From an uncultured Trueperaceae bacterium (GTDB lineage Bacteria; Deinococcota; Deinococci; Deinococcales; Trueperaceae), in NCBI GenBank assembly GCA_937873495.1, contig CALMXZ010000008.1, positions 1 to 64,000 on the forward strand: a stretch of DNA of 64,000 bases, read 5' to 3'. The translations under genes and the position numbers were made by a program. The stretch's first letter is position 1; each line of letters begins with the position of its first letter. The notes below the pieces were generated by a model, which had not been told where the DNA came from, made no database searches, and saw only the letters and a list, made by a program, of their open reading frames with translations. Below are positions 1-64,000 of the stretch, piece after piece.

Positions 1-2189
1 GAGCGCGGGCGGCGCACGGGGGGGGAGGCGGTCCCCGGCGCCGGCTCGGCGGGGGGTGGGGTGGCGGCCCCTAGGGCCGGCCCCCCCGCCGGTCGCACGC
101 CGGTGACGACGAGCAGGCCGCCCCGCGCCGGCAGGGGGAGGCGCGCGTCGGTGAGGGCAAGCGCGGCGAGGGCAAGCACCAGGGCGCGGGGGGCGAGGGC
201 ACCGAGCCTCGCGAGCCGCTGCGCCGTTCGACCGCGGCGGTCATCGACCCGGGCCGCCGACCGCCACCAGACGACCGCCTCGGCCACGATGACGAGGAGG
301 AGCGCGGCCACCAGCACGCGGCGTAGCGGGATCAGGCCGCGCGCCTCGCCTACGGGCGCCCCGGCGACGGCCGGCAGGTGGTCGGCGAGAGCGCCAACGG
401 CCAAGGGCCGTGTGGCGCCGCGCGCGTCGATGAGCCGGTAGATGCCGGCGACGTTGGGCACGAAGTCGGCGCCGACGAGGCGCTCGGAGCCGTAGAGGGC
501 GGCACCGAGGGGTACGGCACGGCCCCGCGGATCTGTCACGGCGACCGTCCCGGCCGGCAGGGGGCATGCGAGGTCGACCAGGCACGGCCGCTCCACCAGG
601 CGCCCCGCGTTCGGTTCGATGAGCTCTAGCAGGCCGCGCACGAAGAGGGGGAAACCGTCGGCGTCCGGCCAATCGCTCGTGTTCAGGTCGAACGAGGAGC
701 GGAGCTCCAGCCCGCTCTCGCGCCACCGTAGCTGCAGCAGGGGTCCGTTGGAGCCGGCGACGAGCACGGTGGCTCCCGGCATGGTCTTCGCGGCCCACGC
801 TTCACCGAACACCGTGGCGCGCCAGTCGGTGGCCGCCACGAACGGGTCGTCGACCCACGGACCGGCGCTCACCCCGCCCGCGGCCAGACCCGCCACGCGC
901 TCCGGCGCCGGCTCCGACGCGGCGCGCGCGGACGCGAGCCACCAGGTGCTGGTCGGAGGCGCTTCCGGGACGACGACGCGGTCGATGACCACGAGGTCGA
1001 AGTCGGAGGCGTTCTGCGGCAGGCCGGCCGTGGCGGGCAGCTCCTCGAGCTCGACGTACGGCAGGGCGCGCAGCGCGCTCGCGAGCGCGGCGTTGCCCGG
1101 CCCGAGGTAGAGGACCCGTACGGCCACCGGCACGGCGTGAGCCACGAACGCGGCGGCGCTCGCGCCGACGGCTAGCTCCAAGGTCCCCGCCGGGGCGTCG
1201 AGGCCGAGCTCCCCTGGCAGGTCGAGGAGGAGGTCGAACGCGCCTCGGAGCTCGCCGGCGGACGTCGGCTCCAACGGCACCTCGACCGTGCCGCCCTGCC
1301 AGAGGGTGTCCTGGCCCACCGACCACGCCAGGTCGAGCACCGTGGTGCGGACGGGCGCCGCAGCGGCGCCGAGCACTATGGGCTCGGCGCCCTCGCCCGC
1401 GGCGCCGGAGCCGCCCGTGCTCGCGCGGCCAACGACCTCGCCCGCGAGGCGCCACTGGCTGGTTCCGGAACCGGGCGTGAGGGGCGTGAGGGAGGCCGAG
1501 GCGAGCGCCGCTGCCGGTCCGCCAGGGACCGGCACGACCTCCGCGTCAGGCAGGACCGCCAACGCCTCCGCCGCGCCCTCGACCGACGGACCGATCAGGA
1601 CGACCTGCGAGACCTCGGCCGCGTCGCGCCCCGCCGCGCCGGCGCTCGTGCTCGTCAGTCCAGCGCCCGCCACGATGCGCCCGGCAAGCAGCGCGGCCTC
1701 GCGCCAGTCGGCAGCGCCGCCACCGCTGACGAGGGCGGGGCCGACGTCGGCCAACGCCGAGCGCGAGGCCGGCCAGCGCACCGCCAGCGGCGCCGGGCGC
1801 CCGGTGACCAGGATCAGCGACCAGACCGCGCGCCGCTCCAAGCCCGCAGCTGCAACGAGGCGCCGCGCCTGGTCGAGCGAGGCGGCGAAACGCGCCTCGT
1901 CCTGCCCTGAGCCGGCGTCGAGCAGGATGACGAGGTGATCGGCGCCGGCGGCCCCGAGCACCGGCCTCGCCAGCACGACGGTCGCTAAGGCGAGCGCGAG
2001 GAGTTGAAGGACGAGCGCGGCGGTGAGGGGCGGCCGCCGCAGCGCGTGGCTCGGCCGCGGCGTTCCCGCGACACCCTCCCATAGGAGCAGGCTGGAGACG
2101 ACCACCCGCCGCTTGCGCCGCATGTGCAGGAGCACGATCGGCCCGGCGAGCAGCAGGAGCCCGAACCAGCCCGGGGCGAGGAACGTCAC
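1..2189 (-). CDS. BatA-type membrane protein with degenerate vWA-like domain (C-terminus cut by window edge)
   Basis: About 729 codons are open and no stop occurs before the window edge. The GTG start at 2189-2187 overlaps the TGA of the upstream gene (GTGA), so the two are translationally coupled. The N-terminus (TFLAPGWFGLLLL, then LLHMRRKRR) is the BatA/aerotolerance-type membrane anchor, followed by a second hydrophobic segment ending LARPVLG and a vWA-like strand LVILLDAG. The metal site reads D91-A-G-S-G rather than the usual DxSxS, so metal binding is doubtful. Near the visible C-terminus are two more hydrophobic segments and a proline-rich tail. Family members sit with MoxR ATPases and act in envelope-associated chaperone or stress functions; no MoxR gene is visible here. 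Confidence 0.8.
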   Translation of the reverse strand, partial: MTFLAPGWFGLLLLAGPIVLLHMRRKRRVVVSSLLLWEGVAGTPRPSHALRRPPLTAALVLQLLALALATVVLARPVLGAAGADHLVILLDAGSGQDEARFAASLDQARRLVAAAGLERRAVWSLILVTGRPAPLAVRWPASRSALADVGPALVSGGGAADWREAALLAGRIVAGAGLTSTSAGAAGRDAAEVSQVVLIGPSVEGAAEALAVLPDAEVVPVPGGPAAALASASLTPLTPGSGTSQWRLAGEVVGRASTGGSGAAGEGAEPIVLGAAAAPVRTTVLDLAWSVGQDTLWQGGTVEVPLEPTSAGELRGAFDLLLDLPGELGLDAPAGTLELAVGASAAAFVAHAVPVAVRVLYLGPGNAALASALRALPYVELEELPATAGLPQNASDFDLVVIDRVVVPEAPPTSTWWLASARAASEPAPERVAGLAAGGVSAGPWVDDPFVAATDWRATVFGEAWAAKTMPGATVLVAGSNGPLLQLRWRESGLELRSSFDLNTSDWPDADGFPLFVRGLLELIEPNAGRLVERPCLVDLACPLPAGTVAVTDPRGRAVPLGAALYGSERLVGADFVPNVAGIYRLIDARGATRPLAVGALADHLPAVAGAPVGEARGLIPLRRVLVAALLLVIVAEAVVWWRSAARVDDRRGRTAQRLARLGALAPRALVLALAALALTDARLPLPARGGLLVVTGVRPAGGPALGAATPPPAEPAPGTASPPVRRPR

Positions 2190-3475
2190 CGGCCCGCGGC
2201 CCCCGTTAGCGCGCGGTAGCGGCGCAGGAGGTCGAGGTCGCCGGGGTCGGACGGGGGGCGTGACACGCGCGGCTCGTCACCGGCGACGAACTCGACCCAC
2301 GCGGCGGCCTGATCGAGGCCCGCCACGTCCGGGGCGTCCGGGAGCCGCTCCACGCGCACGCGCCGCCCGGACGGGTCCGTCACGTCGGGGATGTCCAGCT
2401 CGTTCGTGCTGCCGGGCGTGCCCGGCAGCACCGCTCCGCCGCCGCCCTCGTAGCCGGCCGTGGCGTCGCCGGCGACGGCAGCGTCCGCCAGGGCGACCGG
2501 CTCGCCACCGCCACCGCCGGGGGCGGCGGCCGACTCGCGGCGGCGCGCGTAATCTCGCAGCTCCTGATCGCGGGTGGAGGCGGCGCCGTAGCTCGGGTTC
2601 GTGCTCCCGTCGTTGCGGAGCGACGGTGCCGCCGGCTCCGCGCCGGCGAGCGGGGGCTGTTGGCGGCCGGCCGACTCGGCGGCGGCGCGCAAGGCCTCGC
2701 TCACGTCGTCCCGTTGGCGCTCGACGGCGTTCGCCGGGGCCGTGGCGGCCGCCAGGCTCGCGGCGCCCGTCTGGCGCGCCGTGCCGGCGACCCCCGCGTC
2801 ACCCGCGGTCCTGGCGTCTCGGGCGTCCTGGCTCTCGTCGGAGCGCGGTTCCCGAGCGCTCGCCCCAGCCTCTCCAAGCACGCTCGTCAGCAGGTCCTCG
2901 ATGCGGATGCGCGTCGGGTCGCCGCCACCGGAGGACCGGACGTCCGTACCCGGTACGCCACCGGCCGTCGCCGCGGTCCCCTCGCTCCGCGAAGGCAGGG
3001 GGACGAGGAGGGCGGCGGCAAGCAGCGCCGCTCCGGCGGCCACCGACGACCCCTGGCGCCGGGAGACCCGCGGTGGGGCGAAGCCCCGCAACCGCAGCGC
3101 GCTCGCGTGGGCGTCCGCGTCCGCCCGCAGGGCCTCGGCGACGGCGTCGCGTCGCTCGCCGAGCTCGAGGCTCGTGCTGAGCCGTTCCGCGAGACCGAAG
3201 TGGCGCTCCAGGGCGCGCGCCGCCCCGGCCAGGGCGGGCGTGAGGCGCCATGCCGCCACGCCGACGCCGATGGCGACGAGGAGGGCGGCGCCGAGCGCTA
3301 CGCCGACCGACGGCAGGCCCAACCACCGCCCGTCGGTGGGGGGCAAGACGCCGAGCCGGGTGAGCGCGACCAGGCCCGCCCCGACCAGCGCCGCCGCCGC
3401 GAGCGCCCAACCGGCACAACCGACCAGCGCCGCGAGGAACAGGCGCGTTCGCGCCCGCTCTAGCACGCGGCGCAT
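2186..3475 (-). CDS. membrane protein of the BatA/MoxR-type locus (DUF4175-like)
   Basis: This 429-residue protein starts with a basic N-terminus (MRRVLERARTR), has two hydrophobic segments at about residues 12-36 and 52-75, a short helical segment with the motif ERHFGLAERLSTSLEL near 90-105, and a third hydrophobic segment near 143-160. The rest is an alanine/glycine-rich, probably disordered exported region. The open frame continues upstream to 3886, but that extension is basic low-complexity sequence unlike a protein N-terminus, so I use the ATG at 3475. No clear Shine-Dalgarno precedes it, so the start is uncertain. It overlaps and is coupled to the BatA-like gene. DUF4175 membership is a guess from the transmembrane pattern. 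Confidence 0.65.
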   Translation of the reverse strand: MRRVLERARTRLFLAALVGCAGWALAAAALVGAGLVALTRLGVLPPTDGRWLGLPSVGVALGAALLVAIGVGVAAWRLTPALAGAARALERHFGLAERLSTSLELGERRDAVAEALRADADAHASALRLRGFAPPRVSRRQGSSVAAGAALLAAALLVPLPSRSEGTAATAGGVPGTDVRSSGGGDPTRIRIEDLLTSVLGEAGASAREPRSDESQDARDARTAGDAGVAGTARQTGAASLAAATAPANAVERQRDDVSEALRAAAESAGRQQPPLAGAEPAAPSLRNDGSTNPSYGAASTRDQELRDYARRRESAAAPGGGGGEPVALADAAVAGDATAGYEGGGGAVLPGTPGSTNELDIPDVTDPSGRRVRVERLPDAPDVAGLDQAAAWVEFVAGDEPRVSRPPSDPGDLDLLRRYRALTGAAGR

Positions 3476-3585
3476 CAGACCAGGACCGGTAGGGGCGTGA
3501 CCGCGGCGCTGGCGAGGCCGACGCGGCAGGCGCTGAACGTCCGGTGAGGCGGGACGGAGAGAAGCACGGCTTATCCTAAGGGCTT

Positions 3586-3601
3586 TGCAAACCCGTTTGC
3601 A
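3586..3601. promoter_or_regulatory. 16-bp palindrome resembling a LacI/GalR-family operator
   Basis: The sequence TGCAAACCCGTTTGCA has perfect 7-bp arms (TGCAAAC/GTTTGCA) around a CC centre. Its arms match the TGnAAnC half-sites typical of LacI/GalR regulators, although the usual centre is CG and the overall spacing is 14 bp in many members. It lies 111 bp upstream of the chosen start at 3475. No LacI-type regulator is encoded in the window. Confidence 0.45.
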
Positions 3602-3672
3602 CAAGATGGACGGGCAGTGATACACGGGTCGCCGGCCGCATGGGCCGCGCCGGCCGGCGGGCGCAGCGGCAC

Positions 3673-3701
3673 TTGACAGCCGCACCCTCCCGGCACATAC
3701 T
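3673..3701 (+). promoter_or_regulatory. candidate sigma-70 promoter upstream of the RIO kinase gene
   Basis: A perfect -35 box TTGACA (3673-3678) is followed after 17 bp by CATACT (3696-3701), or ATACTC with an 18-bp spacer. Transcription would start near 3708 and give a leader of about 400 nt before the RIO kinase start codon. Confidence 0.45.
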
Positions 3702-4112
3702 CGCCCCGTAGCCCGAAATGCGCTCTCTCGAGCCCGGCGCTGGCGAAGCGCGGCGCGAGAGCGGTCAGCGGCGACGGAAGGCGGTGTTACATGGCTCATG
3801 ACGATGTCTTCGTGATCGCAAGTCGGCGGCGGGGCCGCGAACAGCGCTTGCCGGGCGCTCAGCTGTAAGGCGCTGGGCCTAAACAACCTCCTGACAAGCG
3901 AGAGCCCGTGCAGCGCTTGACTTGCGGCGGCGGGGCCGGGAGTGGGGGCCGAGCGTGGCTAGAGCCCGGGCTCGGCGGCACGGCAACGTTCGACGTCGCG
4001 CCTCGTACCTCACGCCTCACACTTAGATACCCACGATGCAGCGCCTGTGCGCACCACTTCGGATGCGCGTTCTCACACCGCCCGACCGGGCACCGATCTT
4101 CGGAGGAAGAGT

Positions 4113-5045
4113 TTGTCTCGTAACGACTTGTCAGCGAAGCTGGACGAGTGGGCCGACGACGCCCAGTCTCACGGCTTCAGGAGCGGAACCACCGAGAGCA
4201 CGTTCGAACCCGGGCGGCCGAAGCGCGACCGCAGGAAGCCGAGCGCCAAGCGCAGGGCGGCGGACCTGACGTTGACGGACGCCGACCGCGAGACGGCCGA
4301 CACCGAGACGGAGTTCGCGGACGCCGACATGCAGCGCCTCTACGCGCGCGGCTACTTCGATAGGCTCATCGGCCAGGTGAAGGGCGGCAAGGAGGCGACC
4401 GTCTACCTGGTCGGCCTTGGCGACGAGCTGTTCGCCGCCAAGGTGTACGCCGACATCGACGCGCGCACGTTCCGCGACGACTCCGCCTACTGGGCCGGCA
4501 TCACGATCACCGACGCGCGCATCGCCAAGGCGATGAAGCATAGGACGAGGGCCGGGCAGGCGGCGAGGGCCGCCTTCTGGGTGGGCAGGGAGTACGCCTA
4601 CCTCTGGCAGCTCCACCGGGCGGGGCTCCCGGTCCCGCGGCCGGCCGTCGGCCCCGAGGCGACGGCGATCAGCGCGGCCGGCGCGGTGGTGCTCATGGAG
4701 TTCATCGGCGAGGGCGACGTGCCGGCGCCCCGGCTCTCAGACGTGCGGCTGACCGGAGCCGAGGCGGAGTCCGCTTACACCCAGAGCGCCGCCATCCTCG
4801 TCCGCCTCGCCGAGCTCGGCCTCGTGCACGGCGACTTCTCGACCTACAACCTCCTCTGGCACCGGGGGAAGGTCGTCATGATCGACGTGCCCCAGATGCT
4901 CGAGCTCCGCAACGGGCGCACGGCCCATGAGCTGCTGGCGCGCGACGTGAGTTCGCTCGTCACGTCGTTCCGCCGGCTGCGCGTGAACGCGGACGAGGCC
5001 GCGCTGCGGCGAAGCGTGTTCGCCGCCGTCGACCGGCACTCATAG
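4113..5045 (+). CDS. RIO-type serine/threonine protein kinase
   Basis: This 310-residue protein is a RIO1-like atypical kinase. The phosphate-binding loop reads KGGKEATVY from residue 90, the ATP-anchoring lysine is K110 (AAKVY), the catalytic loop is H239-G-D241-F-S-T-Y-N246 and the metal-binding aspartate is D258 in the typical RIO motif IDVPQ. An approximately 60-residue charged N-terminal extension precedes the kinase fold. I choose the TTG at 4113 because GGAGG lies 6 nt upstream; the ATG at 4047 has no ribosome site. Bacterial RIO proteins are little studied; in archaea and eukaryotes they act in small-subunit ribosome maturation. The gene stands alone, ending at a strong hairpin shared with the convergent permease gene. 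Confidence 0.9.
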   Translation: MSRNDLSAKLDEWADDAQSHGFRSGTTESTFEPGRPKRDRRKPSAKRRAADLTLTDADRETADTETEFADADMQRLYARGYFDRLIGQVKGGKEATVYLVGLGDELFAAKVYADIDARTFRDDSAYWAGITITDARIAKAMKHRTRAGQAARAAFWVGREYAYLWQLHRAGLPVPRPAVGPEATAISAAGAVVLMEFIGEGDVPAPRLSDVRLTGAEAESAYTQSAAILVRLAELGLVHGDFSTYNLLWHRGKVVMIDVPQMLELRNGRTAHELLARDVSSLVTSFRRLRVNADEAALRRSVFAAVDRHS

Positions 5046-5049
5046 TTAG

Positions 5050-5088
5050 GGCGGCGTGGCGCCCGTCGGACCGGGGCGCCGCGCCGCC
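5050..5088. terminator. GC-rich hairpin between convergent genes
   Basis: A 15-bp stem with one T-G wobble (5050-5064 paired with 5074-5088) and a 9-nt loop lies 5 bp after the RIO kinase stop and 11 bp from the FTR1 stop. There is no T-tract, but its place between convergent genes fits a bidirectional terminator. Confidence 0.65.
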
Positions 5089-5099
5089 GTTCGGGCGGC

Positions 5100-7595
5100 C
5101 TACGAAGCGACGCGCGCGGAACGCGCCACCTGGCGGGTGCGCGCCTTCGAGTGCTCCGCGAGGAAGTAGCTGCCGATGACGAGGCCCACCGCCGCCACCT
5201 GCGCGAGAAGGCCCTCGACCGTGGGATAGGTGCCAAGCCACAACCCCATCCAGGTCGGGAAGCGCAACGGCAACGTATGGACCGGCAGCCACCCGACGAG
5301 CTGCAGCACGTGCACGGTGTTGCCGGCCATGAACACGACCACCAGGCAGACGAGCATGCCGGTCACGATGAGCATCTTCTTGTAAGGCAGCTTGCGCTGC
5401 AGGAGGAAGATGACGAGCCCCACGGCGACGGTCGCCGCGAAGCCGATGACCGTGCCGTTCAGGACGGGCACGGCCCCGCTCTGCAGCGCCAGCGACTGCA
5501 GGAACAGCGCGACCTCGAAGCCTTCACGGTAGACGGCGCTGAGACCGAGTAGGACGAGGCCAAGGTACTGGCTGGAACCGAGCAGGCCGGCCTTGCGCTT
5601 GTGGAAGCTGGCCAGATGGTCGGTCCAGTAGACCTGATGGAAGAACCAGTTCATGATCAGGAGGAGCACCAGGAGCGCTATCACCGAGACGACGGCTTCC
5701 AGCTTCTCGCCGAAGCGCGCGAACTCGACCATGACGCCGCGCAGCGCGAACCAGGTCAGCACCGTGGCCGCGAGGGCCGCGATGGCCCCCACCCAGAGCG
5801 GTTGGCGGAAACGCCGCAACTCGGGCTTCTTCAGGGAACCGAGCAGCGCGGCGAGGATCAGCACGGCCTCGAGGCCCTCCCGGAAGACGATGATCGCGGC
5901 GTTGGCGGCCACGGCGGCCGGTGCCGCGGCGGTGCCGAGGAAGGCGTTCGCCTCGCGCAGGCCGGCGTTGAGCGACTCGACGGTCGCCATGACGGCGGCC
6001 TCGGAGGCGCGGTCGCGCACCAGGCGGGCGAGGCCAGGCGGTTCGGTGCCGTGCCAGAAGAGCTGCTCCAACCTGTTGGACAGCTCCGGCTGGAAGACGC
6101 GCAACCGCGCCTCCGGCCCGCTCTCGAGGACGGCGTAGGCATCCAGCCTCGTCGACTCCGCCAGGTCGTATCGACCGGCGGCGACGGCCTTGACCAGGGC
6201 GTCGAGTTGGTCGGCTATGACCTCGAGGTCGCCGCCGGCATCCCCGCGCCGCCACTCCGCCGGCACCACGGACGTGAGACCAGCGATCAGGTCGTTGACG
6301 GCCTTCTGCATGGTCTTGGCGCTGGGCGGCTGAGCCTGCGACCCGGCGCCACTCGCGGCTACCAAGCCGGCGGACACCACGTCGAACCGGGCCCTCAGGC
6401 CAGGCACCGCGGCCGCCTCGACCTCCAAGAGGAGCGGCTCCAGGTCGCGGTAGTTGCCCAACGCGGCCTGGTAGAAGGCGCTCGCCTCGGTCATCTCGAT
6501 CTCGCTCGTCACGCGCACGGCGCCGTCGGCGCCGGCCACGCCGCGGCCGTACTCGACGGCTACCAGGGGCAGGTAACGGAACAGCTGCGCCGCCAGGCGG
6601 TTGCGGCTCTCGGGGCTCAAGGGGGCCGCCCTGAAGCCGTCGAGGGCGGAGGCCATCACCGCCGGGTCGCCGGAGGCCAAGCTGGTTCGAGCCGTGCCAA
6701 CGGCGGCGGCTCCGCGCTGCTCCTCGTAGGCCGGGGCGAGGATCTCGAAGTAGCCGACCGCCAGCGACGCCAACTCGGCGGTCCGCACGGGCTGGGCCGC
6801 CGCTACCGCGCCCGACAGGTCGTCGATGGTCACGCGCAAGCGGGCTTGGTACGTGTCCAACAGGTCGGAGGCCACCGCGACGCGAGCGTCGGCAGCGCCC
6901 ATCTCGCCCTTCTGCGTCCTCAACAGGGCCGTCGTGGCCTCGGTGCCTGGCGTGGTGACCTTGGTGGCGCGGCGGTACTCACGCGCTCCGAGGATGGCTA
7001 GGGCCTGTTCCGGCTTTCCCGCGTCAAGGGCGGCGAGCGTGGCGTGCATGCTGCCGCGCAGCAGGGCCGTCCAGAGCCCTCCGCGAGCGACTGCCAAGGC
7101 AGGGCCGCGTTCGGCGTCGGGCAGCTCGAGCGCGGCGCGGGCGGACGCGAAGGCGGCGTCCACCTCCGCAGCCGAAGCTGCGATCACACCCTCGCCGGCC
7201 CGCCCGGCGACCGGCGGGGGCGCCGATCCGGGGTCGGCGCTCACGGACACGAGCCAACCCCGCAGGCCCGCCCAGGCGTCCTCGGCCCTCGACAAAGCTT
7301 CCGCGGCCCGGGCCGGGGCGAAACCGGAGTAGAGCTGGGCGGATGCCAGGGCCGCCCTGACGGCCTCCGCGGCGGAGGCAGGCGAGGCGCCGGGAGCGGC
7401 GAGCGGTTGCGCCAAAGCGACGCCACCCACCAGCGCCAGAGCGAGCACCAGGCTCAGGAGCCACGGTCTCCCAAGAACGCTCCGGCGCGCAGGACCGGGG
7501 GCGGAGCCACAGGCTCGGTCTTGGCAGCCGTCCTTAGGCGGCTCAAGTAGGCGAGCCAAGCTTGGTCGACATCCTTCGTTGAGCACCTGAGTCAC
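5100..7595 (-). CDS. FTR1-family high-affinity iron permease with long exported N-terminal domain
   Basis: The C-terminal third is a multi-span FTR1/EfeU permease carrying both diagnostic iron-binding helices: REGLE at residues 572-576 and REGFE at 690-694. The preceding ~500 residues are alanine-rich, mostly helical and exported: a hydrophobic stretch (WLLSLVLALALVGG) ends in a cleavage-like ALA-QP. EfeU proteins usually have about 280 residues, so this 831-residue form has a built-in periplasmic region that may replace a separate ferroxidase or delivery protein; that role is inference. The frame begins with GTG at 7595; the roughly 40 residues before the signal segment make the exact start uncertain. 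It lies 72 bp downstream of the imelysin-like gene and is likely co-transcribed. Confidence 0.88.
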   Translation of the reverse strand: MTQVLNEGCRPSLARLLEPPKDGCQDRACGSAPGPARRSVLGRPWLLSLVLALALVGGVALAQPLAAPGASPASAAEAVRAALASAQLYSGFAPARAAEALSRAEDAWAGLRGWLVSVSADPGSAPPPVAGRAGEGVIAASAAEVDAAFASARAALELPDAERGPALAVARGGLWTALLRGSMHATLAALDAGKPEQALAILGAREYRRATKVTTPGTEATTALLRTQKGEMGAADARVAVASDLLDTYQARLRVTIDDLSGAVAAAQPVRTAELASLAVGYFEILAPAYEEQRGAAAVGTARTSLASGDPAVMASALDGFRAAPLSPESRNRLAAQLFRYLPLVAVEYGRGVAGADGAVRVTSEIEMTEASAFYQAALGNYRDLEPLLLEVEAAAVPGLRARFDVVSAGLVAASGAGSQAQPPSAKTMQKAVNDLIAGLTSVVPAEWRRGDAGGDLEVIADQLDALVKAVAAGRYDLAESTRLDAYAVLESGPEARLRVFQPELSNRLEQLFWHGTEPPGLARLVRDRASEAAVMATVESLNAGLREANAFLGTAAAPAAVAANAAIIVFREGLEAVLILAALLGSLKKPELRRFRQPLWVGAIAALAATVLTWFALRGVMVEFARFGEKLEAVVSVIALLVLLLIMNWFFHQVYWTDHLASFHKRKAGLLGSSQYLGLVLLGLSAVYREGFEVALFLQSLALQSGAVPVLNGTVIGFAATVAVGLVIFLLQRKLPYKKMLIVTGMLVCLVVVFMAGNTVHVLQLVGWLPVHTLPLRFPTWMGLWLGTYPTVEGLLAQVAAVGLVIGSYFLAEHSKARTRQVARSARVAS

Positions 7596-7667
7596 CGATC
7601 AACGCCTCGCCCCTCGCAGGGTTCCCGGCCGCGGCCGCGCGCCAGGAGCCGCGCGCCAGGAACAGTG

Positions 7668-8795
7668 CTACTCGACCTCGACGCCCACGAGCGCGGCGGC
7701 CTGGGCGATGGCGCCGGTGATGGCCGTGGCGCGGCGGTCCCCCTCGTCGTAGATGAGGTCGGCTTCCTCGGGCGTGTAGGTGTGATCGGCCTCGGCGGCG
7801 GCGATCTCGGTCGCCCAGGCGCTCAGGTCTGCGAGGCTGGCCTGGATGTCGGCGTCGGCCGTGGCGTCGGCCGCCGCGACCAGCGGCGAGACTTCCCGGT
7901 AGAGCTCACGCCATGAAGCGATGTTCTGGTTGAGGTCCTGCAGGCTCGAGATCACGCCGAAGTCGCGCATGGTGGTGGCGCTGCCGAGGACGAAGCGCGA
8001 CTCGCGCCAGCGGGCGACGAACACTTCGGCCACGGTCGGGACGTTACCGACGAGGGCGCCGAACACGTCCGCCGGCGTCGGCTCCCAGGTCTCGGCGGTC
8101 GCCGTGAGGTCCGCGGCCATCGCCGCCAGCGCCTGGCTCGCGGCCAAGAGCACGTTGGCCTCGGGCAGCGCGTCACCGAAGCCGATGGCGCCGTCGCCGT
8201 CCACGTCGAACACCACACCGGTCGTGAAATCGTCGAAGGTGCCCCACAACGTCGACTCGGTGATGCCGAAGAGGTTGCCCGGCTTGACGAGCACGCTGCC
8301 GTCCGGCAGGGTCAGGTCGAAGGAGACGAGGTCCTCGTCGCCCTCCTCGGCGGAGAGGCCGGCGTCGAGGTCGACGTCGAACTGCGCCATGAGTTCGACC
8401 CCGGCCACGATGCCCTCGACCGACTCGTAGGCGGGGCTGGCCGTCAACCAGCCCGCGCGCGCGGCGTCGAGGGAGGCGCCGACCGCAGCGCCCTGGTCCG
8501 CCGCCAGCGCCTGGTAGTCGAAGCCGGCGGCGGCGGCGAGGTCGTAGTAGGCCTGGGCCGCGGCCGCGAGGTCGTCGGCGCCGCCCTGCAGCGTGGCGAG
8601 TTGGCCGAGGAGGTAGCCTTTCACGCCGGTGGCGCCCTGAGCCCAAGCGAACCCGAGGCTAGCGCAGAGGGTGAGGAGCGCGGCGCCCACGGCCAGCTTG
8701 GGCAGGAGGGCTCCTCGATCGGCGTGGCGCAGGCGCGCGGCGACACGCGGGGCGTGTGCGGCGGAAGACGGCGTTGCGGCTTCTAGCTCGTGCAT
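7668..8795 (-). CDS. EfeO/imelysin-like exported iron-uptake protein
   Basis: The 375-residue product has a late signal peptide (hydrophobic core LAVGAALLTLCASLGFAWA, cleavage before QG) and an alpha-helical body. The segment around YESVEGIVAGVE followed by acidic aspartates resembles EfeO/peptidase M75 (imelysin) proteins that deliver iron to FTR1 permeases. Residues 197-208 (DVDGDGAIGFGD) form a textbook EF-hand calcium loop, which is unusual for this family. The ATG at 8795 has AAGGAG 6 nt upstream; the longer frame to 8909 has no support. The gene precedes the FTR1 gene and lies behind the candidate iron operator at 8853-8876. Family assignment is moderately sure because I cannot place the canonical HxxE motif. 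Confidence 0.65.
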   Translation of the reverse strand: MHELEAATPSSAAHAPRVAARLRHADRGALLPKLAVGAALLTLCASLGFAWAQGATGVKGYLLGQLATLQGGADDLAAAAQAYYDLAAAAGFDYQALAADQGAAVGASLDAARAGWLTASPAYESVEGIVAGVELMAQFDVDLDAGLSAEEGDEDLVSFDLTLPDGSVLVKPGNLFGITESTLWGTFDDFTTGVVFDVDGDGAIGFGDALPEANVLLAASQALAAMAADLTATAETWEPTPADVFGALVGNVPTVAEVFVARWRESRFVLGSATTMRDFGVISSLQDLNQNIASWRELYREVSPLVAAADATADADIQASLADLSAWATEIAAAEADHTYTPEEADLIYDEGDRRATAITGAIAQAAALVGVEVE

Positions 8796-8852
8796 CTCGA
8801 CTCCTTCATGCCTGGCGCTCGTCTCGCGTCCGGCGATCACTCTTGGCAGATA

Positions 8853-8876
8853 ACCTAGTCTATGGCTAGGGATTCG
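8853..8876. promoter_or_regulatory. candidate iron-responsive operator, site 1
   Basis: The 17-bp imperfect palindrome CCTAGTCTATGGCTAGG (8854-8870) is followed by GATTCG. It lies 59 bp upstream of the imelysin-like start. It shares ACCTAGT and GGATT at identical spacing with site 2 (9905-9928), and its dyad centre and GGATTCG flank align with site 3 (9979-10002). The regulator is unknown; DtxR/MntR-type or Fur-type proteins are the obvious candidates. Confidence 0.5.
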
Positions 8877-8936
8877 AGGGAGTGTACTGCCGCTGCCCTT
8901 GCCCGTCAACGGCAGCGGTCGGCGACCGCCGGCGCC

Positions 8937-9800
8937 CTAGTCGGCGTCGAGGTCGATGGCGTGGTGGTCGAGGTTCGCCATGCCGCGCTTCCAGTAGCCG
9001 TCGACCACGACGCGCTCCTTCGGCAGCCCCAGCTCGCGGCGGAAGTAGTCGCGGATGGGCTTGAGGATCCCCGCCTCGCCGGCGGCGAACACGAACCAGT
9101 CGTCGCCGTCCGGCAGGAGGATCGAGCGAACGGCCCGCTCGAGCCCACCGGCGCCCGCGTGATCGCGCAGCACCCATGTGACCTCGACGCCCGGGCGCTC
9201 GGTGAGCCTCTGACGCTCCCCTGCGTCGGCCACCTCCACCACGACCCGCGCGTGCGCCGCGTCCGGCAGCTCCTCGACGAACCGCCCCATGGCAGGCAGC
9301 GCCGACTCGTCGCCGGCCAGCAGGTAGAAGGAGTAGTTCTCAGGGAAGACGATGTTGCCGCGCGGGCCCATGACACCGAGCTGGTCGCCCGGCCTCGCAG
9401 CCGCCGCCCAGGCGGAGCCGACGCCGTGACCGTGCACCACGAAGTCGATGATCAGCTCCCGCGTCTCGGGCAGCCAGCCCCTCACGGTGTAGTCGCGGAA
9501 GACAGGCTCGGACGTGCCCTCCGGCCCTACCCACCCTTCCTTCGTCCGCTGCGGCATGACGACCTCGCCGGACGGTTGCGGGAAGAGCACCTTCACGTGA
9601 TCGGTGGGAGCGAGGTGCACGTACGGGAAGCCGGCGTCAAGGTCGGCTCCGCTCAGGAAGACACGGCGGTAGCGCGGGGTGATCTGCTCGACGCGGCTCA
9701 CCCGCAGGACGCGCCTGCCGATGTTCTCGATGAAGTTCACTTGCGTCTGTCCGGTGCGGTTCGGACCGGACCAGGTTCTGGGTTGGCGCTCGGTGGTCAC
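8937..9800 (-). CDS. siderophore-interacting protein (FAD-dependent ferric reductase family)
   Basis: This 287-residue protein matches the SIP/ViuB family in length and layout. The N-terminal FAD-binding barrel contains RVEQITPRYRRVFLSG, the flavin motif RDYTVRGW and the following VHGHGVGSAWA, a hallmark of the family. The C-terminal NAD(P)H-type domain includes LLAGDESALPA and ends with GYWKRGMANLDHH. Such proteins reduce Fe(III) in siderophores or chelates in the cytosol to release Fe(II). The GTG at 9800 is chosen because GGAG lies 7 nt upstream; the open frame to 9893 is not needed. It is transcribed away from the ECF/chelatase operon, and candidate operators lie in the shared upstream region. 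Confidence 0.92.
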   Translation of the reverse strand: MTTERQPRTWSGPNRTGQTQVNFIENIGRRVLRVSRVEQITPRYRRVFLSGADLDAGFPYVHLAPTDHVKVLFPQPSGEVVMPQRTKEGWVGPEGTSEPVFRDYTVRGWLPETRELIIDFVVHGHGVGSAWAAAARPGDQLGVMGPRGNIVFPENYSFYLLAGDESALPAMGRFVEELPDAAHARVVVEVADAGERQRLTERPGVEVTWVLRDHAGAGGLERAVRSILLPDGDDWFVFAAGEAGILKPIRDYFRRELGLPKERVVVDGYWKRGMANLDHHAIDLDAD

Positions 9801-9904
9801 GGCGGTTCTCCGATCGACGGTCCGGGCAGGCAGCCATGGTCTCGCAGCCCGTACCGAAAGCAACTGGACCCGGCGCCCAACGTGCCCGGGCACCAGCTCT
9901 CATT

Positions 9905-9928
9905 ACCTAGTGATATTATCAGGATTGG
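9905..9928. promoter_or_regulatory. candidate iron-responsive operator, site 2
   Basis: The segment begins ACCTAGT and ends GGATTGG, and contains the perfect 11-bp palindrome TGATATTATCA (9911-9921). Its ACCTAGT and GGATT blocks have the same spacing as in site 1. It lies about 105 bp upstream of the siderophore-interacting protein gene, beside AT-rich sequence that could carry that gene's -10 box. Confidence 0.42.
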
Positions 9929-9978
9929 CCGGAGCTCCGGCCGACATCCCCCAGCGTTCTACCGGCCCCGCTCTCAAT

Positions 9979-10010
9979 CTTGACTATTCTAGTCAGGATT
10001 CGTTTATCAT
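9979..10010 (+). promoter_or_regulatory. promoter with overlapping operator (site 3) of the ECF/chelatase operon
   Basis: A perfect 15-bp palindrome, TGACTATTCTAGTCA (9981-9995), overlaps a -35-like TTGACT (9980-9985). The best -10 candidate is TATCAT (10005-10010), with a long 19-bp spacer. The downstream flank GGATTCG matches site 1. An operator covering the -35 box is the arrangement expected for repression, for example by an iron-loaded regulator. Confidence 0.5.
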
Positions 10011-10063
10011 CTCCGCCGGGACCCGGGGACATGTCGGTCCCAAACGTGAAGGGATCAGTCAGA

Positions 10064-11545
10064 ATGAACATCCGTCGAGTTCTTCGCCTTCGTTGGCTGG
10101 TATACGCCGCTCTAGGCCTGGTTGCGGCATCGCAGGTCGCCGGCGCGCAGTCAGCCCCGCATCGTCCCGTGCTCGAACTCCTCCTCGAAGTTCCCCTCGG
10201 CAACGTCGCCGAGGACCAGGTCCCCGACCTCAGCGAGGCCGGCTGGGCCCTCAAGGTGACGTTCAGCAAACCCATCGTCGTGCCGGACGGCAGCAAGGTC
10301 CTCGTCGTCACCGCCGACGACATGCAGATGTACGACACCAGCGACGGCAAGCTCCTGTGGAAGCAGCCCATCTACGGTGGCATCGACAAGTACGACGCCA
10401 CCAACGAGATCGTCTACCTCTCCGAAGCCGGCTCCTCTGGCCGGTTCAAGGAGCGCTCATACATCTACGCGATCGACGCGGCCAGCGGCGCGGAACTCTG
10501 GCGGTACGACCTGCAGCAGGACGCGCGCCCGTGGCGGCTCGAGAACATGCCAGAAGGCGCGGAGGCCGGTTCCGCCGGCTTCACGAACATCAACGTCCAC
10601 GAGGGCGTGATCTACGCCAAGGTCTCCGACTCGTGGAAAGACGGTTCGGTGACGGATCGCACCGAGGTCCTCGTGGCCCTGGACGATCGAGGCGGCAAGC
10701 TCTGGGAGATCCGGTCACGCGGCTACCCCGGCCTGTTCTCGACGGGTCGCATGGAGTTCCTGGCTGACAAGCTGATCATCGGCTCGTACACCTACGGCGA
10801 CGACACGCACGGGCCTGCCTACGTCCAGGCCTTCGACCTGGCCGACGGCCAGCTGCTCTGGCGCCAGGACCTGCCGTGGGAGCCGCTCAACTACGCTCGC
10901 TCCAACAACGCCTCCGTCACGATCGTCGGCGACAAGGTCGTCGCCTCGACGAGCTTCGGGCGCGTCTACGTCTTCACCGCGGACGGCGAGGCGCTCGGCG
11001 ACTTCCTGGCATGGGAACCCGTCGACACGGGCGAGAACGTGATCACCACCTACGTGCTCGGCGGCAAGGTCGCCGGCTTCGGTGACGACAACGTCGTGAT
11101 CGCCCCGTCCAAGACCGTCATCCAGGGCGCGGCCGCGTCCGCCGTGTCGCCGGTGGAGCACCCGGACGCCAACTCCGTGCTGGTCTACAACCTGCAGGGT
11201 GAGCGGCTATGGAAGTTCGCGCTCGGCGCGCCGCCGCTCAACCTGATCATCAAGGGCGACATCATGCTGCTCGGCACGTCCTCCGAGAGCGCAACGGCCG
11301 GCGGCACCGAGGACACGGGGGTGTACGCGTTCAGCCTCGCCGGCGGGGCGGGCGGCGAGTTCACGGCAGCCGACAGCGCCAACCTGGAGCAGTTCCTCGG
11401 CTTCTTCCGTACCGACGGGATCATCTACGTCTCGGCCCTCGACTCGAGCGCCGACCAGTCCGTCATCGCGGCCGTGTCGTGGCCGACACGCAGCGGCGTC
11501 ACGAAGTCGGGCGAGCACGCCCTCTACATCCTGACCCTGAAGTGA
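10064..11545 (+). CDS. exported PQQ-type beta-propeller repeat protein
   Basis: The 493-residue product carries a signal peptide (basic MNIRRVLRLR, hydrophobic core, cleavage near AGAQ). It then has repeated blade-like units built on the pattern 'ALD..GGKLWE', 'AFDLADGQLLWRQDL' and 'VYNLQGERLWKFAL', typical of PQQ-like propellers without an obvious catalytic site. I use the ATG at 10064 with AAGGGA nearby; an in-frame ATG at 10031 is possible. It is the first gene behind the operator-promoter and ends just before a hairpin, after which the ECF genes begin. A role as an extracytoplasmic binding or assembly scaffold for the transporter is plausible but inferred only from position. Confidence 0.75.
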   Translation: MNIRRVLRLRWLVYAALGLVAASQVAGAQSAPHRPVLELLLEVPLGNVAEDQVPDLSEAGWALKVTFSKPIVVPDGSKVLVVTADDMQMYDTSDGKLLWKQPIYGGIDKYDATNEIVYLSEAGSSGRFKERSYIYAIDAASGAELWRYDLQQDARPWRLENMPEGAEAGSAGFTNINVHEGVIYAKVSDSWKDGSVTDRTEVLVALDDRGGKLWEIRSRGYPGLFSTGRMEFLADKLIIGSYTYGDDTHGPAYVQAFDLADGQLLWRQDLPWEPLNYARSNNASVTIVGDKVVASTSFGRVYVFTADGEALGDFLAWEPVDTGENVITTYVLGGKVAGFGDDNVVIAPSKTVIQGAAASAVSPVEHPDANSVLVYNLQGERLWKFALGAPPLNLIIKGDIMLLGTSSESATAGGTEDTGVYAFSLAGGAGGEFTAADSANLEQFLGFFRTDGIIYVSALDSSADQSVIAAVSWPTRSGVTKSGEHALYILTLK

Positions 11546-11561
11546 TCCGAGCGAAGGCCCC

Positions 11562-11587
11562 GGGGGTAGGCGCTTGCGCCTACCCCC
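11562..11587 (+). terminator. perfect 12-bp hairpin after the beta-propeller gene
   Basis: The arms GGGGGTAGGCGC and GCGCCTACCCCC are separated only by TT and no T-tract follows. Because the next gene starts 16 bp later on the same strand, it may act as an attenuator or RNA-stabilising element rather than a full terminator. Confidence 0.55.
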
Positions 11588-11602
11588 GCCAGTGAGCGGT
11601 CC

Positions 11603-13708
11603 GTGACGGCCGCGAGTGCCAAGCGCCGGTGGCCGTTCGTCGTCGTCACCCTGTCCGTCGTGGTCGCGTTGGTCGTCGCCATCCGCCTACGCCCGCCGGC
11701 CGCCGAGCCGGCGCCGGAGGTCGTCTTCACCACCGAGGACGGGGCGGCCGCCTGGCTGCCCGGCAGCGGGCTCGCGACCGAGGCCGGCAGCGGTGCGCTG
11801 CGCCTCGACACCACGAGCTACGCCCCGCGCACCATCGCCTGGGAGTGGACCGGCACTGGCGCGTGGTTCACCGTTCGGTTCTCCGACGGCAACATCATCC
11901 ACTACTCGTTACCGGGAACCGTGCAGCCCTCCACGACCAACGTCACGTTCCTCGGCCCCACCGGCCTGCCCAGGGTGCGCGTGCCCCGCGTCGTTGTACT
12001 CGACGAGGGCCCCGCGACGGTGGACCTACGCCGCGATTACCGCCGCTTCTTCGGGGCGGGCTCGGCAGAGGCGCGGGACGTGTTCCTCGTCTACGACACC
12101 GGATCTCCCCTGCGCGTCGCCGCGCTGGAGGTGACAACGCACGTCGCGGCCGACCCGGACGCCGAAGCGGGGGGTACTTACGTCCAGGGCGAGCAGGTGA
12201 GCCTGACCTGGCAACTGCCCCAGGGCAACAGGGCGCAGCCGTACCTGCCGGCCGGGACGCCCATCGTGGCGGAGCTGCGGCTTCGCATGTTCAGCGCTAG
12301 AACCGGCCATGGCGAGGTCAGCGTCACGTTCCCGGAGGGCCTGGAGGTGACTCGGCTCGACACTCGCGCCGCTCCTACGACCGACGGCGTGGTCCTCGAC
12401 TTCTCGCTCGCGGCCGGCTATCAAGAGCAGACGTGGTACTTCACCGTCCGCGCCGCAGCGGCGGGCGCCATAGTCGCGCGCCTCAGCGGCGCAAGCCCCG
12501 AACCGCTGGAAGTCGTCACGCGCTATGCGGTCCTCGAACCCGCCGGCCTCGGCACCGCGCTCAAGGTCACGTCTCACGGCGCGTACCCGCTCGGGAGCGG
12601 GTCGGACGCTGGCACGCTGCGCACCCAGCTGCGCAACGACCTGCGGCTGCGCGAAGGGCTGAACAGCAGCCTGCAGCGCCTGTTCGGCGGTCGCGAGAGC
12701 GCCGACGCTCCGGCAGGCGTCGTCAGGGCCGTCCTGTACAACAGCTCCTCCCAAGACCTCGTCCTGCACGTGCGCTATCAGGTCCTCGACGCACGAGGCG
12801 AGGAGATCGAGGCGTTCAGGGGCGAGCACCTCCAGCAGGCGAGCGACGGCGAGAGCGCCCTCCCGGAGGCCGTGCTCCTGCTGCCGGCCGGCCGCTCCGT
12901 CGACTGGCGGGCCCCGCTCTACGCCGACGTCTACAACATCGCTCCCGGAACGTACACGGGGCGGTTCGAGGCGCGCCTGTTCGGCTCGCGACTCCCCCTC
13001 TGGTCGAGCGAGGACGAGCTCAGGGTGCATAAGGACGACCAGCTGCAGCTCCTGGTGACGCTCGTCGGCCTCGTCCTCGCTGCCGGCAGCGTGGCGCTGT
13101 TCGCTCTCAAGCAGCGCTCCTGGCTGGCCGGCATGCGGACGAGCCAGCTCATCCTGCTCGCGCTCATCACCGCCGTGAAGTTCGCGGTCATCGACGTGCC
13201 GTGGACCGTACTCGGCGACGCCATCCGGGCCTTCCTCGGCCCTCTCGGCCCATTCGTCCAGCTCGGCACCGGTATCTTCTCCGACATCCTCCAGGCGCTC
13301 TTCCTGACGGCGCTCATCGTCCTGGTGCCCAAACCGGGCGTCGCCGTCATCTCGGGGCTCGTACGCGTCATCCTCGGCGCCGTCGCTTTCGGAAGCTTCA
13401 ACCCCGTCTCGATCAGTCTCACGCTCTCTTACGCCCTGCTCGCCGACCTGCTGCTGTACGTCTTCGGCTTCACCAGAGGACGCCTGCCGCTTGGTTCGCG
13501 CCGGGCCGCCCTCGCACTCATCGTCATATTTGCCGTCCAGCACGTCTATTCCACGTACACGTTCTATTACACCTGGATGTACATGTACCGGCTCTTCTAC
13601 CCGGACTGGTACATCGGCCTCAACGCGCTCATCTCGGTCGTCTACTCGGCCGTCGGCGCCGTGCTGGGTCTCCTGCTCGGCGCACGCCTCAAGAAGGTGA
13701 TCGACTGA
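11603..13708 (+). CDS. ECF transporter S-component-like membrane protein with large exported N-terminal domain
   Basis: The protein has 701 residues. A single hydrophobic helix (about residues 10-27) precedes about 440 residues of beta-rich exported sequence. From about residue 478 to the C-terminus there are six or seven hydrophobic segments in an S-component-like layout, with an aromatic stretch FYYTWMYMYRLFYPDWY near 655. S components bind the substrate and associate with EcfT, which starts here with a TGATG overlap. Typical S components have about 200 residues, so the exported domain is an unusual fusion that could capture substrate, as extracellular partners do in known haem and cobalamin ECF systems. 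The specificity is unknown. The start is a GTG with no clear ribosome site, so coupling or a different start is possible. Confidence 0.7.
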   Translation: MTAASAKRRWPFVVVTLSVVVALVVAIRLRPPAAEPAPEVVFTTEDGAAAWLPGSGLATEAGSGALRLDTTSYAPRTIAWEWTGTGAWFTVRFSDGNIIHYSLPGTVQPSTTNVTFLGPTGLPRVRVPRVVVLDEGPATVDLRRDYRRFFGAGSAEARDVFLVYDTGSPLRVAALEVTTHVAADPDAEAGGTYVQGEQVSLTWQLPQGNRAQPYLPAGTPIVAELRLRMFSARTGHGEVSVTFPEGLEVTRLDTRAAPTTDGVVLDFSLAAGYQEQTWYFTVRAAAAGAIVARLSGASPEPLEVVTRYAVLEPAGLGTALKVTSHGAYPLGSGSDAGTLRTQLRNDLRLREGLNSSLQRLFGGRESADAPAGVVRAVLYNSSSQDLVLHVRYQVLDARGEEIEAFRGEHLQQASDGESALPEAVLLLPAGRSVDWRAPLYADVYNIAPGTYTGRFEARLFGSRLPLWSSEDELRVHKDDQLQLLVTLVGLVLAAGSVALFALKQRSWLAGMRTSQLILLALITAVKFAVIDVPWTVLGDAIRAFLGPLGPFVQLGTGIFSDILQALFLTALIVLVPKPGVAVISGLVRVILGAVAFGSFNPVSISLTLSYALLADLLLYVFGFTRGRLPLGSRRAALALIVIFAVQHVYSTYTFYYTWMYMYRLFYPDWYIGLNALISVVYSAVGAVLGLLLGARLKKVID

Positions 13709-14619
13709 TGCTGAAGCTCGTGCAGGTCGAACACCAGGCAGGGTGGTTCGGGCGCCTGGACGTACGTACCAAGTTCGCGATGCTGCTCACGGTCGCCCTC
13801 CTCGGCGTGCTGCTCGACAACGTACGTTCGGTCGCCGCGCTCGCGCTGCTCGTGCTCCTCCTGCTCCTCGGCGTCAGACTCTCCGGAGCGAAGTTGCGGC
13901 TCCTGGCCGCCCTCGTCCTGCTCAGCGCCTGGGGCACCATGTGGACGCAAGCCATCTTCTACACGGGCCAGCCCCAGACGCCGCTCTTCCACCTGATCCC
14001 GCCCGGCCTCGTCAACCCGGACACGCCCCTCCTCGGCGGCCTGTGGAAGGGCGTGACCGTCACTTACCAAGGGGCGCTGCACGGTCTGGCGCAGTCCCTG
14101 CGGCTCGTCACGCCGATGGTCCTCGGACTGCTCGTCTTCTGGACCGAGGACCCGTCGCGCATGCTGGCGGGGCTGCGCCGCCTGCGGCTGCCGTACGAGG
14201 TCGCCTTCATGGTCATGACCTGCCTGCGCTTCATCCCCATCACGTTCGCCGAGGCCCGCGTCACGCTCGACGCCCAGCGGCTGCGGCGCTACCGGCCGTT
14301 CACCTTCTGGGGAACGCTGACGGGCGTCGGCCTCTACCGGACGACCCGTCTGACGCTCGTCCCTCTGCTCGCGAACAGCGTGCGCAAGTCGACGCAGATG
14401 GCGCGCAGCGCCGAGTCGCGCGGCTTCAGGGCGCATGCCGGCCGCACGGAGGCCGTCCCGCTCGTGATGGCGCGGAGCGACTGGTTGCTGTGCTCGTTCT
14501 GCCTGGCGGCGGTGCTGCTGGTGGCGGCCGGGCGCGTGCTCGTGCTGCTGCTCCAGCAGGGCGTCATGGACCTTGAGGCGCTGGCGCCCGTGTACTGGTT
14601 CGTCAGGAAGTACCTATGA
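13708..14619 (+). CDS. ECF transporter transmembrane coupling protein EcfT
   Basis: The 303-residue protein has hydrophobic segments at both ends and the diagnostic EcfT coupling-helix motif ARSAESRGF near residue 232-240, which contacts the ATPases. It lies between the S-like gene (overlap TGATG) and the ATPase gene (overlap ATGA), giving a complete S-T-A ECF set. EcfT transmits ATP hydrolysis to toppling of the S component. Length and motif are normal for the family. The S, T and A genes are in order and coupled, so this looks like a dedicated rather than a shared ECF module. Confidence 0.9.
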   Translation: MLKLVQVEHQAGWFGRLDVRTKFAMLLTVALLGVLLDNVRSVAALALLVLLLLLGVRLSGAKLRLLAALVLLSAWGTMWTQAIFYTGQPQTPLFHLIPPGLVNPDTPLLGGLWKGVTVTYQGALHGLAQSLRLVTPMVLGLLVFWTEDPSRMLAGLRRLRLPYEVAFMVMTCLRFIPITFAEARVTLDAQRLRRYRPFTFWGTLTGVGLYRTTRLTLVPLLANSVRKSTQMARSAESRGFRAHAGRTEAVPLVMARSDWLLCSFCLAAVLLVAAGRVLVLLLQQGVMDLEALAPVYWFVRKYL

Positions 14620-16202
14620 GCACGGTGCGGGTACGCGACCTGAGCTACCGCTACCACGCGGGCGTGTTGGCCCTCGACGGCATCGACCTGGAGATCGGCG
14701 CCGGGGAACTGGTCGTCCTCACCGGACCGACGGGCTGCGGCAAGTCGACACTGCTCAAGTGCCTGAACGGCATCATCCCGCACGAGTCCGACGGCGAGAT
14801 GACCGGCACCGTCACGATCGGCGGCAAGGACACCCGCCGCGTGCCGTTGAGCGAGCTGGCCCGCAGCATCGGCCTGCTGTTCCAGAGCCCGGACGAACAG
14901 ATCTTCTTCACCCGCGTGTTCGAGGAGGTCGCTTTCGGCCTGGAGAACAGGCAGGTCGAACCCGGCCGCATCGGTGGCATGGTCGAGGAGGCGCTCGCGC
15001 GCGTCGGCATGAGCGGCCATGGCCCCACCGCTACTGGCGCGTTGTCCGGCGGCCAGAAGCAGCGCGTTGCACTCGCGGCCCTGCTGGCACTCAGACCAGG
15101 GATCCTCGTCCTCGACGAGCCGCTCAGCCAACTCGACCCCGGCGGCGCCCAGGAAGTGTTGGCCGCCGTGCGCGCCCTCGCCGAGGAGGGCGTGACCATC
15201 GTCATCGTCGAGCACCGGCTGCACGAGGTGGCTGCCTGGGCCGACCGCATCGTGGTGATGGACGCCGGCAGGATCGTGAGGGACATCGCCGCCGCCGACC
15301 TGGAGGCGGAGTTCGGCACGTTCGAGAAGCTGGGCCTACGCCGACCCGTGGCGCCGAGCCTGACGGTGACCGGTCTTCTGCGGGACCGGGAAGCGGAACC
15401 GGCGCGCTCGAGATCGACCAGGCCGGAAGCGGAAGACCGGCGCGCCGAGGAGGCGGGCGGCCCGCCTCCCATCACCACCGTGCGGAACGTCACCTTCAGC
15501 TACGAGCGGCCGCCGCGCTTCTCCCTCGGCCGCAGGAGACCGGCGGCGGTCGCCGCGCTCGACGACGTGTCGTTGAGCATCTACCCGGGCGAGCTGACGG
15601 CGATCCTCGGCCACAACGGCAGCGGGAAGTCGACGCTGCTGCACGTGATGGCGGGCCTGCTGCGGCCGCAGGCGGGTCAGGTGCGCACCGCGGGCTACGC
15701 CGGGCGCCGCTACGACGCCTTCGCCCTCGCCGGCACGGTCGGCATCGTCTTCCAGTATCCGGCGCTCATGCTCACGTGCGACACCGTGCGCACCGAACTG
15801 GCGTTCGGCCCGGCCAACCTGCGGCTCGGGAAGGCCGAGGTCGCGGCGCGCGTTGACGGGGTCGCGACGGCCTTCGGCCTCGAGGAGTTCATGGAGCGCC
15901 ACCCTCAGACGTTGTCCGGAGGGCAACGGCTACGGTGCGCTAGCGCCGCCGTGTTCGCCATGCAGCCGAAGCTGCTGCTCCTCGACGAGCCGACGAGCGG
16001 CCAGGACGCGCGCCGCCTCGACCAGCTGCTCGGCACGTGCAAGCGGTACAGCCGGGAAGGGAACGCCGTCGTGTTCGTGACGCACGACGAAGAGATGGCA
16101 GCCAAGCACGCCGACCGGATCGTGGTCATGGACCGCGGCAGGAAGCGCGTGGACATTCGCAACGAGTGGACATTCGCAACGAAAGGAAGCGCCCATGCCT
16201 GA
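14616..16202 (+). CDS. ECF transporter ATPase, two fused ABC domains (EcfA-EcfA')
   Basis: One 528-residue chain contains two complete nucleotide-binding domains. The first has the Walker A motif GPTGCGKST at 37-45, signature LSGGQKQR and Walker B ILVLDEP; the second has GHNGSGKST at 332-340, signature LSGGQRLR and LLLLDEP. Such fused pairs replace the separate EcfA and EcfA' ATPases. The last residues are encoded by a 17-bp perfect tandem duplication that has shifted the reading frame and moved the stop to 16202, only 8 bp inside the downstream chelatase gene. The ribosome site of the latter (AAAGGA) lies within this gene's end. Confidence 0.93.
   Translation: MSTVRVRDLSYRYHAGVLALDGIDLEIGAGELVVLTGPTGCGKSTLLKCLNGIIPHESDGEMTGTVTIGGKDTRRVPLSELARSIGLLFQSPDEQIFFTRVFEEVAFGLENRQVEPGRIGGMVEEALARVGMSGHGPTATGALSGGQKQRVALAALLALRPGILVLDEPLSQLDPGGAQEVLAAVRALAEEGVTIVIVEHRLHEVAAWADRIVVMDAGRIVRDIAAADLEAEFGTFEKLGLRRPVAPSLTVTGLLRDREAEPARSRSTRPEAEDRRAEEAGGPPPITTVRNVTFSYERPPRFSLGRRRPAAVAALDDVSLSIYPGELTAILGHNGSGKSTLLHVMAGLLRPQAGQVRTAGYAGRRYDAFALAGTVGIVFQYPALMLTCDTVRTELAFGPANLRLGKAEVAARVDGVATAFGLEEFMERHPQTLSGGQRLRCASAAVFAMQPKLLLLDEPTSGQDARRLDQLLGTCKRYSREGNAVVFVTHDEEMAAKHADRIVVMDRGRKRVDIRNEWTFATKGSAHA
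16149..16182. repeat. 17-bp perfect tandem duplication in the EcfA 3' end
   Basis: The unit GTGGACATTCGCAACGA occurs twice head to tail. Seventeen is not a multiple of three, so the duplication changes the C-terminal frame of the ATPase: with one copy the frame would instead run about 40 nt further into the chelatase gene before stopping. Confidence 0.9.
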
Positions 16203-19200
16203 GATCGCCTTCTACGCCACCGTCGACGCCCACCTCCTGACCCCGGCCGCCGCCGCGGCCGAGGCCGGGGTGATCCTGCACTGCGCCAGCCGCGGCCAGC
16301 TCGAGAAGGGCGAGACCCGCCGGGCGTGGCTGCGGCGCGCCGCCGCAGCCGACCTCCTGATCCTGCGCGTGTTCGGTGGCGCCGCCGGCCTCCCCGGGGT
16401 CGAGCGCCTCCTCGCCGAGCTAGAACGCGAGGGCGGCCGCGTCCCTCCGATACTCGTCAAGCTGCCCGTCGGCGAGCGCGACGACCAGCTCATGCGGCTC
16501 GGCACCGTCGAGGCGCCGGTGGCCGACCGGACCAGGCTGTACCTGGAGTACGGCGGCTTCGAGAACATGGTGAGCATGTTCCGCTACCTCGCCGGTTGGG
16601 CAGCGGGCACCGCACAGGAGGTCGCGCCCCCGACGCCACTGCCCGCCGCCGGGCTCTACCGGCCTGGCAGGCACGAGGTGTTGTACTCGGCCGAGAAGTA
16701 CCGCGATGCCAACTTCGCGCCCGGGCGCACGTGGACGGCTGGCGTGCTCTTCCACCAGTCGCACTGGGTCAACGGCAACCTCGAGTACGTCGACGCGCTG
16801 ATCGCGGAGCTGGAAGCGCGGGGCGCCAACGTCTTCCCCCTCTTCCTGCGCTCCGACGTCGACGCCCGGGCGACCTTCCGCGCCATGCTCTACCTGGACG
16901 GCCGACCCGCTATCGACGTGCTGCTCAACGTCATGGTGGCCCCGGCCATCCTCGACCATGGGGCCGAGCACGGACACGAGGGCAAGGTGGACGGCGTCTT
17001 CGAGGAGCTCGACGTGCCGGTGCTGCAGGGCATCGCCAGCTACCAGGCCGCCGAAGCGTGGCGCGACTCGCCCCTGGGCCTCAACAGCTCGGACATCGTG
17101 TACAACGTAGCGCTGCCGGAGTTCAGCGGGCACCTGATCACGCTCCCGATCGCGGTTAAGGACGTCGAGGTCGACGACGGCAGCGGTCGCCGCCTCGGCC
17201 GGCACAGGGTCATGCCAGAGCGCCTGACCCGCTACGTCGAGCTCGCCCATAACTGGGCACGCCTCAGACAGGTTCCCAACAGCGAGAAGCGCGTGGCGAT
17301 CCTCTTCCACAACTACCCCCCTCGCAACGACACCATCGGCACCGCGCAGGGGCTCGACTCGCCGGCTTCCGTCGTGAACGTCATCGACGACCTGGTCCGG
17401 CACGGTTACCGGGTGGACCGCCAGCCGGCTTCCGGCGCCGAACTGATGGCCGAGCTGCTCGAGACCGCCACGCGCGACACGCGCATGCTGGGCGGGAGCG
17501 AGCTCCTCGCGCGCGCCGTCGCCGCGGTGCCGGCCGACACGTACTCCGCCTGGTTCGGGCGGCTCACGGAGCGCATGCAAGGGCAGATCGCGGGGCACTG
17601 GGGGCCGCCGCCCGGTGAGATACTCGTGCACGACGGCCAGCAGGTCGTGCCCGGGACGATCAACGGGAACCTGTTCATCGGCATCCAGCCGGGCCGCGGC
17701 TTCGCGGAGGACCCGGAGGCCGCCTACCACAGCCCCGACCTCGTGTTCCCCCACAGCTACCACGGCTACTACACGTGGCTGCGCGACGAGTTCAAGGCCG
17801 ACGTCGTCGTCCACGTCGGCACCCACGGCTCCCTGGAGTGGCTGCCGGGCAAGTCGGTCGGCCTATCGGCCGACTGCTACCCGGACGCGGCCATCGCCAC
17901 GCTGCCCAACGTCTACCCGTACGTCATCAACAACCCGGGCGAGGGCACGCAGGCCAAGCGCCGGAGCTACGCGTGCGTCGTCGACCACCTGAACCCGGTG
18001 CTGCAAGCGGCCGGCAGCTACGGCGAGCTGGAGCGGCTCGACGAGCTGCTTGGAGAGCTGCGCGAGGCCGCCTCCCACGCCCAGACCGGCAAGGTGGCCG
18101 AGCTCAGAAGCGCCATCTGGGAACGGGTCAAGGAGGCCCACCTCGACGCCGACCTCGGCCAGGAGACCGAACCGGCGGACTTCGACGCGTTCGCCGCCAA
18201 GCTGCATTCGTACCTCGGCCAGGTCAGGGACGCGCATATCAAGGACGGCCTCCACATCCTCGGCGAGGCCGCCGAGGGCGAACGCCTCGTCAACTTCCTC
18301 GAGGCGCTCACGCGGCTGCCCAACGGCCAGGTGCCCTCGCTGCGCCAGGCCCTGGCGCAAGGGTGGGGGCTTGACCTCGACGCCCTGCTGGCCGACGGCG
18401 CCTCGCTCCACGAGTTCGACGGCCGGCTCGAGACCGGAGCCGAGCTCATCGACCTGCTGCGCCAGGTGGCGCTGGAGCTGCTAGCCGGCATCGCAGGCGG
18501 CGGTTTCGACGGCACGGCCGTGCGCGAGACGATCGACCGCGTGCTCGCCCCCTACCCCGCCACCGGCGCGGTGGCCGACCTGACGGCCACCCTCGCCTAC
18601 GTCTGCGACAGGCTCGTGCCCAACCTCCGCCGCGTCGACGAGGAGATCACGTCCGTGCGGCGGGCGTTGGACGGCCGTTACGTCTCGCCCGGCCTCTCGG
18701 GCTCGCCGTCCCGCGGCATGGCGCACATCCTGCCGACCGGCCGCAACTTCTTCTCGCTCGACCCGCGCACTGTGCCGACGCCGGCGGCGTGGGAAGTGGG
18801 GCGCAGGCTGGCCGACAGCCTGCTCGAGCGCTGCCTGAGCGAGCAGGGCGGCTACCCGGCCAGCGTCGGCATCACGATCTGGGGCAGCCCGATGATCAGG
18901 ACCCGCGGCGACGACATCGCCGAGGTCCTGTGGCTCCTCGGCGTCAGGCCCGTGTGGCACTCCGAGAGCGGCCACGCCAAGGGGCTCGAGGTCGTCCCCC
19001 TCGCCGAGCTGAAGCGGCCGCGCATCGACGTGACGATGCGCATAAGCGGCTTCATGCGCGACGCCTTCCCGGCGATCGTCGACATGCTCGACGACGCCGT
19101 GCGCCTCGTCGCCTTCCTCGACGAGGCGGACGAGGACAACCACGTGGCGGCCAGCACCCGGCGCGAGATCGGCAGGTTGCTCGCCGAGGGCAGCACGGCG

Positions 19201-19953
19201 GAGCACGCCAGGGAAGCGGCCGCCTGGCGCGTGTTCGGGTGCATGCCGATGTCGTACGGCACGGGCGTCTCGCAGGTGATGGAGGGGCAGAACTGGCGCA
19301 CGGCCGAGGACCTCGCCAACGTGTACGTGACGTGGGGCGGGTACGTGTACGGCCGCGGCAAGGTCGGTCGCGCCGAGCCGGAGCTGTTCCGGCGCCGTCT
19401 GGCCGAGGTGAAGGTGACCGTCAAGAACATGGACGACCGCGAGCACGACGTCCTCGGCAGCAGCGACTACTACGCCTTCCACGGCGGCATGACCGCGGCC
19501 GTGGCGACGTTCTCCGGCGCGGCGCCGCTTGACGTCGTCGGCGACTCCTCCGACCCGGCGCGGGTGCACAGCCGCACGGTCGCCGAGGAGAACAGGCGCC
19601 TGTTCCGGACGCGCGTGCTCAACCCCAAGTGGATCGAAGGGATGAAACGCCACGGCTACAAGGCCGCCGGCGACATCTCCAAGCTCTTCGACTACGTGCT
19701 CGGCTGGGACGCAACGGCGGGCGCGATCGACGACTGGATGTACGAGCGCCTCGCGAGCACCTTCGTGCTGGACGAGGAGTTCGCCGAGTGGACCAAGGAG
19801 GTCAACCCCTGGGCGCGGCAGAACATGCTGGAGCGCCTACTCGAGGCCGCCCAGCGCGGCCTGTGGGACGCGGATCCCGACCTGCTCGACGAGCTGCGCA
19901 GGTTGTACGCCGACGCCGAGGGGGACGTGGAAGCGAGGTTGGTGCCAGCGTGA
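16195..19953 (+). CDS. CobN/BchH/HmuS-family large chelatase subunit
   Basis: The 1,252-residue protein has the length and domain order of the CobN/ChlH family. Visible family blocks include [20 protein letters not shown] (from about residue 376), [31 protein letters not shown], the conserved [11 protein letters not shown], then [14 protein letters not shown] and [15 protein letters not shown]. The family inserts Co or Mg into tetrapyrroles using ChlI/ChlD-type partners, while the relative HmuS of haem-uptake operons removes iron from haem. No cobalamin or chlorophyll biosynthetic gene is nearby; instead the gene follows an ECF transporter and sits beside iron-uptake genes, which favours a role in processing an imported metallated tetrapyrrole. 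Direction and metal remain unproven. It starts with ATG after AAAGGA. Confidence 0.9.
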
Positions 19954-20945
19954 GACCGGAGTACCCTTTCAGCGCGATAGTCGGCCAGGAGGAGATGAAG
20001 CTCTCCCTGCTGCTCAACGTGATCGAGCCGCGCATCGGCGGCGTGCTGATCCGGGGCGAGAAGGGCACGGCGAAGTCGACCGCGGTGCGCGCCCTAGCCG
20101 GCCTGCTGCCGCCGCTCACCGTGGTGCGCGGCGATCCGTGCCAGCGGGAGCCGGGTCCGACGGACGACCCCGCCGCGGTCACGAGCGTGCCGATGCGCGT
20201 CGTTACCCTCCCGCTGGGCGCCACTGAGGACCGCGTGGTCGGCACCCTCGACATCGAGGCGGCCATCCGGACGGGCGAGCGGCGCTTCGAGCCGGGGGTC
20301 CTGGCCGCGGCCAACCGCAACATCCTCTACGTCGACGAGGTCAACCTGCTGGAGGACCACATCGTCGACCTGCTGCTCGACGCGGCGGCGGCCGGCGTGA
20401 ACCGCGTCGAGCGCGAGGGCATCTCGTGGGAGCACCCGTCGCGCTTCGTGCTGGTCGGCACGATGAACCCCGAGGAGGGTGAGATCCGCCCGCAGCTGCT
20501 CGACCGCTTCGGCCTCGCCGTCGAGATCAGCGCTATGACCGACCCGGCGGCCCGCGTCGAGGTCGTCGAGCGGCGGCTGGCGTTCGACGCGGACCCCGAG
20601 GCGTTCGTCGCCGAGTGGGCAACGGGAACGGCGGCGCTCCGCGATCGCCTGGAGCGCGCCAGGCAGCTGCTGCCGGAGGTCCGGGCCGGCCGCGGCGTCA
20701 AGCTCATGATCGCCTCGCTCGCCATCGGCGCGGGCGTTGACGGCCACCGGGCCGACCTGACCCTCCACCGCGCCGCCTGCGCCCTGGCCGCCTGGAACGG
20801 CCGCGGCGCGCCAAGCGAGGAGGACGTCCTGACGGTCGCGCCGCTGGTGTTCGCCCATCGGTTGCGGCGCCAACCGTTCGACGAGGGGCGGCGGCCGGAC
20901 GACTGGCTCGCCAAGGCCGCGGCGGCGGCGCGGCAGCTCGCCTGA
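19950..20945 (+). CDS. ChlI/BchI-type AAA+ chelatase ATPase subunit
   Basis: This 331-residue protein is a close ChlI-type AAA+ ATPase. Near the N-terminus is [17 protein letters not shown], followed by Walker [10 protein letters not shown] at 36-44, the family insert [11 protein letters not shown], Walker [11 protein letters not shown], the arginine-finger region [21 protein letters not shown] and a C-terminal helical domain. It should form the hexameric motor that drives the large subunit. The GTG start overlaps the TGA of the CobN-like gene (GTGA at 19950), so synthesis is coupled. The open frame continues upstream inside that gene but has no meaning there. It differs from its downstream paralogue by keeping an intact catalytic DE pair. 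Confidence 0.93.
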
Positions 20946-20949
20946 CAGC

Positions 20950-22956
20950 ATGCGGACGCAGAGCACGACGTTCCCGTTGAGCGCGGTGGTCGGGCAGGAG
21001 CAGGCGAAGCTGGCCCTCGCTCTCGCGCTCGTCAACCCGGCCTTGCGCGGCGTGCTCCTGGTAGGGCGGCGCGGGACGGCCAAGACGACGCTCGCGCGAG
21101 CGGTCACGCGCATCGCCGGCGACCGCCGCCTCGTAGAGGTCCCTTTGAGCGTCACCGAGGACAGGCTCCTCGGCGGGCTGGACCTCACCCACGCGCTCCA
21201 GCAGGGCGAGCGCCGCGCCCAGGCCGGGCTCCTGGCCGACGCCAACGGCCACGTGCTCTACGTCGACAACCTCAACCTCCTGAGCAGGCCGATAGCCGGC
21301 CTGCTGCTCCACGCGACTGAGCGCGGGGCCGTCGTACTGGAGCGCGACGGTCTGTCGCAACGCGTCGAGAGTGACTTCATGCTCATCGGGTCGCTCGACC
21401 CCGCCGAGGGCCCCCTCTCCCCCCAGCTCCTCGACCGCTTCGGGCTGGCGGTCGATATGGCGGCGTCGACCGAACCGGCGGTCCGCGTGGCCGTCCTGGA
21501 CGGGCGCGAAGCGTTCGACCTGCGCGCTCCCGAGCCGGCGGGGCGCTGGGCCGCCGACGACGCCACGCTCCGGGAGCGCGTGGCCGATGCCCGTGCGCTC
21601 CTGCCCGAGGTGCGCACGCCGGGCTGGCTGATCGAGTGGGCTTGCCGACTATGCCTGCGCGCCGGCGCGCGAGGCCACCGGGCGGACCTCGACCTGGTGC
21701 AGGCCGGCAGGGCGCACGCCGCGCTCGCCGGCCGCACCGACGTTACCCTCGACGACCTGGTGAGCGTGGCGGAGCTCGTGCTCCTCCACCGTCGGGACGA
21801 CGTTCAGGCCGGTACCCGCCAGGCGCCCGACGAGGTGGGGCAGGGCGAGAGCCCGGCCTCGCGGGAGCCGGGTGAGGGGGAAGCGAACGACGCGGGCGCC
21901 GAAGCCGGCTCCGACGCCGAGGAGAGCACCGGCGGCGCTTCCGGAGGACGACCGCCAGCAGGCTCGGCGGCCGCGCAGGAGCCCGGTACGACCCCTCCCA
22001 CCCCTTCAGACCCGACCACCGAGGCGAAGCACGAAGGGGAGGACCGGCCCGAAGATGCTGAGGGACCGGTACCCCCCGCCGGCGCCGGAGGGGTGGACGA
22101 GTCGACGCCCGAAGGGCATCTGGAGAACGTCGCCGTGGCGCTGCAGTACCGGCAGAACCCGCTGGCCCTACCAGCCGGCCGGGTCGGAAGAGGCGGTCCG
22201 CTCGGGGCGCCGGGCCGGCGCGGGCGCCACATGGGTAGCCGCCGGAAGCGCGCGGGCAGACCCGACCTGGCCTTCGACGCCACCCTCCGCGCGGCCGCCC
22301 CCTGGCAGCGGCTACGCGAGCGCAAGACCGGGCTGGCCTTCGCGTTGACGCCGGACGACCTGCATTACAAGGTCAGGCGCGCGCCCATGGCGGCGAGGGT
22401 CCTCTTCGTGGTCGACGCCAGCGGCTCGATGGGCGCGCGGGAGCGGCTGCTGGCGGTCAGGGGGGCGGTCATGACGATGCTCACCGACGCCTACCGCCGT
22501 AGGGACGAGGTGGGTCTCGTCACGTTCAGGGGCAAGGAGGCGCAACTCCTGCTCAGCCCGACCAGGAGCGTGACCACGGCCGTCCGCGCCCTGCACGCCA
22601 CGACCTTCGGCGGCAGAACGCCCCTGGCGGCCGGCCTGAAGCTGGCCCTCGACCAGCTGGCCAGCGCGCGCTGGCGGAAGGAGTCCGCCAGGCCGGTGCT
22701 CGTGCTCGTCTCCGATGGCCGCGCCAACGTCGCGCTCACCGGCGGCGATCCGCTCCAGGACGCCCTCCGCCTCTGCCACGTGATCGAGCAGGCCGGCGTG
22801 AGCTCACTGGTGCTCGACACCGAGACGGGCTTCGTGAGGCTCGGGCAGGCGGCGCGGCTGGCGGACGCCCTGGGCGCGGAGTACCGGCCGTTCGCCGAGG
22901 TGAGAGCGGCCGGCATCGCCGGGGTCGTCAGGGGGGTGGCCGACAGAGGTGGGTGA
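20950..22956 (+). CDS. ChlD/BchD-type AAA+ and vWA chelatase subunit
   Basis: The 668-residue protein has an N-terminal AAA+ domain (Walker A GRRGTAKTT near residue 39), a proline- and acid-rich linker from about 285 to 390 and a C-terminal vWA domain with MIDAS motif D489-A-S-G-S followed by TFGGRTPLAAGL. ChlD acts with ChlI as a platform that contacts the large subunit through its vWA domain. Walker B reads VLYVDNLNLL: the catalytic glutamate found in the ChlI partner (VDEVNLL) is replaced by asparagine, so this subunit is probably not an active ATPase, as is usual for ChlD. It follows the ChlI gene after 4 bp and closes the operon, 12 bp from the convergent DUF488 gene. Confidence 0.92.
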   Translation: MRTQSTTFPLSAVVGQEQAKLALALALVNPALRGVLLVGRRGTAKTTLARAVTRIAGDRRLVEVPLSVTEDRLLGGLDLTHALQQGERRAQAGLLADANGHVLYVDNLNLLSRPIAGLLLHATERGAVVLERDGLSQRVESDFMLIGSLDPAEGPLSPQLLDRFGLAVDMAASTEPAVRVAVLDGREAFDLRAPEPAGRWAADDATLRERVADARALLPEVRTPGWLIEWACRLCLRAGARGHRADLDLVQAGRAHAALAGRTDVTLDDLVSVAELVLLHRRDDVQAGTRQAPDEVGQGESPASREPGEGEANDAGAEAGSDAEESTGGASGGRPPAGSAAAQEPGTTPPTPSDPTTEAKHEGEDRPEDAEGPVPPAGAGGVDESTPEGHLENVAVALQYRQNPLALPAGRVGRGGPLGAPGRRGRHMGSRRKRAGRPDLAFDATLRAAAPWQRLRERKTGLAFALTPDDLHYKVRRAPMAARVLFVVDASGSMGARERLLAVRGAVMTMLTDAYRRRDEVGLVTFRGKEAQLLLSPTRSVTTAVRALHATTFGGRTPLAAGLKLALDQLASARWRKESARPVLVLVSDGRANVALTGGDPLQDALRLCHVIEQAGVSSLVLDTETGFVRLGQAARLADALGAEYRPFAEVRAAGIAGVVRGVADRGG

Positions 22957-22968
22957 GGCGGCGCTCCC

Positions 22969-23499
22969 TCAGTCCGCGACGGCCGGATACGTGACTTTCA
23001 GGCCCTCCACGACCGCGAACTTCGTCAGGGTATGCGGCGGCGCCTTGTCGTCCGACATGATGTCGAGCACGCGCACCCCGCGTACGAGCAGCGCGTCGCC
23101 TATGAGCGAGCGGTGGCAGCGCCACGGCACGGCCTCCGCGCACATGATGGCGAGGTCGTCGCCCTCGCCCTCCTCGACCAGAGCGTCGACGGCCTCGGCG
23201 AACGCGGGCGTCTGCATGTAGTCGGCGTAACCGCGGAAGGACGCGTTCCGCCAACCCAGGTTGACGCTGTCTGCGCGGGCATGCCGCAACCCGCCCAGCT
23301 CCTTCGCCCAGCGGTAAGAGATGCCGGCCGCCGCAAGGCTGGCCGGCATCTCGTCCTGCCCGAACTGCGGGTTGTGGCGCGACTTCGGCACCGTGCGCAC
23401 GTCCACGAGGCGCTTGACACCGTGCGCGGTGAGCATGCCGATGAACACCTCGATCGGGTGCGTGGAGTGGCCGATGGTGAAGATCGTCTCGGCTGGCAT
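22969..23499 (-). CDS. DUF488 family protein
   Basis: The 176-residue protein shows the DUF488 signature blocks: the N-terminal TIGHST, LVDVRTVPKSRHNPQF, then YRWAKELGGLR and the C-terminal CAEAVPWRCHRSLI with paired cysteines. The biochemical function of the family is not established to my knowledge. It starts with ATG at 23499, 16 bp after the vWA-macrodomain gene on the same strand, so it is the last gene of the MerR - vWA/macro - DUF488 operon. The conserved acidic, histidine and cysteine residues suggest a metal or nucleotide-linked role, but that is speculation. Confidence 0.88.
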   Translation of the reverse strand: MPAETIFTIGHSTHPIEVFIGMLTAHGVKRLVDVRTVPKSRHNPQFGQDEMPASLAAAGISYRWAKELGGLRHARADSVNLGWRNASFRGYADYMQTPAFAEAVDALVEEGEGDDLAIMCAEAVPWRCHRSLIGDALLVRGVRVLDIMSDDKAPPHTLTKFAVVEGLKVTYPAVAD

Positions 23500-23515
23500 G
23501 GACCAGCCTAGCCCC

Positions 23516-25507
23516 TCACCACCTCTCGACGGCGTCCACGAACGCCCTCCCCGTGGCGTCGTCGAACACCACGAACCTGATCAGCTCGAACGCTCCCCGC
23601 TGGAGCCAAACCTTCGCAACCCCCGCCGCGACCGGGGCGGCGACCTCGGGCGGGAACGCGTACCGGCCCGTGCCGATCGCTGGTACCGCCACGGACCTCG
23701 CACCCAGGCGAGCGGCCAGGGCGAAGGCGGCCTCATGGCACTGGCGCAGCACGTCGAGTTCGCGGGCGCCGCCCCGCCACGGCTGCGCCGCCGTGTGGAC
23801 GACGTAGTTCGCGGGGATGCCGAAGGCGGGCGTGAAGACGGCCTGACCGAAGTCGATGCCGCCGATGGCGCGCATGGCTTCGACGTGCTTCTGGCCGCCC
23901 GCGCGGGCGAGCGCGCCGTCCACACCGGCGGCACCCATGAGCGAGCGGTTCGTGGAGTTCACCACGGCGTCGACGGCCTGCCGAGTGATGTCGCCCTTAA
24001 CGACCTGGACCCTGCCCCCCGGTGTGGTCGCCTCGTAGAGGACGACGTTGGTCTCGACGACGGCCGCGCCGCCTGCGCCCGGCCTGGGGGCTTCCGGCTG
24101 CCTGGGGACGGACGGGCCGCCGGCCACCACGCTGTGAGCCGTCCGCGCTTCCGACTCTCGTCTCCCCCGCTCCTCGAACTCCCGGATGGCGCTCCTCTTC
24201 CGTTCGGTCAGGTCCAGTTGCTCGGCCACCATCGCCGCGCGCTTGGCGTCGTTCCAGCCGTGGAAGTGGTCGCGCGACTTCACGTCCGAGTAGCGCGCCG
24301 CGGAGCTGTAGGCGCGCTGCCGGATGTGCGCCTCGACCCGCCCGAGCTCCGCTTCCTCGCGGGAACGCTCCTCGCCGACGGGCAGGGAGCCGATGAGCAC
24401 CCGGATCTGGACGAGCCACTGCCGCGCTGCCTGTTCGTCGGCGCGCCTCGTCGCCTCCGCCAGCTCGCGTTTCAGGCTCGCGAGCTCGGTCAGTACCCTG
24501 GCCTCGGAAACGCGCCCGTCGATCGGCGCGGCTTCCCAGTCCGCCGGCGCGAGCCACGGGAGGTCGATGGGGTAGCTCAGCTCGTCGGGCGCGCCGGTCA
24601 CGACGTCGTTCCAGTACAGCCTCAGCCGCACGTCGGTGCGGCCGGGCTCGAGCCCTAGGCTCACGAGGTAGTCGCCAGGCATGCCTGCGATCAGGTCGGA
24701 GAGGACGATACCTTTGGCATCCGCCCCCAACCCGGCGGCCCGAGCCGCGTCCGCGTCGGCATGCGCCAAGCGGGCGGTGGTCCGGGGCTCGGCGGCGAGC
24801 CGCAGGTCGCGGCCGCGCAACGAGCTGAGGCCGGCTACCTCCACCTCGAACGCGCGCACCATGTCGGCCTCGTCGGCGAGGAAGACGTAGTTGCCCCTGC
24901 CGGCGTCGGCCATGCCGCGCAGGAGGTCCTCGTCGTAATGGACGCCGAGCCCCATGGCCGTAGTGGTAACGCCGTGCACGGCAGCTTGCGCGACGTCCTG
25001 CGCGATCTGGCCGCGGTCGGTGACCCCGGAGTTCGCGTGACCGTCGCTCAGGAGCACGACGCGGCCGACGACGCCCGGTTCCGGGCACGCCAGCACCTGC
25101 GAGATGCCCTCGGCCCAGCCGCCGAAGAGGTTGGTGCTGGCGCCGGCTTGAACGGAGTCGATGGCCGCCAGTACGCCCCTCACGTCCGAACCGACCTTGA
25201 CGAGCGCCTGCGGCACCTGGACGTGAGTGTCGAACGCGACGACCGAGACCCAGTCGCCTGGTAACAGCATCGTTACCGCGAGCCTGGCGGCCTTCCTCGC
25301 GCCGGCGAGCGGCGCACCGCTCATGGAGCCGGACCGGTCTATGACGAGCGCGAGGCCCAGGGGCTTGCGGTCCACCTCTACTTTCGGATGGTCGACGCTC
25401 ACTTTGACGAGCAGGTCCAGCTTGCCACCCTGCTCGGGGAGGCCGCGTTTGGCAGGGACGATCTCGACCGTGGGGCGTGGGAGTTGGCTTGTGCCGAAGT
25501 CTTTCAT
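23516..25507 (-). CDS. vWA-macrodomain fusion protein
   Basis: This 663-residue protein joins two domains rarely found together. The vWA domain has an intact MIDAS (D57-R-S-G-S, then ASTNLFGGW and LLSDGHAN), as in secreted or cytosolic vWA proteins; I see no signal peptide. The middle (about 340-480) is charged and helical. The C-terminus (about 490-663) is a macrodomain with VVNSTNRSLMGAAGVDGALARAGG-type ribose-binding loops and AIGTGRYAFPPE, expected to bind ADP-ribose or a related nucleotide. The usual asparagine-rich 'NAAN' is changed to NSTN and the glycine run is GAAG, so hydrolase activity is uncertain. The ATG is preceded by GGGGGAAG. It lies between the MerR-like and DUF488 genes. 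Confidence 0.9.
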   Translation of the reverse strand: MKDFGTSQLPRPTVEIVPAKRGLPEQGGKLDLLVKVSVDHPKVEVDRKPLGLALVIDRSGSMSGAPLAGARKAARLAVTMLLPGDWVSVVAFDTHVQVPQALVKVGSDVRGVLAAIDSVQAGASTNLFGGWAEGISQVLACPEPGVVGRVVLLSDGHANSGVTDRGQIAQDVAQAAVHGVTTTAMGLGVHYDEDLLRGMADAGRGNYVFLADEADMVRAFEVEVAGLSSLRGRDLRLAAEPRTTARLAHADADAARAAGLGADAKGIVLSDLIAGMPGDYLVSLGLEPGRTDVRLRLYWNDVVTGAPDELSYPIDLPWLAPADWEAAPIDGRVSEARVLTELASLKRELAEATRRADEQAARQWLVQIRVLIGSLPVGEERSREEAELGRVEAHIRQRAYSSAARYSDVKSRDHFHGWNDAKRAAMVAEQLDLTERKRSAIREFEERGRRESEARTAHSVVAGGPSVPRQPEAPRPGAGGAAVVETNVVLYEATTPGGRVQVVKGDITRQAVDAVVNSTNRSLMGAAGVDGALARAGGQKHVEAMRAIGGIDFGQAVFTPAFGIPANYVVHTAAQPWRGGARELDVLRQCHEAAFALAARLGARSVAVPAIGTGRYAFPPEVAAPVAAGVAKVWLQRGAFELIRFVVFDDATGRAFVDAVERW

Positions 25508-25597
25508 GTCTTCCCCCTTGTGTCGGGCACGCGCCTCTCGGGGCGCGGGTGCTGCCTGCAGGCCCGCGGGAGCGCGCGCTCCGGCCCGCGCTTGCCG

Positions 25598-26338
25598 CTA
25601 CTTGCGCTTCTTGCTGACCTGCTCTACCTGCAGGAGGACGACCTTGATCAGCTGCAGCAGTTCTTGGTCGCCCAGGAGGGTCGTGGGGAGGGTGAAGTCG
25701 TCGCGGACGAGGAGCTCGAGACCGTCCTGGATGGTCACGCGCGTCCAGGTCGTGGGGCTCAGGGGCGAGACCGCCGCCCGCCGGCTCATGACGGGCGCCG
25801 CCGTCGGGGCTGGCGGCGACGGCGCGGCGACCTTCGCCGCTGGAGGCGCCGCGGGGGCGCTCGCCTCGCGGGGCGCGCGGGCCGGCGCGGCAGGCGCGCG
25901 CGACGCGTCCAGCCCGGCCCGCGCACGGACGCCGCGGAGGAACTCCGCCTTCGCAAGGTCGGCGGCCGAACCAGTGGCCGTCGGGACAAGTTGGAGCTGC
26001 ACCTCGTCGCGGAGCAACGCCTCGAGTTCGTCGCGGCTCCGCCCCGTGAGCGCGCGCCGGATCGCCGTGCTGCCGAACCCGTCGGCGAGCAGCCGGCGCA
26101 CGGCCAAGAGCGCGATGAGGTGCTCGAAGGAGTAGCGCGCCTCGCGCCCTTCCTTGTAGGCCTCTGGCAACAGGCTCTCGGTCGTGTAGAAGCGGACGAG
26201 CCGCGGCGTGACGCCCTCGGTGGCCCGGCCCATCGCGTCCTTCGGCAGGAAAGCGGGCAACAGCGCGTTGGCCGCCGTCACGAGTTCGTCGAGGGAGTAG
26301 ACGGCGTCGCGATGCGACGCCAGAAGGTCCGGGGTCAT
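25598..26338 (-). CDS. MerR-like transcriptional regulator
   Basis: The 246-residue protein has a MerR-type winged-helix segment at about residues 43-95 (TPRLVRFYTTESLLPEA, then RYSFEHLIALLAVRRLLADG), followed by a short helix, an alanine/proline-rich linker and a C-terminal beta-strand segment that could bind a ligand or partner. The usual cysteine metal ligands of metal-sensing MerR proteins are absent. It is first in the operon with the vWA-macrodomain and DUF488 genes. Its promoter carries a large inverted repeat in the spacer and the predicted transcript starts at the ATG itself, so autoregulation from a leaderless mRNA is likely. Confidence 0.8.
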   Translation of the reverse strand: MTPDLLASHRDAVYSLDELVTAANALLPAFLPKDAMGRATEGVTPRLVRFYTTESLLPEAYKEGREARYSFEHLIALLAVRRLLADGFGSTAIRRALTGRSRDELEALLRDEVQLQLVPTATGSAADLAKAEFLRGVRARAGLDASRAPAAPARAPREASAPAAPPAAKVAAPSPPAPTAAPVMSRRAAVSPLSPTTWTRVTIQDGLELLVRDDFTLPTTLLGDQELLQLIKVVLLQVEQVSKKRK

Positions 26339-26344
26339 GCGGAC

Positions 26345-26373
26345 AGTCTAAGACTGACAGTTATTGCTGTCAA
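26345..26373 (-). promoter_or_regulatory. leaderless sigma-70 promoter with operator for the MerR-like gene
   Basis: On the minus strand TTGACA (26373-26368) and TAGACT (26350-26345) are separated by exactly 17 bp, and only six bases lie between the -10 box and the ATG, so transcription should begin at the start codon. The inverted repeat TGACAG-N6-CTGTCA (26355-26372) fills the spacer and overlaps the -35 box. A similar, weaker repeat lies just upstream (to about 26391). Confidence 0.75.
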
Positions 26374-26434
26374 GGTCAGTTCTAAGTGTCAGCTTCGACG
26401 CCCTACGAGAGCGCCGGCCACACTCGAACCGCGG

Positions 26435-28042
26435 CTACAACTGCGGCACTATCAGCACCATCCCAGGGAAGATCAGGTTCGGATCGTCGATGAGGTGGGA
26501 GTTCGCTTCGAGCACGCGCGGCCAGAGAGCGCCCTGGCGGTAGAAGAACGTGGCGATCGACGAGAGCGAGTCAAGCGGCTGCACGGTGTAGATGCCGCGC
26601 GCGCCGGTCAGCGTAGCGACTCGCTGCTGCGCGTCCTGGAGTTCGGAGCGGATCCGCGCGAGCTCCGCTTGGCGCTCCTCGCTCACCTGCTCGAGTTGTG
26701 TCCGCTGGTCGGTCAGGGTCTCGAGCTCGCGCGTGAGGTCGGCGGCGCGTGCCCTGGCGCTATCGAGGTCCGTCGAGGTCGCTCCCAAGCGCACCTGCAG
26801 GTCGGAGCGCAGCGCTTGTGACGCGTCCACCGCGGCGCGCAGGCGCCCCAACTCCTCGACGGCTTCGTCGCGCCGAGCGACCGCGTCATCACGCTCGCCC
26901 ACGGCAGCGGCGAGCTCCGCCTGCGCCGCCGTGAGAGCGGTCACGACCCCGTCACGCTGAGCAACGATATCGTCGAGCTCGGCCGCGAGCCCGTCCCTCT
27001 CGGCGGCGAGCTCGTCCCGCTGGGCGGCGAGTTCGTCGCGCTCGCTCACGGTCGCCGCGAGATCGGCTTGAGTAGAACCGAGGACCGTCACGATCTCGTC
27101 GCGCTCGCCCACGGCAGCGGCGAGTTCCGCCTGCGCCGCCGTGAGAGCTGTCACGACCTCATCGCGTTGTTGCATGACGACATCGAGGCTGATCCGCGCC
27201 TCCTCGACGGAAGCGTCCGCCTGCCCCGATACGGCCGCGGTCTGGAGCGAGGCGGCCCTGGCCTCGGACACCGCCTGCTGCGCCGCCGCCAACTCGATCA
27301 CCACGTTGTCGCGCTCCTCAGCGAGCATCTCGACCTGGCGCGTGAGATCGTCCCTGGCGACCCGCAGTTCCCCGACCTCGCGCTCGGCCATATCGCTAAG
27401 CACGCGCAGGTCGGCGAGCTCGGAGTTGGTGCGGTCGAGTTCGGCCCGGAGCTCGGCTACCTCGGCGCTCGCCGCCGCCGCAGGGTCGCCGACCGCAAGC
27501 GCCCGGCTCAGCTGGACGCTGAGCGCTTCGCGCTCGGCGTTGGCCTGATCGAGCTGGGCGTACGCCTGGTCGCGCCCGGCGTTCGCCTGATCACGCTCGG
27601 CGGCGGCTTCGGCGCGAGCGGCGTTCGCCTGGTCCCTCTCCGAGTTCGCCTCGCCTAGCTGGGCGTTGACCGACGCCACCTGGGCCATGGCGGCATCCAG
27701 GCGGGTCTGGGCCTCGCCCAACCGGGCTTCGAGGCCGGTGGCCTCGTCCTGCAGCTCGGCGACGTGCGCAGCAGCGGCGTCGCGGTCCGCCTCGGCGCGC
27801 GCGAGCGTGTCGAGCGCCGTAGCGAGGCTCGCCTCTACGGCCTCTTTCGCGCTCGTCGCCTGGTTGAGTTCGGATTGGAGACTGGCGACGCGGCCCGAGA
27901 GGGTCGCGTTCTGTTCGGTTAGCTCCTTCTCCAGCTTGGAAGGGCCGCACGCGCTGAGCAGCGCGAGCGACGAGACCGTTGCGAGGATCAAGACCGACGC
28001 CCGCCTCCGGCGAGCTGCTGCCCGGGAGTCCTGGTTGCGCAT
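26435..28042 (-). CDS. coiled-coil lipoprotein with C-terminal LysM domain
   Basis: The 535-residue protein has a lipoprotein signal ending LLSAC-G, then more than 400 residues of heptad-rich coiled coil (repeated E/R/D/A blocks such as ERDQANA and RDELAA), and a C-terminal LysM domain from about residue 485 (IYTVQPLDSLSSIATFFY ... NPNLIFPGMVLIVP-like). It is therefore expected to be lipid-anchored and to reach peptidoglycan, acting as an envelope tether or spacer. Within the coil a 57-bp segment is nearly duplicated. The ATG at 28042 lies 5 nt behind a TAAACT -10 box, so the mRNA may be leaderless. It appears to be a single-gene unit. Confidence 0.85.
   Translation of the reverse strand: MRNQDSRAAARRRRASVLILATVSSLALLSACGPSKLEKELTEQNATLSGRVASLQSELNQATSAKEAVEASLATALDTLARAEADRDAAAAHVAELQDEATGLEARLGEAQTRLDAAMAQVASVNAQLGEANSERDQANAARAEAAAERDQANAGRDQAYAQLDQANAEREALSVQLSRALAVGDPAAAASAEVAELRAELDRTNSELADLRVLSDMAEREVGELRVARDDLTRQVEMLAEERDNVVIELAAAQQAVSEARAASLQTAAVSGQADASVEEARISLDVVMQQRDEVVTALTAAQAELAAAVGERDEIVTVLGSTQADLAATVSERDELAAQRDELAAERDGLAAELDDIVAQRDGVVTALTAAQAELAAAVGERDDAVARRDEAVEELGRLRAAVDASQALRSDLQVRLGATSTDLDSARARAADLTRELETLTDQRTQLEQVSEERQAELARIRSELQDAQQRVATLTGARGIYTVQPLDSLSSIATFFYRQGALWPRVLEANSHLIDDPNLIFPGMVLIVPQL
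26892..27158. repeat. two near-identical 57-bp segments inside the coiled-coil gene
   Basis: Positions 26892-26948 and 27102-27158 match at 55 of 57 bases and encode the same 19-residue coil segment (TALTAAQAELAAAVGE core). They are separated by 153 bp of related, more diverged repeats. The in-frame spacing suggests growth of the coil by duplication or gene conversion. Confidence 0.85.
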
Positions 28043-28047
28043 GACCG

Positions 28048-28053
28048 AGTTTA
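28048..28053 (-). promoter_or_regulatory. probable -10 box of a leaderless transcript for the lipoprotein gene
   Basis: TAAACT on the minus strand is followed by five bases and then the ATG. I see no good -35 box. Confidence 0.4.
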
Positions 28054-28257
28054 CAAGATGAGAGGGGGTTCAGACGAGGCTCATGAGTGCGGCGGGCTCG
28101 CGCGTCTCGGCGTCATGGCTCCACACGTAGGCAACTCTTCGTCACATGGGAGGGGACGGCTGACTTCATGGCCCGGCAAACGAGACTTCTAGTTGGGGAG
28201 TCTACCCGCCACGCTGGTGCCCTCCTCGAACGACAAACGGGCGCCCTACTCAAGTCG

Positions 28258-29697
28258 TCACGCGAAGCTGATCCCTACGTTCTTCACCTGCGAGTAACCA
28301 AGCAACGCCTCGAGCCCTTTCTCGCGTCCGAACCCGCTCTTGCCATAGCCACCGAACGGTAGGCCCGTGTTCTCCTTGAGCCCGAAGCTGTTCACGTAGA
28401 CCATGCCGGCACGGACATGCACCGCTACATCGAGGGCACGGTTCACGTTGGAAGTCCATACACCGGTGTTGAGACCGTAGGGAGTGGCGTTCGCAAGCTC
28501 GATAGCCTCCTCAACGGCCTCGAACGACGTGATGCACAGCACTGGTCCGAAGATCTCCTCAGAGAACAATCTGGAGGTCCTGGGCGTCTCATCGAACACG
28601 GTGGGCAAGAAGTAATAGCCCGCCAGACCGGCCTCGCGTGCCGGTACTCCACCGCCCGACAGGATTTCGAGCCCTTCACGCTTGCCATGCTCAACGTAGC
28701 CGACAACGCGCTGGAGCTGTTTCTCCGAGATCAGCGGGCCGAGGTCAGGTTCGCACTCTGGTGGACCGATGGTTACGGCCACGAGTGCTTCCTTGAGCCT
28801 GGCGGCTACCTCGGCGTGAATCGACCTCTGCACGAGCAGCCGTGTTCCAGCCGAGCAGGTCTGGCCGGCGTTCGACACGAACGACCTGACGATGACTGGG
28901 ATGGCCTTGTCTAGGTCGGCATCGTCGAAGACGATGTGGGGGGACTTGCCGCCAAGCTCGAGCGTAACGGGCACGATGTTCGCAGCGGCCAGCTGCATGA
29001 CCCTCGTGCCCGTCTCTACCGAGCCGGTGAAGGTGAGATGGTTGATCCCCGCATGGCTCGCTAAGGCGGCTCCAGCCTCGGGGCCGTAACCCGTCACCAC
29101 GTTCAGAACACCAGGAGGGAGCCCTGCCTCAAGAGCAAGCTCCGCGAACGCGACACAAGTCATGCTTGCATCCTCCGCCGGCTTGAGCACCACGGTGTTC
29201 CCCATCGCCAGTGCCGGAGCGACACCCCGAGTGGCGAGTACCAACGGGTAGTTCCAGGGGACGATCTGAGCTGAAACGCCCCAGGGTTCACGCAATGTGA
29301 AGTCGACCACCCCCGGCCCCACCGGGATCGTGTTGCCAGTGACCTTGTCTACGGCACCCGAGGCGTAGTCGAAATACTTGGCTGACGACTCGATCTCCGC
29401 CAAGGCCTGCGACATCGGCTTACCCGTATCGAGCGCCTCAAGCCGTGCCAATTGATCGCGCCGCGTTCTCATCAGTCCGGCGATGCCGCTTAGGATGCCG
29501 GAACGCGCGCTGGGAGGCAACCAACGCCACGCGCTCGTCGCCTCCCTCGCCGCCCTCACCGCTCGGTCGACATCCGCGGAACCGCTCCGCGGGACCGAGC
29601 CGATTACCTCTGTGGTCGCCGGGTTGACGACCTCGATGACCTCCCCGGAGGCCGCATCGAGCAGCTCTCCAGCGATCACGAGCCGCATGTTGTGCAT
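28258..29697 (-). CDS. NAD(P)-dependent aldehyde dehydrogenase
   Basis: The 479-residue protein is a typical ALDH-superfamily enzyme that oxidises an aldehyde to an acid with NAD(P)+. The general base E247 lies in LELGGKSP and the catalytic cysteine C281 in NAGQTCSAG; the cofactor-binding VPWNYPLV, NTVVLKPAE and FTGSVETG motifs are also present, and the EEIFGPV segment follows. It starts with ATG at 29697 behind an AAGGCAGG ribosome site (an in-frame ATG lies 3 codons later). It is the last gene of the 37741-28258 catabolic operon. The ThDP enzyme at the other end of the operon could supply its aldehyde substrate by decarboxylating a 2-oxo acid; the actual substrate is unknown. Confidence 0.95.
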   Translation of the reverse strand: MHNMRLVIAGELLDAASGEVIEVVNPATTEVIGSVPRSGSADVDRAVRAAREATSAWRWLPPSARSGILSGIAGLMRTRRDQLARLEALDTGKPMSQALAEIESSAKYFDYASGAVDKVTGNTIPVGPGVVDFTLREPWGVSAQIVPWNYPLVLATRGVAPALAMGNTVVLKPAEDASMTCVAFAELALEAGLPPGVLNVVTGYGPEAGAALASHAGINHLTFTGSVETGTRVMQLAAANIVPVTLELGGKSPHIVFDDADLDKAIPVIVRSFVSNAGQTCSAGTRLLVQRSIHAEVAARLKEALVAVTIGPPECEPDLGPLISEKQLQRVVGYVEHGKREGLEILSGGGVPAREAGLAGYYFLPTVFDETPRTSRLFSEEIFGPVLCITSFEAVEEAIELANATPYGLNTGVWTSNVNRALDVAVHVRAGMVYVNSFGLKENTGLPFGGYGKSGFGREKGLEALLGYSQVKNVGISFA

Positions 29698-29736
29698 CTG
29701 CGCCTGCCTTCTTCGCTCAAGTGCCTATTACGAGGC

Positions 29737-30552
29737 CTAGTCAACCAGGTCGCGTTTGATCACTCGGTTCATCCAAGTGCAGATCGCGTCGTACAAAGCG
29801 TGGCCGGTCTCTGTAGTGGCCAGGGACGGATCGCCGTAGTGCCCATAGGGAGTGATCTCGCGGAAGTCGCGAAGTGGCCCGCCGACCCCGCCGCCGTAGG
29901 CGGGAGAACGCGAGTAAGGAACCTCGTCGGCAGCGGGCGTCTCTTCCAGGTAGTACGCCAGCATCGCATCATGGTTCACGAGCTTCGGATGGTGGACCAT
30001 CACCCTCGACGTCTCCCCCTCGCCGCCGTGACCCTCCCGCTTCTTTGACTTCAGGAGCTTCGGGTAGACCTCCTTCGTGACTTGCAGCCAGTTGAGGGAG
30101 ACCGCCCTGGCCTTGCCGTCCGTCTTGACGCCGACTTCCTGAGCGGCCAACTCCTGGATGGCCGCGTTACCTCCGTGGCCCATAACGAACGCGAAGCGAT
30201 CGAAGCCGTAGCGAAAGAGGTTGAGACAGATCTCTTCCATGATGGTCTGGACCAGGCCGGGGTTGAAGTGAATCGTTCCAGGGAACCTGATCTTCTCGGG
30301 GTTGTTACCAAAACACATGACAGGGCCGGTCACGGCGTTAACGCCGTCAGCCGCTAGCTTCTTGACCATCAGCCTGCACATGTAGTCCGCCTGGATGTTG
30401 TCTGAGTTCAGCGGCAGGTGCGGACCGTGAGCCTCGATGGTTCCGCACGGTATCAGCACGATCCGTGTGGTCTCGCGGACCTTCTCGACTTCAGCCCACG
30501 ACATCTCGGGAAGTGCCTTGGGGCCTCGTACTTCGTAAAGGACTTCGTCCAT
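29737..30552 (-). CDS. creatininase-family amidohydrolase
   Basis: The 271-residue protein has the metal-binding motifs of the creatininase family: IPCGTIEAHGPHLPLNSD near residue 37-54, VMGHGGNAA near 125 and EGHGGEGETS near 165. The family hydrolyses cyclic or linear amides (creatinine, mycofactocin precursor peptide, formamidopyrimidines) using two metals. The chosen ATG at 30552 has an AAAGG site about 9 nt upstream; the frame continuing to 30648 lacks support. It lies between an aspartoacylase-like deacylase and the aldehyde dehydrogenase, so I infer that it opens or deacylates an imported amide. The precise substrate cannot be told from sequence. Confidence 0.88.
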   Translation of the reverse strand: MDEVLYEVRGPKALPEMSWAEVEKVRETTRIVLIPCGTIEAHGPHLPLNSDNIQADYMCRLMVKKLAADGVNAVTGPVMCFGNNPEKIRFPGTIHFNPGLVQTIMEEICLNLFRYGFDRFAFVMGHGGNAAIQELAAQEVGVKTDGKARAVSLNWLQVTKEVYPKLLKSKKREGHGGEGETSRVMVHHPKLVNHDAMLAYYLEETPAADEVPYSRSPAYGGGVGGPLRDFREITPYGHYGDPSLATTETGHALYDAICTWMNRVIKRDLVD

Positions 30553-30589
30553 ATCGGTCTGCCTTTCGTTCAAAGGAAATTGGGAGGCG

Positions 30590-31654
30590 CTAGTCCACCC
30601 AACTGATGTTCGAACCCTCGACCATGCCAAAGGCATGCCACCCCGCATGAACAGGGCCGGAACGCCGAGTCATGTACAAGATGCCGTCGGTCGGTGCCAC
30701 GATCTCTTCGATCTGCTCGAGCGCGTAGGCATCGAAAACTCTCCCTAGCACGGTGCCCGCCGTGATCTCCACTCCGACCCTGCCATCTCTCAACAGGTCC
30801 TCCGGCTCGTATTCGACGATGAGGTAGCCGGCTTTCGTCGGACGCATCTTCGGCGCGTTCTGGAAGAGAGCCTGCCTAGGGGGCAGTACTTGCTCTCCTT
30901 GCAGCATGCCTAGCTCTTTCATGACGTTGAGGACTCCGGTCACCTGGATGTCCGTGAAGCGGCGCTCGAGCGCTCCACCCATCTCGGCACCGCCAACTTC
31001 CACGGCCGCGGCGGGCACACCGAGCTTCGCCAACGTCGCCTTGCTCGTCCCCGCGAAAACCTTCGGCTCCTCATGGATGAGGCCAAGGCCGAACGAACGC
31101 GAAAGCCGGTAGGACTCATCGCGCGTTTCATCAGTGCCGGAGTGGAGCATCTTCAGAACGATGTTGCCGTCGTGGTGGCAGTGGAAGTCTAGACAGTAGT
31201 CTGCAATAGGGAATATCTCTTCGCTAAGCACGGAAGCGATCATCTCGGTCATGGTGCGATCGCTCGGTTGGGAGGCACCACCACCGAAGAGCGAGACAGC
31301 CCTTCGACCCGGGAAGAGCCTGTTGAGGTTCCCGAAGTCTATGTCCATCTCCAGGGTTATCCGCGAGTTCTGGAAGAACGCCACGGGGTTGGCCACGGGC
31401 ACCATGGCCACCGTTCCGGCCAATGAACCGGGGTCCAGCTGCCGTCGCAGCTCGTAGAGCACGCGCAACGGCGGATACTCCTTGCCGTGAATAAGGTTAG
31501 TGAGGAGCAGCGTCGGCCCAGGCTTGGCCCCGTGGAGAACATGCACCGGAATCGTGAGTTCGGTGCCCATTAGCGTGTTGGTCACCGGAACACGTGTGAA
31601 CCCGTGACTTCCAGGGCTTACCGACAGGTCTTTGAACTTGTATGTCGTGGCCAT
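30590..31654 (-). CDS. succinylglutamate desuccinylase/aspartoacylase-family deacylase
   Basis: The 354-residue protein is a zinc hydrolase of the AstE/AspA branch of the M14 fold. Likely zinc ligands are H56 and E59 in NLIHGKEYP and H158 in DFHCHHDG; the substrate-binding GNLNRLFPG motif follows a hydrophobic core and a glutamate in VEVGGAEMGG is a candidate catalytic base. The C-terminal barrel-like region (GTVLGRV) is as in other family members. The family removes acyl groups from amino acids, releasing a free amine and an acid. The ATG at 31654 is preceded by GGGGAGG; the codons upstream to 31693 are not needed. It follows the solute-binding gene after a strong hairpin. Confidence 0.88.
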   Translation of the reverse strand: MATTYKFKDLSVSPGSHGFTRVPVTNTLMGTELTIPVHVLHGAKPGPTLLLTNLIHGKEYPPLRVLYELRRQLDPGSLAGTVAMVPVANPVAFFQNSRITLEMDIDFGNLNRLFPGRRAVSLFGGGASQPSDRTMTEMIASVLSEEIFPIADYCLDFHCHHDGNIVLKMLHSGTDETRDESYRLSRSFGLGLIHEEPKVFAGTSKATLAKLGVPAAAVEVGGAEMGGALERRFTDIQVTGVLNVMKELGMLQGEQVLPPRQALFQNAPKMRPTKAGYLIVEYEPEDLLRDGRVGVEITAGTVLGRVFDAYALEQIEEIVAPTDGILYMTRRSGPVHAGWHAFGMVEGSNISWVD

Positions 31655-31765
31655 CCTTCGCAATAACCTCCCCGGTGAACGGTGCTCGTTCACCTTGACG
31701 TGAATCGAGAGTTGACAGGAGCCGTCGCCTACGTGCTTGAGTTGGCCATGCCCCTCATAGCGCGG

Positions 31766-31799
31766 GGTTGGGGGGCGTCGATGTCGACGCCCCCCAACC
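31766..31799 (-). terminator. 16-bp perfect hairpin after the binding-protein gene
   Basis: GGTTGGGGGGCGTCGA (31766-31781) pairs perfectly with 31784-31799 around a 2-nt loop, beginning 6 bp after the binding-protein stop. It lacks a T-tract and genes of the same operon follow, so it probably stabilises the upstream message and limits read-through. Confidence 0.7.
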
Positions 31800-31804
31800 G
31801 TCGA

Positions 31805-33394
31805 TCAATGGCTCAGCCAGACATCCTTGAAGAGCGGCTGGTCTACTTCGTAGAGGTAGTAGTTCTCGACGTTCGAGGCGATCACGTCTGCGTTGTGCCA
31901 GAAGTTCAGCAGTAGTACGGGTACGTCCTCAGCGAGGATCATGCGCGCAGCTTGAGCGTAGAGGGGCCGCGCGCGTTCGCGGTCGGCCTCGATGAAGTCC
32001 GAGAGGCCGTTCGCCTCTTCTATCAGCTGGTCGGCTTCCTTGTTGATCGGCCCGCCCGCGACGTTGTAACGCGCCCGGTTGATGGAACCGCCACTGTAGA
32101 ACATGTAGTTGGTGAACTCCCAGGCGGTGCTGCGCAGTGGCGTTATGCGGTAGATCGCTGCATGGCCTTGCCAGTCTGCATGTGGGGATGCGGTCATGGC
32201 AGAGAGGGCCGTGTAGTCGATCGGCAGGAGATCTACCTGAACGCCTAGCTCGGCAAGGTTCTGCTGGATGATCTGAGCTTGGTCGAGGAAGATGTTCTGG
32301 TTGCCAGTGATGAGCGTGAACCGCAGCGGGTTCGCCGACGAGTAGCCGGCATCGAGGAGCAGTTGCCTGGCACGATCCACATCACGTTCCTGCGTGAACG
32401 TGGGGTCGTGAGCCCAGTGGTAGGTAGGGAAGAAGTCCTGAGCCACTTCGCCGCGGCCTCGCAAGCCGATCTGTACGAGCATGTTCCTGTCGATACCGAG
32501 ATTGACGGCCTGTCTGACTCTTACGTCGTCGAACGGCGCCTTCATGGTGGCGAAAGACAGGACCGTGGTGTTGTTACTCGGAACGGAGACGACCTCGAGC
32601 CCTGGCTGTGACTCGTAGCGATTCAGCTCGGAGAACTCCGGATCCAGCAGCACCTGCGCTTGACCGGTCTCCATCGTCGCGAACTGGGTGGACGGTTCAG
32701 GAATCAGACGATAAACGAGGCGGTCCAGATACGGGAGTTCCGGATTCCAGTAACCCTCGAAGCGATTCAGCACAAGGCTACTGTCGACCACCCACTGCCC
32801 CATGACGTAAGGGCCCGTCCCGTCCCACGCTGAGGACCCGTGTGCGCCGTTCGAGGCGAGCACGAACTCCTTGTTGACGATCTTGGTCGCCGGAGCGCGT
32901 AAGAACGACATGAAGATCGGCCACGGTTCCTTGAGGTTGAACTGGACAGTGTGGTCGTCCAGCGCTACGGCGCTCGCCATGTAGCGCTGGAAGTGGGTCC
33001 GGAACGTCGCAATCGAGTCTGGTTTGTATAGTTCCTCGAACGTGAAGACCACGTCGTCGGCGGTCATGACGTGCCCCGAGTGGAACTTGACTCCCTCGCG
33101 AAGATGGAAGACATGGGTCAGCTCATCGATCTGTTCCCAACTGGTAGCGAGAACTCCGATGATGTTGCCCTGCCTGTCCACCCAGGTAAGGTTCTCGTAC
33201 ACTTGATCGAGGATCTGGAACCCAGGACCGCCCGGGTCGACGATAGGGTTCAGTGTCTTGGGACTGAACGCTTGGATGATCGTCATGGTCCCGCCCCTTA
33301 CCGCAGCCGAGTCTTGCGCTAGGGATGCAGGAAGTGCCGAGGCGACCAACAGGACTAACACCAAGAACAACCTGCGAGTACCGATTCTGGACAC
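31805..33394 (-). CDS. ABC transporter solute-binding protein, family 5 (peptide/nickel type)
   Basis: The 529-residue product has a signal peptide (basic RRLF, hydrophobic core, cleavage after SLA) and the DppA/OppA-family fold: the N-terminal 'LNPIVDPGGPGF ... VYENLTWVD', the hallmark HVFHLREGVKFHSG, and the hinge region 'DDVRVRQAVNLGIDRNML'. I use the GTG at 33394 because AGAGG lies 6 nt upstream; an in-frame ATG at 33418 overlaps the aldolase stop (ATGA) and is the alternative. It captures a peptide or similar oligomeric solute for the DppB/DppC permeases encoded upstream in the same operon. The hairpin after it probably keeps its expression above that of the enzymes downstream. Confidence 0.93.
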   Translation of the reverse strand: MSRIGTRRLFLVLVLLVASALPASLAQDSAAVRGGTMTIIQAFSPKTLNPIVDPGGPGFQILDQVYENLTWVDRQGNIIGVLATSWEQIDELTHVFHLREGVKFHSGHVMTADDVVFTFEELYKPDSIATFRTHFQRYMASAVALDDHTVQFNLKEPWPIFMSFLRAPATKIVNKEFVLASNGAHGSSAWDGTGPYVMGQWVVDSSLVLNRFEGYWNPELPYLDRLVYRLIPEPSTQFATMETGQAQVLLDPEFSELNRYESQPGLEVVSVPSNNTTVLSFATMKAPFDDVRVRQAVNLGIDRNMLVQIGLRGRGEVAQDFFPTYHWAHDPTFTQERDVDRARQLLLDAGYSSANPLRFTLITGNQNIFLDQAQIIQQNLAELGVQVDLLPIDYTALSAMTASPHADWQGHAAIYRITPLRSTAWEFTNYMFYSGGSINRARYNVAGGPINKEADQLIEEANGLSDFIEADRERARPLYAQAARMILAEDVPVLLLNFWHNADVIASNVENYYLYEVDQPLFKDVWLSH

Positions 33395-33414
33395 GTTTGA
33401 CCTCTTTCCCGATC

Positions 33415-34197
33415 TCATCGCCCGATCGCGGAAGCGACAGCGGTGCGAAGCGTTCCCAAGTGCTTGAGGATCACTTGGGCATCCATGCCGTAGGTAAAGA
33501 ACCTCACCCCTTTCTGATGCCAGGACGCTGCGTCTGCTGGCTCCTTTACGTGCATTCCCACCGCAAGCCCATGCTTCAGGACCCGTGAAACCAAGTCCTC
33601 TAGGAGGGTGCGTACTGGAGGTGAGTTCCAATCACCGGGCCGGCCCATGGCAGAGGAAAGGTCGCCAGGACCGATCATCACGGCGTCAACACCTTGAACA
33701 GCCAGCAAGGAGTCCAAGTTCTCGACCGCGGCGAGGTTCTCGATCAACGGGATCACGGATGTTCGTTGGTTGGCGAAGCCCGTGAACCCGGGCGCCCCGA
33801 GGTATCCGGCCGCCCGGACACCCGAGCAGTAACCGCGCTCACCAAGAGGTGGGTACTTCGCTGCGCTCACGACGCACTCGAGATCGGCAGCGGTCTCGAC
33901 CTGGGGGATCATCACGCCGATGCCGCCAAGGTCCATGACGCGTGACACGAGGCTTCTAGACACTTCACCTATGCGAACGATGGGGACGAGGGAACGCAGT
34001 TCGGCAGCACGAATGAGGTGCCTCAGCTCCTCGAAGCCATAAGCACCGTGCTCCATGTCGAGCACTACGAAATCGAAACCGGCCAGCCCATGTAGTTCCA
34101 CGAGTTCTGGTGACGGCAGCTGGATGAACGTTCCGAGCAGGTAGTCGTCCGCGCCTGGATCGATCTTGAAGCCGTCACGGTCTGAGATACGAGTCAT
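33415..34197 (-). CDS. HpcH/HpaI-family 2-oxo acid aldolase
   Basis: The 260-residue protein has the class II aldolase features of the HpcH/HpaI family: GTFIQLPSPELVELHGLAGFDFVVLDMEHG near residues 22-52 with the metal-binding glutamate, PIVRIGEV, GIGVMIPQVET and MIGPGDLS with a second metal ligand. Members cleave 4-hydroxy-2-oxo acids to pyruvate plus an aldehyde. It starts with ATG at 34197, 6 bp after DppC, and its stop overlaps the possible upstream start of the binding-protein gene. In the operon it could supply an aldehyde to the dehydrogenase at 28258 or a 2-oxo acid to the ThDP enzyme. The natural substrate is not determinable here. Confidence 0.9.
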   Translation of the reverse strand: MTRISDRDGFKIDPGADDYLLGTFIQLPSPELVELHGLAGFDFVVLDMEHGAYGFEELRHLIRAAELRSLVPIVRIGEVSRSLVSRVMDLGGIGVMIPQVETAADLECVVSAAKYPPLGERGYCSGVRAAGYLGAPGFTGFANQRTSVIPLIENLAAVENLDSLLAVQGVDAVMIGPGDLSSAMGRPGDWNSPPVRTLLEDLVSRVLKHGLAVGMHVKEPADAASWHQKGVRFFTYGMDAQVILKHLGTLRTAVASAIGR

Positions 34198-34203
34198 TCG
34201 AGG

Positions 34204-35088
34204 TCACCGTCCCGTCCGTTTGGCGATGCGAGGGTCGAGGAGGTCCTGAACCGCATCACCGAGTAGGTTGAAGCCCAAGCTGGCCAGACTGATCACGATC
34301 CCTGGGAAGGTGGCCACCCACCAGGCGTCGCGCAGGTTGCTGCGTCCGTCGGCCAGCATGGTGCCCCAGCTCGACATAGGCGGCGTGATGCCGAGGCCGA
34401 GGAAGCTAAGGGCGGCTTCCGTGTTGATGGCCGTGGCGATCGACAGACTGCTGATAACGAAGATGGGTGCCAACACGTTGGGGAAAACGTGCCGTAACAC
34501 CAACCGGAGGCTGGTCGCGCCGACGGACCGGGCTGCCGTAATGAACTCGAGCTCCTTCACCGCCAACACGGCTCCACGCGTGAGGCGGGCGAACTGAGGC
34601 AACCTGACGATCCCGATGACTAGCACGATGTTGGAGAGCCCGGGGCCGATGACAGCCACCAGAGCCATAGCAAGGACGATGTAAGGGAAGGCCATCAGCA
34701 TGTCCATGACGCGCATGACGACCTCGTCAACCCACTTGCCGTAGAAACCCGCCACCAGACCCAGCGCGATACCGACCACTCCAGCAAACAGGGTCGCGAG
34801 CAATCCCACGGATATGGACACCCTGGAGCCGGCTAACAGCCGACTGAGGACATCGCGCCCCAAACGATCGGTCCCTAGCAGATGTTGCTGCGAAGGTCCC
34901 TGGAGGATGGCGTCAACGTGCATCTTCTCGATCGGATAGGGCGCGACCCTGGGGCCTATGATCCCGACCGCGATAGCAGCTACTGCCAGGACCAAACCGA
35001 TGTATGTGATGGTCGGGAACTGCCGCAGTCGCCCAAGCGCACCCGGCCTGGTACGAGCGCCCACCGGCGTCATGTTCGCAGCGCTCAT
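34204..35088 (-). CDS. Dpp/Opp-type ABC permease, DppC-like
   Basis: The 294-residue inner-membrane permease has an N-terminal hydrophobic anchor, the DppC-type phrase GTDRLGRDVLSRLLAGSR and five further spans. The EAA loop near AARSVGATSLRLVLRHVFPN contacts an ATPase; no matching ATPase is encoded in the window. A second ATG (MTPVGART, 5 codons in) is a possible start, as upstream ribosome-site signals are weak. It pairs with the DppB-like gene 28 bp upstream. Confidence 0.93.
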   Translation of the reverse strand: MSAANMTPVGARTRPGALGRLRQFPTITYIGLVLAVAAIAVGIIGPRVAPYPIEKMHVDAILQGPSQQHLLGTDRLGRDVLSRLLAGSRVSISVGLLATLFAGVVGIALGLVAGFYGKWVDEVVMRVMDMLMAFPYIVLAMALVAVIGPGLSNIVLVIGIVRLPQFARLTRGAVLAVKELEFITAARSVGATSLRLVLRHVFPNVLAPIFVISSLSIATAINTEAALSFLGLGITPPMSSWGTMLADGRSNLRDAWWVATFPGIVISLASLGFNLLGDAVQDLLDPRIAKRTGR

Positions 35089-35116
35089 ACCGACACCGCC
35101 GAGTCGACGACTCTAA

Positions 35117-36046
35117 TCATGCGTACCTGATCCTCGGGTCTATGGCAGCGTAGACGAAGTCAACGGCAAGGTTTATCGCCACCATGGCCAGACATACGAA
35201 CAGTGTGGCGCCTTGTAGTACGAGGTAATCGCGATTGAGGATCGAAGTATAGAGAAGCCGGCCGACTCCAGGGAGACTGAAGACCGTCTCGGTCAGAACT
35301 GCACCGCTCAACAGATAGCCGCTCTGAAGGCCCAGCACCGTGACGACCGGGATGAGGGCGTTCTTCAGGGCGTGCTTGAAGACGATGCGCCACTGCTTCA
35401 GACCCTTCGCTTTGGCCGTACGGATGTGATCGAGTTGCAGGACTTCGACCATGCTCGCTCTCGTTATCCGAGTCAGCAAGGCAGCGAGACTCATTCCGAG
35501 CGCAACGGAGGGAAGTATCAGTGCCTTGAGCCCGTACTGGTCGATGCCACCTCCCGGGGGAAGGACCCTCAGGACCACGGCAAACAGGAGGATGAGCAAC
35601 ATCCCGAACCAGAAGACCGGCATGGATATCCCCAGCACGGCCACCACGCGGCTGATCGTGTCTACCCACGAATCCTTCCTGAGAGCAGACACCGACCCGA
35701 GCGGTATGGCCACCATTACGGCGCAGAACATCGCCCCAGCCGAGAGCGCCAAAGTGTCCGGCAAGCGATCGATAAGCATCTTGAGTACCGGCTCGCGTGA
35801 GACGTAGGCCAGTCCGAAGTCGCCCTGGACGACACGACCTAGCCAGCTCAGGTACTGCACCGCGATGGGAAGATCGAGCCCTAGGTCCTTTCGCAACTGG
35901 GTAGCACGCTCTGGACTCCACTCCATACCGAGGATGATCGAGGTGGGATCTCCGGGCGCGAGGTAGAGGAGCATGAACGAGAAGAACGTGACCCCCAGCA
36001 ATGCGGGTAGGGTCGCCACGATGCGCCGCAACAGGAAGGTCAGCAT
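35117..36046 (-). CDS. Dpp/Opp-type ABC permease, DppB-like
   Basis: The 309-residue protein starts MLTFLLRRIVATLPALLGV, the usual DppB N-terminal membrane span, and has the family block YLAPGDPTSIILG, then six-span topology with the EAA-type loop HIRTAKAKGLKQWRIVFKHALKNA and the C-terminal LTETVFSLPGVGRLLY. It forms a heterodimeric channel with the DppC-like neighbour. The closest binding protein is the one at 31805-33394. There is no ATPase gene in this operon, so hydrolysis must come from a DppD/DppF pair encoded elsewhere. Confidence 0.94.
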   Translation of the reverse strand: MLTFLLRRIVATLPALLGVTFFSFMLLYLAPGDPTSIILGMEWSPERATQLRKDLGLDLPIAVQYLSWLGRVVQGDFGLAYVSREPVLKMLIDRLPDTLALSAGAMFCAVMVAIPLGSVSALRKDSWVDTISRVVAVLGISMPVFWFGMLLILLFAVVLRVLPPGGGIDQYGLKALILPSVALGMSLAALLTRITRASMVEVLQLDHIRTAKAKGLKQWRIVFKHALKNALIPVVTVLGLQSGYLLSGAVLTETVFSLPGVGRLLYTSILNRDYLVLQGATLFVCLAMVAINLAVDFVYAAIDPRIRYA

Positions 36047-36121
36047 GTGCTCACCGTCTCATGGCGCCTCAAACAGCTTGTCCCTTCCAGCATGATCACC
36101 TCGCTCGTAGGTCTGGCGATC

Positions 36122-37741
36122 TCAGACGGCCATCACGTCGATCACAGTCGGTCCCTGTCGTTGCAGAGCTTCTCTCAACGCCTCACGGAACGCTTGGGGT
36201 GACGAGACTCGAGTGCCGGTCGCACCGAAGGCCTGCGCGAACGCGACGAAGTCTGGATTGATCAACTCGTCGCCGCTGCTGCGGCCATAGGCCGCGGTCC
36301 TAGTCGCTCGGATCGCTCCGAAGGACTCGTTATTCCAGATGACCACCGGTAGGCACTGCTTCAACCGGACTGCGGTAATAAGTTCCTCGCTTGTGAACAG
36401 GAATCCCCCGTCACCAGCTATCGCTATCACCTGGGTATCCGGTGCCGCCAACTTGGCGCCGATGGCGGCAGGTAGGGCGTAACCAAGCGTGCCATACCCC
36501 CTGGGGAAGAGGAAGTGCCGGGGCCGATAGCTGTCGAAGCGCTCCACGGCGGCGTAACTCAGCGTGTTCATATCGTTCACCACGATGGCGTCACGGTCGA
36601 CCGTATCCCGCAAGACTTCGATGTATTCGACCGCGGATCCAGCCCAGCGTCGCGGCTCGGACTTGGCTCGCAAACGCAAGCCCTCCACGTCGGGCCATGG
36701 CCGAGACGGGGCCGCTCGATCAAGCTCGGCAAGCCAAGCTCGAACGACGTCTCCGACGTCACTCTCGATACTCGGACCGACGATCGGATGCGGGAAGGGA
36801 TCGATATCGACCCGGGTCACCCGCGACGGCAGTTCGAACGGCTTCTCACCCAGGTCGGTCGTGCTCCACTCGGTTCCCAGCAGGATCAGTGGATCCGCTC
36901 CGGCGACGATCTCGCGCGCGACATCAGACTTGAGCCACGCACCCAGAGCCAGAGGATGATCGTCTGGCACTACCCCCTTGCCCGAGGCGGTGCAGATGGC
37001 AACCGCTCCGAGTCGTTCTATGAGCGCCACGACCTCGCTGCTGGCCCCGACGCAACCGCCTCCGATCACGACTACCGGCTTCGCCCCCTCGAAAACGCCC
37101 TCCGCGAGCCGATGATCGAATCGAGGCCCGCCAAGCGCCCTTGCTTCGCCAGCGGCAGTGAGCCCATGGAACTCGCTCGACCGTGTCGCCGAATGGACCT
37201 CCAGGTCCAACAACTCGATCGGGACCTCGACCGCGACAGGTCCAGGACGTCCACTGAGCGCTTCCAGAAACGCCAGCTCCACCGCCGCAGACAGCTCAGG
37301 GGCGGACGCTACTCTAATCGAGCGTTTGAACAGACCTTCGAGAACCGCAGCCTGGTCTTTCAGGTCATGAAGACGTCGGCCGTAAACGTGCGGGCTTGCC
37401 TCGTAGCTCGTCACGATGCAGATCATCGGCACCGAGTCGCTATAGGCCTCCGCTATCGCCGTCGCGGCGTTCGTAAGGCCAGGTCCGGTGATGAGAAGGC
37501 ACGCAGCCACCTTGCCGGACACTCGCGCGAACCCGTCAGCCATGAAGGCCGCGCCCTGCTCGTGACGCGTTATCACCGAGCGCAACTCGTCTAGGTCGAT
37601 CAGGGCGTTGTAGAAGGCCTGGTTGTGCACACCAGGTATGCCGAAAGCGATGTCGACGCCCAAGGACTTCAGGCAACGAACAGCCCCGCCTCCAACCGTC
37701 GTGGGCAGTCGATCCAACGATTCGCTCGTACCAAGAGTCAA
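36122..37741 (-). CDS. thiamine diphosphate-dependent enzyme (acetolactate synthase/2-oxo acid decarboxylase-like)
   Basis: The 539-residue protein shows all three domains of the POX/ALS family. The PYR domain carries the catalytic glutamate E61 in TRHEQGAAFMADGFAR, the central domain contains VVIGGGCVGASSEV, and the PP domain has the cofactor motif GDGGFLFTSEEL ... NNES. Sequence alone does not separate acetolactate synthase from a 2-oxo acid decarboxylase; the absence of a regulatory subunit and the nearby aldehyde dehydrogenase and aldolase favour a catabolic decarboxylase. The start is a TTG at 37741 with an AGGAGGAG ribosome site. It is the first gene of the operon, with an Lrp-type operator candidate upstream of its weak promoter. 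Confidence 0.92.
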   Translation of the reverse strand: MTLGTSESLDRLPTTVGGGAVRCLKSLGVDIAFGIPGVHNQAFYNALIDLDELRSVITRHEQGAAFMADGFARVSGKVAACLLITGPGLTNAATAIAEAYSDSVPMICIVTSYEASPHVYGRRLHDLKDQAAVLEGLFKRSIRVASAPELSAAVELAFLEALSGRPGPVAVEVPIELLDLEVHSATRSSEFHGLTAAGEARALGGPRFDHRLAEGVFEGAKPVVVIGGGCVGASSEVVALIERLGAVAICTASGKGVVPDDHPLALGAWLKSDVAREIVAGADPLILLGTEWSTTDLGEKPFELPSRVTRVDIDPFPHPIVGPSIESDVGDVVRAWLAELDRAAPSRPWPDVEGLRLRAKSEPRRWAGSAVEYIEVLRDTVDRDAIVVNDMNTLSYAAVERFDSYRPRHFLFPRGYGTLGYALPAAIGAKLAAPDTQVIAIAGDGGFLFTSEELITAVRLKQCLPVVIWNNESFGAIRATRTAAYGRSSGDELINPDFVAFAQAFGATGTRVSSPQAFREALREALQRQGPTVIDVMAV

Positions 37742-38082
37742 CGCAACTCCTCCTAGACATCCACGGCTAGTCGTTACGGTGGCACCGGACAGTTGATCTA
37801 GGGCTCCGCACTCGACACCTGGAACGCCCCAATGACTAATGCGACACAGGCTACACCCTTGATTGCCGTCTCGTCAATGGATGATGGTATTTCCGTGCGA
37901 TACAGAAATCAAAGCCGGTTCACTTTTCGGAAATGCGAAGCGGGATACGAGCTTGCGTAGGCCAAGGTCGGCGTGATGGCAGAGCGACCGCGACAGGCAC
38001 GGTCGAACGCCGGAACAGGCGACCGGGCGCTAACAGCGACGCGCCGGGTCTCGGCTGAGTTTCTAGGACCTTGTCGTGACGC
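37742..38082. other. 341-bp intergenic region upstream of the catabolic operon
   Basis: It separates the lrp-like gene from the ThDP enzyme gene, both on the minus strand. It contains the weak promoter and dyad described separately and is AT-richer than its surroundings. I see no gene or RNA in it. Confidence 0.55.
37848..37909 (-). promoter_or_regulatory. candidate promoter with upstream Lrp-type dyad for the catabolic operon
   Basis: On the minus strand TTGACG (37877-37872) is followed after 18 bp by a poor -10 box TAGCCT (37853-37848). A 21-bp dyad with arms ATTTC and GAAAT (37889-37909, 7 of 10 pairs matched) lies about 12 bp upstream of the -35 box, where an activator would bind. The Lrp/AsnC-like gene next door is the obvious regulator. 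Confidence 0.4.
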
Positions 38083-38586
38083 CTACTGCTGGCGTCCCAT
38101 GAACGACCGCAGCACCCTACCCCTGGTCTTCGCCACTTCAAGGACGATCGACGAGGACATCGAGACGATCCCCGGTGTCCCAGAAACGATGTCCGTGATG
38201 AAGTCGAGCATGTCTTGCCTACCACCGAAGCTAGCGAGGGCGATCATGTCGAATTGCCCGCTGGTAAGGGCCAGGTAATGAACGGGTGGGCATTCGGAGA
38301 GCTTCTTGGCGATCTCCGTGTAATGCCCGGCCTCGACGCGGAACGTTAACTGCACCCTTAGCCTGGCACTTCCTCGATTGGGGTTGGGATAAGCAGAGAT
38401 CTCGATGACGTCGTGGTCCAGAAGCATCCTGAGACGGTTGCGGACGGTGTTGGCCGAGACACCGACTTGCTTCGCGATATCAGAGAAAGCCGCACGACCA
38501 TCCGAAGTGAGGATGCTGATGATGGCTTCATCGAGATCATCCAAGAGAGGCTCTGAGTTCAAGGCTCTTGGTTCTGCTATCTCCAA
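38083..38586 (-). CDS. Lrp/AsnC-family transcriptional regulator
   Basis: The 167-residue protein has an N-terminal winged helix (LDEAIISILTSDGRAAFSDIAKQVGVSANTVRNRLRML, about residues 18-56) followed by a RAM effector domain (LTFRVEAGHYTEIAKKL ... YLALTSGQFDMIALASF). Family members bind amino acids or related metabolites and form octamers on dyad sites. It starts with TTG at 38586, GAGG about 10 nt upstream; no ATG lies near the conserved N-terminus. It sits 341 bp upstream of the catabolic operon in the same orientation and most likely controls that operon in response to the imported substrate; this is inferred from position and the dyad at 37889. Confidence 0.88.
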   Translation of the reverse strand: MEIAEPRALNSEPLLDDLDEAIISILTSDGRAAFSDIAKQVGVSANTVRNRLRMLLDHDVIEISAYPNPNRGSARLRVQLTFRVEAGHYTEIAKKLSECPPVHYLALTSGQFDMIALASFGGRQDMLDFITDIVSGTPGIVSMSSSIVLEVAKTRGRVLRSFMGRQQ

Positions 38587-38909
38587 GGTCGGCTAACCTC
38601 AACAATCGGTGCCCGCGCGCTAAAGGCAGACTTCTCGGGTTCGCAGAGTAGCGGTTGACCACGGTGAGCGCAAGATGCCCGTAGCCACAGCCAGATGGGA
38701 TGATGCTCCCTGGCTCCGCTTGACCAGCCTGACTGTAGCAGGCCCTCGCTTCGATCCATGCGCTCCTTACCCAAGCCCACGCCGAAGACATGTCTGCTAA
38801 CGGAGCGCCCTTCGCAACACATCCCTTGAGAGCCAAAACCAGACAAGCGAAGACGCCCCTCTACCATCAGCCCTCCGAAGATCGCCGTGTAGCTCGGTAT
38901 ACTCCGTTC
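38587..38909. other. 323-bp divergent intergenic region
   Basis: It lies between the lrp-like gene (-) and the phosphatase gene (+). Apart from the leaderless -10 box at its right end I recognise no motif; an open frame running through its right side into the phosphatase gene has no ribosome site. Confidence 0.5.
38898..38903 (+). promoter_or_regulatory. -10 box of a leaderless transcript for the phosphatase gene
   Basis: TATACT is followed by six bases and then the GTG start at 38910, the same geometry as the MerR-like gene. The -35 region 17 bp upstream is poor (CCGAAG). Confidence 0.6.
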
Positions 38910-39662
38910 GTGACAGGCACTAGCACCGTCTCAGCCGCCCCGCGCTTCCTCCCCCTCACCGGCACGCTGAACACGAGAGACCTGGGCGGGGTGCCGGTGC
39001 CCGGCCATGGCGCTACGCGCCTGGGCGTCTTCTACCGCTCCGACGTCCCGATGGGGCTGAGCGCCTCCGACAAGGGCATGCTTCACGGGTTGGGGCTAAC
39101 CACCGTGATCGATCTCCGGCAGGATTACGAACTGGAACGCGATGTCAACGACCTCTACGGTCAAGCCGGCATCGATTACCGGAACATCCAGATCTCTCGC
39201 TACGTGACGGAGAGCGGCGGTCGACCGGCGGACAAGTACGACATCGGCGCCTTCTACATCGCGGCGCTGGATCATGCGGGAGCGGGGTTCCGCGACGCTC
39301 TGGACGTCCTGGCCGATGCCTCGGGCGCCGCGCTGTTCCATTGCACCGCCGGGAAGGACCGCACGGGCGTTCTCGCCGCCTTGGTGCTCGAGCATGTCGG
39401 CGTTGCGCGCTCCGACGTCATCGCGGACTTCTCGTTGACCCACGACCGGATCGAGCCCTTGCGGAAGAGGCTGCTGGTGGACGCCGAGAGCCGCGGTGAG
39501 GACCCTCGGGAGTTCGCACGGCTGCTGGGCGCCACGCCGGATCTGATAACACCGGCCCTCGATCACCTCGACGACAGGTACGGTGGCGCGACAGCCTACC
39601 TAAGAGGCGTGGGGGTGTCCGAGCGAGTCTTGCGGCGGATCAGGGAGAAGCTCGTCTCCTGA
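38910..39662 (+). CDS. tyrosine/dual-specificity protein phosphatase (bacterial IphP/PtpB-like)
   Basis: The 250-residue protein contains the P-loop C145-T-A-G-K-D-R-T-G with catalytic cysteine and arginine, preceded by the family blocks GTLNTRDLGG, RLGVFYRSD and TVIDLRQDYELE. The KDR variant of the P-loop is characteristic of the bacterial PTP subfamily that accepts phosphotyrosine and, in some members, phosphoinositides. I use the GTG at 38910 because a TATACT box ends six bases before it; the longer open frame from 38790 has neither a ribosome site nor conserved sequence. It is a single-gene unit ending 59 bp before a bidirectional terminator. Confidence 0.92.
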   Translation: MTGTSTVSAAPRFLPLTGTLNTRDLGGVPVPGHGATRLGVFYRSDVPMGLSASDKGMLHGLGLTTVIDLRQDYELERDVNDLYGQAGIDYRNIQISRYVTESGGRPADKYDIGAFYIAALDHAGAGFRDALDVLADASGAALFHCTAGKDRTGVLAALVLEHVGVARSDVIADFSLTHDRIEPLRKRLLVDAESRGEDPREFARLLGATPDLITPALDHLDDRYGGATAYLRGVGVSERVLRRIREKLVS

Positions 39663-39721
39663 CTGGCAGGCGGCGCTTCGCGCTGCCTGCCTACTACCGG
39701 TCAAGAGGCGATCGATACGAA

Positions 39722-39766
39722 GGGTGGGCGGCTCCTGCGCGCCGAACGCGCTGGAGCCGCCCACCC
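39722..39766. terminator. bidirectional hairpin between convergent phosphatase and binding-protein genes
   Basis: The 14-bp perfect arms GGGTGGGCGGCTCC (39722-39735) and GGAGCCGCCCACCC (39753-39766) enclose a 17-nt loop, 34 bp from the binding-protein stop and 59 bp from the phosphatase stop. Confidence 0.8.
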
Positions 39767-39800
39767 CTATCCGTGGCTATGGCCGAGAACTAGCCGCGCC

Positions 39801-41309
39801 TCAGTCCAGGTGAACCTGCCAGAAGTTGTACGACTCGAGGATCGGCGTGATCCAGAACCCGTTGACCGAGGCTCGCGTGGCCGAGATGTTCTCCGGGTTG
39901 CCTAGGTAGATGAAAGGCGGGTCGTCGTGCATGCGAACCAGAGCGTTCGTGTAGAGCTGCTGCCGCGTGGCCTGGTCGGCGGTAGCGCTGGCCGTCGTCA
40001 GCCACTGCTCGAGCTCGGCGTCCACGACGCCCGTGTAGAACTTGTCGGTGCCGACACCCCTCAGCAGGCGGCCGGTCGGGTCCAGCTTGCCTGTATGGCC
40101 GATGACCGTGATGTCGAAGTCATGCACGCCGTTGTACACGTCCGACAGCCATACGCCCCACTCGATGATGGAGATCTCGGCTTTGATGCCGACGTCACGC
40201 AGGAAGTCCTGGATGATCTGGCCGGCCTGGATGTGCTGCGGATACGGCTGCGGGAGCACCATCCGGATCGTCCAGCCGTCCGGGACGCCCGCCTCCTTGA
40301 GCAGCGCCTTGGCCGCTTCCGGGTCGTAGCCGTACGGCTCGACGCTTTCCGGGTACCACGGGCTGCCGTACTCCATGAACGTCCCGACCTGGTTGCCGCC
40401 ACCGTACGCGACGTCTAGCACGAGCTCCGTGTCGACCGCCAGGTTGAGGGCCCTGCGCACGCGGGCGTCCTGGAGGTAGGAGTTGCGGGCGTTCAGGCTG
40501 CCGACGACCACGGTGCCGGACGGCTGGCGGACGAGGGTCAGCGCCGGGTCGGCCTCGATCGAGTCGTACTGCACTTGCGGGACGTTCGTGATTACGTCGA
40601 AGTCTCCGGTGGTGAGGCCTTGGTACTGCACGGCGCTGTCCGTGACGAACCGGATCACGACCTGCTGCAGCTCGGGCACGCCGCGGAAGTAATCGTCGTT
40701 GCGGGCCAGAACGATCGCGTTGTCGCGCGACCACGACACCAGCTTGAACGGCCCGGTGCCCACGGGGTCGATCCCGAAGTCGTGGCCGGACTCCAGCTTC
40801 TCGCTCGGGAAGATCGCTCCCCAGCCCGATGCGAGCGAGGCGAGCAGGGCGGGCGTCGGCGTCGACAGCTCGACCTTGACCGTGTGGTCGTCGAGAGCCG
40901 TGGCGGCCGTTATGGTAGCGAACTCGACCTGCTTCGCCGACCCTCTCGTCGCGTCGCGAGCGCGGTCGAGGGTGGCGACGACGTCGGCGGCATCGAAAGC
41001 CGTGCCGTCGTGGAACGTGGCGTCGTTCAGTTCGAACGTGTAGGTGAGACCGTCGGGGCTGATCGAGTACGACTTGGCCAGGTCCGGAACGATGCGACCA
41101 CTCTGGTCGACTTCCAGGAGGCCGTCGTAGATCGACCTCATGACCTGGAAAGCAGCCGTGGCGGTGGTCGCCTGTGGGTCGAGGGTATCGGGCTGAGCGC
41201 CCATGGCCAACGTCAGCGTCTGCGCTTGGGCCAAGGAACCGAAGAGGAACGCGACGGCGGCCAGGAGAACGAACGGCTTGGATGACGAGCTGCGGACGTG
41301 TGCTCTCAT
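39801..41309 (-). CDS. ABC transporter solute-binding protein, family 5 (second copy)
   Basis: The 502-residue protein has a signal peptide (core VLLAAVAFLFGSLAQA, cleavage before QT) and the Dpp/Opp fold with PDTLDPQATTATA, 'YTFELNDATFHDG' and 'DARVRRALNLAVD'. The ATG at 41309 has GGAG 6 nt upstream and is preferred to the in-frame ATG at 41321. It is the last gene in the block that begins with the binding protein at 46622 and includes one DppBC pair, so two binding proteins may feed the same channel. A strong terminator follows. It differs enough in sequence from the other four binding proteins to suggest a different ligand. Confidence 0.93.
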   Translation of the reverse strand: MRAHVRSSSSKPFVLLAAVAFLFGSLAQAQTLTLAMGAQPDTLDPQATTATAAFQVMRSIYDGLLEVDQSGRIVPDLAKSYSISPDGLTYTFELNDATFHDGTAFDAADVVATLDRARDATRGSAKQVEFATITAATALDDHTVKVELSTPTPALLASLASGWGAIFPSEKLESGHDFGIDPVGTGPFKLVSWSRDNAIVLARNDDYFRGVPELQQVVIRFVTDSAVQYQGLTTGDFDVITNVPQVQYDSIEADPALTLVRQPSGTVVVGSLNARNSYLQDARVRRALNLAVDTELVLDVAYGGGNQVGTFMEYGSPWYPESVEPYGYDPEAAKALLKEAGVPDGWTIRMVLPQPYPQHIQAGQIIQDFLRDVGIKAEISIIEWGVWLSDVYNGVHDFDITVIGHTGKLDPTGRLLRGVGTDKFYTGVVDAELEQWLTTASATADQATRQQLYTNALVRMHDDPPFIYLGNPENISATRASVNGFWITPILESYNFWQVHLD

Positions 41310-41410
41310 TGTTGGCTCCATGAGTGACCGGCTGTTACCGGATGAGCGAGGAAACGTCCTGGAGGGAGCGCTCTCGTCGCATGATAACCCTCGCCACCCG
41401 TCTCGAACTC

Positions 41411-42238
41411 CTAGTCGGCCTCGTACTTGAGCCGCACCAAGAGCAGCTCCTGCATCGCGAAGACCGCCTTGGGCGCCGCCCGGTAGCTGACGGTCCGCGG
41501 TCCGACCCGCTCCACGCCGGGCACGAGCCCCGCTGCGTCCGCCATGTCCGTCCTCAGGAAATCAATCTCCATCGTGAGTTCGTCCAGCCTGGGGCCTGGC
41601 TCGATCTCACCGAGGCGGCCCAGGGCCCGCCGCGCGCCCTCCCTGATCAGCCTGGCGGCGACCCTTGGGTGAACCGACTCCGCCCTGTACCTCGAGACGC
41701 TCCGCTTCACCACCACCCCCTCGATGGCGGGCAGCACCTCCCGGGTCTGCGCGATCGTCGCCGCGTCGCCGGTCACCAGCACCGTCGGTACGCCGTGGGA
41801 GTCCGCGATGACGGAGTTGAGGCACGTCTCGTTCATCCTGACCCCGTCGATACGGAGGTTGAGCACGGACGCGCCGACCCAGGTATGGTCAAGGACCGCG
41901 TCCCGCGTGCCGGCGGCTGCGTGCTGCCCCGTGACGAAGACCGCGTCGAAGGTCTCGTCCAGCCCCTCCATCTGCTGCAGTCCGCTACGCACGCCTCTGA
42001 TGAGCCGCGCGCCCTCGTGCAGGAGCTCCGGCAGCAGGTTCTGACGGTTCATGTGACCGTCGGTCACGACGACCTCGGTCGCGCCGGCCTCCAACGCCCC
42101 CTCGATGGCGGCGTTCACCTCGAGCGTCATCAACCGCCGGCCCATCTCGTACTCGCCGGCCCCGGGCACCGTCTGGAGGTTGCTGACGACGCCGGCGACC
42201 CCCTCGATGTCCGCGGAGATGAAGACCTTCAAGCCCAT
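41411..42238 (-). CDS. M55-family D-aminopeptidase (DppA-like peptidase)
   Basis: The 275-residue protein carries the zinc-binding residues of DppA: the N-terminal SADIEG (D10, E12), DGHMN with its histidine near residue 62, a GQHAAAG histidine and a glutamate in RMNE. This decameric family removes N-terminal D-amino acids such as D-Ala from D-containing peptides. The ATG is preceded by AAGAAGGGAA. It lies between a DppC permease gene and a second binding protein gene, implying that peptides with D-residues, for example from cell walls, are imported and trimmed. It is not the binding protein also called DppA in other bacteria. Confidence 0.92.
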   Translation of the reverse strand: MGLKVFISADIEGVAGVVSNLQTVPGAGEYEMGRRLMTLEVNAAIEGALEAGATEVVVTDGHMNRQNLLPELLHEGARLIRGVRSGLQQMEGLDETFDAVFVTGQHAAAGTRDAVLDHTWVGASVLNLRIDGVRMNETCLNSVIADSHGVPTVLVTGDAATIAQTREVLPAIEGVVVKRSVSRYRAESVHPRVAARLIREGARRALGRLGEIEPGPRLDELTMEIDFLRTDMADAAGLVPGVERVGPRTVSYRAAPKAVFAMQELLLVRLKYEAD

Positions 42239-42287
42239 GAGAGTTTCCCTTCTTCGCGGCCCGGTCCGGTGTGGAGCCCGACGAGCC

Positions 42288-43199
42288 TCATCTCGACCTC
42301 TGCCGAGGATCGAGCGCGTCGCGTAACCAGTCGCCCAGCAGGTTGCCCCCCAGCACGACGAGACTGAGGGCGATGCCGGGGAAGACGGCCACCCACCACT
42401 GCAGCAGCATGTACTGCCGCCCCTCGCTGAGCATCCCGCCCCACGAAGGCAGCGGCGGCTGGATCCCGAGGCCGAGGAAGCTGAGGGCCGATTCGAGGAT
42501 CATCACGTGCGGGACCTGAAGCGAGACGAGGATGGTGAGCAGCGAGGCGGTGTTCGGCAGGAGGTGCCGCCAGATGATCCGGCCTGAGGCCGCTCCCACC
42601 GCCCTGGCCGAGGTCACGAACTCGCGCTCCCTGAGCGATAGGACCTCGCCCCTGACGATGCGGCCGTAGTGCGTCCAGCCGGTGATCCCGAGCAGCAGGA
42701 TGATGGTCGTGAAGCTCGGACCGATGGCGACCAGGATGGCGAGCGCCAGCAGGATGAACGGCATGGCCAGCTGGACGTCGAGCAGGCGCATGACGACGTT
42801 GTCGTAGAAGCCGCGGAAGTAGCCGGCGGTAACGCCGAGCGTCGTGCCGATGACCAGCGAGATCGGCACCGCCGCGGCCGCCACCAGGAGCGAGACCCTA
42901 GCCCCGTAGATGATACGGGAGAGCAGGTCTCGGCCCAGTTGGTCGGTGCCGAGGAGGTGGAAGCCACCCCGGCTGTCGAGCGACAGGGGCGGACGCAGCC
43001 GAGCGGCCACGTCCTGGACGAGCGGGTCGTACGGCGCGATGACGGGCGCCAGCGCAGCGGCCAGCACGGCCACCACCATGATGATCAGCCCGACCCAACC
43101 CGAGGGCGTGGGCCTCATCCACCGCGGCCTCTTACGTCCGAGGCGCCGGCCCCGAGCCGTGGACGCATGACCCCTCACCGTCACCGGACCCTCAGGCAT
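42288..43199 (-). CDS. Dpp/Opp-type ABC permease, DppC-like (second pair)
   Basis: The 303-residue inner-membrane protein has a basic N-terminus followed by the anchor VGLIIMVVAVLAAALAPVIA, the phrase GTDQLGRDLLSRIIYGARVSL and the EAA-type loop around SARAVGAASGRIIWRHLLPN. GGAGGG precedes the ATG by 5 nt. It is 12 bp downstream of DppB and precedes the M55 peptidase gene; no cognate ATPase is encoded here. Confidence 0.94.
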   Translation of the reverse strand: MPEGPVTVRGHASTARGRRLGRKRPRWMRPTPSGWVGLIIMVVAVLAAALAPVIAPYDPLVQDVAARLRPPLSLDSRGGFHLLGTDQLGRDLLSRIIYGARVSLLVAAAAVPISLVIGTTLGVTAGYFRGFYDNVVMRLLDVQLAMPFILLALAILVAIGPSFTTIILLLGITGWTHYGRIVRGEVLSLREREFVTSARAVGAASGRIIWRHLLPNTASLLTILVSLQVPHVMILESALSFLGLGIQPPLPSWGGMLSEGRQYMLLQWWVAVFPGIALSLVVLGGNLLGDWLRDALDPRQRSR

Positions 43200-43211
43200 G
43201 GCGACCCTCCA

Positions 43212-44129
43212 TCACGCCACCGTCGTCCGCGGGTCGATCACCGTGTAGAGCAGGTCGACCAGGAAGTTGATGGCGAGGAACACCATGCTGACGAGGAACA
43301 CGGTCGCCTGCACCACGGGGAAATCGCGGTTGTAGACGGCCTGAAGGGCGAACCTGCCAACACCCGGCCAGGCGAAGATGGTCTCGGTGATGACGCTCCC
43401 GGCCAGCAGCCCGCCGAGCGTGAGCCCGGCCTGGGTCACCAGGGGGATGGCGGCGTTCGGCAGCGCGTGCCTGAGGGTCACCCGCAGCTCCGACAGGCCC
43501 CTGCTGCGAGCGGTCCTGATGAAGTCCTGGCTCAGCTGCTCGAGCATCCCAGCCCTGGTCAGGCGCGCGAACACCGCCATCTGCGTCGTGCCGAGCGTGA
43601 CGGCCGGGAGGATCAGGTGCTCCCACCCTCCCCGACCGGATATGGGCAGCCATTGCAGCTGCAGGCCGAAGATCATGATCAGCATCAGGCCTTGCCAGTA
43701 CACGGGGACGGACTGGCCGATCAGCGCCAAGGTCATCGCGAACGAATCGACGAACGACCCCGGCCTGCTCGCGGCCACGATGCCGAGGGCCAGGCCGCCG
43801 ACCACGGCGAGGACGAGGCTCGCGAACGCCAGCTGGATCGTCGCCGGCATGTAGGTGGCCACCGCCTGCAAGGCCGGTTGCACATGACGGATCGACTGCC
43901 CGAGATCACCCGTGACGGAGCGCCCCAGGAACAGCACGTACTGCTCCGCCATGCTGCGGTCCAGCCCGAGGCGCTCCTTGAAGGCCTGGACCTCTGCCGG
44001 TGTCGCGTTGTCCGGCACCAGGAGAGCGACCGGGTCGCCGGTGATCCGCGCCAGGAAGAAGACGACCGTCACTATCAACCACGCGGACACCACGGTCGAG
44101 AGCAGCCGAACGATCAGGAAGCGTGTCAT
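43212..44129 (-). CDS. Dpp/Opp-type ABC permease, DppB-like (second pair)
   Basis: The 305-residue permease begins MTRFLIVRLLSTVVSAWLIV, followed by the family segment ITGDPVALLVPDNATPAEV, six spans, the EAA-type loop FIRTARSRGLSELRVTLRHALPNA and ITETIFAWPGVGRFALQAV. It forms the channel with the DppC-like protein. It follows the RraA-like gene by 22 bp in an operon that starts with the binding protein at 46622. Confidence 0.94.
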   Translation of the reverse strand: MTRFLIVRLLSTVVSAWLIVTVVFFLARITGDPVALLVPDNATPAEVQAFKERLGLDRSMAEQYVLFLGRSVTGDLGQSIRHVQPALQAVATYMPATIQLAFASLVLAVVGGLALGIVAASRPGSFVDSFAMTLALIGQSVPVYWQGLMLIMIFGLQLQWLPISGRGGWEHLILPAVTLGTTQMAVFARLTRAGMLEQLSQDFIRTARSRGLSELRVTLRHALPNAAIPLVTQAGLTLGGLLAGSVITETIFAWPGVGRFALQAVYNRDFPVVQATVFLVSMVFLAINFLVDLLYTVIDPRTTVA

Positions 44130-44151
44130 ATGGTCGCGTCCGCGCTCTCAG

Positions 44152-44898
44152 TCAGCCCTGCTCGCCGTACTCACCGCCGTGCGCCAGGAAGTACTCCTCG
44201 AACCACGCGTCCCTCTCCGACCCGAGGCGTGCGGCGCGACCGACGTTCTCCTCGGTCACGGCAGCCTTGTTGACGTAAGAGCCGAGCGCTTCCCTCACGC
44301 GGCCGATGAACCGGCGCGGCACCACCACGCCGCCCTCGTCGTCGACCATCACGAGGTCGCCGGGGTGGACTATCACGCCCCCGCACTGCACGGGCACGTT
44401 GATCTCGCCGAGGCGGCGCTTCGGACCGCTGTAGGGGCTCACGCCCCTGCCCGCCACCGGGAAGGCCATCTCCTTCAACTCGGTGACGTCGCGCCACGCG
44501 CCGTCCACTACGACGCCTCGCAGTCCGCGCGCGATGGACGGTAGCAGGGCGCCGGCACCTCCGGCGCAAGTGTCGGTGTGGCCCCGGGCGTCGACCACGA
44601 GCACGTCGCCGTCCTGGGCCATCTCCATGGCCCGTTTGGACATGCTGTTGTCGCCGGGGACCAGCTTGACCGTCAGTGCCACGCCGACGATGCGCGGCAT
44701 GCCTTGATAGAGCGGTTTGATGCCGGCGTCCATGGTGTAGAGCTGGCCGACCTTGTCGGCCACGTCGGGGACGAACAGGCCCTTGAACGCCTCCAGCTCG
44801 TCCAGCGCCGGTCGTTCGACCGTCTTGTTGATCCTGAAGGTGATGACCGGCTCATGGCCGGTCGCCCACCTGGCGCTTTCCAACTCGTTGCGGTTCAC
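44152..44898 (-). CDS. RraA-fold protein, probable 4-hydroxy-4-methyl-2-oxoglutarate/oxaloacetate aldolase-like enzyme
   Basis: The 248-residue protein belongs to the RraA/HMG-aldolase fold: VPDVADKVGQ near the N-terminus, a GDNSMSKRAMEMAQDGDVLVVDARG strand-turn and the metal-site motif VVVDGAWRD with conserved R and D. RraA of E. coli inhibits RNase E, but proteins of this fold with the intact metal-site motif are usually pyruvate aldolases or decarboxylases; the presence of DGAWRD favours an enzyme. The start is a GTG at 44898 behind AGGAGG. It is the first gene after the binding protein and its hairpin, in a peptide-uptake operon, so it may act on a 2-oxo acid released from the imported compound. 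Confidence 0.85.
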   Translation of the reverse strand: MNRNELESARWATGHEPVITFRINKTVERPALDELEAFKGLFVPDVADKVGQLYTMDAGIKPLYQGMPRIVGVALTVKLVPGDNSMSKRAMEMAQDGDVLVVDARGHTDTCAGGAGALLPSIARGLRGVVVDGAWRDVTELKEMAFPVAGRGVSPYSGPKRRLGEINVPVQCGGVIVHPGDLVMVDDEGGVVVPRRFIGRVREALGSYVNKAAVTEENVGRAARLGSERDAWFEEYFLAHGGEYGEQG

Positions 44899-45009
44899 GT
44901 TCGGCCTCCTGGTTCAGCCTCCGCTAACCTCGGTCACGAGGGTTCGCGAACAGTGCGCGGGCGTCCGTCGGCGTTCCGTACTGCACGCCTCGGGCACGTC
45001 CAAGGTCAG

Positions 45010-45048
45010 CCGCTGGTCGGCGGAGCTCGGGCTCACGCCGACCAGCGG
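45010..45048. terminator. 13-bp hairpin between binding-protein and RraA-like genes
   Basis: CCGCTGGTCGGCG (45010-45022) pairs perfectly with CGCCGACCAGCGG (45036-45048) around a 13-nt loop. It lies 30 bp after the binding-protein stop in the direction of transcription and has no T-tract. Confidence 0.7.
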
Positions 45049-45077
45049 GTCGTCGGGTAGCGGTGGAGCGTAGCCAG

Positions 45078-46622
45078 CTACTCCGTCCAGACCGCCTTGG
45101 CGATGGTGCCCCAGAAGCCCTCGATGCTCGGCGACCAGACGATCCCGTCCACGATGCCGTACATCACGCTCGTGCTGTACAAGGTGAGGTGGTGGGCGTC
45201 GTTACGGTGGAGCCCCCACGCCTCTGCGTAGAGCTCCTGCCGCGCCGCCGGGTCGACCGTGACCCGTGCCGCGTCGATCAACTCGTCTATCTCGGGGTTG
45301 CAGTAGAACGACACGCGCCCGGCACCGGTCTCGGTGTTACGGCAGTGGACGGAGGGGATCAGGCGGGCGTCGGAGTCGAGCGCCTTGGCACCGGAGGTGT
45401 TCAGGAAGATGTCGCCCGGCACCGTGCGTGCGCTCCAGTTCTGCCGCCACAGACCGTACTCCACCTTGTGGATGCTCACGTTGAGGCCCGCGCGCGCCCA
45501 CTGCTCCTGTAGGACCTGGACGACCTGGTCGAGCTGGGCGACGACGCCGTCGGGGTAGTAGAACTCGATCTCGCGGCCGTCGTAGCTCGACTCGGCGAGC
45601 ACCTGCTTGGCCTTCTCGAGGTCGAACGGCCACGGCTCGATGGTGGGGTCGTAACCGAACTCGTATGGCGTGACGCAGTTGCCTTCGCGAAGAGGCGTGG
45701 CGAGCCCACCAAGCAGGCCGTCGATGATCTCGGCATGATCGGTCGCGTACCTGAACGCCTCGCGGAGCTTCTCGTCCTCGAGCCGGTCTTCCGGACGCAG
45801 GTTGATATAGACGCACGTGAGCCCCGGAACGACGACCAACTGCCGCCCCGCGCGCCGCCTGATGATCTCCGCCTGGTCGGCAGGGACGTTCTCGACGACG
45901 TGAACGCCACCGACGGCCAGCTCGGCCACGCGCGTGGTGTCTTCGGGGATCACGCGGAAGACCACGTTCCCGAAAGCGGGCGCGCCTCCCCAGTAACCCT
46001 CGTTGGCCTCGAGCACGAACCTGTCGTTGGGTACCCACTCGGCCAACTTGTAAGGGCCGGTGCCGACCGGATGCCGACCGAACTCGCTCGCGCCGACGGA
46101 CTGGTAGTACGCCGGAGCGACGGCGCGCGGTTCGAACGCCATGTAGCGCGCGAGGAGCGGGAACGGCTCGGAAGTCACGAACCGCACCGTGTGATCGTCG
46201 ATCACGTCGATGCGCTCGAGCGGTCGGTAGTTGGCGGCCATGGTCGTCGGCGCGTCCCGCCCTTCCGGGTTGAGCAGCGCATCGAACATGAAGACGACGC
46301 TCTGGGCGTCGAAAGGCTCGCCGTTGGTGAAGGTGACGCCCTCGCGGAGGGTGAACTCCCACGTCAGGTCGTCGATGTTGCTCCAGGACGTCACCAGGCC
46401 GGGGGCCAACTGGAGGTCCTCGTCCCAGTACAACAACGTCTCCAGGACCAGGTCGTGGTACTTGATGCTGGCGCCGCACGGCCCCTCGAGCGGGTTCCAA
46501 CACTCCGTGTCCTTGCTGACCCCGACGATGAGCGGGTCGGGGGCGGCCGCGAACGCCGCTTGGAACAACAGCAGGGCGCATACGGTCATCACGGCTAGTG
46601 GCTTAGCTCTTACTGGACGCAT
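45078..46622 (-). CDS. ABC transporter solute-binding protein, family 5 (third copy)
   Basis: The 514-residue protein has a signal peptide (VMTVCALLLFQAAFAAA), a short divergent N-terminus with CWNPLEGPCG (two cysteines that could form a disulphide), then the family's WEFTLREGVTFTNGEPF and the hinge 'EKLREAFRYATDHAEII'. The ATG is preceded by GGAG. It is the first gene of the block running to the binding protein at 39801 and follows the gamma-glutamyltransferase gene by 165 bp. Its placement beside that enzyme suggests a gamma-glutamyl or similarly modified peptide as a ligand, but this is inferred from position alone. Confidence 0.93.
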   Translation of the reverse strand: MRPVRAKPLAVMTVCALLLFQAAFAAAPDPLIVGVSKDTECWNPLEGPCGASIKYHDLVLETLLYWDEDLQLAPGLVTSWSNIDDLTWEFTLREGVTFTNGEPFDAQSVVFMFDALLNPEGRDAPTTMAANYRPLERIDVIDDHTVRFVTSEPFPLLARYMAFEPRAVAPAYYQSVGASEFGRHPVGTGPYKLAEWVPNDRFVLEANEGYWGGAPAFGNVVFRVIPEDTTRVAELAVGGVHVVENVPADQAEIIRRRAGRQLVVVPGLTCVYINLRPEDRLEDEKLREAFRYATDHAEIIDGLLGGLATPLREGNCVTPYEFGYDPTIEPWPFDLEKAKQVLAESSYDGREIEFYYPDGVVAQLDQVVQVLQEQWARAGLNVSIHKVEYGLWRQNWSARTVPGDIFLNTSGAKALDSDARLIPSVHCRNTETGAGRVSFYCNPEIDELIDAARVTVDPAARQELYAEAWGLHRNDAHHLTLYSTSVMYGIVDGIVWSPSIEGFWGTIAKAVWTE

Positions 46623-46787
46623 CTATTACGCTCCGATTCTCTGAGAGGGCCTGCGTTCCTCCGCTAGGCCGGGGTTGGAGGGCGACTATGCGAGGGGTGT
46701 GAACATGGGGTCTTCGAGCGCGGGCGCGTTCCTGAAGCCGACGACGGTCGAGCCGGCACCTCCTGTTCGTCTGGTCACGGTCAGTGG

Positions 46788-48389
46788 CTATACGGTCACG
46801 ACGCCGTAGGCGGCGCGTGGATCCCCGCCGCCTCGGATGGAGTTCGTACTTCTGTCCTTGTGGATCGTCGCCACCGCCGGGGTGATCGCCCCGACCTTCA
46901 ACTTGTGCCTCGTGCCGGTGACGAGCTCCTCCCTGATCGACTCGGGGAAGGACGGATCGACGTAGATGGTCAGGTACTCGTACTCCGCATGGATGCGGGG
47001 GGCCTCGACCGCGGCTTGCACGTCCAGACCGTGGTCGAGCACGTTCAGGACGATCTGCACCTCGGAGGTGGTGCCGGCGCGACTGTAGTGCGCGAGCGCC
47101 ATGATGGGCCCCTCGTCGTCGCTGACTATCAGCGGCCCGCCCGCGGCGGAGTGCGGCTCCTTGCCGGGCGCAATGGAGTTCCTCCGGCCTGGCAGCGGGT
47201 TGAAGTTGTGCATGTGGTTGTTGTAGAGGAAGCCGAGCCCCTGCGTCACCACGCCGGAGGAGCTGCCGTTCGAGTGGGACATCGCCACGGTGTTGCCTTC
47301 CGCGTCCATGACGACTAGGCCCGTCGTGCTGAACGACGGGAAGTGGCCCTGCTCCATGCCGTCCCACCACGTGCCCGCCTGGATCTCGCGAACGATCCGG
47401 CGCGCCCGGTCCTTGGAGATGAGCTCTTGCGTCGGGGTATCGACGAACCGCGCGTCGCCCATGTACCTGGCCCTGTCGACGTGTGCCGCCTGGAAGCACA
47501 GGGCCAACGCGTCCAGGTACTCGGCGCTGTTGTGCGTCAAGCTCCTGACGTCCATCTCCTCGATCAGGTTGAACATCTCGATCCGGTACTCGCCAGTGCC
47601 GTGGAGGGTGTGACCCCTGTAGGTGCCGCGCAAGGGCTTGTAGACGGTCGCGAAGCAGCTCCGGAGGTCCTTCTCCGTGATCAGGCCGCCGTTGCGGGCG
47701 AAGTCGTCGGCCATCGCGCGGCCGGTTTCGCCGACGTAGAACTCGGACGGACCTTCGCGCGCTATCCGCTTGATGGTCGCACCCATGTCCGTCTGCTTCA
47801 GGGTCTCGCCGACCTTATAGAACTCCCCGTCCTTGAGGTAGATCTTCCTTGTCTCCGCGAAGGTCCCGAGCGTCGTGTGACCGGAGGGGAAGTCGGTCGC
47901 CCCTTTGGCATGCGGGTCCCAGCCCCGCGCGAGCTCAGGCCAGACCACGAAGCCGTCCGTGGCCAACTCGATGGCAGGCCGCAGGACCTCCTCCCATGGG
48001 AGCCGGCCGAACAGGCGGTGCGTCTCGCCCATCACCTTCACGAAGGTCGGGACGACAGGCGCCAGGTAGCCGATGCAGTTGGCGTGGTCGGCCACGTGCC
48101 ATCTGTTCGGCCTGTTCGTCTCGCCCAGCACGGTGAACTGGTCGGGCACGGCGCGTGATCCGGCCCCGCCGAGCCCGCCGACGGTCAGATACGTCCCGCC
48201 CGCAGCGCTGTAGAGGTTCATCTTCGCCGTACCGCCTATGCCGCAGGCGACCGGGTTGACCACGCTCTGGGCGAACGCCGCGGCGACCGCGGCGTCGAAC
48301 GCGTTCCCGCCCTCTTCGAGCATGCGCCCCCCGGCGCGAGCCGCCAACGGCTCCCTGCAGACGACTACACCTTTTTGCTCAACATCCAT
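46788..48389 (-). CDS. gamma-glutamyltransferase-family Ntn-hydrolase
   Basis: The 533-residue protein is a GGT-family precursor with the subunit-junction motif FPSFSTTGLVVMDAEGNTVA, where the second threonine is the likely nucleophile after autocleavage. Family blocks GGNAFDAAVAAAFAQSVV, CGIGGTAKM and SGVVTQGLGFLYNN are present. In most GGTs the motif reads TTH; here the histidine is glycine, which may alter acceptor or donor choice. I see no signal peptide, so it may be cytosolic. The ATG has GAGGAGG 9 nt upstream. It lies directly behind the GntR-type regulator and ahead of a peptide-binding protein. Ntn-hydrolases of this family also include acylases, so the substrate is open. Confidence 0.9.
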   Translation of the reverse strand: MDVEQKGVVVCREPLAARAGGRMLEEGGNAFDAAVAAAFAQSVVNPVACGIGGTAKMNLYSAAGGTYLTVGGLGGAGSRAVPDQFTVLGETNRPNRWHVADHANCIGYLAPVVPTFVKVMGETHRLFGRLPWEEVLRPAIELATDGFVVWPELARGWDPHAKGATDFPSGHTTLGTFAETRKIYLKDGEFYKVGETLKQTDMGATIKRIAREGPSEFYVGETGRAMADDFARNGGLITEKDLRSCFATVYKPLRGTYRGHTLHGTGEYRIEMFNLIEEMDVRSLTHNSAEYLDALALCFQAAHVDRARYMGDARFVDTPTQELISKDRARRIVREIQAGTWWDGMEQGHFPSFSTTGLVVMDAEGNTVAMSHSNGSSSGVVTQGLGFLYNNHMHNFNPLPGRRNSIAPGKEPHSAAGGPLIVSDDEGPIMALAHYSRAGTTSEVQIVLNVLDHGLDVQAAVEAPRIHAEYEYLTIYVDPSFPESIREELVTGTRHKLKVGAITPAVATIHKDRSTNSIRGGGDPRAAYGVVTV

Positions 48390-48424
48390 CCGTTAAGCCT
48401 CCTCGTGATGGGGAATGGAAAGAC

Positions 48425-49156
48425 TCAAGGCTCCAGATCGAGGACTTGGCGGTACTGGTACCTGTCGCCGCGGTAACGAGCCTGCACGAACGACACGGGT
48501 TTGGCCCCCTCGCCGAACAGCTTCAAGCTCACCTTCAGGAGCGTCGCCCCCGGCTCCACGCCGAGCAACGCGGCTTCCTCCGAGTTGGTGACGACGGCTT
48601 CGGTAGTCCGCTCCAAACGCCTGAACCTCACGCCGTACTTGGACTTCAACAGGGTGAGGACGTAACCACCCTCGACCTCCTGGTTGCTGAACTCGACGCT
48701 CTCCGCGACGTTGTGGAAGCTCGCGCCGAGCACCAGCGGGACCTCGTTGGCGAAGATCACACGTCGTTCGCACAGGACCGGGTGGCCCTTGGGGACGCCG
48801 AACATGCTCGCCACGCTGTCCGGCGCAGGCCGGCGTTCGTGGTAGAGCACCTGGGAGCGGACGGTGAAGCCCTGCGCCGCCAGGTCCGAGCCGAGCCCTC
48901 CGATGGTGGCCAGGTTGTGCGTGATCTTCGGGTTGGCCACCACGGTCCGGCGACCCTGGTAACGAGTGAGGTAGCCCGCGGCAGCCAGGTCGCTGAGCGC
49001 CCGCCTGACCGTTATGCGACTCACGCCGTACTTGAACTCGATCTCCTTCTCCGCCGGGAACTCCTCGCCGGGCAGGTACTCTCCTTCGACGATCTTCTCC
49101 AGCAGCAGCTTCTTCAACTGCGCGTAGAGAGGTGAAGGGCTTTGGAGGTCAAGCAC
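48425..49156 (-). CDS. GntR-family regulator of the HutC/UTRA type
   Basis: The 243-residue protein has an N-terminal GntR winged helix (PLYAQLKKLLLEKIVEGEYLPGEEFPAEKEIEFKYGVSRITVRRAL, about residues 9-54) and a C-terminal UTRA effector domain with the typical end LFGEGAKPVSFVQARYRGDRYQY. HutC-type proteins respond to small metabolites such as sugar phosphates or amino-acid derivatives and usually repress the transport and catabolic genes beside them. The start is GTG at 49156 with GGGAG about 8 nt upstream. It is followed by the gamma-glutamyltransferase gene after 35 bp and is the probable regulator of that operon. Confidence 0.92.
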   Translation of the reverse strand: MLDLQSPSPLYAQLKKLLLEKIVEGEYLPGEEFPAEKEIEFKYGVSRITVRRALSDLAAAGYLTRYQGRRTVVANPKITHNLATIGGLGSDLAAQGFTVRSQVLYHERRPAPDSVASMFGVPKGHPVLCERRVIFANEVPLVLGASFHNVAESVEFSNQEVEGGYVLTLLKSKYGVRFRRLERTTEAVVTNSEEAALLGVEPGATLLKVSLKLFGEGAKPVSFVQARYRGDRYQYRQVLDLEP

Positions 49157-49203
49157 GCAACGATCTCCCTCGCGACTCCTAAAGGGTCAACTGCCTATCA
49201 GCA

Positions 49204-49221
49204 TGTTATAATAAGTAAACA
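49204..49221. promoter_or_regulatory. AT-rich imperfect palindrome upstream of the GntR-type gene
   Basis: The 18-bp sequence TGTTATAATAAGTAAACA has 4-bp arms (TGTT/AACA) and contains TATAAC-like -10 elements on the minus strand. It stands out in GC-rich surroundings about 50 bp before the regulator's start codon, as expected for an autoregulated promoter. The -35 box is not clear. Confidence 0.35.
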
Positions 49222-49288
49222 AGAGAAACGCAGGCGCGGCTCCCGCTCTAGTACAACCGTGCTCGACCGCCTGGCGAACCCGCCGCCG

Positions 49289-49313
49289 CTCGCCGACCCC
49301 CTCAGCCGGCGAG
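49289..49313. terminator. weak hairpin after the M24 peptidase gene
   Basis: CTCGCCG (49289-49295) pairs with CGGCGAG (49307-49313) around an 11-nt loop, 19 bp beyond the peptidase stop. No T-tract follows. Confidence 0.4.
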
Positions 49314-49331
49314 GCAGGCGACGCGCCCCGC

Positions 49332-50471
49332 TCAACTCGCGATGATCAACTCCCGCGGCACGTCGGTCATGAGCTTGGGCCCGTTCTCGGTCACGATGAC
49401 CAGGTCCTCGAGCTGGTAGCCGCCCTCACCGATGATGTACTTGCCGTTCTCGATCATGACGACCATCCCCGGCTCCAGGACGAAATCGCTCTGGCTATGG
49501 ATCATGGGCTCCTCGTGTACTTCCAGGCCCACGCCGTGGCCGCAATGCTCGCGCGTGAGATCGGGGATCAGCTTGCGTCCCGCCACCATCTGCGCGTGGT
49601 AGACGTCCGCCGCCGTAGCGCCGGGTCGGCAGGCGTCTATGCCGGCCTGGACGGCGTCGTAGATGCCCTGGTAGCGCAGGGCGTCGATCTCGCGCGGCTG
49701 CCGTCCCACCACGAAGGTGCGGGCGAAGTCGCCCGGGTAGCCCATGTAGAGGGCGCCCATGTCGAAGCGGCAGATGTCGCCGTCGCGCAGCACGTAGTCG
49801 GTCGGGGCGCCGTGGACGATGGCGCCGTTGGCGCCGGCGCCGACTATCACGAAGCCGACCCCCTCCGCACCGGCCGCCAGCATCGCCTCGCTCGCCGCCG
49901 CCGCCAGGTACTTCTCGGTGACGCCGGCGCGCGCCTCGGCCAGCACGGCGCGAGCGCCGGCCTGAGTCATGTCCATCGAGGCCTGGATGCGCTTCAGCTC
50001 CTCGGCGCTCTTGATCGCGCGCAGCTTGGCGATCAGGCTCGAGGCCGGCACGAGCTCGAAGGTCGGCAGCGCCTTCTCCAGGCGTCTGAAGATGTCGACG
50101 TATAGGGTGGCGTTCTCGTACCCGACGCGTCCGGCTGTAAGGCCCCGTTCGGCGATGACGTCGGCAACGGCCTTCTCGCGGTCCCAGAGGACGTTGGGGC
50201 GGCCCGGTATGGCGTACTCGGCCGTCGGGCGCACGTCCTCTATCCACGTCGCCCTGGTCACGTCGTCGATGTCCTGATGCGGGACGAGGTAAGCGGGCGG
50301 CTGGTCGTCGCGCGCGAAGAAGACGTTGTAGTAGGGGCGCGACTTCAGGGAGGCGCTGTTCACGTGCAGGAAGTCGCCGAAGTAGATGTTGTGCTCCGTG
50401 TAGGTCAGGACGAACGCGTCCAGGCCTGCCTCACGCATGAGCTCTTGGGCCTTCGCCTTGTTGAGCAGCAT
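49332..50471 (-). CDS. M24-family Xaa-Pro-type peptidase (creatinase fold)
   Basis: The 379-residue protein has the two-domain creatinase fold: an N-terminal domain ending near residue 150 and a catalytic domain with candidate metal ligands in CRFDMGALYMGYPGDF (two aspartates), HCGHGVGLEVHEEP (histidine) and the glutamates in VVMIENG and YQLED. Members remove N-terminal residues before proline or hydrolyse related substrates such as creatine. The ATG at 50471 has AAGGAG about 8 nt upstream; the longer frame to 50918 lies in another gene. It follows the DppC permease gene, so imported peptides are its likely substrates, possibly proline-rich ones. It closes the 54032-49332 operon. Confidence 0.93.
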   Translation of the reverse strand: MLLNKAKAQELMREAGLDAFVLTYTEHNIYFGDFLHVNSASLKSRPYYNVFFARDDQPPAYLVPHQDIDDVTRATWIEDVRPTAEYAIPGRPNVLWDREKAVADVIAERGLTAGRVGYENATLYVDIFRRLEKALPTFELVPASSLIAKLRAIKSAEELKRIQASMDMTQAGARAVLAEARAGVTEKYLAAAASEAMLAAGAEGVGFVIVGAGANGAIVHGAPTDYVLRDGDICRFDMGALYMGYPGDFARTFVVGRQPREIDALRYQGIYDAVQAGIDACRPGATAADVYHAQMVAGRKLIPDLTREHCGHGVGLEVHEEPMIHSQSDFVLEPGMVVMIENGKYIIGEGGYQLEDLVIVTENGPKLMTDVPRELIIAS

Positions 50472-50530
50472 CTGGTTCTCCTTGTCGCGGGCGTGAGCGC
50501 CCGACGGGGCTCGCGCAGCGAGCGGCCGGG

Positions 50531-51391
50531 TCATCGGCGCAAAGCTGGGTCGAGGATGTCGCGCAGGTCGTCGGCGATGACGTTGAAAGCCATGCTGATC
50601 ACGAGGATCACCGCGCCTGGCAGGGTGGTGTACCACCACGCTTGCAGGAAGAAGTTGCGGCCCTGGGTGACGAGGGAGCCGAGCTCGGGCGAGGGGGGCG
50701 AAGCGCCCAAACCCAGGAACGAGAAGGACGCGGTCGCCAGGATGGCAACGCTCACGTCCAGGCTCATCTTCACGACCAGCGGCGTGAGCGAGTTTGGCAG
50801 CAGGTGCAACCACATGATGCGCCCCGACCGGGCGCCAAGGGCGCCGGCCGCCTCCACGTACTGCATCTCGCGTAGCTGCAGGATCTGACCGCGGGCGAGG
50901 CGCGCGTACTGCGGCCACCAGACCAAGGCGAGCGCGATCATGGCGTTCGTGAGGCCCGGGCCTATGACGGTGACGATGGCCATCGCGACTATCAACGACG
51001 GGAACGCTATGAACATGTCCGACACGCGCATGAGGACGCCGTCGACCCAGCCGCCGAGGTAGCCGGACAGCACGCCGATCGGGATGCCGACGAGCGCCGT
51101 CAACAGCACGACGCCGAGCGCCGAGCCAAGAGACAGCCTGACGCCGTACACCGCCCGGCTGTACAGGTCGCGCCCCAACTCGTCCGTGCCGAACCAGGCG
51201 ACGGCGGAGGGCGGCTTGAGGCGCTGCGCCATGTTGATGGTGAAGGTCTGATGGTTGGCGAACAGCGAGGGAGCCACCATCACGGCGACCGCGAGCAGGA
51301 CGATGGTCAGCGACACCCAGCCGAGCGGGCTGACGTGGCGGGTGACGCGGCGCCAGCGGGGGACGCGGACGGTGGTGGAGACGGAGCTCAC
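50531..51391 (-). CDS. Dpp/Opp-type ABC permease, DppC-like (third pair)
   Basis: The 286-residue permease starts with GTG at 51391 overlapping the DppB TGA (GTGA). After a basic N-terminus comes an anchor (LGWVSLTIVLLAVAVMVAPSL), the phrase GTDELGRDLYSRAVYGVRLSL and the EAA loop AAGALGARSGRIMWLHLLPN. An in-frame extension upstream runs through DppB in another frame and is not real. It precedes the M24 peptidase gene. Confidence 0.93.
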   Translation of the reverse strand: MSSVSTTVRVPRWRRVTRHVSPLGWVSLTIVLLAVAVMVAPSLFANHQTFTINMAQRLKPPSAVAWFGTDELGRDLYSRAVYGVRLSLGSALGVVLLTALVGIPIGVLSGYLGGWVDGVLMRVSDMFIAFPSLIVAMAIVTVIGPGLTNAMIALALVWWPQYARLARGQILQLREMQYVEAAGALGARSGRIMWLHLLPNSLTPLVVKMSLDVSVAILATASFSFLGLGASPPSPELGSLVTQGRNFFLQAWWYTTLPGAVILVISMAFNVIADDLRDILDPALRR

Positions 51392-52395
51392 TCGAGCCTC
51401 ACGCGGGGGTCGATGACCGTGTAGCTGAGGTCGACGAGCAGGTTGACGAGCGCGTAGATGATGGTCGCCCATACCGTGAAGCCCATCACGACCGGGAAAT
51501 CGAGCTGCTTGAGGGCCGTGAACGCGTAGCGCCCCACGCCGGGCCACGCGAAGACCGTCTCGGTCAGCACCGCGCCGCTGAACATCTGCCCGAGGCGAAG
51601 GCCGATGACCGTGACGATGGGTACTGCGGCGTTACGCAGCGCGTGCTTCCACAGCACGACGCTCTCGCGCAGGCCCTTGCTGCGCGCGGTGCGCACGTAG
51701 TTGCTCGAGAGCACGTCGAGCAAGCTCGAGCGCGTCATGCGGGCGACGATCCCGAGCGTGAGGGTAGCAAGCGCCACGGCGGGCAGGACGAGGTGTATGA
51801 GGCTCGACTGCAGCGTCTGCCAGTTGCCGGCGATCAGGCTGTCGAGGGTGTAGAAGCCGGTCACGTTCGGCGGCGGGGAGAGGACCGTCGCCAACCTCCC
51901 GCCTGCCGGGAACCACCCGAGCCACCGGAAGAAGACGAGCTGAAGCACGAGGCCGAGCCAGAACACCGGCATGGACAGCCCGAGGAGCGACACGAAACGC
52001 GCGAGCTGATCGACGACGCCCCCGCGGAAGAACGCCGAGCCGACCCCGAGGACGAACCCGAAGACGACGGATATCACCAGGCTCGGCACCAGCAGCTCGA
52101 CCGTCGCCGGTATGAACTTGCCGAGGTCGCCGGCCACGGGCGCGCGGCTCACGATCGAGGTGCCGAGGTCGCCGCGCAGCATGGCGGAGACGTACCGGCC
52201 GTACTGCACGAGCAGCGGTTGATCCAGCCCCCGCTCGCGGCGGTAGTTCGCGACCTGCGCCTCCGTGGCGTCGGGGCCGAGCGCGGCGCGCGCGGGGTCG
52301 GCCGGCACCAGGTTGGCCAGCACGAACGTGACGGTCACCGCCCCGAGGACGGTGAGCGCCATGAAGACGAGGCGGCGTAGGAGGAACGTCGTCAT
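51388..52395 (-). CDS. Dpp/Opp-type ABC permease, DppB-like (third pair)
   Basis: The 335-residue protein has the DppB N-terminus MTTFLLRRLVFMALTVLGA, the family block NLVPADPARAALG and the EAA-type loop YVRTARSKGLRESVVLWKHALRNA. It is longer than its paralogues because of a roughly 25-residue insert around LSPPPNVTGFYTLDS in a loop. The ATG at 52395 fits the family's usual N-terminus; an in-frame ATG 5 codons upstream (52410) abuts the hairpin and neither has a clear ribosome site. Confidence 0.92.
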   Translation of the reverse strand: MTTFLLRRLVFMALTVLGAVTVTFVLANLVPADPARAALGPDATEAQVANYRRERGLDQPLLVQYGRYVSAMLRGDLGTSIVSRAPVAGDLGKFIPATVELLVPSLVISVVFGFVLGVGSAFFRGGVVDQLARFVSLLGLSMPVFWLGLVLQLVFFRWLGWFPAGGRLATVLSPPPNVTGFYTLDSLIAGNWQTLQSSLIHLVLPAVALATLTLGIVARMTRSSLLDVLSSNYVRTARSKGLRESVVLWKHALRNAAVPIVTVIGLRLGQMFSGAVLTETVFAWPGVGRYAFTALKQLDFPVVMGFTVWATIIYALVNLLVDLSYTVIDPRVRLE

Positions 52396-52410
52396 GTCGA
52401 CCGGCTGCAT

Positions 52411-52437
52411 GGGTGGGCGTTAGCAACGCGCCCACCC
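52411..52437. terminator. 9-bp hairpin between binding-protein and DppB genes
   Basis: GGGTGGGCG (52411-52419) pairs with CGCCCACCC (52429-52437) around a 9-nt loop. It begins 15 bp after the binding-protein stop and abuts the DppB start region. Confidence 0.6.
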
Positions 52438-52451
52438 CGTTCAGCCACTGC

Positions 52452-54032
52452 TCAGTTCGTCCGGTACAGGGGGTAGGCGCGGATGGCCGGGTACCACGTC
52501 GGGTGGATGTAGAAGCCGCCGATGTCGGAGCGCAGCGTGTAGATCATGCGCTGAGTACCGATGTTGACCTGCGGCGCGTCCTCGACGATCAGGTCGACGG
52601 CGGCCCGGTAGCTCTCCTGGCGCGTGGCTTCGTCGACGGCCAGGGCACCCGCCGTGATCAGGTCGTCGACGGCCTGGTTGTGATAGAAGCCCTGGTTGCG
52701 GCCGAGGCCGCCCTGGGCATCGGAGTGATACATGTACCAGAGGTAGGCGTAGGCGTCGGGCATGCGCGGCGGCGTGTAGAGGAAGTTGGCCATGCGGAAG
52801 TTCTCGTCGGACGCACTGCGCTCGCTGGTGCCCCACGCCGTGATGGCCCGCACGAAGGCCGGGAAGTCCTGCGCGATGATGTTGACCGTCACGCCGATCT
52901 GACCGAGGTAGGCCTGCAGCACCTGCGCGGCCAGCTCCTGGGGCTGATCGCCGGTCGTGAAGTAGACGTCGAGCGTCATGTTCGACTGCCCGGCCTCGGC
53001 GAAGAGCCGCTTGGCCTCGTCGAGATCGAAGGTCGCGTACGGGATCTCCGGCTTGTAGCCGCCCAGGAACTCGCTCGGGACCGGACCGTCGGTCGTGGTG
53101 AAGGACCCGCCGGACGCCTCGAGGAACGCCGCCTGGTCGAAGGCGTAGTTGATGGCCTTGCGCACGCGCGGGTCGGCGGTGGGGCCTGCCGCCGCGTTGA
53201 GATTGAGGTAGAGGACCCTCACGCCGCCGTCGCGCTCGATGACCGAGATGGCCGGGTTGGCGCGAAGCGAATCGAGGGCGTCGCTCGGTACCTGCTCGGC
53301 GATGTCGACGTCGCCACGCTCGAGCATGAGCTGGGCCGTGGCCATCTCCGGCACGAGGAGCATCACGGAGCGCGAGAAGTGCGGGCCTTCCCAGCCGCCC
53401 CAGTAAGGTTTGAAGGCCTCGAGCACGAAGCGGTCGCCACGGACGAGTTCGGCCAGCACGTACGGGCCGGTGCCGGCCGTGTTACCGGCCGCCCAGCTCT
53501 CCGCCCACTTGTCGTCGGCGGTAGCGCCGGCCTCGAACGCCGTCGGGCTGACGATGCCGACCATCGAGACGGCCTGGAGGAACGGCGGGCCGCCGGGACG
53601 GATCGTCATGCGCACGGTGAGGTCGTCGACCGCCTCGACGCTGTCGAGGTAGGCGATGGCCCAGTACGGGCCCTTCTTGATCTCGCGCACGCGCTCGAAG
53701 CTGTACACGACGGCTTCCGAGGTGAGGGACGTGCCGTCGTGGAACTCGACGCCGGGGCGCAGGTGGAACGTGTAGACCGTCTGGTCGTCGGAGACGTCGA
53801 CGGACTCCGCCAGCACGGGCGACAGCTCGAAGGTGGGCCCCTGCAGGCCGACGAGGGGCTCGTAGATGTTCTCGAGGAACGGCACGGCGCGCGACGAGGC
53901 CGTGTGCGGATCGACGGTCTCGACGTTGCCGGACAAGGCGACGGTGAGCGTCGTCGGGTCGCCGGCGGCCAGGGCCAACGAGACGAGGCCCAACGTCAAC
54001 GCAAGCAACAACCTACCCAAACGTTCAACCAC
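52452..54032 (-). CDS. ABC transporter solute-binding protein, family 5 (fourth copy)
   Basis: The 526-residue protein has a short signal peptide (VERLGRLLLALTLGLVSLALA, cleavage near AG) and the family pattern NVETVDPHTASS, YTFHLRPGVEFHDGTSL and DPRVRKAINYAFDQA. The start is a GTG at 54032 with a perfect GGAGGTG ribosome site 7 nt upstream. It opens the operon with DppB, DppC and the M24 peptidase. The divergent haem-copper oxidase operon shares the 265-bp upstream region, but no shared regulation is visible. Confidence 0.93.
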   Translation of the reverse strand: MVERLGRLLLALTLGLVSLALAAGDPTTLTVALSGNVETVDPHTASSRAVPFLENIYEPLVGLQGPTFELSPVLAESVDVSDDQTVYTFHLRPGVEFHDGTSLTSEAVVYSFERVREIKKGPYWAIAYLDSVEAVDDLTVRMTIRPGGPPFLQAVSMVGIVSPTAFEAGATADDKWAESWAAGNTAGTGPYVLAELVRGDRFVLEAFKPYWGGWEGPHFSRSVMLLVPEMATAQLMLERGDVDIAEQVPSDALDSLRANPAISVIERDGGVRVLYLNLNAAAGPTADPRVRKAINYAFDQAAFLEASGGSFTTTDGPVPSEFLGGYKPEIPYATFDLDEAKRLFAEAGQSNMTLDVYFTTGDQPQELAAQVLQAYLGQIGVTVNIIAQDFPAFVRAITAWGTSERSASDENFRMANFLYTPPRMPDAYAYLWYMYHSDAQGGLGRNQGFYHNQAVDDLITAGALAVDEATRQESYRAAVDLIVEDAPQVNIGTQRMIYTLRSDIGGFYIHPTWYPAIRAYPLYRTN

Positions 54033-54140
54033 TTAGGCACCTCCATGGTGTTGAGTGAGACGTTACATTAGACTCCTCCAGAGAGTAAAGAGCGGTTCGA
54101 CGGCATGGGCGGCGGGGTCGGCGCGAACCCGACGCGCCCA

Positions 54141-54169
54141 TTGCCACGCCTTCCGCCTTCCGCTATAGT
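54141..54169 (+). promoter_or_regulatory. sigma-70 promoter of the haem-copper oxidase operon
   Basis: TTGCCA (54141-54146) and TATAGT (54164-54169) are separated by exactly 17 bp, predicting a start near 54176 and a leader of about 120 nt. I see no ANR/FNR-like dyad around it. Confidence 0.7.
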
Positions 54170-54297
54170 CATCTCGTTCAAAAAGACACCCTCCATGTCC
54201 GAGTTTATGGCGGCATGCGGTGACAGGGCTTCAATGGCACGCCGGGCTTCGGTACCGGAACTCACCGCGAGGACATGGTCAGCGGAAGGGAAGTGAC

Positions 54298-54822
54298 ATG
54301 GAGATCCAGGGCAAGATCCTCCTCACCTACGGCGCGCTCACAGCACTGACGCTCGCCGTCTTCGTGGTCGTGGCGGCGTCATCACGAGGCGCCCCCAAGC
54401 CTTACGCCGAGGTGCAGCCCCGCGGCTACGGCGTGAGGCGGGTGTGGTTCTGGTCTCTGTTGGCCGTGCTGATCGTGGCTTTCGGGCTGTCCGGGCGGCT
54501 GACCCCCTACTCGCAGGCGGGGAGCGTCGCAGGCGAAGCGGTCAGCTTCCCCATCGTGGCGCGGCAGTACGTCTTCGAGAACATGCCGGAGGTGGTGCCG
54601 TACGGCGTGCCGGTGGTGTTCAACCTCACGTCCATCGACGTCAACCACGGCTTCGCCGTCTACGACTCCCAGGACCGGATCGTCGGCCAGGTGCAGGCCA
54701 TGCCCGGCTACGCCAACGACCTGCGCGTGACGTTCACGGAGAAGGGGAAGTACATCGTGCGCTGCCTGGAGTTCTGCGGCATCAACCACGCCTTCATGCA
54801 GGGCAGCTTCGAGGTGAGATGA
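54298..54822 (+). CDS. haem-copper oxidase subunit II with CuA site (ba3-type)
   Basis: The 174-residue protein is close to Thermus ba3 subunit II: two N-terminal transmembrane helices (residues 6-24 and about 45-62) and an exported cupredoxin domain. All CuA ligands are in place: H117 in VNHGF, then C156-x3-C160-x3-H164-x2-M167 in CLEFCGINHAFM. It receives electrons from a cytochrome c and passes them to subunit I. The ATG at 54298 is preceded by GGAAGGGAAG. The intact CuA site shows that the complex uses cytochrome c, not quinol, regardless of what subunit I reduces. The gene is the first of the operon. Confidence 0.93.
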   Translation: MEIQGKILLTYGALTALTLAVFVVVAASSRGAPKPYAEVQPRGYGVRRVWFWSLLAVLIVAFGLSGRLTPYSQAGSVAGEAVSFPIVARQYVFENMPEVVPYGVPVVFNLTSIDVNHGFAVYDSQDRIVGQVQAMPGYANDLRVTFTEKGKYIVRCLEFCGINHAFMQGSFEVR

Positions 54823-54823
54823 G

Positions 54824-56341
54824 ATGAGCACGTCAGCCGACGACTCCCCCGCGCGCCGCATCATGGCCCTGTACCTGGCGACCGGTCTCGCGCTGGTCGT
54901 CCTGCTCATGCTGGTCGGCGTCCTCATGCGCATGTCGCAGGCCGGCTGGATCCGCCTCACGTCCGTCGACTTCTACGCCCTGATGACGCTGCACGGCGCC
55001 GGCATGATCGCCGCCCTCGTGCTGTGCGGCATGGGCGGCATCTGGTACCTCATCCGCCGCGAGGTCGCCATGGCGGCGAGCCTCGCGCTCTGGTCATACG
55101 GCGTGACCGTCGGCGGCGTGCTGCTCGTCGCCGTCGCCGCGGCGTTCGGCAAGTTCGGGGCGGCCTGGACCTTCCTCTACCCGCTGCCCTTCCTTAACCC
55201 GACCTGGCCGGCCTGGTCGATCGGCACCTTCCTGATCGGCCTTACGCTCATCACCCTGGGCTGGTCGGCTTGGTGCATCCAGGTCCTCGAGGCCGTGCTG
55301 CGCGGCTTCGGGGGCTTCCGCGGCGTGCTCGGCATCGACGCCGTCCTCCGGCCGAAGGCGTTCGCGCTCTCAGGCCGCAAGCTGCCCCCGCCACAGGTGC
55401 TGCCGGCCTTCGTCATCGCCTTCGACGGCCTCCTCGCGGCCGCGGCGGCCAGCCTCCTCGGCGTGGCGCTGTTCGTCCACTGGCTCGACCCGGCCGTGCC
55501 GCTCGACGCACTCTGGGCGAAGAACATCACCTACTTCTTCGGCCACGACCTCGCGAACTTCATCATCTACATGCTCATCGCGCAGGTCTACGTCGGCCTG
55601 CCGGCCTACACGCGCCGCCCATGGAAGAACTCGACCATCCTCACCCTCGGCTGGTGGGGCACGCTCGTCTTCTTGCTCCTCGCCTTCCCGCACCACCTGT
55701 ACATGGACTTCGCGCAGCCCGTCTGGATCCAGTACCTCGGCCTCGGCGCCTCCTACCTGTCGTCCGTCCCGGTGGCGGTCGTCACCGTGTTCGGCGGCCT
55801 CCTGCTCGTCTGGCGCTCCGGCATGCGCTGGGGCCTCGGCTCGCTCTTCATGTACGCCGGCATGGCCGGCTGGATCCTGGGCGGCATCGGCGCGCTGCTC
55901 GACGCCACCATCCACTTCAACATCCACCTCCACAACACCCTCTGGGTTCCGGCCCACTTCCACACCTACCTGCTTGGCGCCTCGTTCCTCTTCGCGCTCG
56001 GCTGGGTCTTCGCCATGCTCGAGGCGCGCAGCCAGGACCCGACGCGGCCCGCCATGCGCTGGGCCATCGGCGTCACCGTGTTGGGCGGCATCGCGCTCCT
56101 CGTGGCAACCTTCTACGTGGCCGGAGCGGCCAGCGTGCCCCGCCGCTACGACGTCGAACCGGACCCCGGTCCGCTGCTGGCGGGGTGGGGCTCGGTCGGC
56201 GCGATCGTCCTGCTGATCGGACTGGCCATCGCGACCGTCGAGGGGGCAAGGCTCTGGCGCGGGCTCAGGCGAACGCGGACGGCCATCGAATGGCCGTGGT
56301 CGCCAGAACAGGCAACGCAGCCCGGTGGAGGCGCGAGATGA
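54824..56341 (+). CDS. haem-copper oxidoreductase subunit I lacking the His-Tyr cross-link tyrosine
   Basis: The 505-residue polytopic protein carries the full set of metal ligands: H57 (TLHGAGM) for low-spin haem, CuB ligands H241 and H290-H291 (FPHHLYMD), and H378/H380 in HNTLWVPAHFHTY for the haems. In A- and B-family oxidases H241 is followed four residues later by the tyrosine that is cross-linked to it (HPxVY); here the segment reads H241-D-L-A-N245, with Asn in the tyrosine position and Asp instead of Pro. Haem-copper enzymes without this tyrosine include nitric-oxide reductases. It follows subunit II by 1 bp and overlaps the cytochrome c gene (ATGA at 56338). Oxygen versus NO reduction cannot be decided from sequence. 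Confidence 0.9.
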   Translation: MSTSADDSPARRIMALYLATGLALVVLLMLVGVLMRMSQAGWIRLTSVDFYALMTLHGAGMIAALVLCGMGGIWYLIRREVAMAASLALWSYGVTVGGVLLVAVAAAFGKFGAAWTFLYPLPFLNPTWPAWSIGTFLIGLTLITLGWSAWCIQVLEAVLRGFGGFRGVLGIDAVLRPKAFALSGRKLPPPQVLPAFVIAFDGLLAAAAASLLGVALFVHWLDPAVPLDALWAKNITYFFGHDLANFIIYMLIAQVYVGLPAYTRRPWKNSTILTLGWWGTLVFLLLAFPHHLYMDFAQPVWIQYLGLGASYLSSVPVAVVTVFGGLLLVWRSGMRWGLGSLFMYAGMAGWILGGIGALLDATIHFNIHLHNTLWVPAHFHTYLLGASFLFALGWVFAMLEARSQDPTRPAMRWAIGVTVLGGIALLVATFYVAGAASVPRRYDVEPDPGPLLAGWGSVGAIVLLIGLAIATVEGARLWRGLRRTRTAIEWPWSPEQATQPGGGAR

Positions 56342-57294
56342 CGCGCGCGCGGAAGACCGGTGCCAAGAAGAGCGGCTCTCCCACCGGCCGCCCGAAGCCG
56401 TTCACGGTAGTCACGGTTCTCTTCGTACTGATCGGGTACTTCTCGATCGTGGTTGCATGGCTGCACCTGGGGCTGCCCTCCCCCGAGCACAGCATCAAGG
56501 ATCACCACCTCCAGCACTTGTGGTTCCTCATCGGGGGCGGCCTGTGGGGCATCGCGCTCGCCCGCTGGCTCGCCAACCGGCGTCCAGGCGACCGGCAGGG
56601 CGTCTGGCTCGTCCCGGCCCTCCTGGCGCCCATGGCGGCGATGTTCCTCATGTGGCCGTCGGCCTACCCGTACGTCGAGGCGCGCCCGCTCCTCCACTCC
56701 TCCATGCACGCCTTGTTCATCGGGCTCGGCGCCCTGACGACCTTCGCCGGCTACCGGTACACGCGCGTGGTCGGGTGGTTGCTGGGCGGCTCGCTGGCGG
56801 TCATGGCGTGGCTGGCCGCGTTCTTCTTCGGGGTGACGCCGCGGCAGGACCCCGCGGTGACCGCCATCCTCGGCGCGCGACCGGCGCCGGCACCCACGGC
56901 CTCGGTCGAGGGCCAGAAGGTGTTCGACCAGATCTGCGCGTCATGCCACATGACGACGGGCGCGGGCCTACCCGGCGCCTTCCCGCCGTTGGCCGGGCAC
57001 TTCCCCGAGCTCCTGGAGGCGGGCGGCAGGGATTACGTGAAGCAGGTCGTGCTCTACGGGCTGCAGGGCGCCATCCTCGTTGGAGGGCAGACGTACAACA
57101 GCGTCATGCCCCCTTGGCAGCAGCTGAGCGACCAGGAGATCGCCGACGCGCTCAACTACGCCGCCACCGCGTGGGGCAACGAGCTCCCAGACGGGGCGCA
57201 ACCGTTCGAGGCAAGCGAGGTGGCGGCCGCGCGCGGCCCCGCGCTCAGCGCCCAGCAGGTGTACGAGGCGCGCGGGCGGTTGGAGCTGCCCTGA
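56338..57294 (+). CDS. membrane-bound cytochrome c subunit of the haem-copper oxidoreductase
   Basis: The 318-residue protein has five hydrophobic segments between residues 24 and 165, then an exported cytochrome c domain. The haem c motif is C200-A-S-C-H204 and the probable distal ligand is M257 in NSVMPPW. Fused transmembrane-cytochrome c subunits supply electrons to CuA in related oxidases and in some nitric-oxide reductases; here the membrane part is larger than a simple anchor and could replace subunit III. The ATG overlaps the stop of subunit I with GGAGG about 8 nt upstream. A strong hairpin follows at 57393. Confidence 0.9.
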   Translation: MTRARKTGAKKSGSPTGRPKPFTVVTVLFVLIGYFSIVVAWLHLGLPSPEHSIKDHHLQHLWFLIGGGLWGIALARWLANRRPGDRQGVWLVPALLAPMAAMFLMWPSAYPYVEARPLLHSSMHALFIGLGALTTFAGYRYTRVVGWLLGGSLAVMAWLAAFFFGVTPRQDPAVTAILGARPAPAPTASVEGQKVFDQICASCHMTTGAGLPGAFPPLAGHFPELLEAGGRDYVKQVVLYGLQGAILVGGQTYNSVMPPWQQLSDQEIADALNYAATAWGNELPDGAQPFEASEVAAARGPALSAQQVYEARGRLELP

Positions 57295-57392
57295 TCTAGA
57301 GGTCTCGTCGACCGCCGGAGCTACCAGGACCGCATGGCGCGGGCCCGCAGCGCCGGCGCCACCTGCCGGTCCGTGGCGGGGCTAGACGTATA

Positions 57393-57424
57393 GGGCGGTG
57401 CCGGTCCGGTAACCGGCACCGCCC
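57393..57424 (+). terminator. 13-bp hairpin terminator of the oxidase operon
   Basis: GGGCGGTGCCGGT (57393-57405) pairs perfectly with ACCGGCACCGCCC (57412-57424) around a 6-nt loop; CTTCGTGTG follows, without a true T-tract. Confidence 0.7.
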
Positions 57425-57538
57425 CTTCGTGTGCCACGGCGTCGGCTCCGCACCCCGTGCCCCTTGTACGCCCCTTCGCGCAAGGCGCCGCTCCCGCGCA
57501 ACGGTGAAGGTGAACCGGGTGGCGGGGCCCGCTACCCG

Positions 57539-57567
57539 TTGACACCCCCACCCTCGGCTCCTATGAT
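57539..57567 (+). promoter_or_regulatory. strong sigma-70 promoter of the 57692-63101 operon
   Basis: TTGACA (57539-57544) and TATGAT (57562-57567) are separated by exactly 17 bp, predicting transcription from about 57574 and a leader of about 118 nt. Confidence 0.8.
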
Positions 57568-57576
57568 GCCACTCAA

Positions 57577-57626
57577 TTGACGGGTTCCCGTCAAAGCCTG
57601 AAGCAACCTGACGTCTAAGCGTCAGG
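57577..57626 (+). promoter_or_regulatory. two tandem inverted repeats at the start of the leader
   Basis: TTGACGGG-TT-CCCGTCAA (57577-57594) and CCTGACG-N6-CGTCAGG (57607-57626) share the core TGACG in each arm and begin just after the predicted start site. As DNA they look like a pair of operators for one dimeric or tetrameric repressor, plausibly the RpiR-type protein at 63132; as RNA they would form two hairpins. Confidence 0.5.
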
Positions 57627-57691
57627 CCACTTCGTTCAGCACCCGGCGAGGCGGGCGTCGCCACATCTACGCGCACCTAGGGAGAAGACCG

Positions 57692-58612
57692 ATGAAGATT
57701 GGCTGCGAGAACATCGACCGCTTGGTGAACGTGTCCATCAGGTCGCCCGGCATGCCACGCGGAGCCATGACGGAGCTGTACGACGCCGCCAAAGGCGAGA
57801 ATGCCATCTCTTACGACATCGTCCAGTCGCTGCTTGCCAAGCCGAGCGCCCGCATCGCCATCTTCACCGGCGCGTCCGTGCCGAACCACCTCCCCAACGG
57901 CGAGAACGACGGACCCATGGGCTCCGCCGTCCTGGGCCGGGCGCTCGAGAAGCTCGGCTACGCGGTGACGATCTTCACCGAGCGGGAAGTACTCGAGTCG
58001 CAACGCGCCTTCAGCCGCATCCTCGGCTCCGACGTGACCATCGAGGAGCTGCAGCGCGACCCATCCGACCAGCACGCCAGGATCGCGCGGGAGTTCGACA
58101 TCGGCATCACCGTCGAGAAGGCTGGCGGCAACCGCGAAGGCCTTCTGCACTCGATCAACGCCAACGTGCGCACCGGCACGCGCGCGAACATCGACGCGCT
58201 CATCGCCGCGCTCAACGCGGCAGGCAAGCTGACGGTCGGGATCGGCGACGGCGGCAACGAGATCGGCTTCGGCAAGGTCTACGACAAGGCCCGCGAGATC
58301 CTGCCGTACGGCGACACCATCGTGACGGTCGTGGCGACCGAGTACCTCTACCCCGTCGCCATCTCCAACTGGGGCGCCTACGCCCTGGCGGCCGGCCTGG
58401 CCATGGGCGCCGAACGCTCCGATCTGACGGTCACGCCGGAAGAAGAGCGCGCCATGCTCGAGAAGGCCATGGAACTCGACTGCCGCGACGGCGGCACGGG
58501 CCGCGCCGATTTCGCGGTGGACGGGGTGTCCGGCGCGTCGTCGATGGCTTACGTGCAGCTGCTCCGCGAGATCGTCACCGCCACCCTCACGCCCTACTCC
58601 CGCGACTTCTGA
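57692..58612 (+). CDS. D-glutamate cyclase-like protein (DUF4392)
   Basis: The 306-residue protein resembles the DUF4392/D-glutamate cyclase domain: IFTGASVPNHLPNGENDGPMG near residue 57, DIGITVEKAGGNREGLLH near 140, and GIGDGGNEIGFGKV near 185. The enzyme forms 5-oxo-D-proline from D-glutamate in animals; bacterial members usually lie among transport and catabolic genes. The ATG is preceded by GGGAGAAG. It is the first gene behind the strong promoter and is followed by a peptide-binding protein and a zinc hydrolase, which fits a pathway handling D-glutamate-containing peptides such as those of peptidoglycan. The reaction is not proven for this protein. Confidence 0.8.
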   Translation: MKIGCENIDRLVNVSIRSPGMPRGAMTELYDAAKGENAISYDIVQSLLAKPSARIAIFTGASVPNHLPNGENDGPMGSAVLGRALEKLGYAVTIFTEREVLESQRAFSRILGSDVTIEELQRDPSDQHARIAREFDIGITVEKAGGNREGLLHSINANVRTGTRANIDALIAALNAAGKLTVGIGDGGNEIGFGKVYDKAREILPYGDTIVTVVATEYLYPVAISNWGAYALAAGLAMGAERSDLTVTPEEERAMLEKAMELDCRDGGTGRADFAVDGVSGASSMAYVQLLREIVTATLTPYSRDF

Positions 58613-58682
58613 TCAACGGTCTTCGCAGGCTCAGCCGACGTGCCAGCGGATGCGCCGGCACGCACACCATCAGGAGGAACAC

Positions 58683-60158
58683 ATGTTAAGGAAGCTCGCA
58701 GCCACACTGCTCCTCGCCGCGCTAGCCGTCGCGTGGAGCCAGCCCGCCCCGACCCGCGCCGTCATCGCGCAAGGCGTCGACATCGAGACGATGGATCCGA
58801 CCTTCGCCTCCAGCACGGCCACCTGGAACGTGCTGCATCACGTCTTCGAGCCGCTGATGCTACGCGACGCCGACATGAACCTGCAGCCCGTCCTCGCCCT
58901 CTCCTGGGAGTCCGTTGACGAGCTGACGTGGGAGTTCAAGCTCCGCGAAGGCGTTAGCTTCCATAGCGGCGCGCCCTTCAACGCCGAGGCCGTCAAGTTC
59001 ACGCTCGAGCGCATGTTCAGCCCGAACGTCACGACGATCCACCGCGCGGTGCGCGACATCCCCCTCGACCACGTCGAGGTCGTCGACGACTACACCGTTC
59101 GCATCGTCACGAAGACGCCGACCGTCCTGATGCCGCACTTCCTGCGCACGGTCCTGATCCTCGATCCGACCGTCTACGGCTCCAACGAGCCCGTGATCGA
59201 CCGCGCCTCTGGAACGGGCCCATACACGTTCGCGTCCTGGGTGCGCGACAGCGGCGTCGAGCTCAGGGCCAACGCCGACTACTGGAACGGCGCGCCGGCC
59301 ATCGACCAGCTCCTCTTCCGCCCGATCCCCGAGAACTCGACCCGCGTCGCGGAACTCCTCACCGGCGCCGTCGACCTCATCGTCAACGTGCCGCCCGACG
59401 ACCTGCCGCAGATCGAGACCGCCCGCACCCGTTCGCTGATCTCGCAGGGCGGCCGCGACGTGTTCATCGGCCTGCGCGCCGACAAGGCGCCTTTCGACGA
59501 CGTGCGGGTGCGCCAGGCCGTCAACTACGCCGTCGACCGCCAGGCCATCAACGACGCCATCCTCGGCGGCTACGGCGAGCTCTACGGCTCGGTCGTCATG
59601 CCACCCAACAACGCTCCCGAAGTCGAACCGTACCCGTACGACCCGGAACGCGCCAAGGCGCTCCTGACCGAAGCCGGGGTGCCCCGTGGGCTCGAGATCA
59701 CGCTCCAGACCCCGAACGGTCGCTACCTCAAGGACGTCGAGGCCGCCCAGGCCGTCGCCGCCTACCTGAACCAGGTCGGCTTCAACGCCAAGGTCGAGGT
59801 CCTCGAATGGTCCGTCTTCTCGGACGCCTGGCTCAACAAGAAGACGAAGGAGATGTTCCTCCTCGGGCTCGGCGGCTGGTTCGACGGCCAAGGCGAGCTC
59901 ACCTGGCTCCGCGACGTGACGAGCAACACCGGCTGGATCAACGAGGAGTTCGAGAGCGGCTTCCAGCGGCTCGCCACCACGTTCGACCTGGACGAGCGCG
60001 CTGCGCTGATCCAGGACCTCGACCGCCTCGCGTTCGAGGAAGCGCCGTGGCTCTTCCTCTGGCGCCAGCCGTCCCTCTACGGCGCCTCCAACCGCCTCAA
60101 CTGGGACCCTCGCCGCGACGAGTACATCTTCCTCTGGGGCGCGAGCATTGACCAGTAA
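58683..60158 (+). CDS. ABC transporter solute-binding protein, family 5 (fifth copy)
   Basis: The 491-residue protein has a signal peptide (LRKLAATLLLAALAVAWS, cleavage near SQP) and the family pattern IETMDPTFASSTATW, WEFKLREGVSFHSGAPF and DDVRVRQAVNYAVDRQAI. The ATG at 58683 has a perfect AGGAGG site. It is the only binding-protein gene here not followed by a hairpin: the next gene starts inside its last codons. It feeds the DppBC pair at 61306-63101. Confidence 0.94.
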   Translation: MLRKLAATLLLAALAVAWSQPAPTRAVIAQGVDIETMDPTFASSTATWNVLHHVFEPLMLRDADMNLQPVLALSWESVDELTWEFKLREGVSFHSGAPFNAEAVKFTLERMFSPNVTTIHRAVRDIPLDHVEVVDDYTVRIVTKTPTVLMPHFLRTVLILDPTVYGSNEPVIDRASGTGPYTFASWVRDSGVELRANADYWNGAPAIDQLLFRPIPENSTRVAELLTGAVDLIVNVPPDDLPQIETARTRSLISQGGRDVFIGLRADKAPFDDVRVRQAVNYAVDRQAINDAILGGYGELYGSVVMPPNNAPEVEPYPYDPERAKALLTEAGVPRGLEITLQTPNGRYLKDVEAAQAVAAYLNQVGFNAKVEVLEWSVFSDAWLNKKTKEMFLLGLGGWFDGQGELTWLRDVTSNTGWINEEFESGFQRLATTFDLDERAALIQDLDRLAFEEAPWLFLWRQPSLYGASNRLNWDPRRDEYIFLWGASIDQ

Positions 60159-61281
60159 CGCGTCGGGACCGCTCGAGCGGTTCGCCGCCGGTGGCCTCGG
60201 CACGGTCGAGGAGATCGCGGCGTGGCTTGAGGAGCGGGGGCTGCAGGTCGGCAAGCTGGGCGAGAACTTCGCCCAGCAGCCGCTCCTCTGCGTGCAGACC
60301 GGCATGGGCTCTGCCAGGCCGATCGTCGTGACCGCCGGAGCCCATGCCGGCGAGCCCGCCGGCGTCCTGGCCGCGCTGCAGCTCCTCGTCGAGCACGACT
60401 TCCAGTCCCCGACCTACTTCGTGCCGCTACGCGACCCCTTCGCCTGGCAAGGGTTCGCCGGCGCGCTCAAGCATGCGTCGCCAACGCTCCAACTGCCGGA
60501 CCAGCTCGACCACGCCGCCGTGCGAACGCTCCTCCTGGCGCACGGCGCCTGGCACGCCGAGTACGGCGACCTGCTCGTGACCGAGATCGGTGGCATCGTC
60601 TTCGCGACTATGCCACCACAGGCCCCGCCCATCGGCCCGCGGCAACTGGAACAAGCCGTCAACCAGGCCTTGGCGGGCGACCGAGCGCTGGCGGAACGGA
60701 CGCTCGGCAAGCGCATCGTCTTCCCGTCCAACTCAGGGCCGACCGCGGAGGGCGTGCGGGACTTCGACCGGGCGTTCAGCGCCACCATCCGGACCCCCGG
60801 CATGGTGGCCGACATGAACCGCGGCTTCGGCGGCCCGGAAGAGCCCAACGAGGTGCGCCTCCTCCGTGAGTTGGTCGACCGGCTCGACCCGGGCCTGGTC
60901 CTCGATCTTCACGAGGGTCAGGGAAGCACCTACTACGCGTTCGTGGGCGCCGACTCCCCGCACGAGGAGACGTACGCACTCACCCGCGCCGCCCTCGACG
61001 CCATGGGTCAGGACGGCGTGCCGCCCGTCACGCTCGCGGACCTCGAGAGGTCCTTCGGGCCGCGGATCCGCGACGGGCTGTCCGAACCGACACCCGGCAT
61101 GCTGGTCGGCCGGGTCCAGAGCACGGCGCTGCGCGGCACCTCGTTCGGCAACTACTGCGACCGGTTCTGCGCCGCCATCACCTTCGAGACCGGCCGCTGG
61201 GCACCGCTGGCGGAGCGGGTCCACCGGCAGCTGCTCGGAGCGAGGGCCGTCCTGCGCGCTCACGAGACCGGCGGCCGGTGA
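60148..61281 (+). CDS. M14/aspartoacylase-like zinc hydrolase
   Basis: The 377-residue protein has the metal site of M14-type carboxypeptidases and deacylases: H66-x-x-E69 in GAHAGEPAG, H255 in DLHEGQG and a candidate catalytic glutamate E347 in TFETGRW. It lacks the typical M14 signal peptide and has a lengthy insert rich in alanine between residues 90 and 190. Substrates of this group include C-terminal amino acids of peptides and N-acyl amino acids. The start is a TTG overlapping the binding-protein stop by 11 bp, with GGGG upstream; a later start is possible. Context suggests that it trims or deacylates the imported ligand before the cyclase-like enzyme acts. Confidence 0.78.
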   Translation: MTSNASGPLERFAAGGLGTVEEIAAWLEERGLQVGKLGENFAQQPLLCVQTGMGSARPIVVTAGAHAGEPAGVLAALQLLVEHDFQSPTYFVPLRDPFAWQGFAGALKHASPTLQLPDQLDHAAVRTLLLAHGAWHAEYGDLLVTEIGGIVFATMPPQAPPIGPRQLEQAVNQALAGDRALAERTLGKRIVFPSNSGPTAEGVRDFDRAFSATIRTPGMVADMNRGFGGPEEPNEVRLLRELVDRLDPGLVLDLHEGQGSTYYAFVGADSPHEETYALTRAALDAMGQDGVPPVTLADLERSFGPRIRDGLSEPTPGMLVGRVQSTALRGTSFGNYCDRFCAAITFETGRWAPLAERVHRQLLGARAVLRAHETGGR

Positions 61282-61305
61282 AGCCGGAGAGCGGATACTA
61301 GCCCG

Positions 61306-62220
61306 ATGCTGAGGATGTTGGTCTCCCGCCTGGGTCAAGGGGTCATCGTCGTCGTCCTCGTGACCCTGTTCGTCTTCCTCACGACGTTCCTGACGGGCGA
61401 CCCGGCGGGCCTCATGCTCGGCGAAGGCGCCACGCAAGAACAGATCCAGGCGTTCCGCCAACGCATGGGCTTCGACCGACCCCTCGTCACGCAGTACGGC
61501 TCGTTCCTGGTGCGCGCGGTCCGCGGCGATCTCGGGGTATCGCTCTACTTCCAGCAGTCGAACATGCAGCTGTTCGCCGAACGACTGCCCGCGACCTTGC
61601 AGCTCGCGTTCCTGAGCCTGGCGCTCGGCACCGCGCTGGCGATCCCGGCCGGGCTCATCGCCGGCGCTCGCCGCAACACGTGGATCGACTCGCTCGTCAC
61701 CAACGCCGCCCTGGTCGGACAGGCCGCCCCCGTGTTCTGGGTCGGAAGCCTGGCCATCATGGTGTTCGCCGTCATGCTCGGCTGGCTGCCCGCCTCGGGC
61801 CGGGGCACGCCCGCGCACCTGGTCCTTCCAACGCTCACGCTGGCGCTCTTCCCCCTCGCCTACAACACGCGCCTCATCCGATCGTCGACCCTCGAGGTGC
61901 TCGGCCAGGACTATGTTCGCACCGCCCGCGCCAAAGGCCTCCCCTACTACGTCGTGCTGTTCAAGCACGTACTCAGGAACGCCATCGGGCCGGCGCTCAC
62001 GGTGATCGGCATCCAGCTCGGCACGTTCGTCGGTGGTTCCGTGATCACGGAGACGGTGTTCGCGTGGCCCGGTGTCGGTCGCTTGGCGATACAAGCGATC
62101 CTCACCAAGGACTTCCCGCTGCTGCAGACCATCGTTGCGTTCCTCGCCGTCGGGTTCGTGCTCGTCAACGTGCTCGTCGACGTGGCCTACTCGCTCGTCG
62201 ACCCCAGGGTGCGGTACTGA
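61306..62220 (+). CDS. Dpp/Opp-type ABC permease, DppB-like (fourth pair)
   Basis: The 304-residue permease starts MLRMLVSRLGQGVIVVVLVT, has TGDPAGLMLGEGATQEQ, the EAA-type loop YVRTARAKGLPYYVVLFKHVLRNA and ITETVFAWPGVGRLAIQ. Its stop overlaps the start of DppC (TGATG). It is 24 bp after the zinc hydrolase gene. No ATPase gene accompanies it. Confidence 0.94.
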   Translation: MLRMLVSRLGQGVIVVVLVTLFVFLTTFLTGDPAGLMLGEGATQEQIQAFRQRMGFDRPLVTQYGSFLVRAVRGDLGVSLYFQQSNMQLFAERLPATLQLAFLSLALGTALAIPAGLIAGARRNTWIDSLVTNAALVGQAAPVFWVGSLAIMVFAVMLGWLPASGRGTPAHLVLPTLTLALFPLAYNTRLIRSSTLEVLGQDYVRTARAKGLPYYVVLFKHVLRNAIGPALTVIGIQLGTFVGGSVITETVFAWPGVGRLAIQAILTKDFPLLQTIVAFLAVGFVLVNVLVDVAYSLVDPRVRY

Positions 62221-63101
62221 TGGGCATCACGAGCACCGTCCCCGCAGCCGGTCGCCGCCGCGGCGGAGCGCGCAGGCTCCTGCGCCACAAGTCCGGGCTG
62301 GTCGGGCTCGTCGTGCTGCTGCTGCTCATCGTGTTCAGCGCGAGCATCGGGCTGTTCACGAGCACCGACCCGGCAGCCATCTCTCTTACGAGCCGCCTCA
62401 AGCCGCCCATGACGACGGCCGGCGGCGCCTATCACCTCTTGGGCACCGACGCCCTCGGACGCGACGTGCTCGTCCGCATGGCGTACGGCGCGCGGATCTC
62501 TCTCGTCATCGCCTTCTCGGCGGTCGCCATCTCCCTGGCCATCGGCGTGCTGATAGGCCTGCTGGCCGGCTACTACGGCGGCTGGCTCGACTCGCTGCTC
62601 ATGCGCGTCACCGATGCCCAACTGGCCTTCCCCTTCATCCTCCTGGCGCTCACGGTCCTCGCCGCCCTCGGCTCGGGACTACCGCAACTGATCCTCGTCC
62701 TTGGGATCGGGCGGTGGGACGTGTTCGCGCGCGTCGTCCGCGGCGAGGTCCGCTCGCTCATGCAGCGCCAGCAGATCGAGGCGTGCAGGGCGCTCGGAGT
62801 CGGTGACTGGCGGGTGATGGCGAAGCATCTGCTGCCCAACGTCCTCAACACGGTCCTGGTGGTGGCCTCGTTCTCGGTGGCGACGAACATCCTCACCGAG
62901 TCGGCGCTCTCCTTCCTCGGCCTGGGGGTAGACCCGAGCATCCCGACCTGGGGATCGATGCTCGCCGAGGGGCGCGACTACATGCGCACGGGGTGGTGGC
63001 TGACTGCCCTGCCCGGCGCGGCTATCATGGTCACCGTCTTGGCCATCAACTCGATCGGCGACTGGCTCCGCGACGCGCTCGACCCTCGCCAGGCCGATTA
63101 G
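62220..63101 (+). CDS. Dpp/Opp-type ABC permease, DppC-like (fourth pair)
   Basis: The 293-residue permease starts with ATG at 62220 within the DppB stop. After a basic N-terminus comes the anchor GLVGLVVLLLLIVFSASIGL, the phrase GTDALGRDVLVRMAYGARISL and the EAA loop ACRALGVGDWRVMAKHLLPN. It completes the fourth channel of the window. The RpiR-type regulator follows after 30 bp and is probably in the same transcript. Confidence 0.94.
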   Translation: MGITSTVPAAGRRRGGARRLLRHKSGLVGLVVLLLLIVFSASIGLFTSTDPAAISLTSRLKPPMTTAGGAYHLLGTDALGRDVLVRMAYGARISLVIAFSAVAISLAIGVLIGLLAGYYGGWLDSLLMRVTDAQLAFPFILLALTVLAALGSGLPQLILVLGIGRWDVFARVVRGEVRSLMQRQQIEACRALGVGDWRVMAKHLLPNVLNTVLVVASFSVATNILTESALSFLGLGVDPSIPTWGSMLAEGRDYMRTGWWLTALPGAAIMVTVLAINSIGDWLRDALDPRQAD

Positions 63102-63131
63102 CCTCGCGGCCAGGACGGGAGACCCCGATAG

Positions 63132-64000
63132 ATGACGACGATCTCCTCCTCCCTGCTGGCCGGCAAGATCAAAGAGCAGCAGATCAAGCTGACGCGCTCC
63201 GAGCGCCGCTTGGCCGACTACCTGACCAAGCACCTGCTCGACGCGGCCTTCCTGCCGGCGGCGCGCCTCGGCGAGGTCGTCGACGTGAGCGAGTCGAGCG
63301 TCCTGCGCTTCGCCAAGACGCTCGGTTACGCCAACTACCAGGCGCTCCAGTACGAGGTCCAGGAGGAGATCAGACGGCAGCTAACGCTCGACATCCCCGG
63401 GAGGCTCCAGCGCGCGGTGGCGCGGGCCGACCGCGAGCTCCTCAAACCGCTGGCGGCGCTCGACACCGACATCCACAACCTGGAGATAACCAGGCAGCAG
63501 ATCGACCCGCGGGAGCTGCAGGCGTTCATCACCCACCTGACGCAAGCGCGCCGCGTGATAGCGGTCGGGATGCGCGGCGCGGCGCCGCAGGCTCAACAGT
63601 TCGGGTACTCGCTCAACATCCTCAGGCCGGGCGTCATCACGCTCACCGGCGAAGCAGACAAGCTCGTCGACTTCCTCGTCGATATCGGCCCGGAGGACGT
63701 GCTCGTCGGCTTCGCTTTCTCCCGGCAGTCGCGCCACACCATCGGCGCCGTCGACCTGGCCCGCCGCGCCGGCGCCCCGGTGCTCGCCGTCACGGATGAC
63801 CCGCTCTCCCCCATCGCCGTGCGCGCTAACCACGCCCTCGTCGTCGCCATGAACTCGGAGGCCTTCATCCAGTCGTACACGGCGGTGACGTCGCTGACGC
63901 ACGTGCTGCTCACGGCGATCGGCAGGCAGCTGCACCCGGCGGCGATGAAACGCCTCGAGGCCATCGAGCAGGCCGTGGTCGAGAGCCAGGCGTTCTTCAC
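63132..64000 (+). CDS. RpiR/MurR-family regulator (HTH and SIS domains; cut by window end)
   Basis: The visible 289 residues comprise an N-terminal RpiR helix-turn-helix (LTRSERRLADYLTKHLLDAAFLPAARLGEVVDVSESSVLRFAKTLGY, about residues 20-67), and an SIS sugar-isomerase-type effector domain (about 120-265; AVGMRGAAPQAQQFGYSLN, then VGFAFSRQSRHTIGAVDLARR). RpiR proteins sense phosphosugars such as MurNAc-6-phosphate. It starts with ATG at 63132 and its stop lies beyond the window. It is likely to control the operon whose start carries the tandem TGACG inverted repeats. Confidence 0.92.
   Translation, partial: MTTISSSLLAGKIKEQQIKLTRSERRLADYLTKHLLDAAFLPAARLGEVVDVSESSVLRFAKTLGYANYQALQYEVQEEIRRQLTLDIPGRLQRAVARADRELLKPLAALDTDIHNLEITRQQIDPRELQAFITHLTQARRVIAVGMRGAAPQAQQFGYSLNILRPGVITLTGEADKLVDFLVDIGPEDVLVGFAFSRQSRHTIGAVDLARRAGAPVLAVTDDPLSPIAVRANHALVVAMNSEAFIQSYTAVTSLTHVLLTAIGRQLHPAAMKRLEAIEQAVVESQAFF

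What the first reader, a model, noticed from the sequence alone, without database searches (positions are those of the whole stretch)
54824..56341. Haem-copper subunit I with Asn in place of the cross-linked active-site tyrosine
All haem and CuB histidines are present, but the HPxVY motif reads H241-D-L-A-N245. The tyrosine is essential for O2 reduction in A- and B-family oxidases, and families without it (cNOR and recently proposed NOR families such as eNOR, sNOR, gNOR and nNOR) reduce or are thought to reduce NO. With a CuA subunit II and a membrane cytochrome c this may be an NO reductase taking electrons from cytochrome c. I cannot say which named family it joins.
Basis: partly seen in the sequence, partly recalled or inferred. 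Interest (0 to 1): 0.7.

Follow-up and report, generated by a model that had tools for sequence, protein, structure and literature searches.

The report
sNOR-type NO reductase with tethered cytochrome
A Deinococcota bacterium carries a relative of cytochrome oxidase whose oxygen-splitting tyrosine is an asparagine; it sits in a large, hardly studied group that includes the proposed nitric oxide reductase sNOR, and its probable electron donor is built into a third membrane subunit that resembles a copper-insertion protein.

Summary
In detail: ORF 54824-56341 encodes a 505-aa haem-copper subunit I with all six metal/haem histidines and Asn245 (AAC) in place of the cross-linked tyrosine. The Asn is invariant in a clade spread over about eight bacterial phyla (53 of 53 aligned; tree support 100/100). 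The literature-named sNOR of Ruegeria (Silicibacter) pomeroyi is nested inside this clade, and published tables give Asn as the sNOR residue. No replacement tyrosine was found by sequence.

The operon is subunit II (complete CuA site), subunit I, and a fusion of a 5-helix membrane domain with a Thermus-c552-type cytochrome. The 5-helix domain is CtaG-like (hhalign E 4e-7 to 3e-4), has eight invariant residues including five histidines, and occurs in relatives stand-alone or fused to subunit I. Orf1 of classical sNOR operons is CtaG-like too.

NO reduction is the best reading (own nirK and norCB; NO-stress gene scdA/ric beside four relatives), but activity is unproven. A nirK link fails in Eremiobacterota, and an O2-reductase role has been argued for sNOR. 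Whether this is "nNOR" could not be tested.

The parts
54298..54822 (+). Subunit II (NorS-like), 174 aa: two N-terminal hydrophobic segments, then a CuA cupredoxin domain with H117, C156, E158(O), C160, H164, M167
   Evidence: COX2 Pfam 37 bits; best PDB matches are Thermus ba3 CuA domains, E 1.5e-15; ligand spacing read directly; GGAAGGGAAG ribosome-binding-like sequence before the ATG
54824..56341 (+). Subunit I (NorY-like haem-copper catalytic subunit), 505 aa, 12 transmembrane helices
   Evidence: COX1 Pfam 157 bits; AlphaFold2 pLDDT 85.4, pTM 0.88, 12 long helices; Foldseek PDB haem-copper oxidases TM 0.79, E 1e-12
55544..55558 (+). Codons H241-D-L-A-N245: CuB ligand and Asn replacing the cross-linked tyrosine
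   Evidence: invariant in 53 homologues
56338..57294 (+). Third subunit, 318 aa: CtaG-like 5-helix domain fused to a mono-haem c552-type cytochrome; ATG overlaps the subunit I stop (ATGA)
   Evidence: Cytochrom_C Pfam 38 bits; overlap read at 56338-56341; gene order conserved across Deinococcota, Planctomycetota, Verrucomicrobiota, Eremiobacterota
56407..56835 (+). CtaG-like 5-helix domain (residues ~24-166), invariant H56 H57 H60 M105 P107 Y110 H120 H124
   Evidence: conserved in 62 of 62 copies; hhalign to CtaG probability 93%, E 3.6e-7, controls E 0.17 or worse; helices with pLDDT mostly above 85
56899..57291 (+). Class I cytochrome c domain (CASCH at residues 200-204), homologue of Thermus thermophilus cytochrome c552
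   Evidence: phmmer against PDB 2fwl/1c52, E 2e-34

Best explanation
A three-subunit, cytochrome-c-fed nitric oxide reductase of the sNOR type (broad Asn clade), from a deep lineage of its own. Proposed path: electrons reach the tethered c552-type cytochrome domain, pass to CuA in subunit II, then the low-spin haem (H57/H380), then the haem-CuB site (H378; H241, H290, H291), where 2 NO + 2 e- + 2 H+ give N2O + H2O. Asn245 leaves the site without the redox tyrosine that full four-electron O2 splitting uses. The CtaG-like membrane domain, with its five invariant histidines and one methionine predicted on the periplasmic side, is proposed to load or hold copper for CuB/CuA as a permanent part of the enzyme. 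In this host it would act beside NirK and a cNOR-type NorCB; in hosts without NirK, as NO detoxification. Shown here: gene structure, metal ligands, invariant Asn, clade membership, CuA, c552 homology, CtaG homology and its shuffling. Inferred: electron path, NO as substrate, role of the CtaG-like domain.
For: Asn invariant. Clade support 100/100 with R. pomeroyi sNOR inside and B-family + eNOR outside (quick tree). Literature: Asn is the sNOR and CuANOR/bNOR residue (PMC8756737); the NO-reducing B. azotoformans qCuANOR type I has Asn, and a type II has a short 12-helix subunit I, a two-helix subunit II and Asn (PMC3475470), which is the architecture seen here. Most B-type K-channel residues are lost, as predicted for sNOR. 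Cytochrome domain = c552. Own genome: NirK over cut-off in an Rrf2 - nirK - FGE/NirV-like - SCO cluster, and norC-norB, the same pairing as N. europaea norCBQD + norSY (PMC4940428). All six Deinococcota genomes with the gene have NirK, against 2 of 20 without. G009 has NirK and no other NOR-type haem-copper enzyme. NO-stress gene scdA/ric lies beside the gene in four phyla (L038, L082, L022, L075; 0.14-0.58 expected). An A-family-type oxidase is present in all 28 Eremiobacterota genomes that have the gene.
Against: No activity data for this lineage. In 118 Eremiobacterota genomes the gene is in 28, NirK in 4, both in 1, so there is no general link to denitrification. The Deinococcota nirK association is phylogenetically confounded. 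The scdA/ric result was found post hoc. sNOR itself has been argued to be a high-affinity O2 reductase (PMC6967387). Only one literature-named sNOR could be placed in the tree; its branch is long and the root inside the Asn clade is unresolved.
Confidence: 0.6

Rival explanations
1. A high-affinity terminal oxidase: despite the missing tyrosine the enzyme reduces O2 at low oxygen, feeding on c552 through CuA, as proposed for N. europaea sNOR.
For: sNOR transcription rises 2.7- to 10.8-fold under O2 limitation in N. europaea and the authors favour this (PMC6967387). c552-type cytochrome and CuA are oxidase-like parts. 27 of 28 Eremiobacterota genomes with the gene lack NirK.
Against: The cross-linked tyrosine is absent and invariantly replaced, with no replacement at the C-family position. 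A characterised Asn enzyme of a related kind reduces NO (PMC3475470). Never the only haem-copper enzyme in the genomes inspected.
Confidence: 0.2
2. An NO-detoxifying reductase rather than a denitrification enzyme: same chemistry as the best explanation (so not exclusive of it), but serving aerobes exposed to NO from neighbours, uncoupled from NirK.
For: Distribution in Eremiobacterota without NirK and neighbouring scdA/ric NO-damage-repair genes; Rrf2-family regulators beside the Ruegeria and Parasedimentitalea operons.
Against: In the window's own family it co-occurs with NirK in 6 of 6 genomes, which fits a respiratory role there.
Confidence: 0.4
3. A different substrate or non-catalytic role (for example nitrite, sensing, or electron bypass).
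For: No biochemistry exists for this lineage; the fused CtaG-like domain with an invariant His/Met set is unusual.
Against: All catalytic metal ligands and the CuA site are intact and conserved.
Confidence: 0.1

Closest known systems
sNOR (norSY-senC-orf1), e.g. Nitrosomonas europaea, Ruegeria (Silicibacter) pomeroyi
   Same: Asn in place of the tyrosine; CuA subunit II; short subunit I; same well-supported clade; CtaG-like partner (orf1 matches CtaG); coexists with cNOR as in N. europaea
   Different: 33-36% identity to R. pomeroyi; separate deep lineage; no SCO/SenC in the operon; CtaG-like domain fused to a c552-type cytochrome
qCuANOR type I / bNOR of Bacillus azotoformans
   Same: Asn at the same position; CuA subunit II; characterised NO reductase; SCO and a multi-helix protein in the operon
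   Different: long ba3-like 13-helix subunit I; bNOR sequence not available here for the tree
qCuANOR type II of B. azotoformans (BAZO_04705-04710)
   Same: short 12-helix subunit I, two-helix CuA subunit II, Asn, adjacent 4-5-helix protein suggested as third subunit
   Different: separate SenC/SCO; third protein not fused to a cytochrome; sequence not available here
B-family ba3 oxidase of Thermus and its donor cytochrome c552
   Same: fold, CuA, c552-type donor
   Different: Tyr237 replaced by Asn; K-channel residues lost; donor tethered to the membrane in the same operon
CtaG (Pfam PF09678, caa3 oxidase assembly factor)
   Same: four conserved histidines in two HxxxH motifs aligned with H56/H60 and H120/H124; hhalign E 4e-7
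   Different: five helices, not the full CtaG length; below Pfam's cut-off; fused to cytochrome c or to subunit I

Membership tests
sNOR (broad) | Asn replaces the cross-linked tyrosine | tested here: met
   published residue in PMC8756737 Table A4
sNOR (broad) | forms one clade with a literature-named sNOR, outside B-family oxidases and eNOR | tested here: met
   UFB/SH-aLRT 100/100; only one named sNOR (R. pomeroyi) in the tree
sNOR (broad) | cupredoxin (CuA) subunit II adjacent | tested here: met
sNOR (broad) | no conserved B-type K proton channel | tested here: met
   S309, T312, Y244 equivalents not conserved; only Y248 (Y256 here) kept
sNOR (narrow, norSY-senC-orf1) | operon with SenC/SCO and separate orf1 | tested here: not met
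   window operon is sII-sI-CtaG-like/cyt c; a SCO gene lies instead in the nirK cluster
sNOR (broad) | NO reductase activity | not testable with these tools
   needs biochemistry; unproven for most sNOR
nNOR | match to the published nNOR model or clade | not testable with these tools
   Murali et al. 2024 not held; no nNOR sequence available
bNOR / qCuANOR type I | long ba3-like subunit I with 13 helices | tested here: not met
   505 aa, 12 helices against PMC3475470
eNOR | Gln at the tyrosine position | tested here: not met
   Asn; eNOR rows form their own clade with the B-family rows
gNOR | Asp at the tyrosine position | tested here: not met
   Asn; residue from PMC8756737
cNOR/qNOR | NorB glutamate motif (HxWVEG) | tested here: not met
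   HDLAN; the genome has a separate NorB with HYWVEGVWE
A/B-family O2 reductase | HPxVY cross-linked tyrosine on helix VI | tested here: not met
C-family (cbb3) O2 reductase | cross-linked tyrosine on helix VII, about 6 residues before the HH pair (position from memory) | tested here: not met
   positions 282-287 hold V/L/I/T/F/A/N/M/P/W, no Tyr
CtaG superfamily (5-helix domain) | two conserved HxxxH motifs | tested here: met
CtaG superfamily (5-helix domain) | Pfam PF09678 curated cut-off | tested here: not met
   best E 0.02 for an actinobacterial copy; window copy not listed

The most novel reading that the evidence does not exclude
The window belongs to an undescribed family of Asn-site haem-copper NO reductases in which a CtaG-like copper module is a permanent subunit, fused either to the electron-donor cytochrome or to the catalytic subunit, and which serves mostly aerobic, non-denitrifying soil bacteria as an NO sink.
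Probability: 0.35. Interest if true: 0.65.

Novelty: new variant of a known kind. Interest (0 to 1): 0.5.

Why it matters
NO reductases decide how much N2O microbes release. General annotation models score this protein only weakly as a cytochrome oxidase (NCBIfam 66 bits against a 671-bit cut-off), so an Asn-site family found in Eremiobacterota, Planctomycetota, Verrucomicrobiota, Acidobacteriota, Actinomycetota and Deinococcota could be miscounted as O2 respiration. The shuffling of a CtaG-like domain between subunit I, the cytochrome and a stand-alone gene offers a testable function for orf1 of the classical sNOR operon: a copper-handling module that may be a structural subunit. The open question of whether sNOR reduces NO or O2 becomes testable with a compact three-gene cassette that carries its own donor.

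Tried and rejected
Alternative tyrosine for the cross-link: none at the C-family position; Y249, Y256, Y293 and Y382 are conserved in the 53-row set, but Y249 and Y256 lie 8 and 15 residues along the helix from H241, Y293 is Leu in R. pomeroyi and Y382 follows the haem ligands.

General nirK link: held in Deinococcota (6 of 6 against 2 of 20), failed in Eremiobacterota (1 of 28).

Fold search of the third subunit: no Foldseek hit with E under 0.4. VIA-align gave a helical-bundle match to transhydrogenase at Z 10.5, under the tool's own trust level for helical bundles. A missing match does not show a new fold.

First hhalign of the 5-helix domain against single CtaG and orf1 sequences was inconclusive (E 7e-4 and 6e-3); a CtaG profile built from about ten sequences settled it. 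Orf1 and the 5-helix domain match CtaG separately but not each other convincingly.

Upstream regulatory motif: no conserved FNR/NsrR-like site in the 300 bp upstream of the operon across relatives.

Murali et al. 2024 not held.

Full report
Observation. The 505-aa ORF at 54824-56341 is a haem-copper subunit I (Pfam COX1 157 bits; NCBIfam CtaD only 66 bits against a 671-bit cut-off). It carries H57, H241, H290, H291, H378 and H380, and Asn245 where A- and B-family oxidases have the tyrosine cross-linked to the first CuB histidine. The AlphaFold2 model has pLDDT 85.4, pTM 0.88 and twelve long helices; its best PDB neighbours are haem-copper oxidases at TM 0.79.

Distribution. The window lies in a Deinococcota genome: a 90%-identical copy is on a contig named Deinococcota bacterium KLAP159. 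Only 6 of 111 genomes of the phylum have the gene, all in one family. A scan of 84,980 species found 500 stretches encoding relatives. The best 80 came from Planctomycetota, Eremiobacterota (Vulcanimicrobiota in the tool's taxonomy), Verrucomicrobiota, Acidobacteriota, Actinomycetota, Bacillota and Bacteroidota at 36-90% identity. Asn245 is invariant in the 53 aligned rows.

Family. Published tables give Asn for sNOR and CuANOR (bNOR), Gln for eNOR, Asp for gNOR and Glu for cNOR/qNOR, and list sNOR in Betaproteobacteria, Silicibacter, Deinococcus and Geobacillus (PMC8756737). The Ruegeria (formerly Silicibacter) pomeroyi megaplasmid holds an Asn enzyme in the order sII - sI - SCO - membrane protein - formate/nitrite transporter, which I take to be the reported one. 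In a careful tree the Asn clade has 100/100 support against B-family oxidases and eNOR. The R. pomeroyi and Thermomicrobium sequences are inside it with Actinomycetota and Bacteroidota (94/97). The window groups with Planctomycetota, Verrucomicrobiota, Acidobacteriota and Eremiobacterota (96/99). The order of these deep branches is unresolved (quick tree). So the window is sNOR-type in the broad sense, in a deep lineage of its own. The fourth proposed name, nNOR, could not be tested because the defining paper is not held and papers that mention it describe no residues.

No replacement tyrosine. At helix VII positions 282-287 no tyrosine occurs in 53 sequences; position 288 is Tyr in 44 but Phe in the window. 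Y249 and Y256 are invariant but 8 and 15 residues along the same helix from H241. Y249 is not found in B-family or eNOR rows and may be a lineage-specific proton or structural residue (inference). K-channel equivalents S309, T312 and Y244 of Thermus ba3 are not conserved (ba3 numbering from memory), as predicted for sNOR.

Operon and third subunit. Subunit II (54298-54822) has two hydrophobic N-terminal segments and a complete CuA site, as in B. azotoformans qCuANOR type II (PMC3475470). The third gene overlaps the subunit I stop by ATGA. Its C-terminal domain is a homologue of Thermus cytochrome c552 (E 2e-34; one hit, PDB 2fwl, also contains a cytochrome oxidase subunit II chain). Its N-terminal 5-helix domain is the new part. 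The same domain occurs (i) fused before a cytochrome c in Deinococcota, Planctomycetota, Verrucomicrobiota and some Eremiobacterota, (ii) as a separate small protein in others and in Bacillota, and (iii) fused to the C-terminus of subunit I in Actinomycetota, followed by a one-helix cytochrome c gene (cytochrome-fused against subunit-I-fused copies hhalign 99.5%, E 2e-22). H56, H57, H60, M105, P107, Y110, H120 and H124 are invariant in 62 of 62 copies. Against a CtaG profile of about ten sequences the three groups score E 3.6e-7, 1.7e-6 and 2.7e-4, and orf1 of Ruegeria/Bacteroidota operons scores E 2.6e-7; unrelated membrane proteins score 0.17 or worse. CtaG's own conserved histidines (two HxxxH motifs) align with H56/H60 and H120/H124. 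Because the cytochrome domain must be periplasmic, these residues fall on the periplasmic side (inference from helix count). Fusion to the catalytic subunit and to the donor suggests a stoichiometric, copper-handling third subunit rather than a passing assembly factor (inference).

Physiology. The genome encodes NirK above the curated cut-off, in a cluster Rrf2 regulator - nirK - FGE-domain protein - SCO, and a norC-norB pair. Among 26 genomes, the six with the gene all have NirK, against two of twenty without; G009 has NirK and no other NOR-type haem-copper enzyme. Outside the phylum the picture differs: of 118 Eremiobacterota genomes 28 have the gene, 4 have NirK and one has both. All 28 also have another, A-family-scoring haem-copper enzyme, so this is an accessory enzyme. 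ScdA/RIC proteins (DUF542 + hemerythrin; NO-damage repair by general knowledge) lie beside the gene in an acidobacterium (93 nt upstream), a Bacteroidota, a Planctomycetota and an actinobacterium; 0.14-0.58 would be expected by chance, though this was noticed after looking.

Verdict. The Asn by itself is a known hallmark, so the main novelty is the deep lineage and the CtaG-like/cytochrome third subunit. The NO-or-O2 question for sNOR is still open in the literature (PMC6967387).

Noticed in passing
L113 (G114, Solirubrobacterales bacterium 67-14), ORF 1372-3078: A-family-like subunit I whose CuB and haem histidine motifs are lost (WQHLSYIFFTGVYMS, WTQNML, no HxHFH): a degenerate haem-copper protein that keeps a long open frame.
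   Followed up: no
L115 (Bacteroidetes bacterium OLB10), eNOR-type subunit I: Carries GHSSQQ (eNOR glutamine) but HFK instead of HFH at the low-spin haem ligand.
   Followed up: no
L008 and L011 (genome G005): One relative of the window's genus has two divergent copies of the sII-sI-CtaG/cyt c operon.
   Followed up: partly
L168 (G000:C10), approx. 8950-12491: The genome's nirK cluster: divergent Rrf2-family regulator, nirK, FGE-sulfatase-domain (NirV-like) protein, SCO.
   Followed up: partly
L038, L082, L022, L075: ScdA/RIC-type NO-damage-repair genes beside Asn haem-copper operons in four phyla.
   Followed up: partly
L012 (Thermomicrobium roseum plasmid) and L014/L013 (Ruegeria, Parasedimentitalea plasmids): Formate/nitrite transporter genes sit in the sNOR-type operons of unrelated phyla.
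   Followed up: partly
window 50531-54032 (-) and 58650-63101 (+): Two peptide/nickel-type ABC transporter clusters flank the operon; no functional link seen.
   Followed up: no
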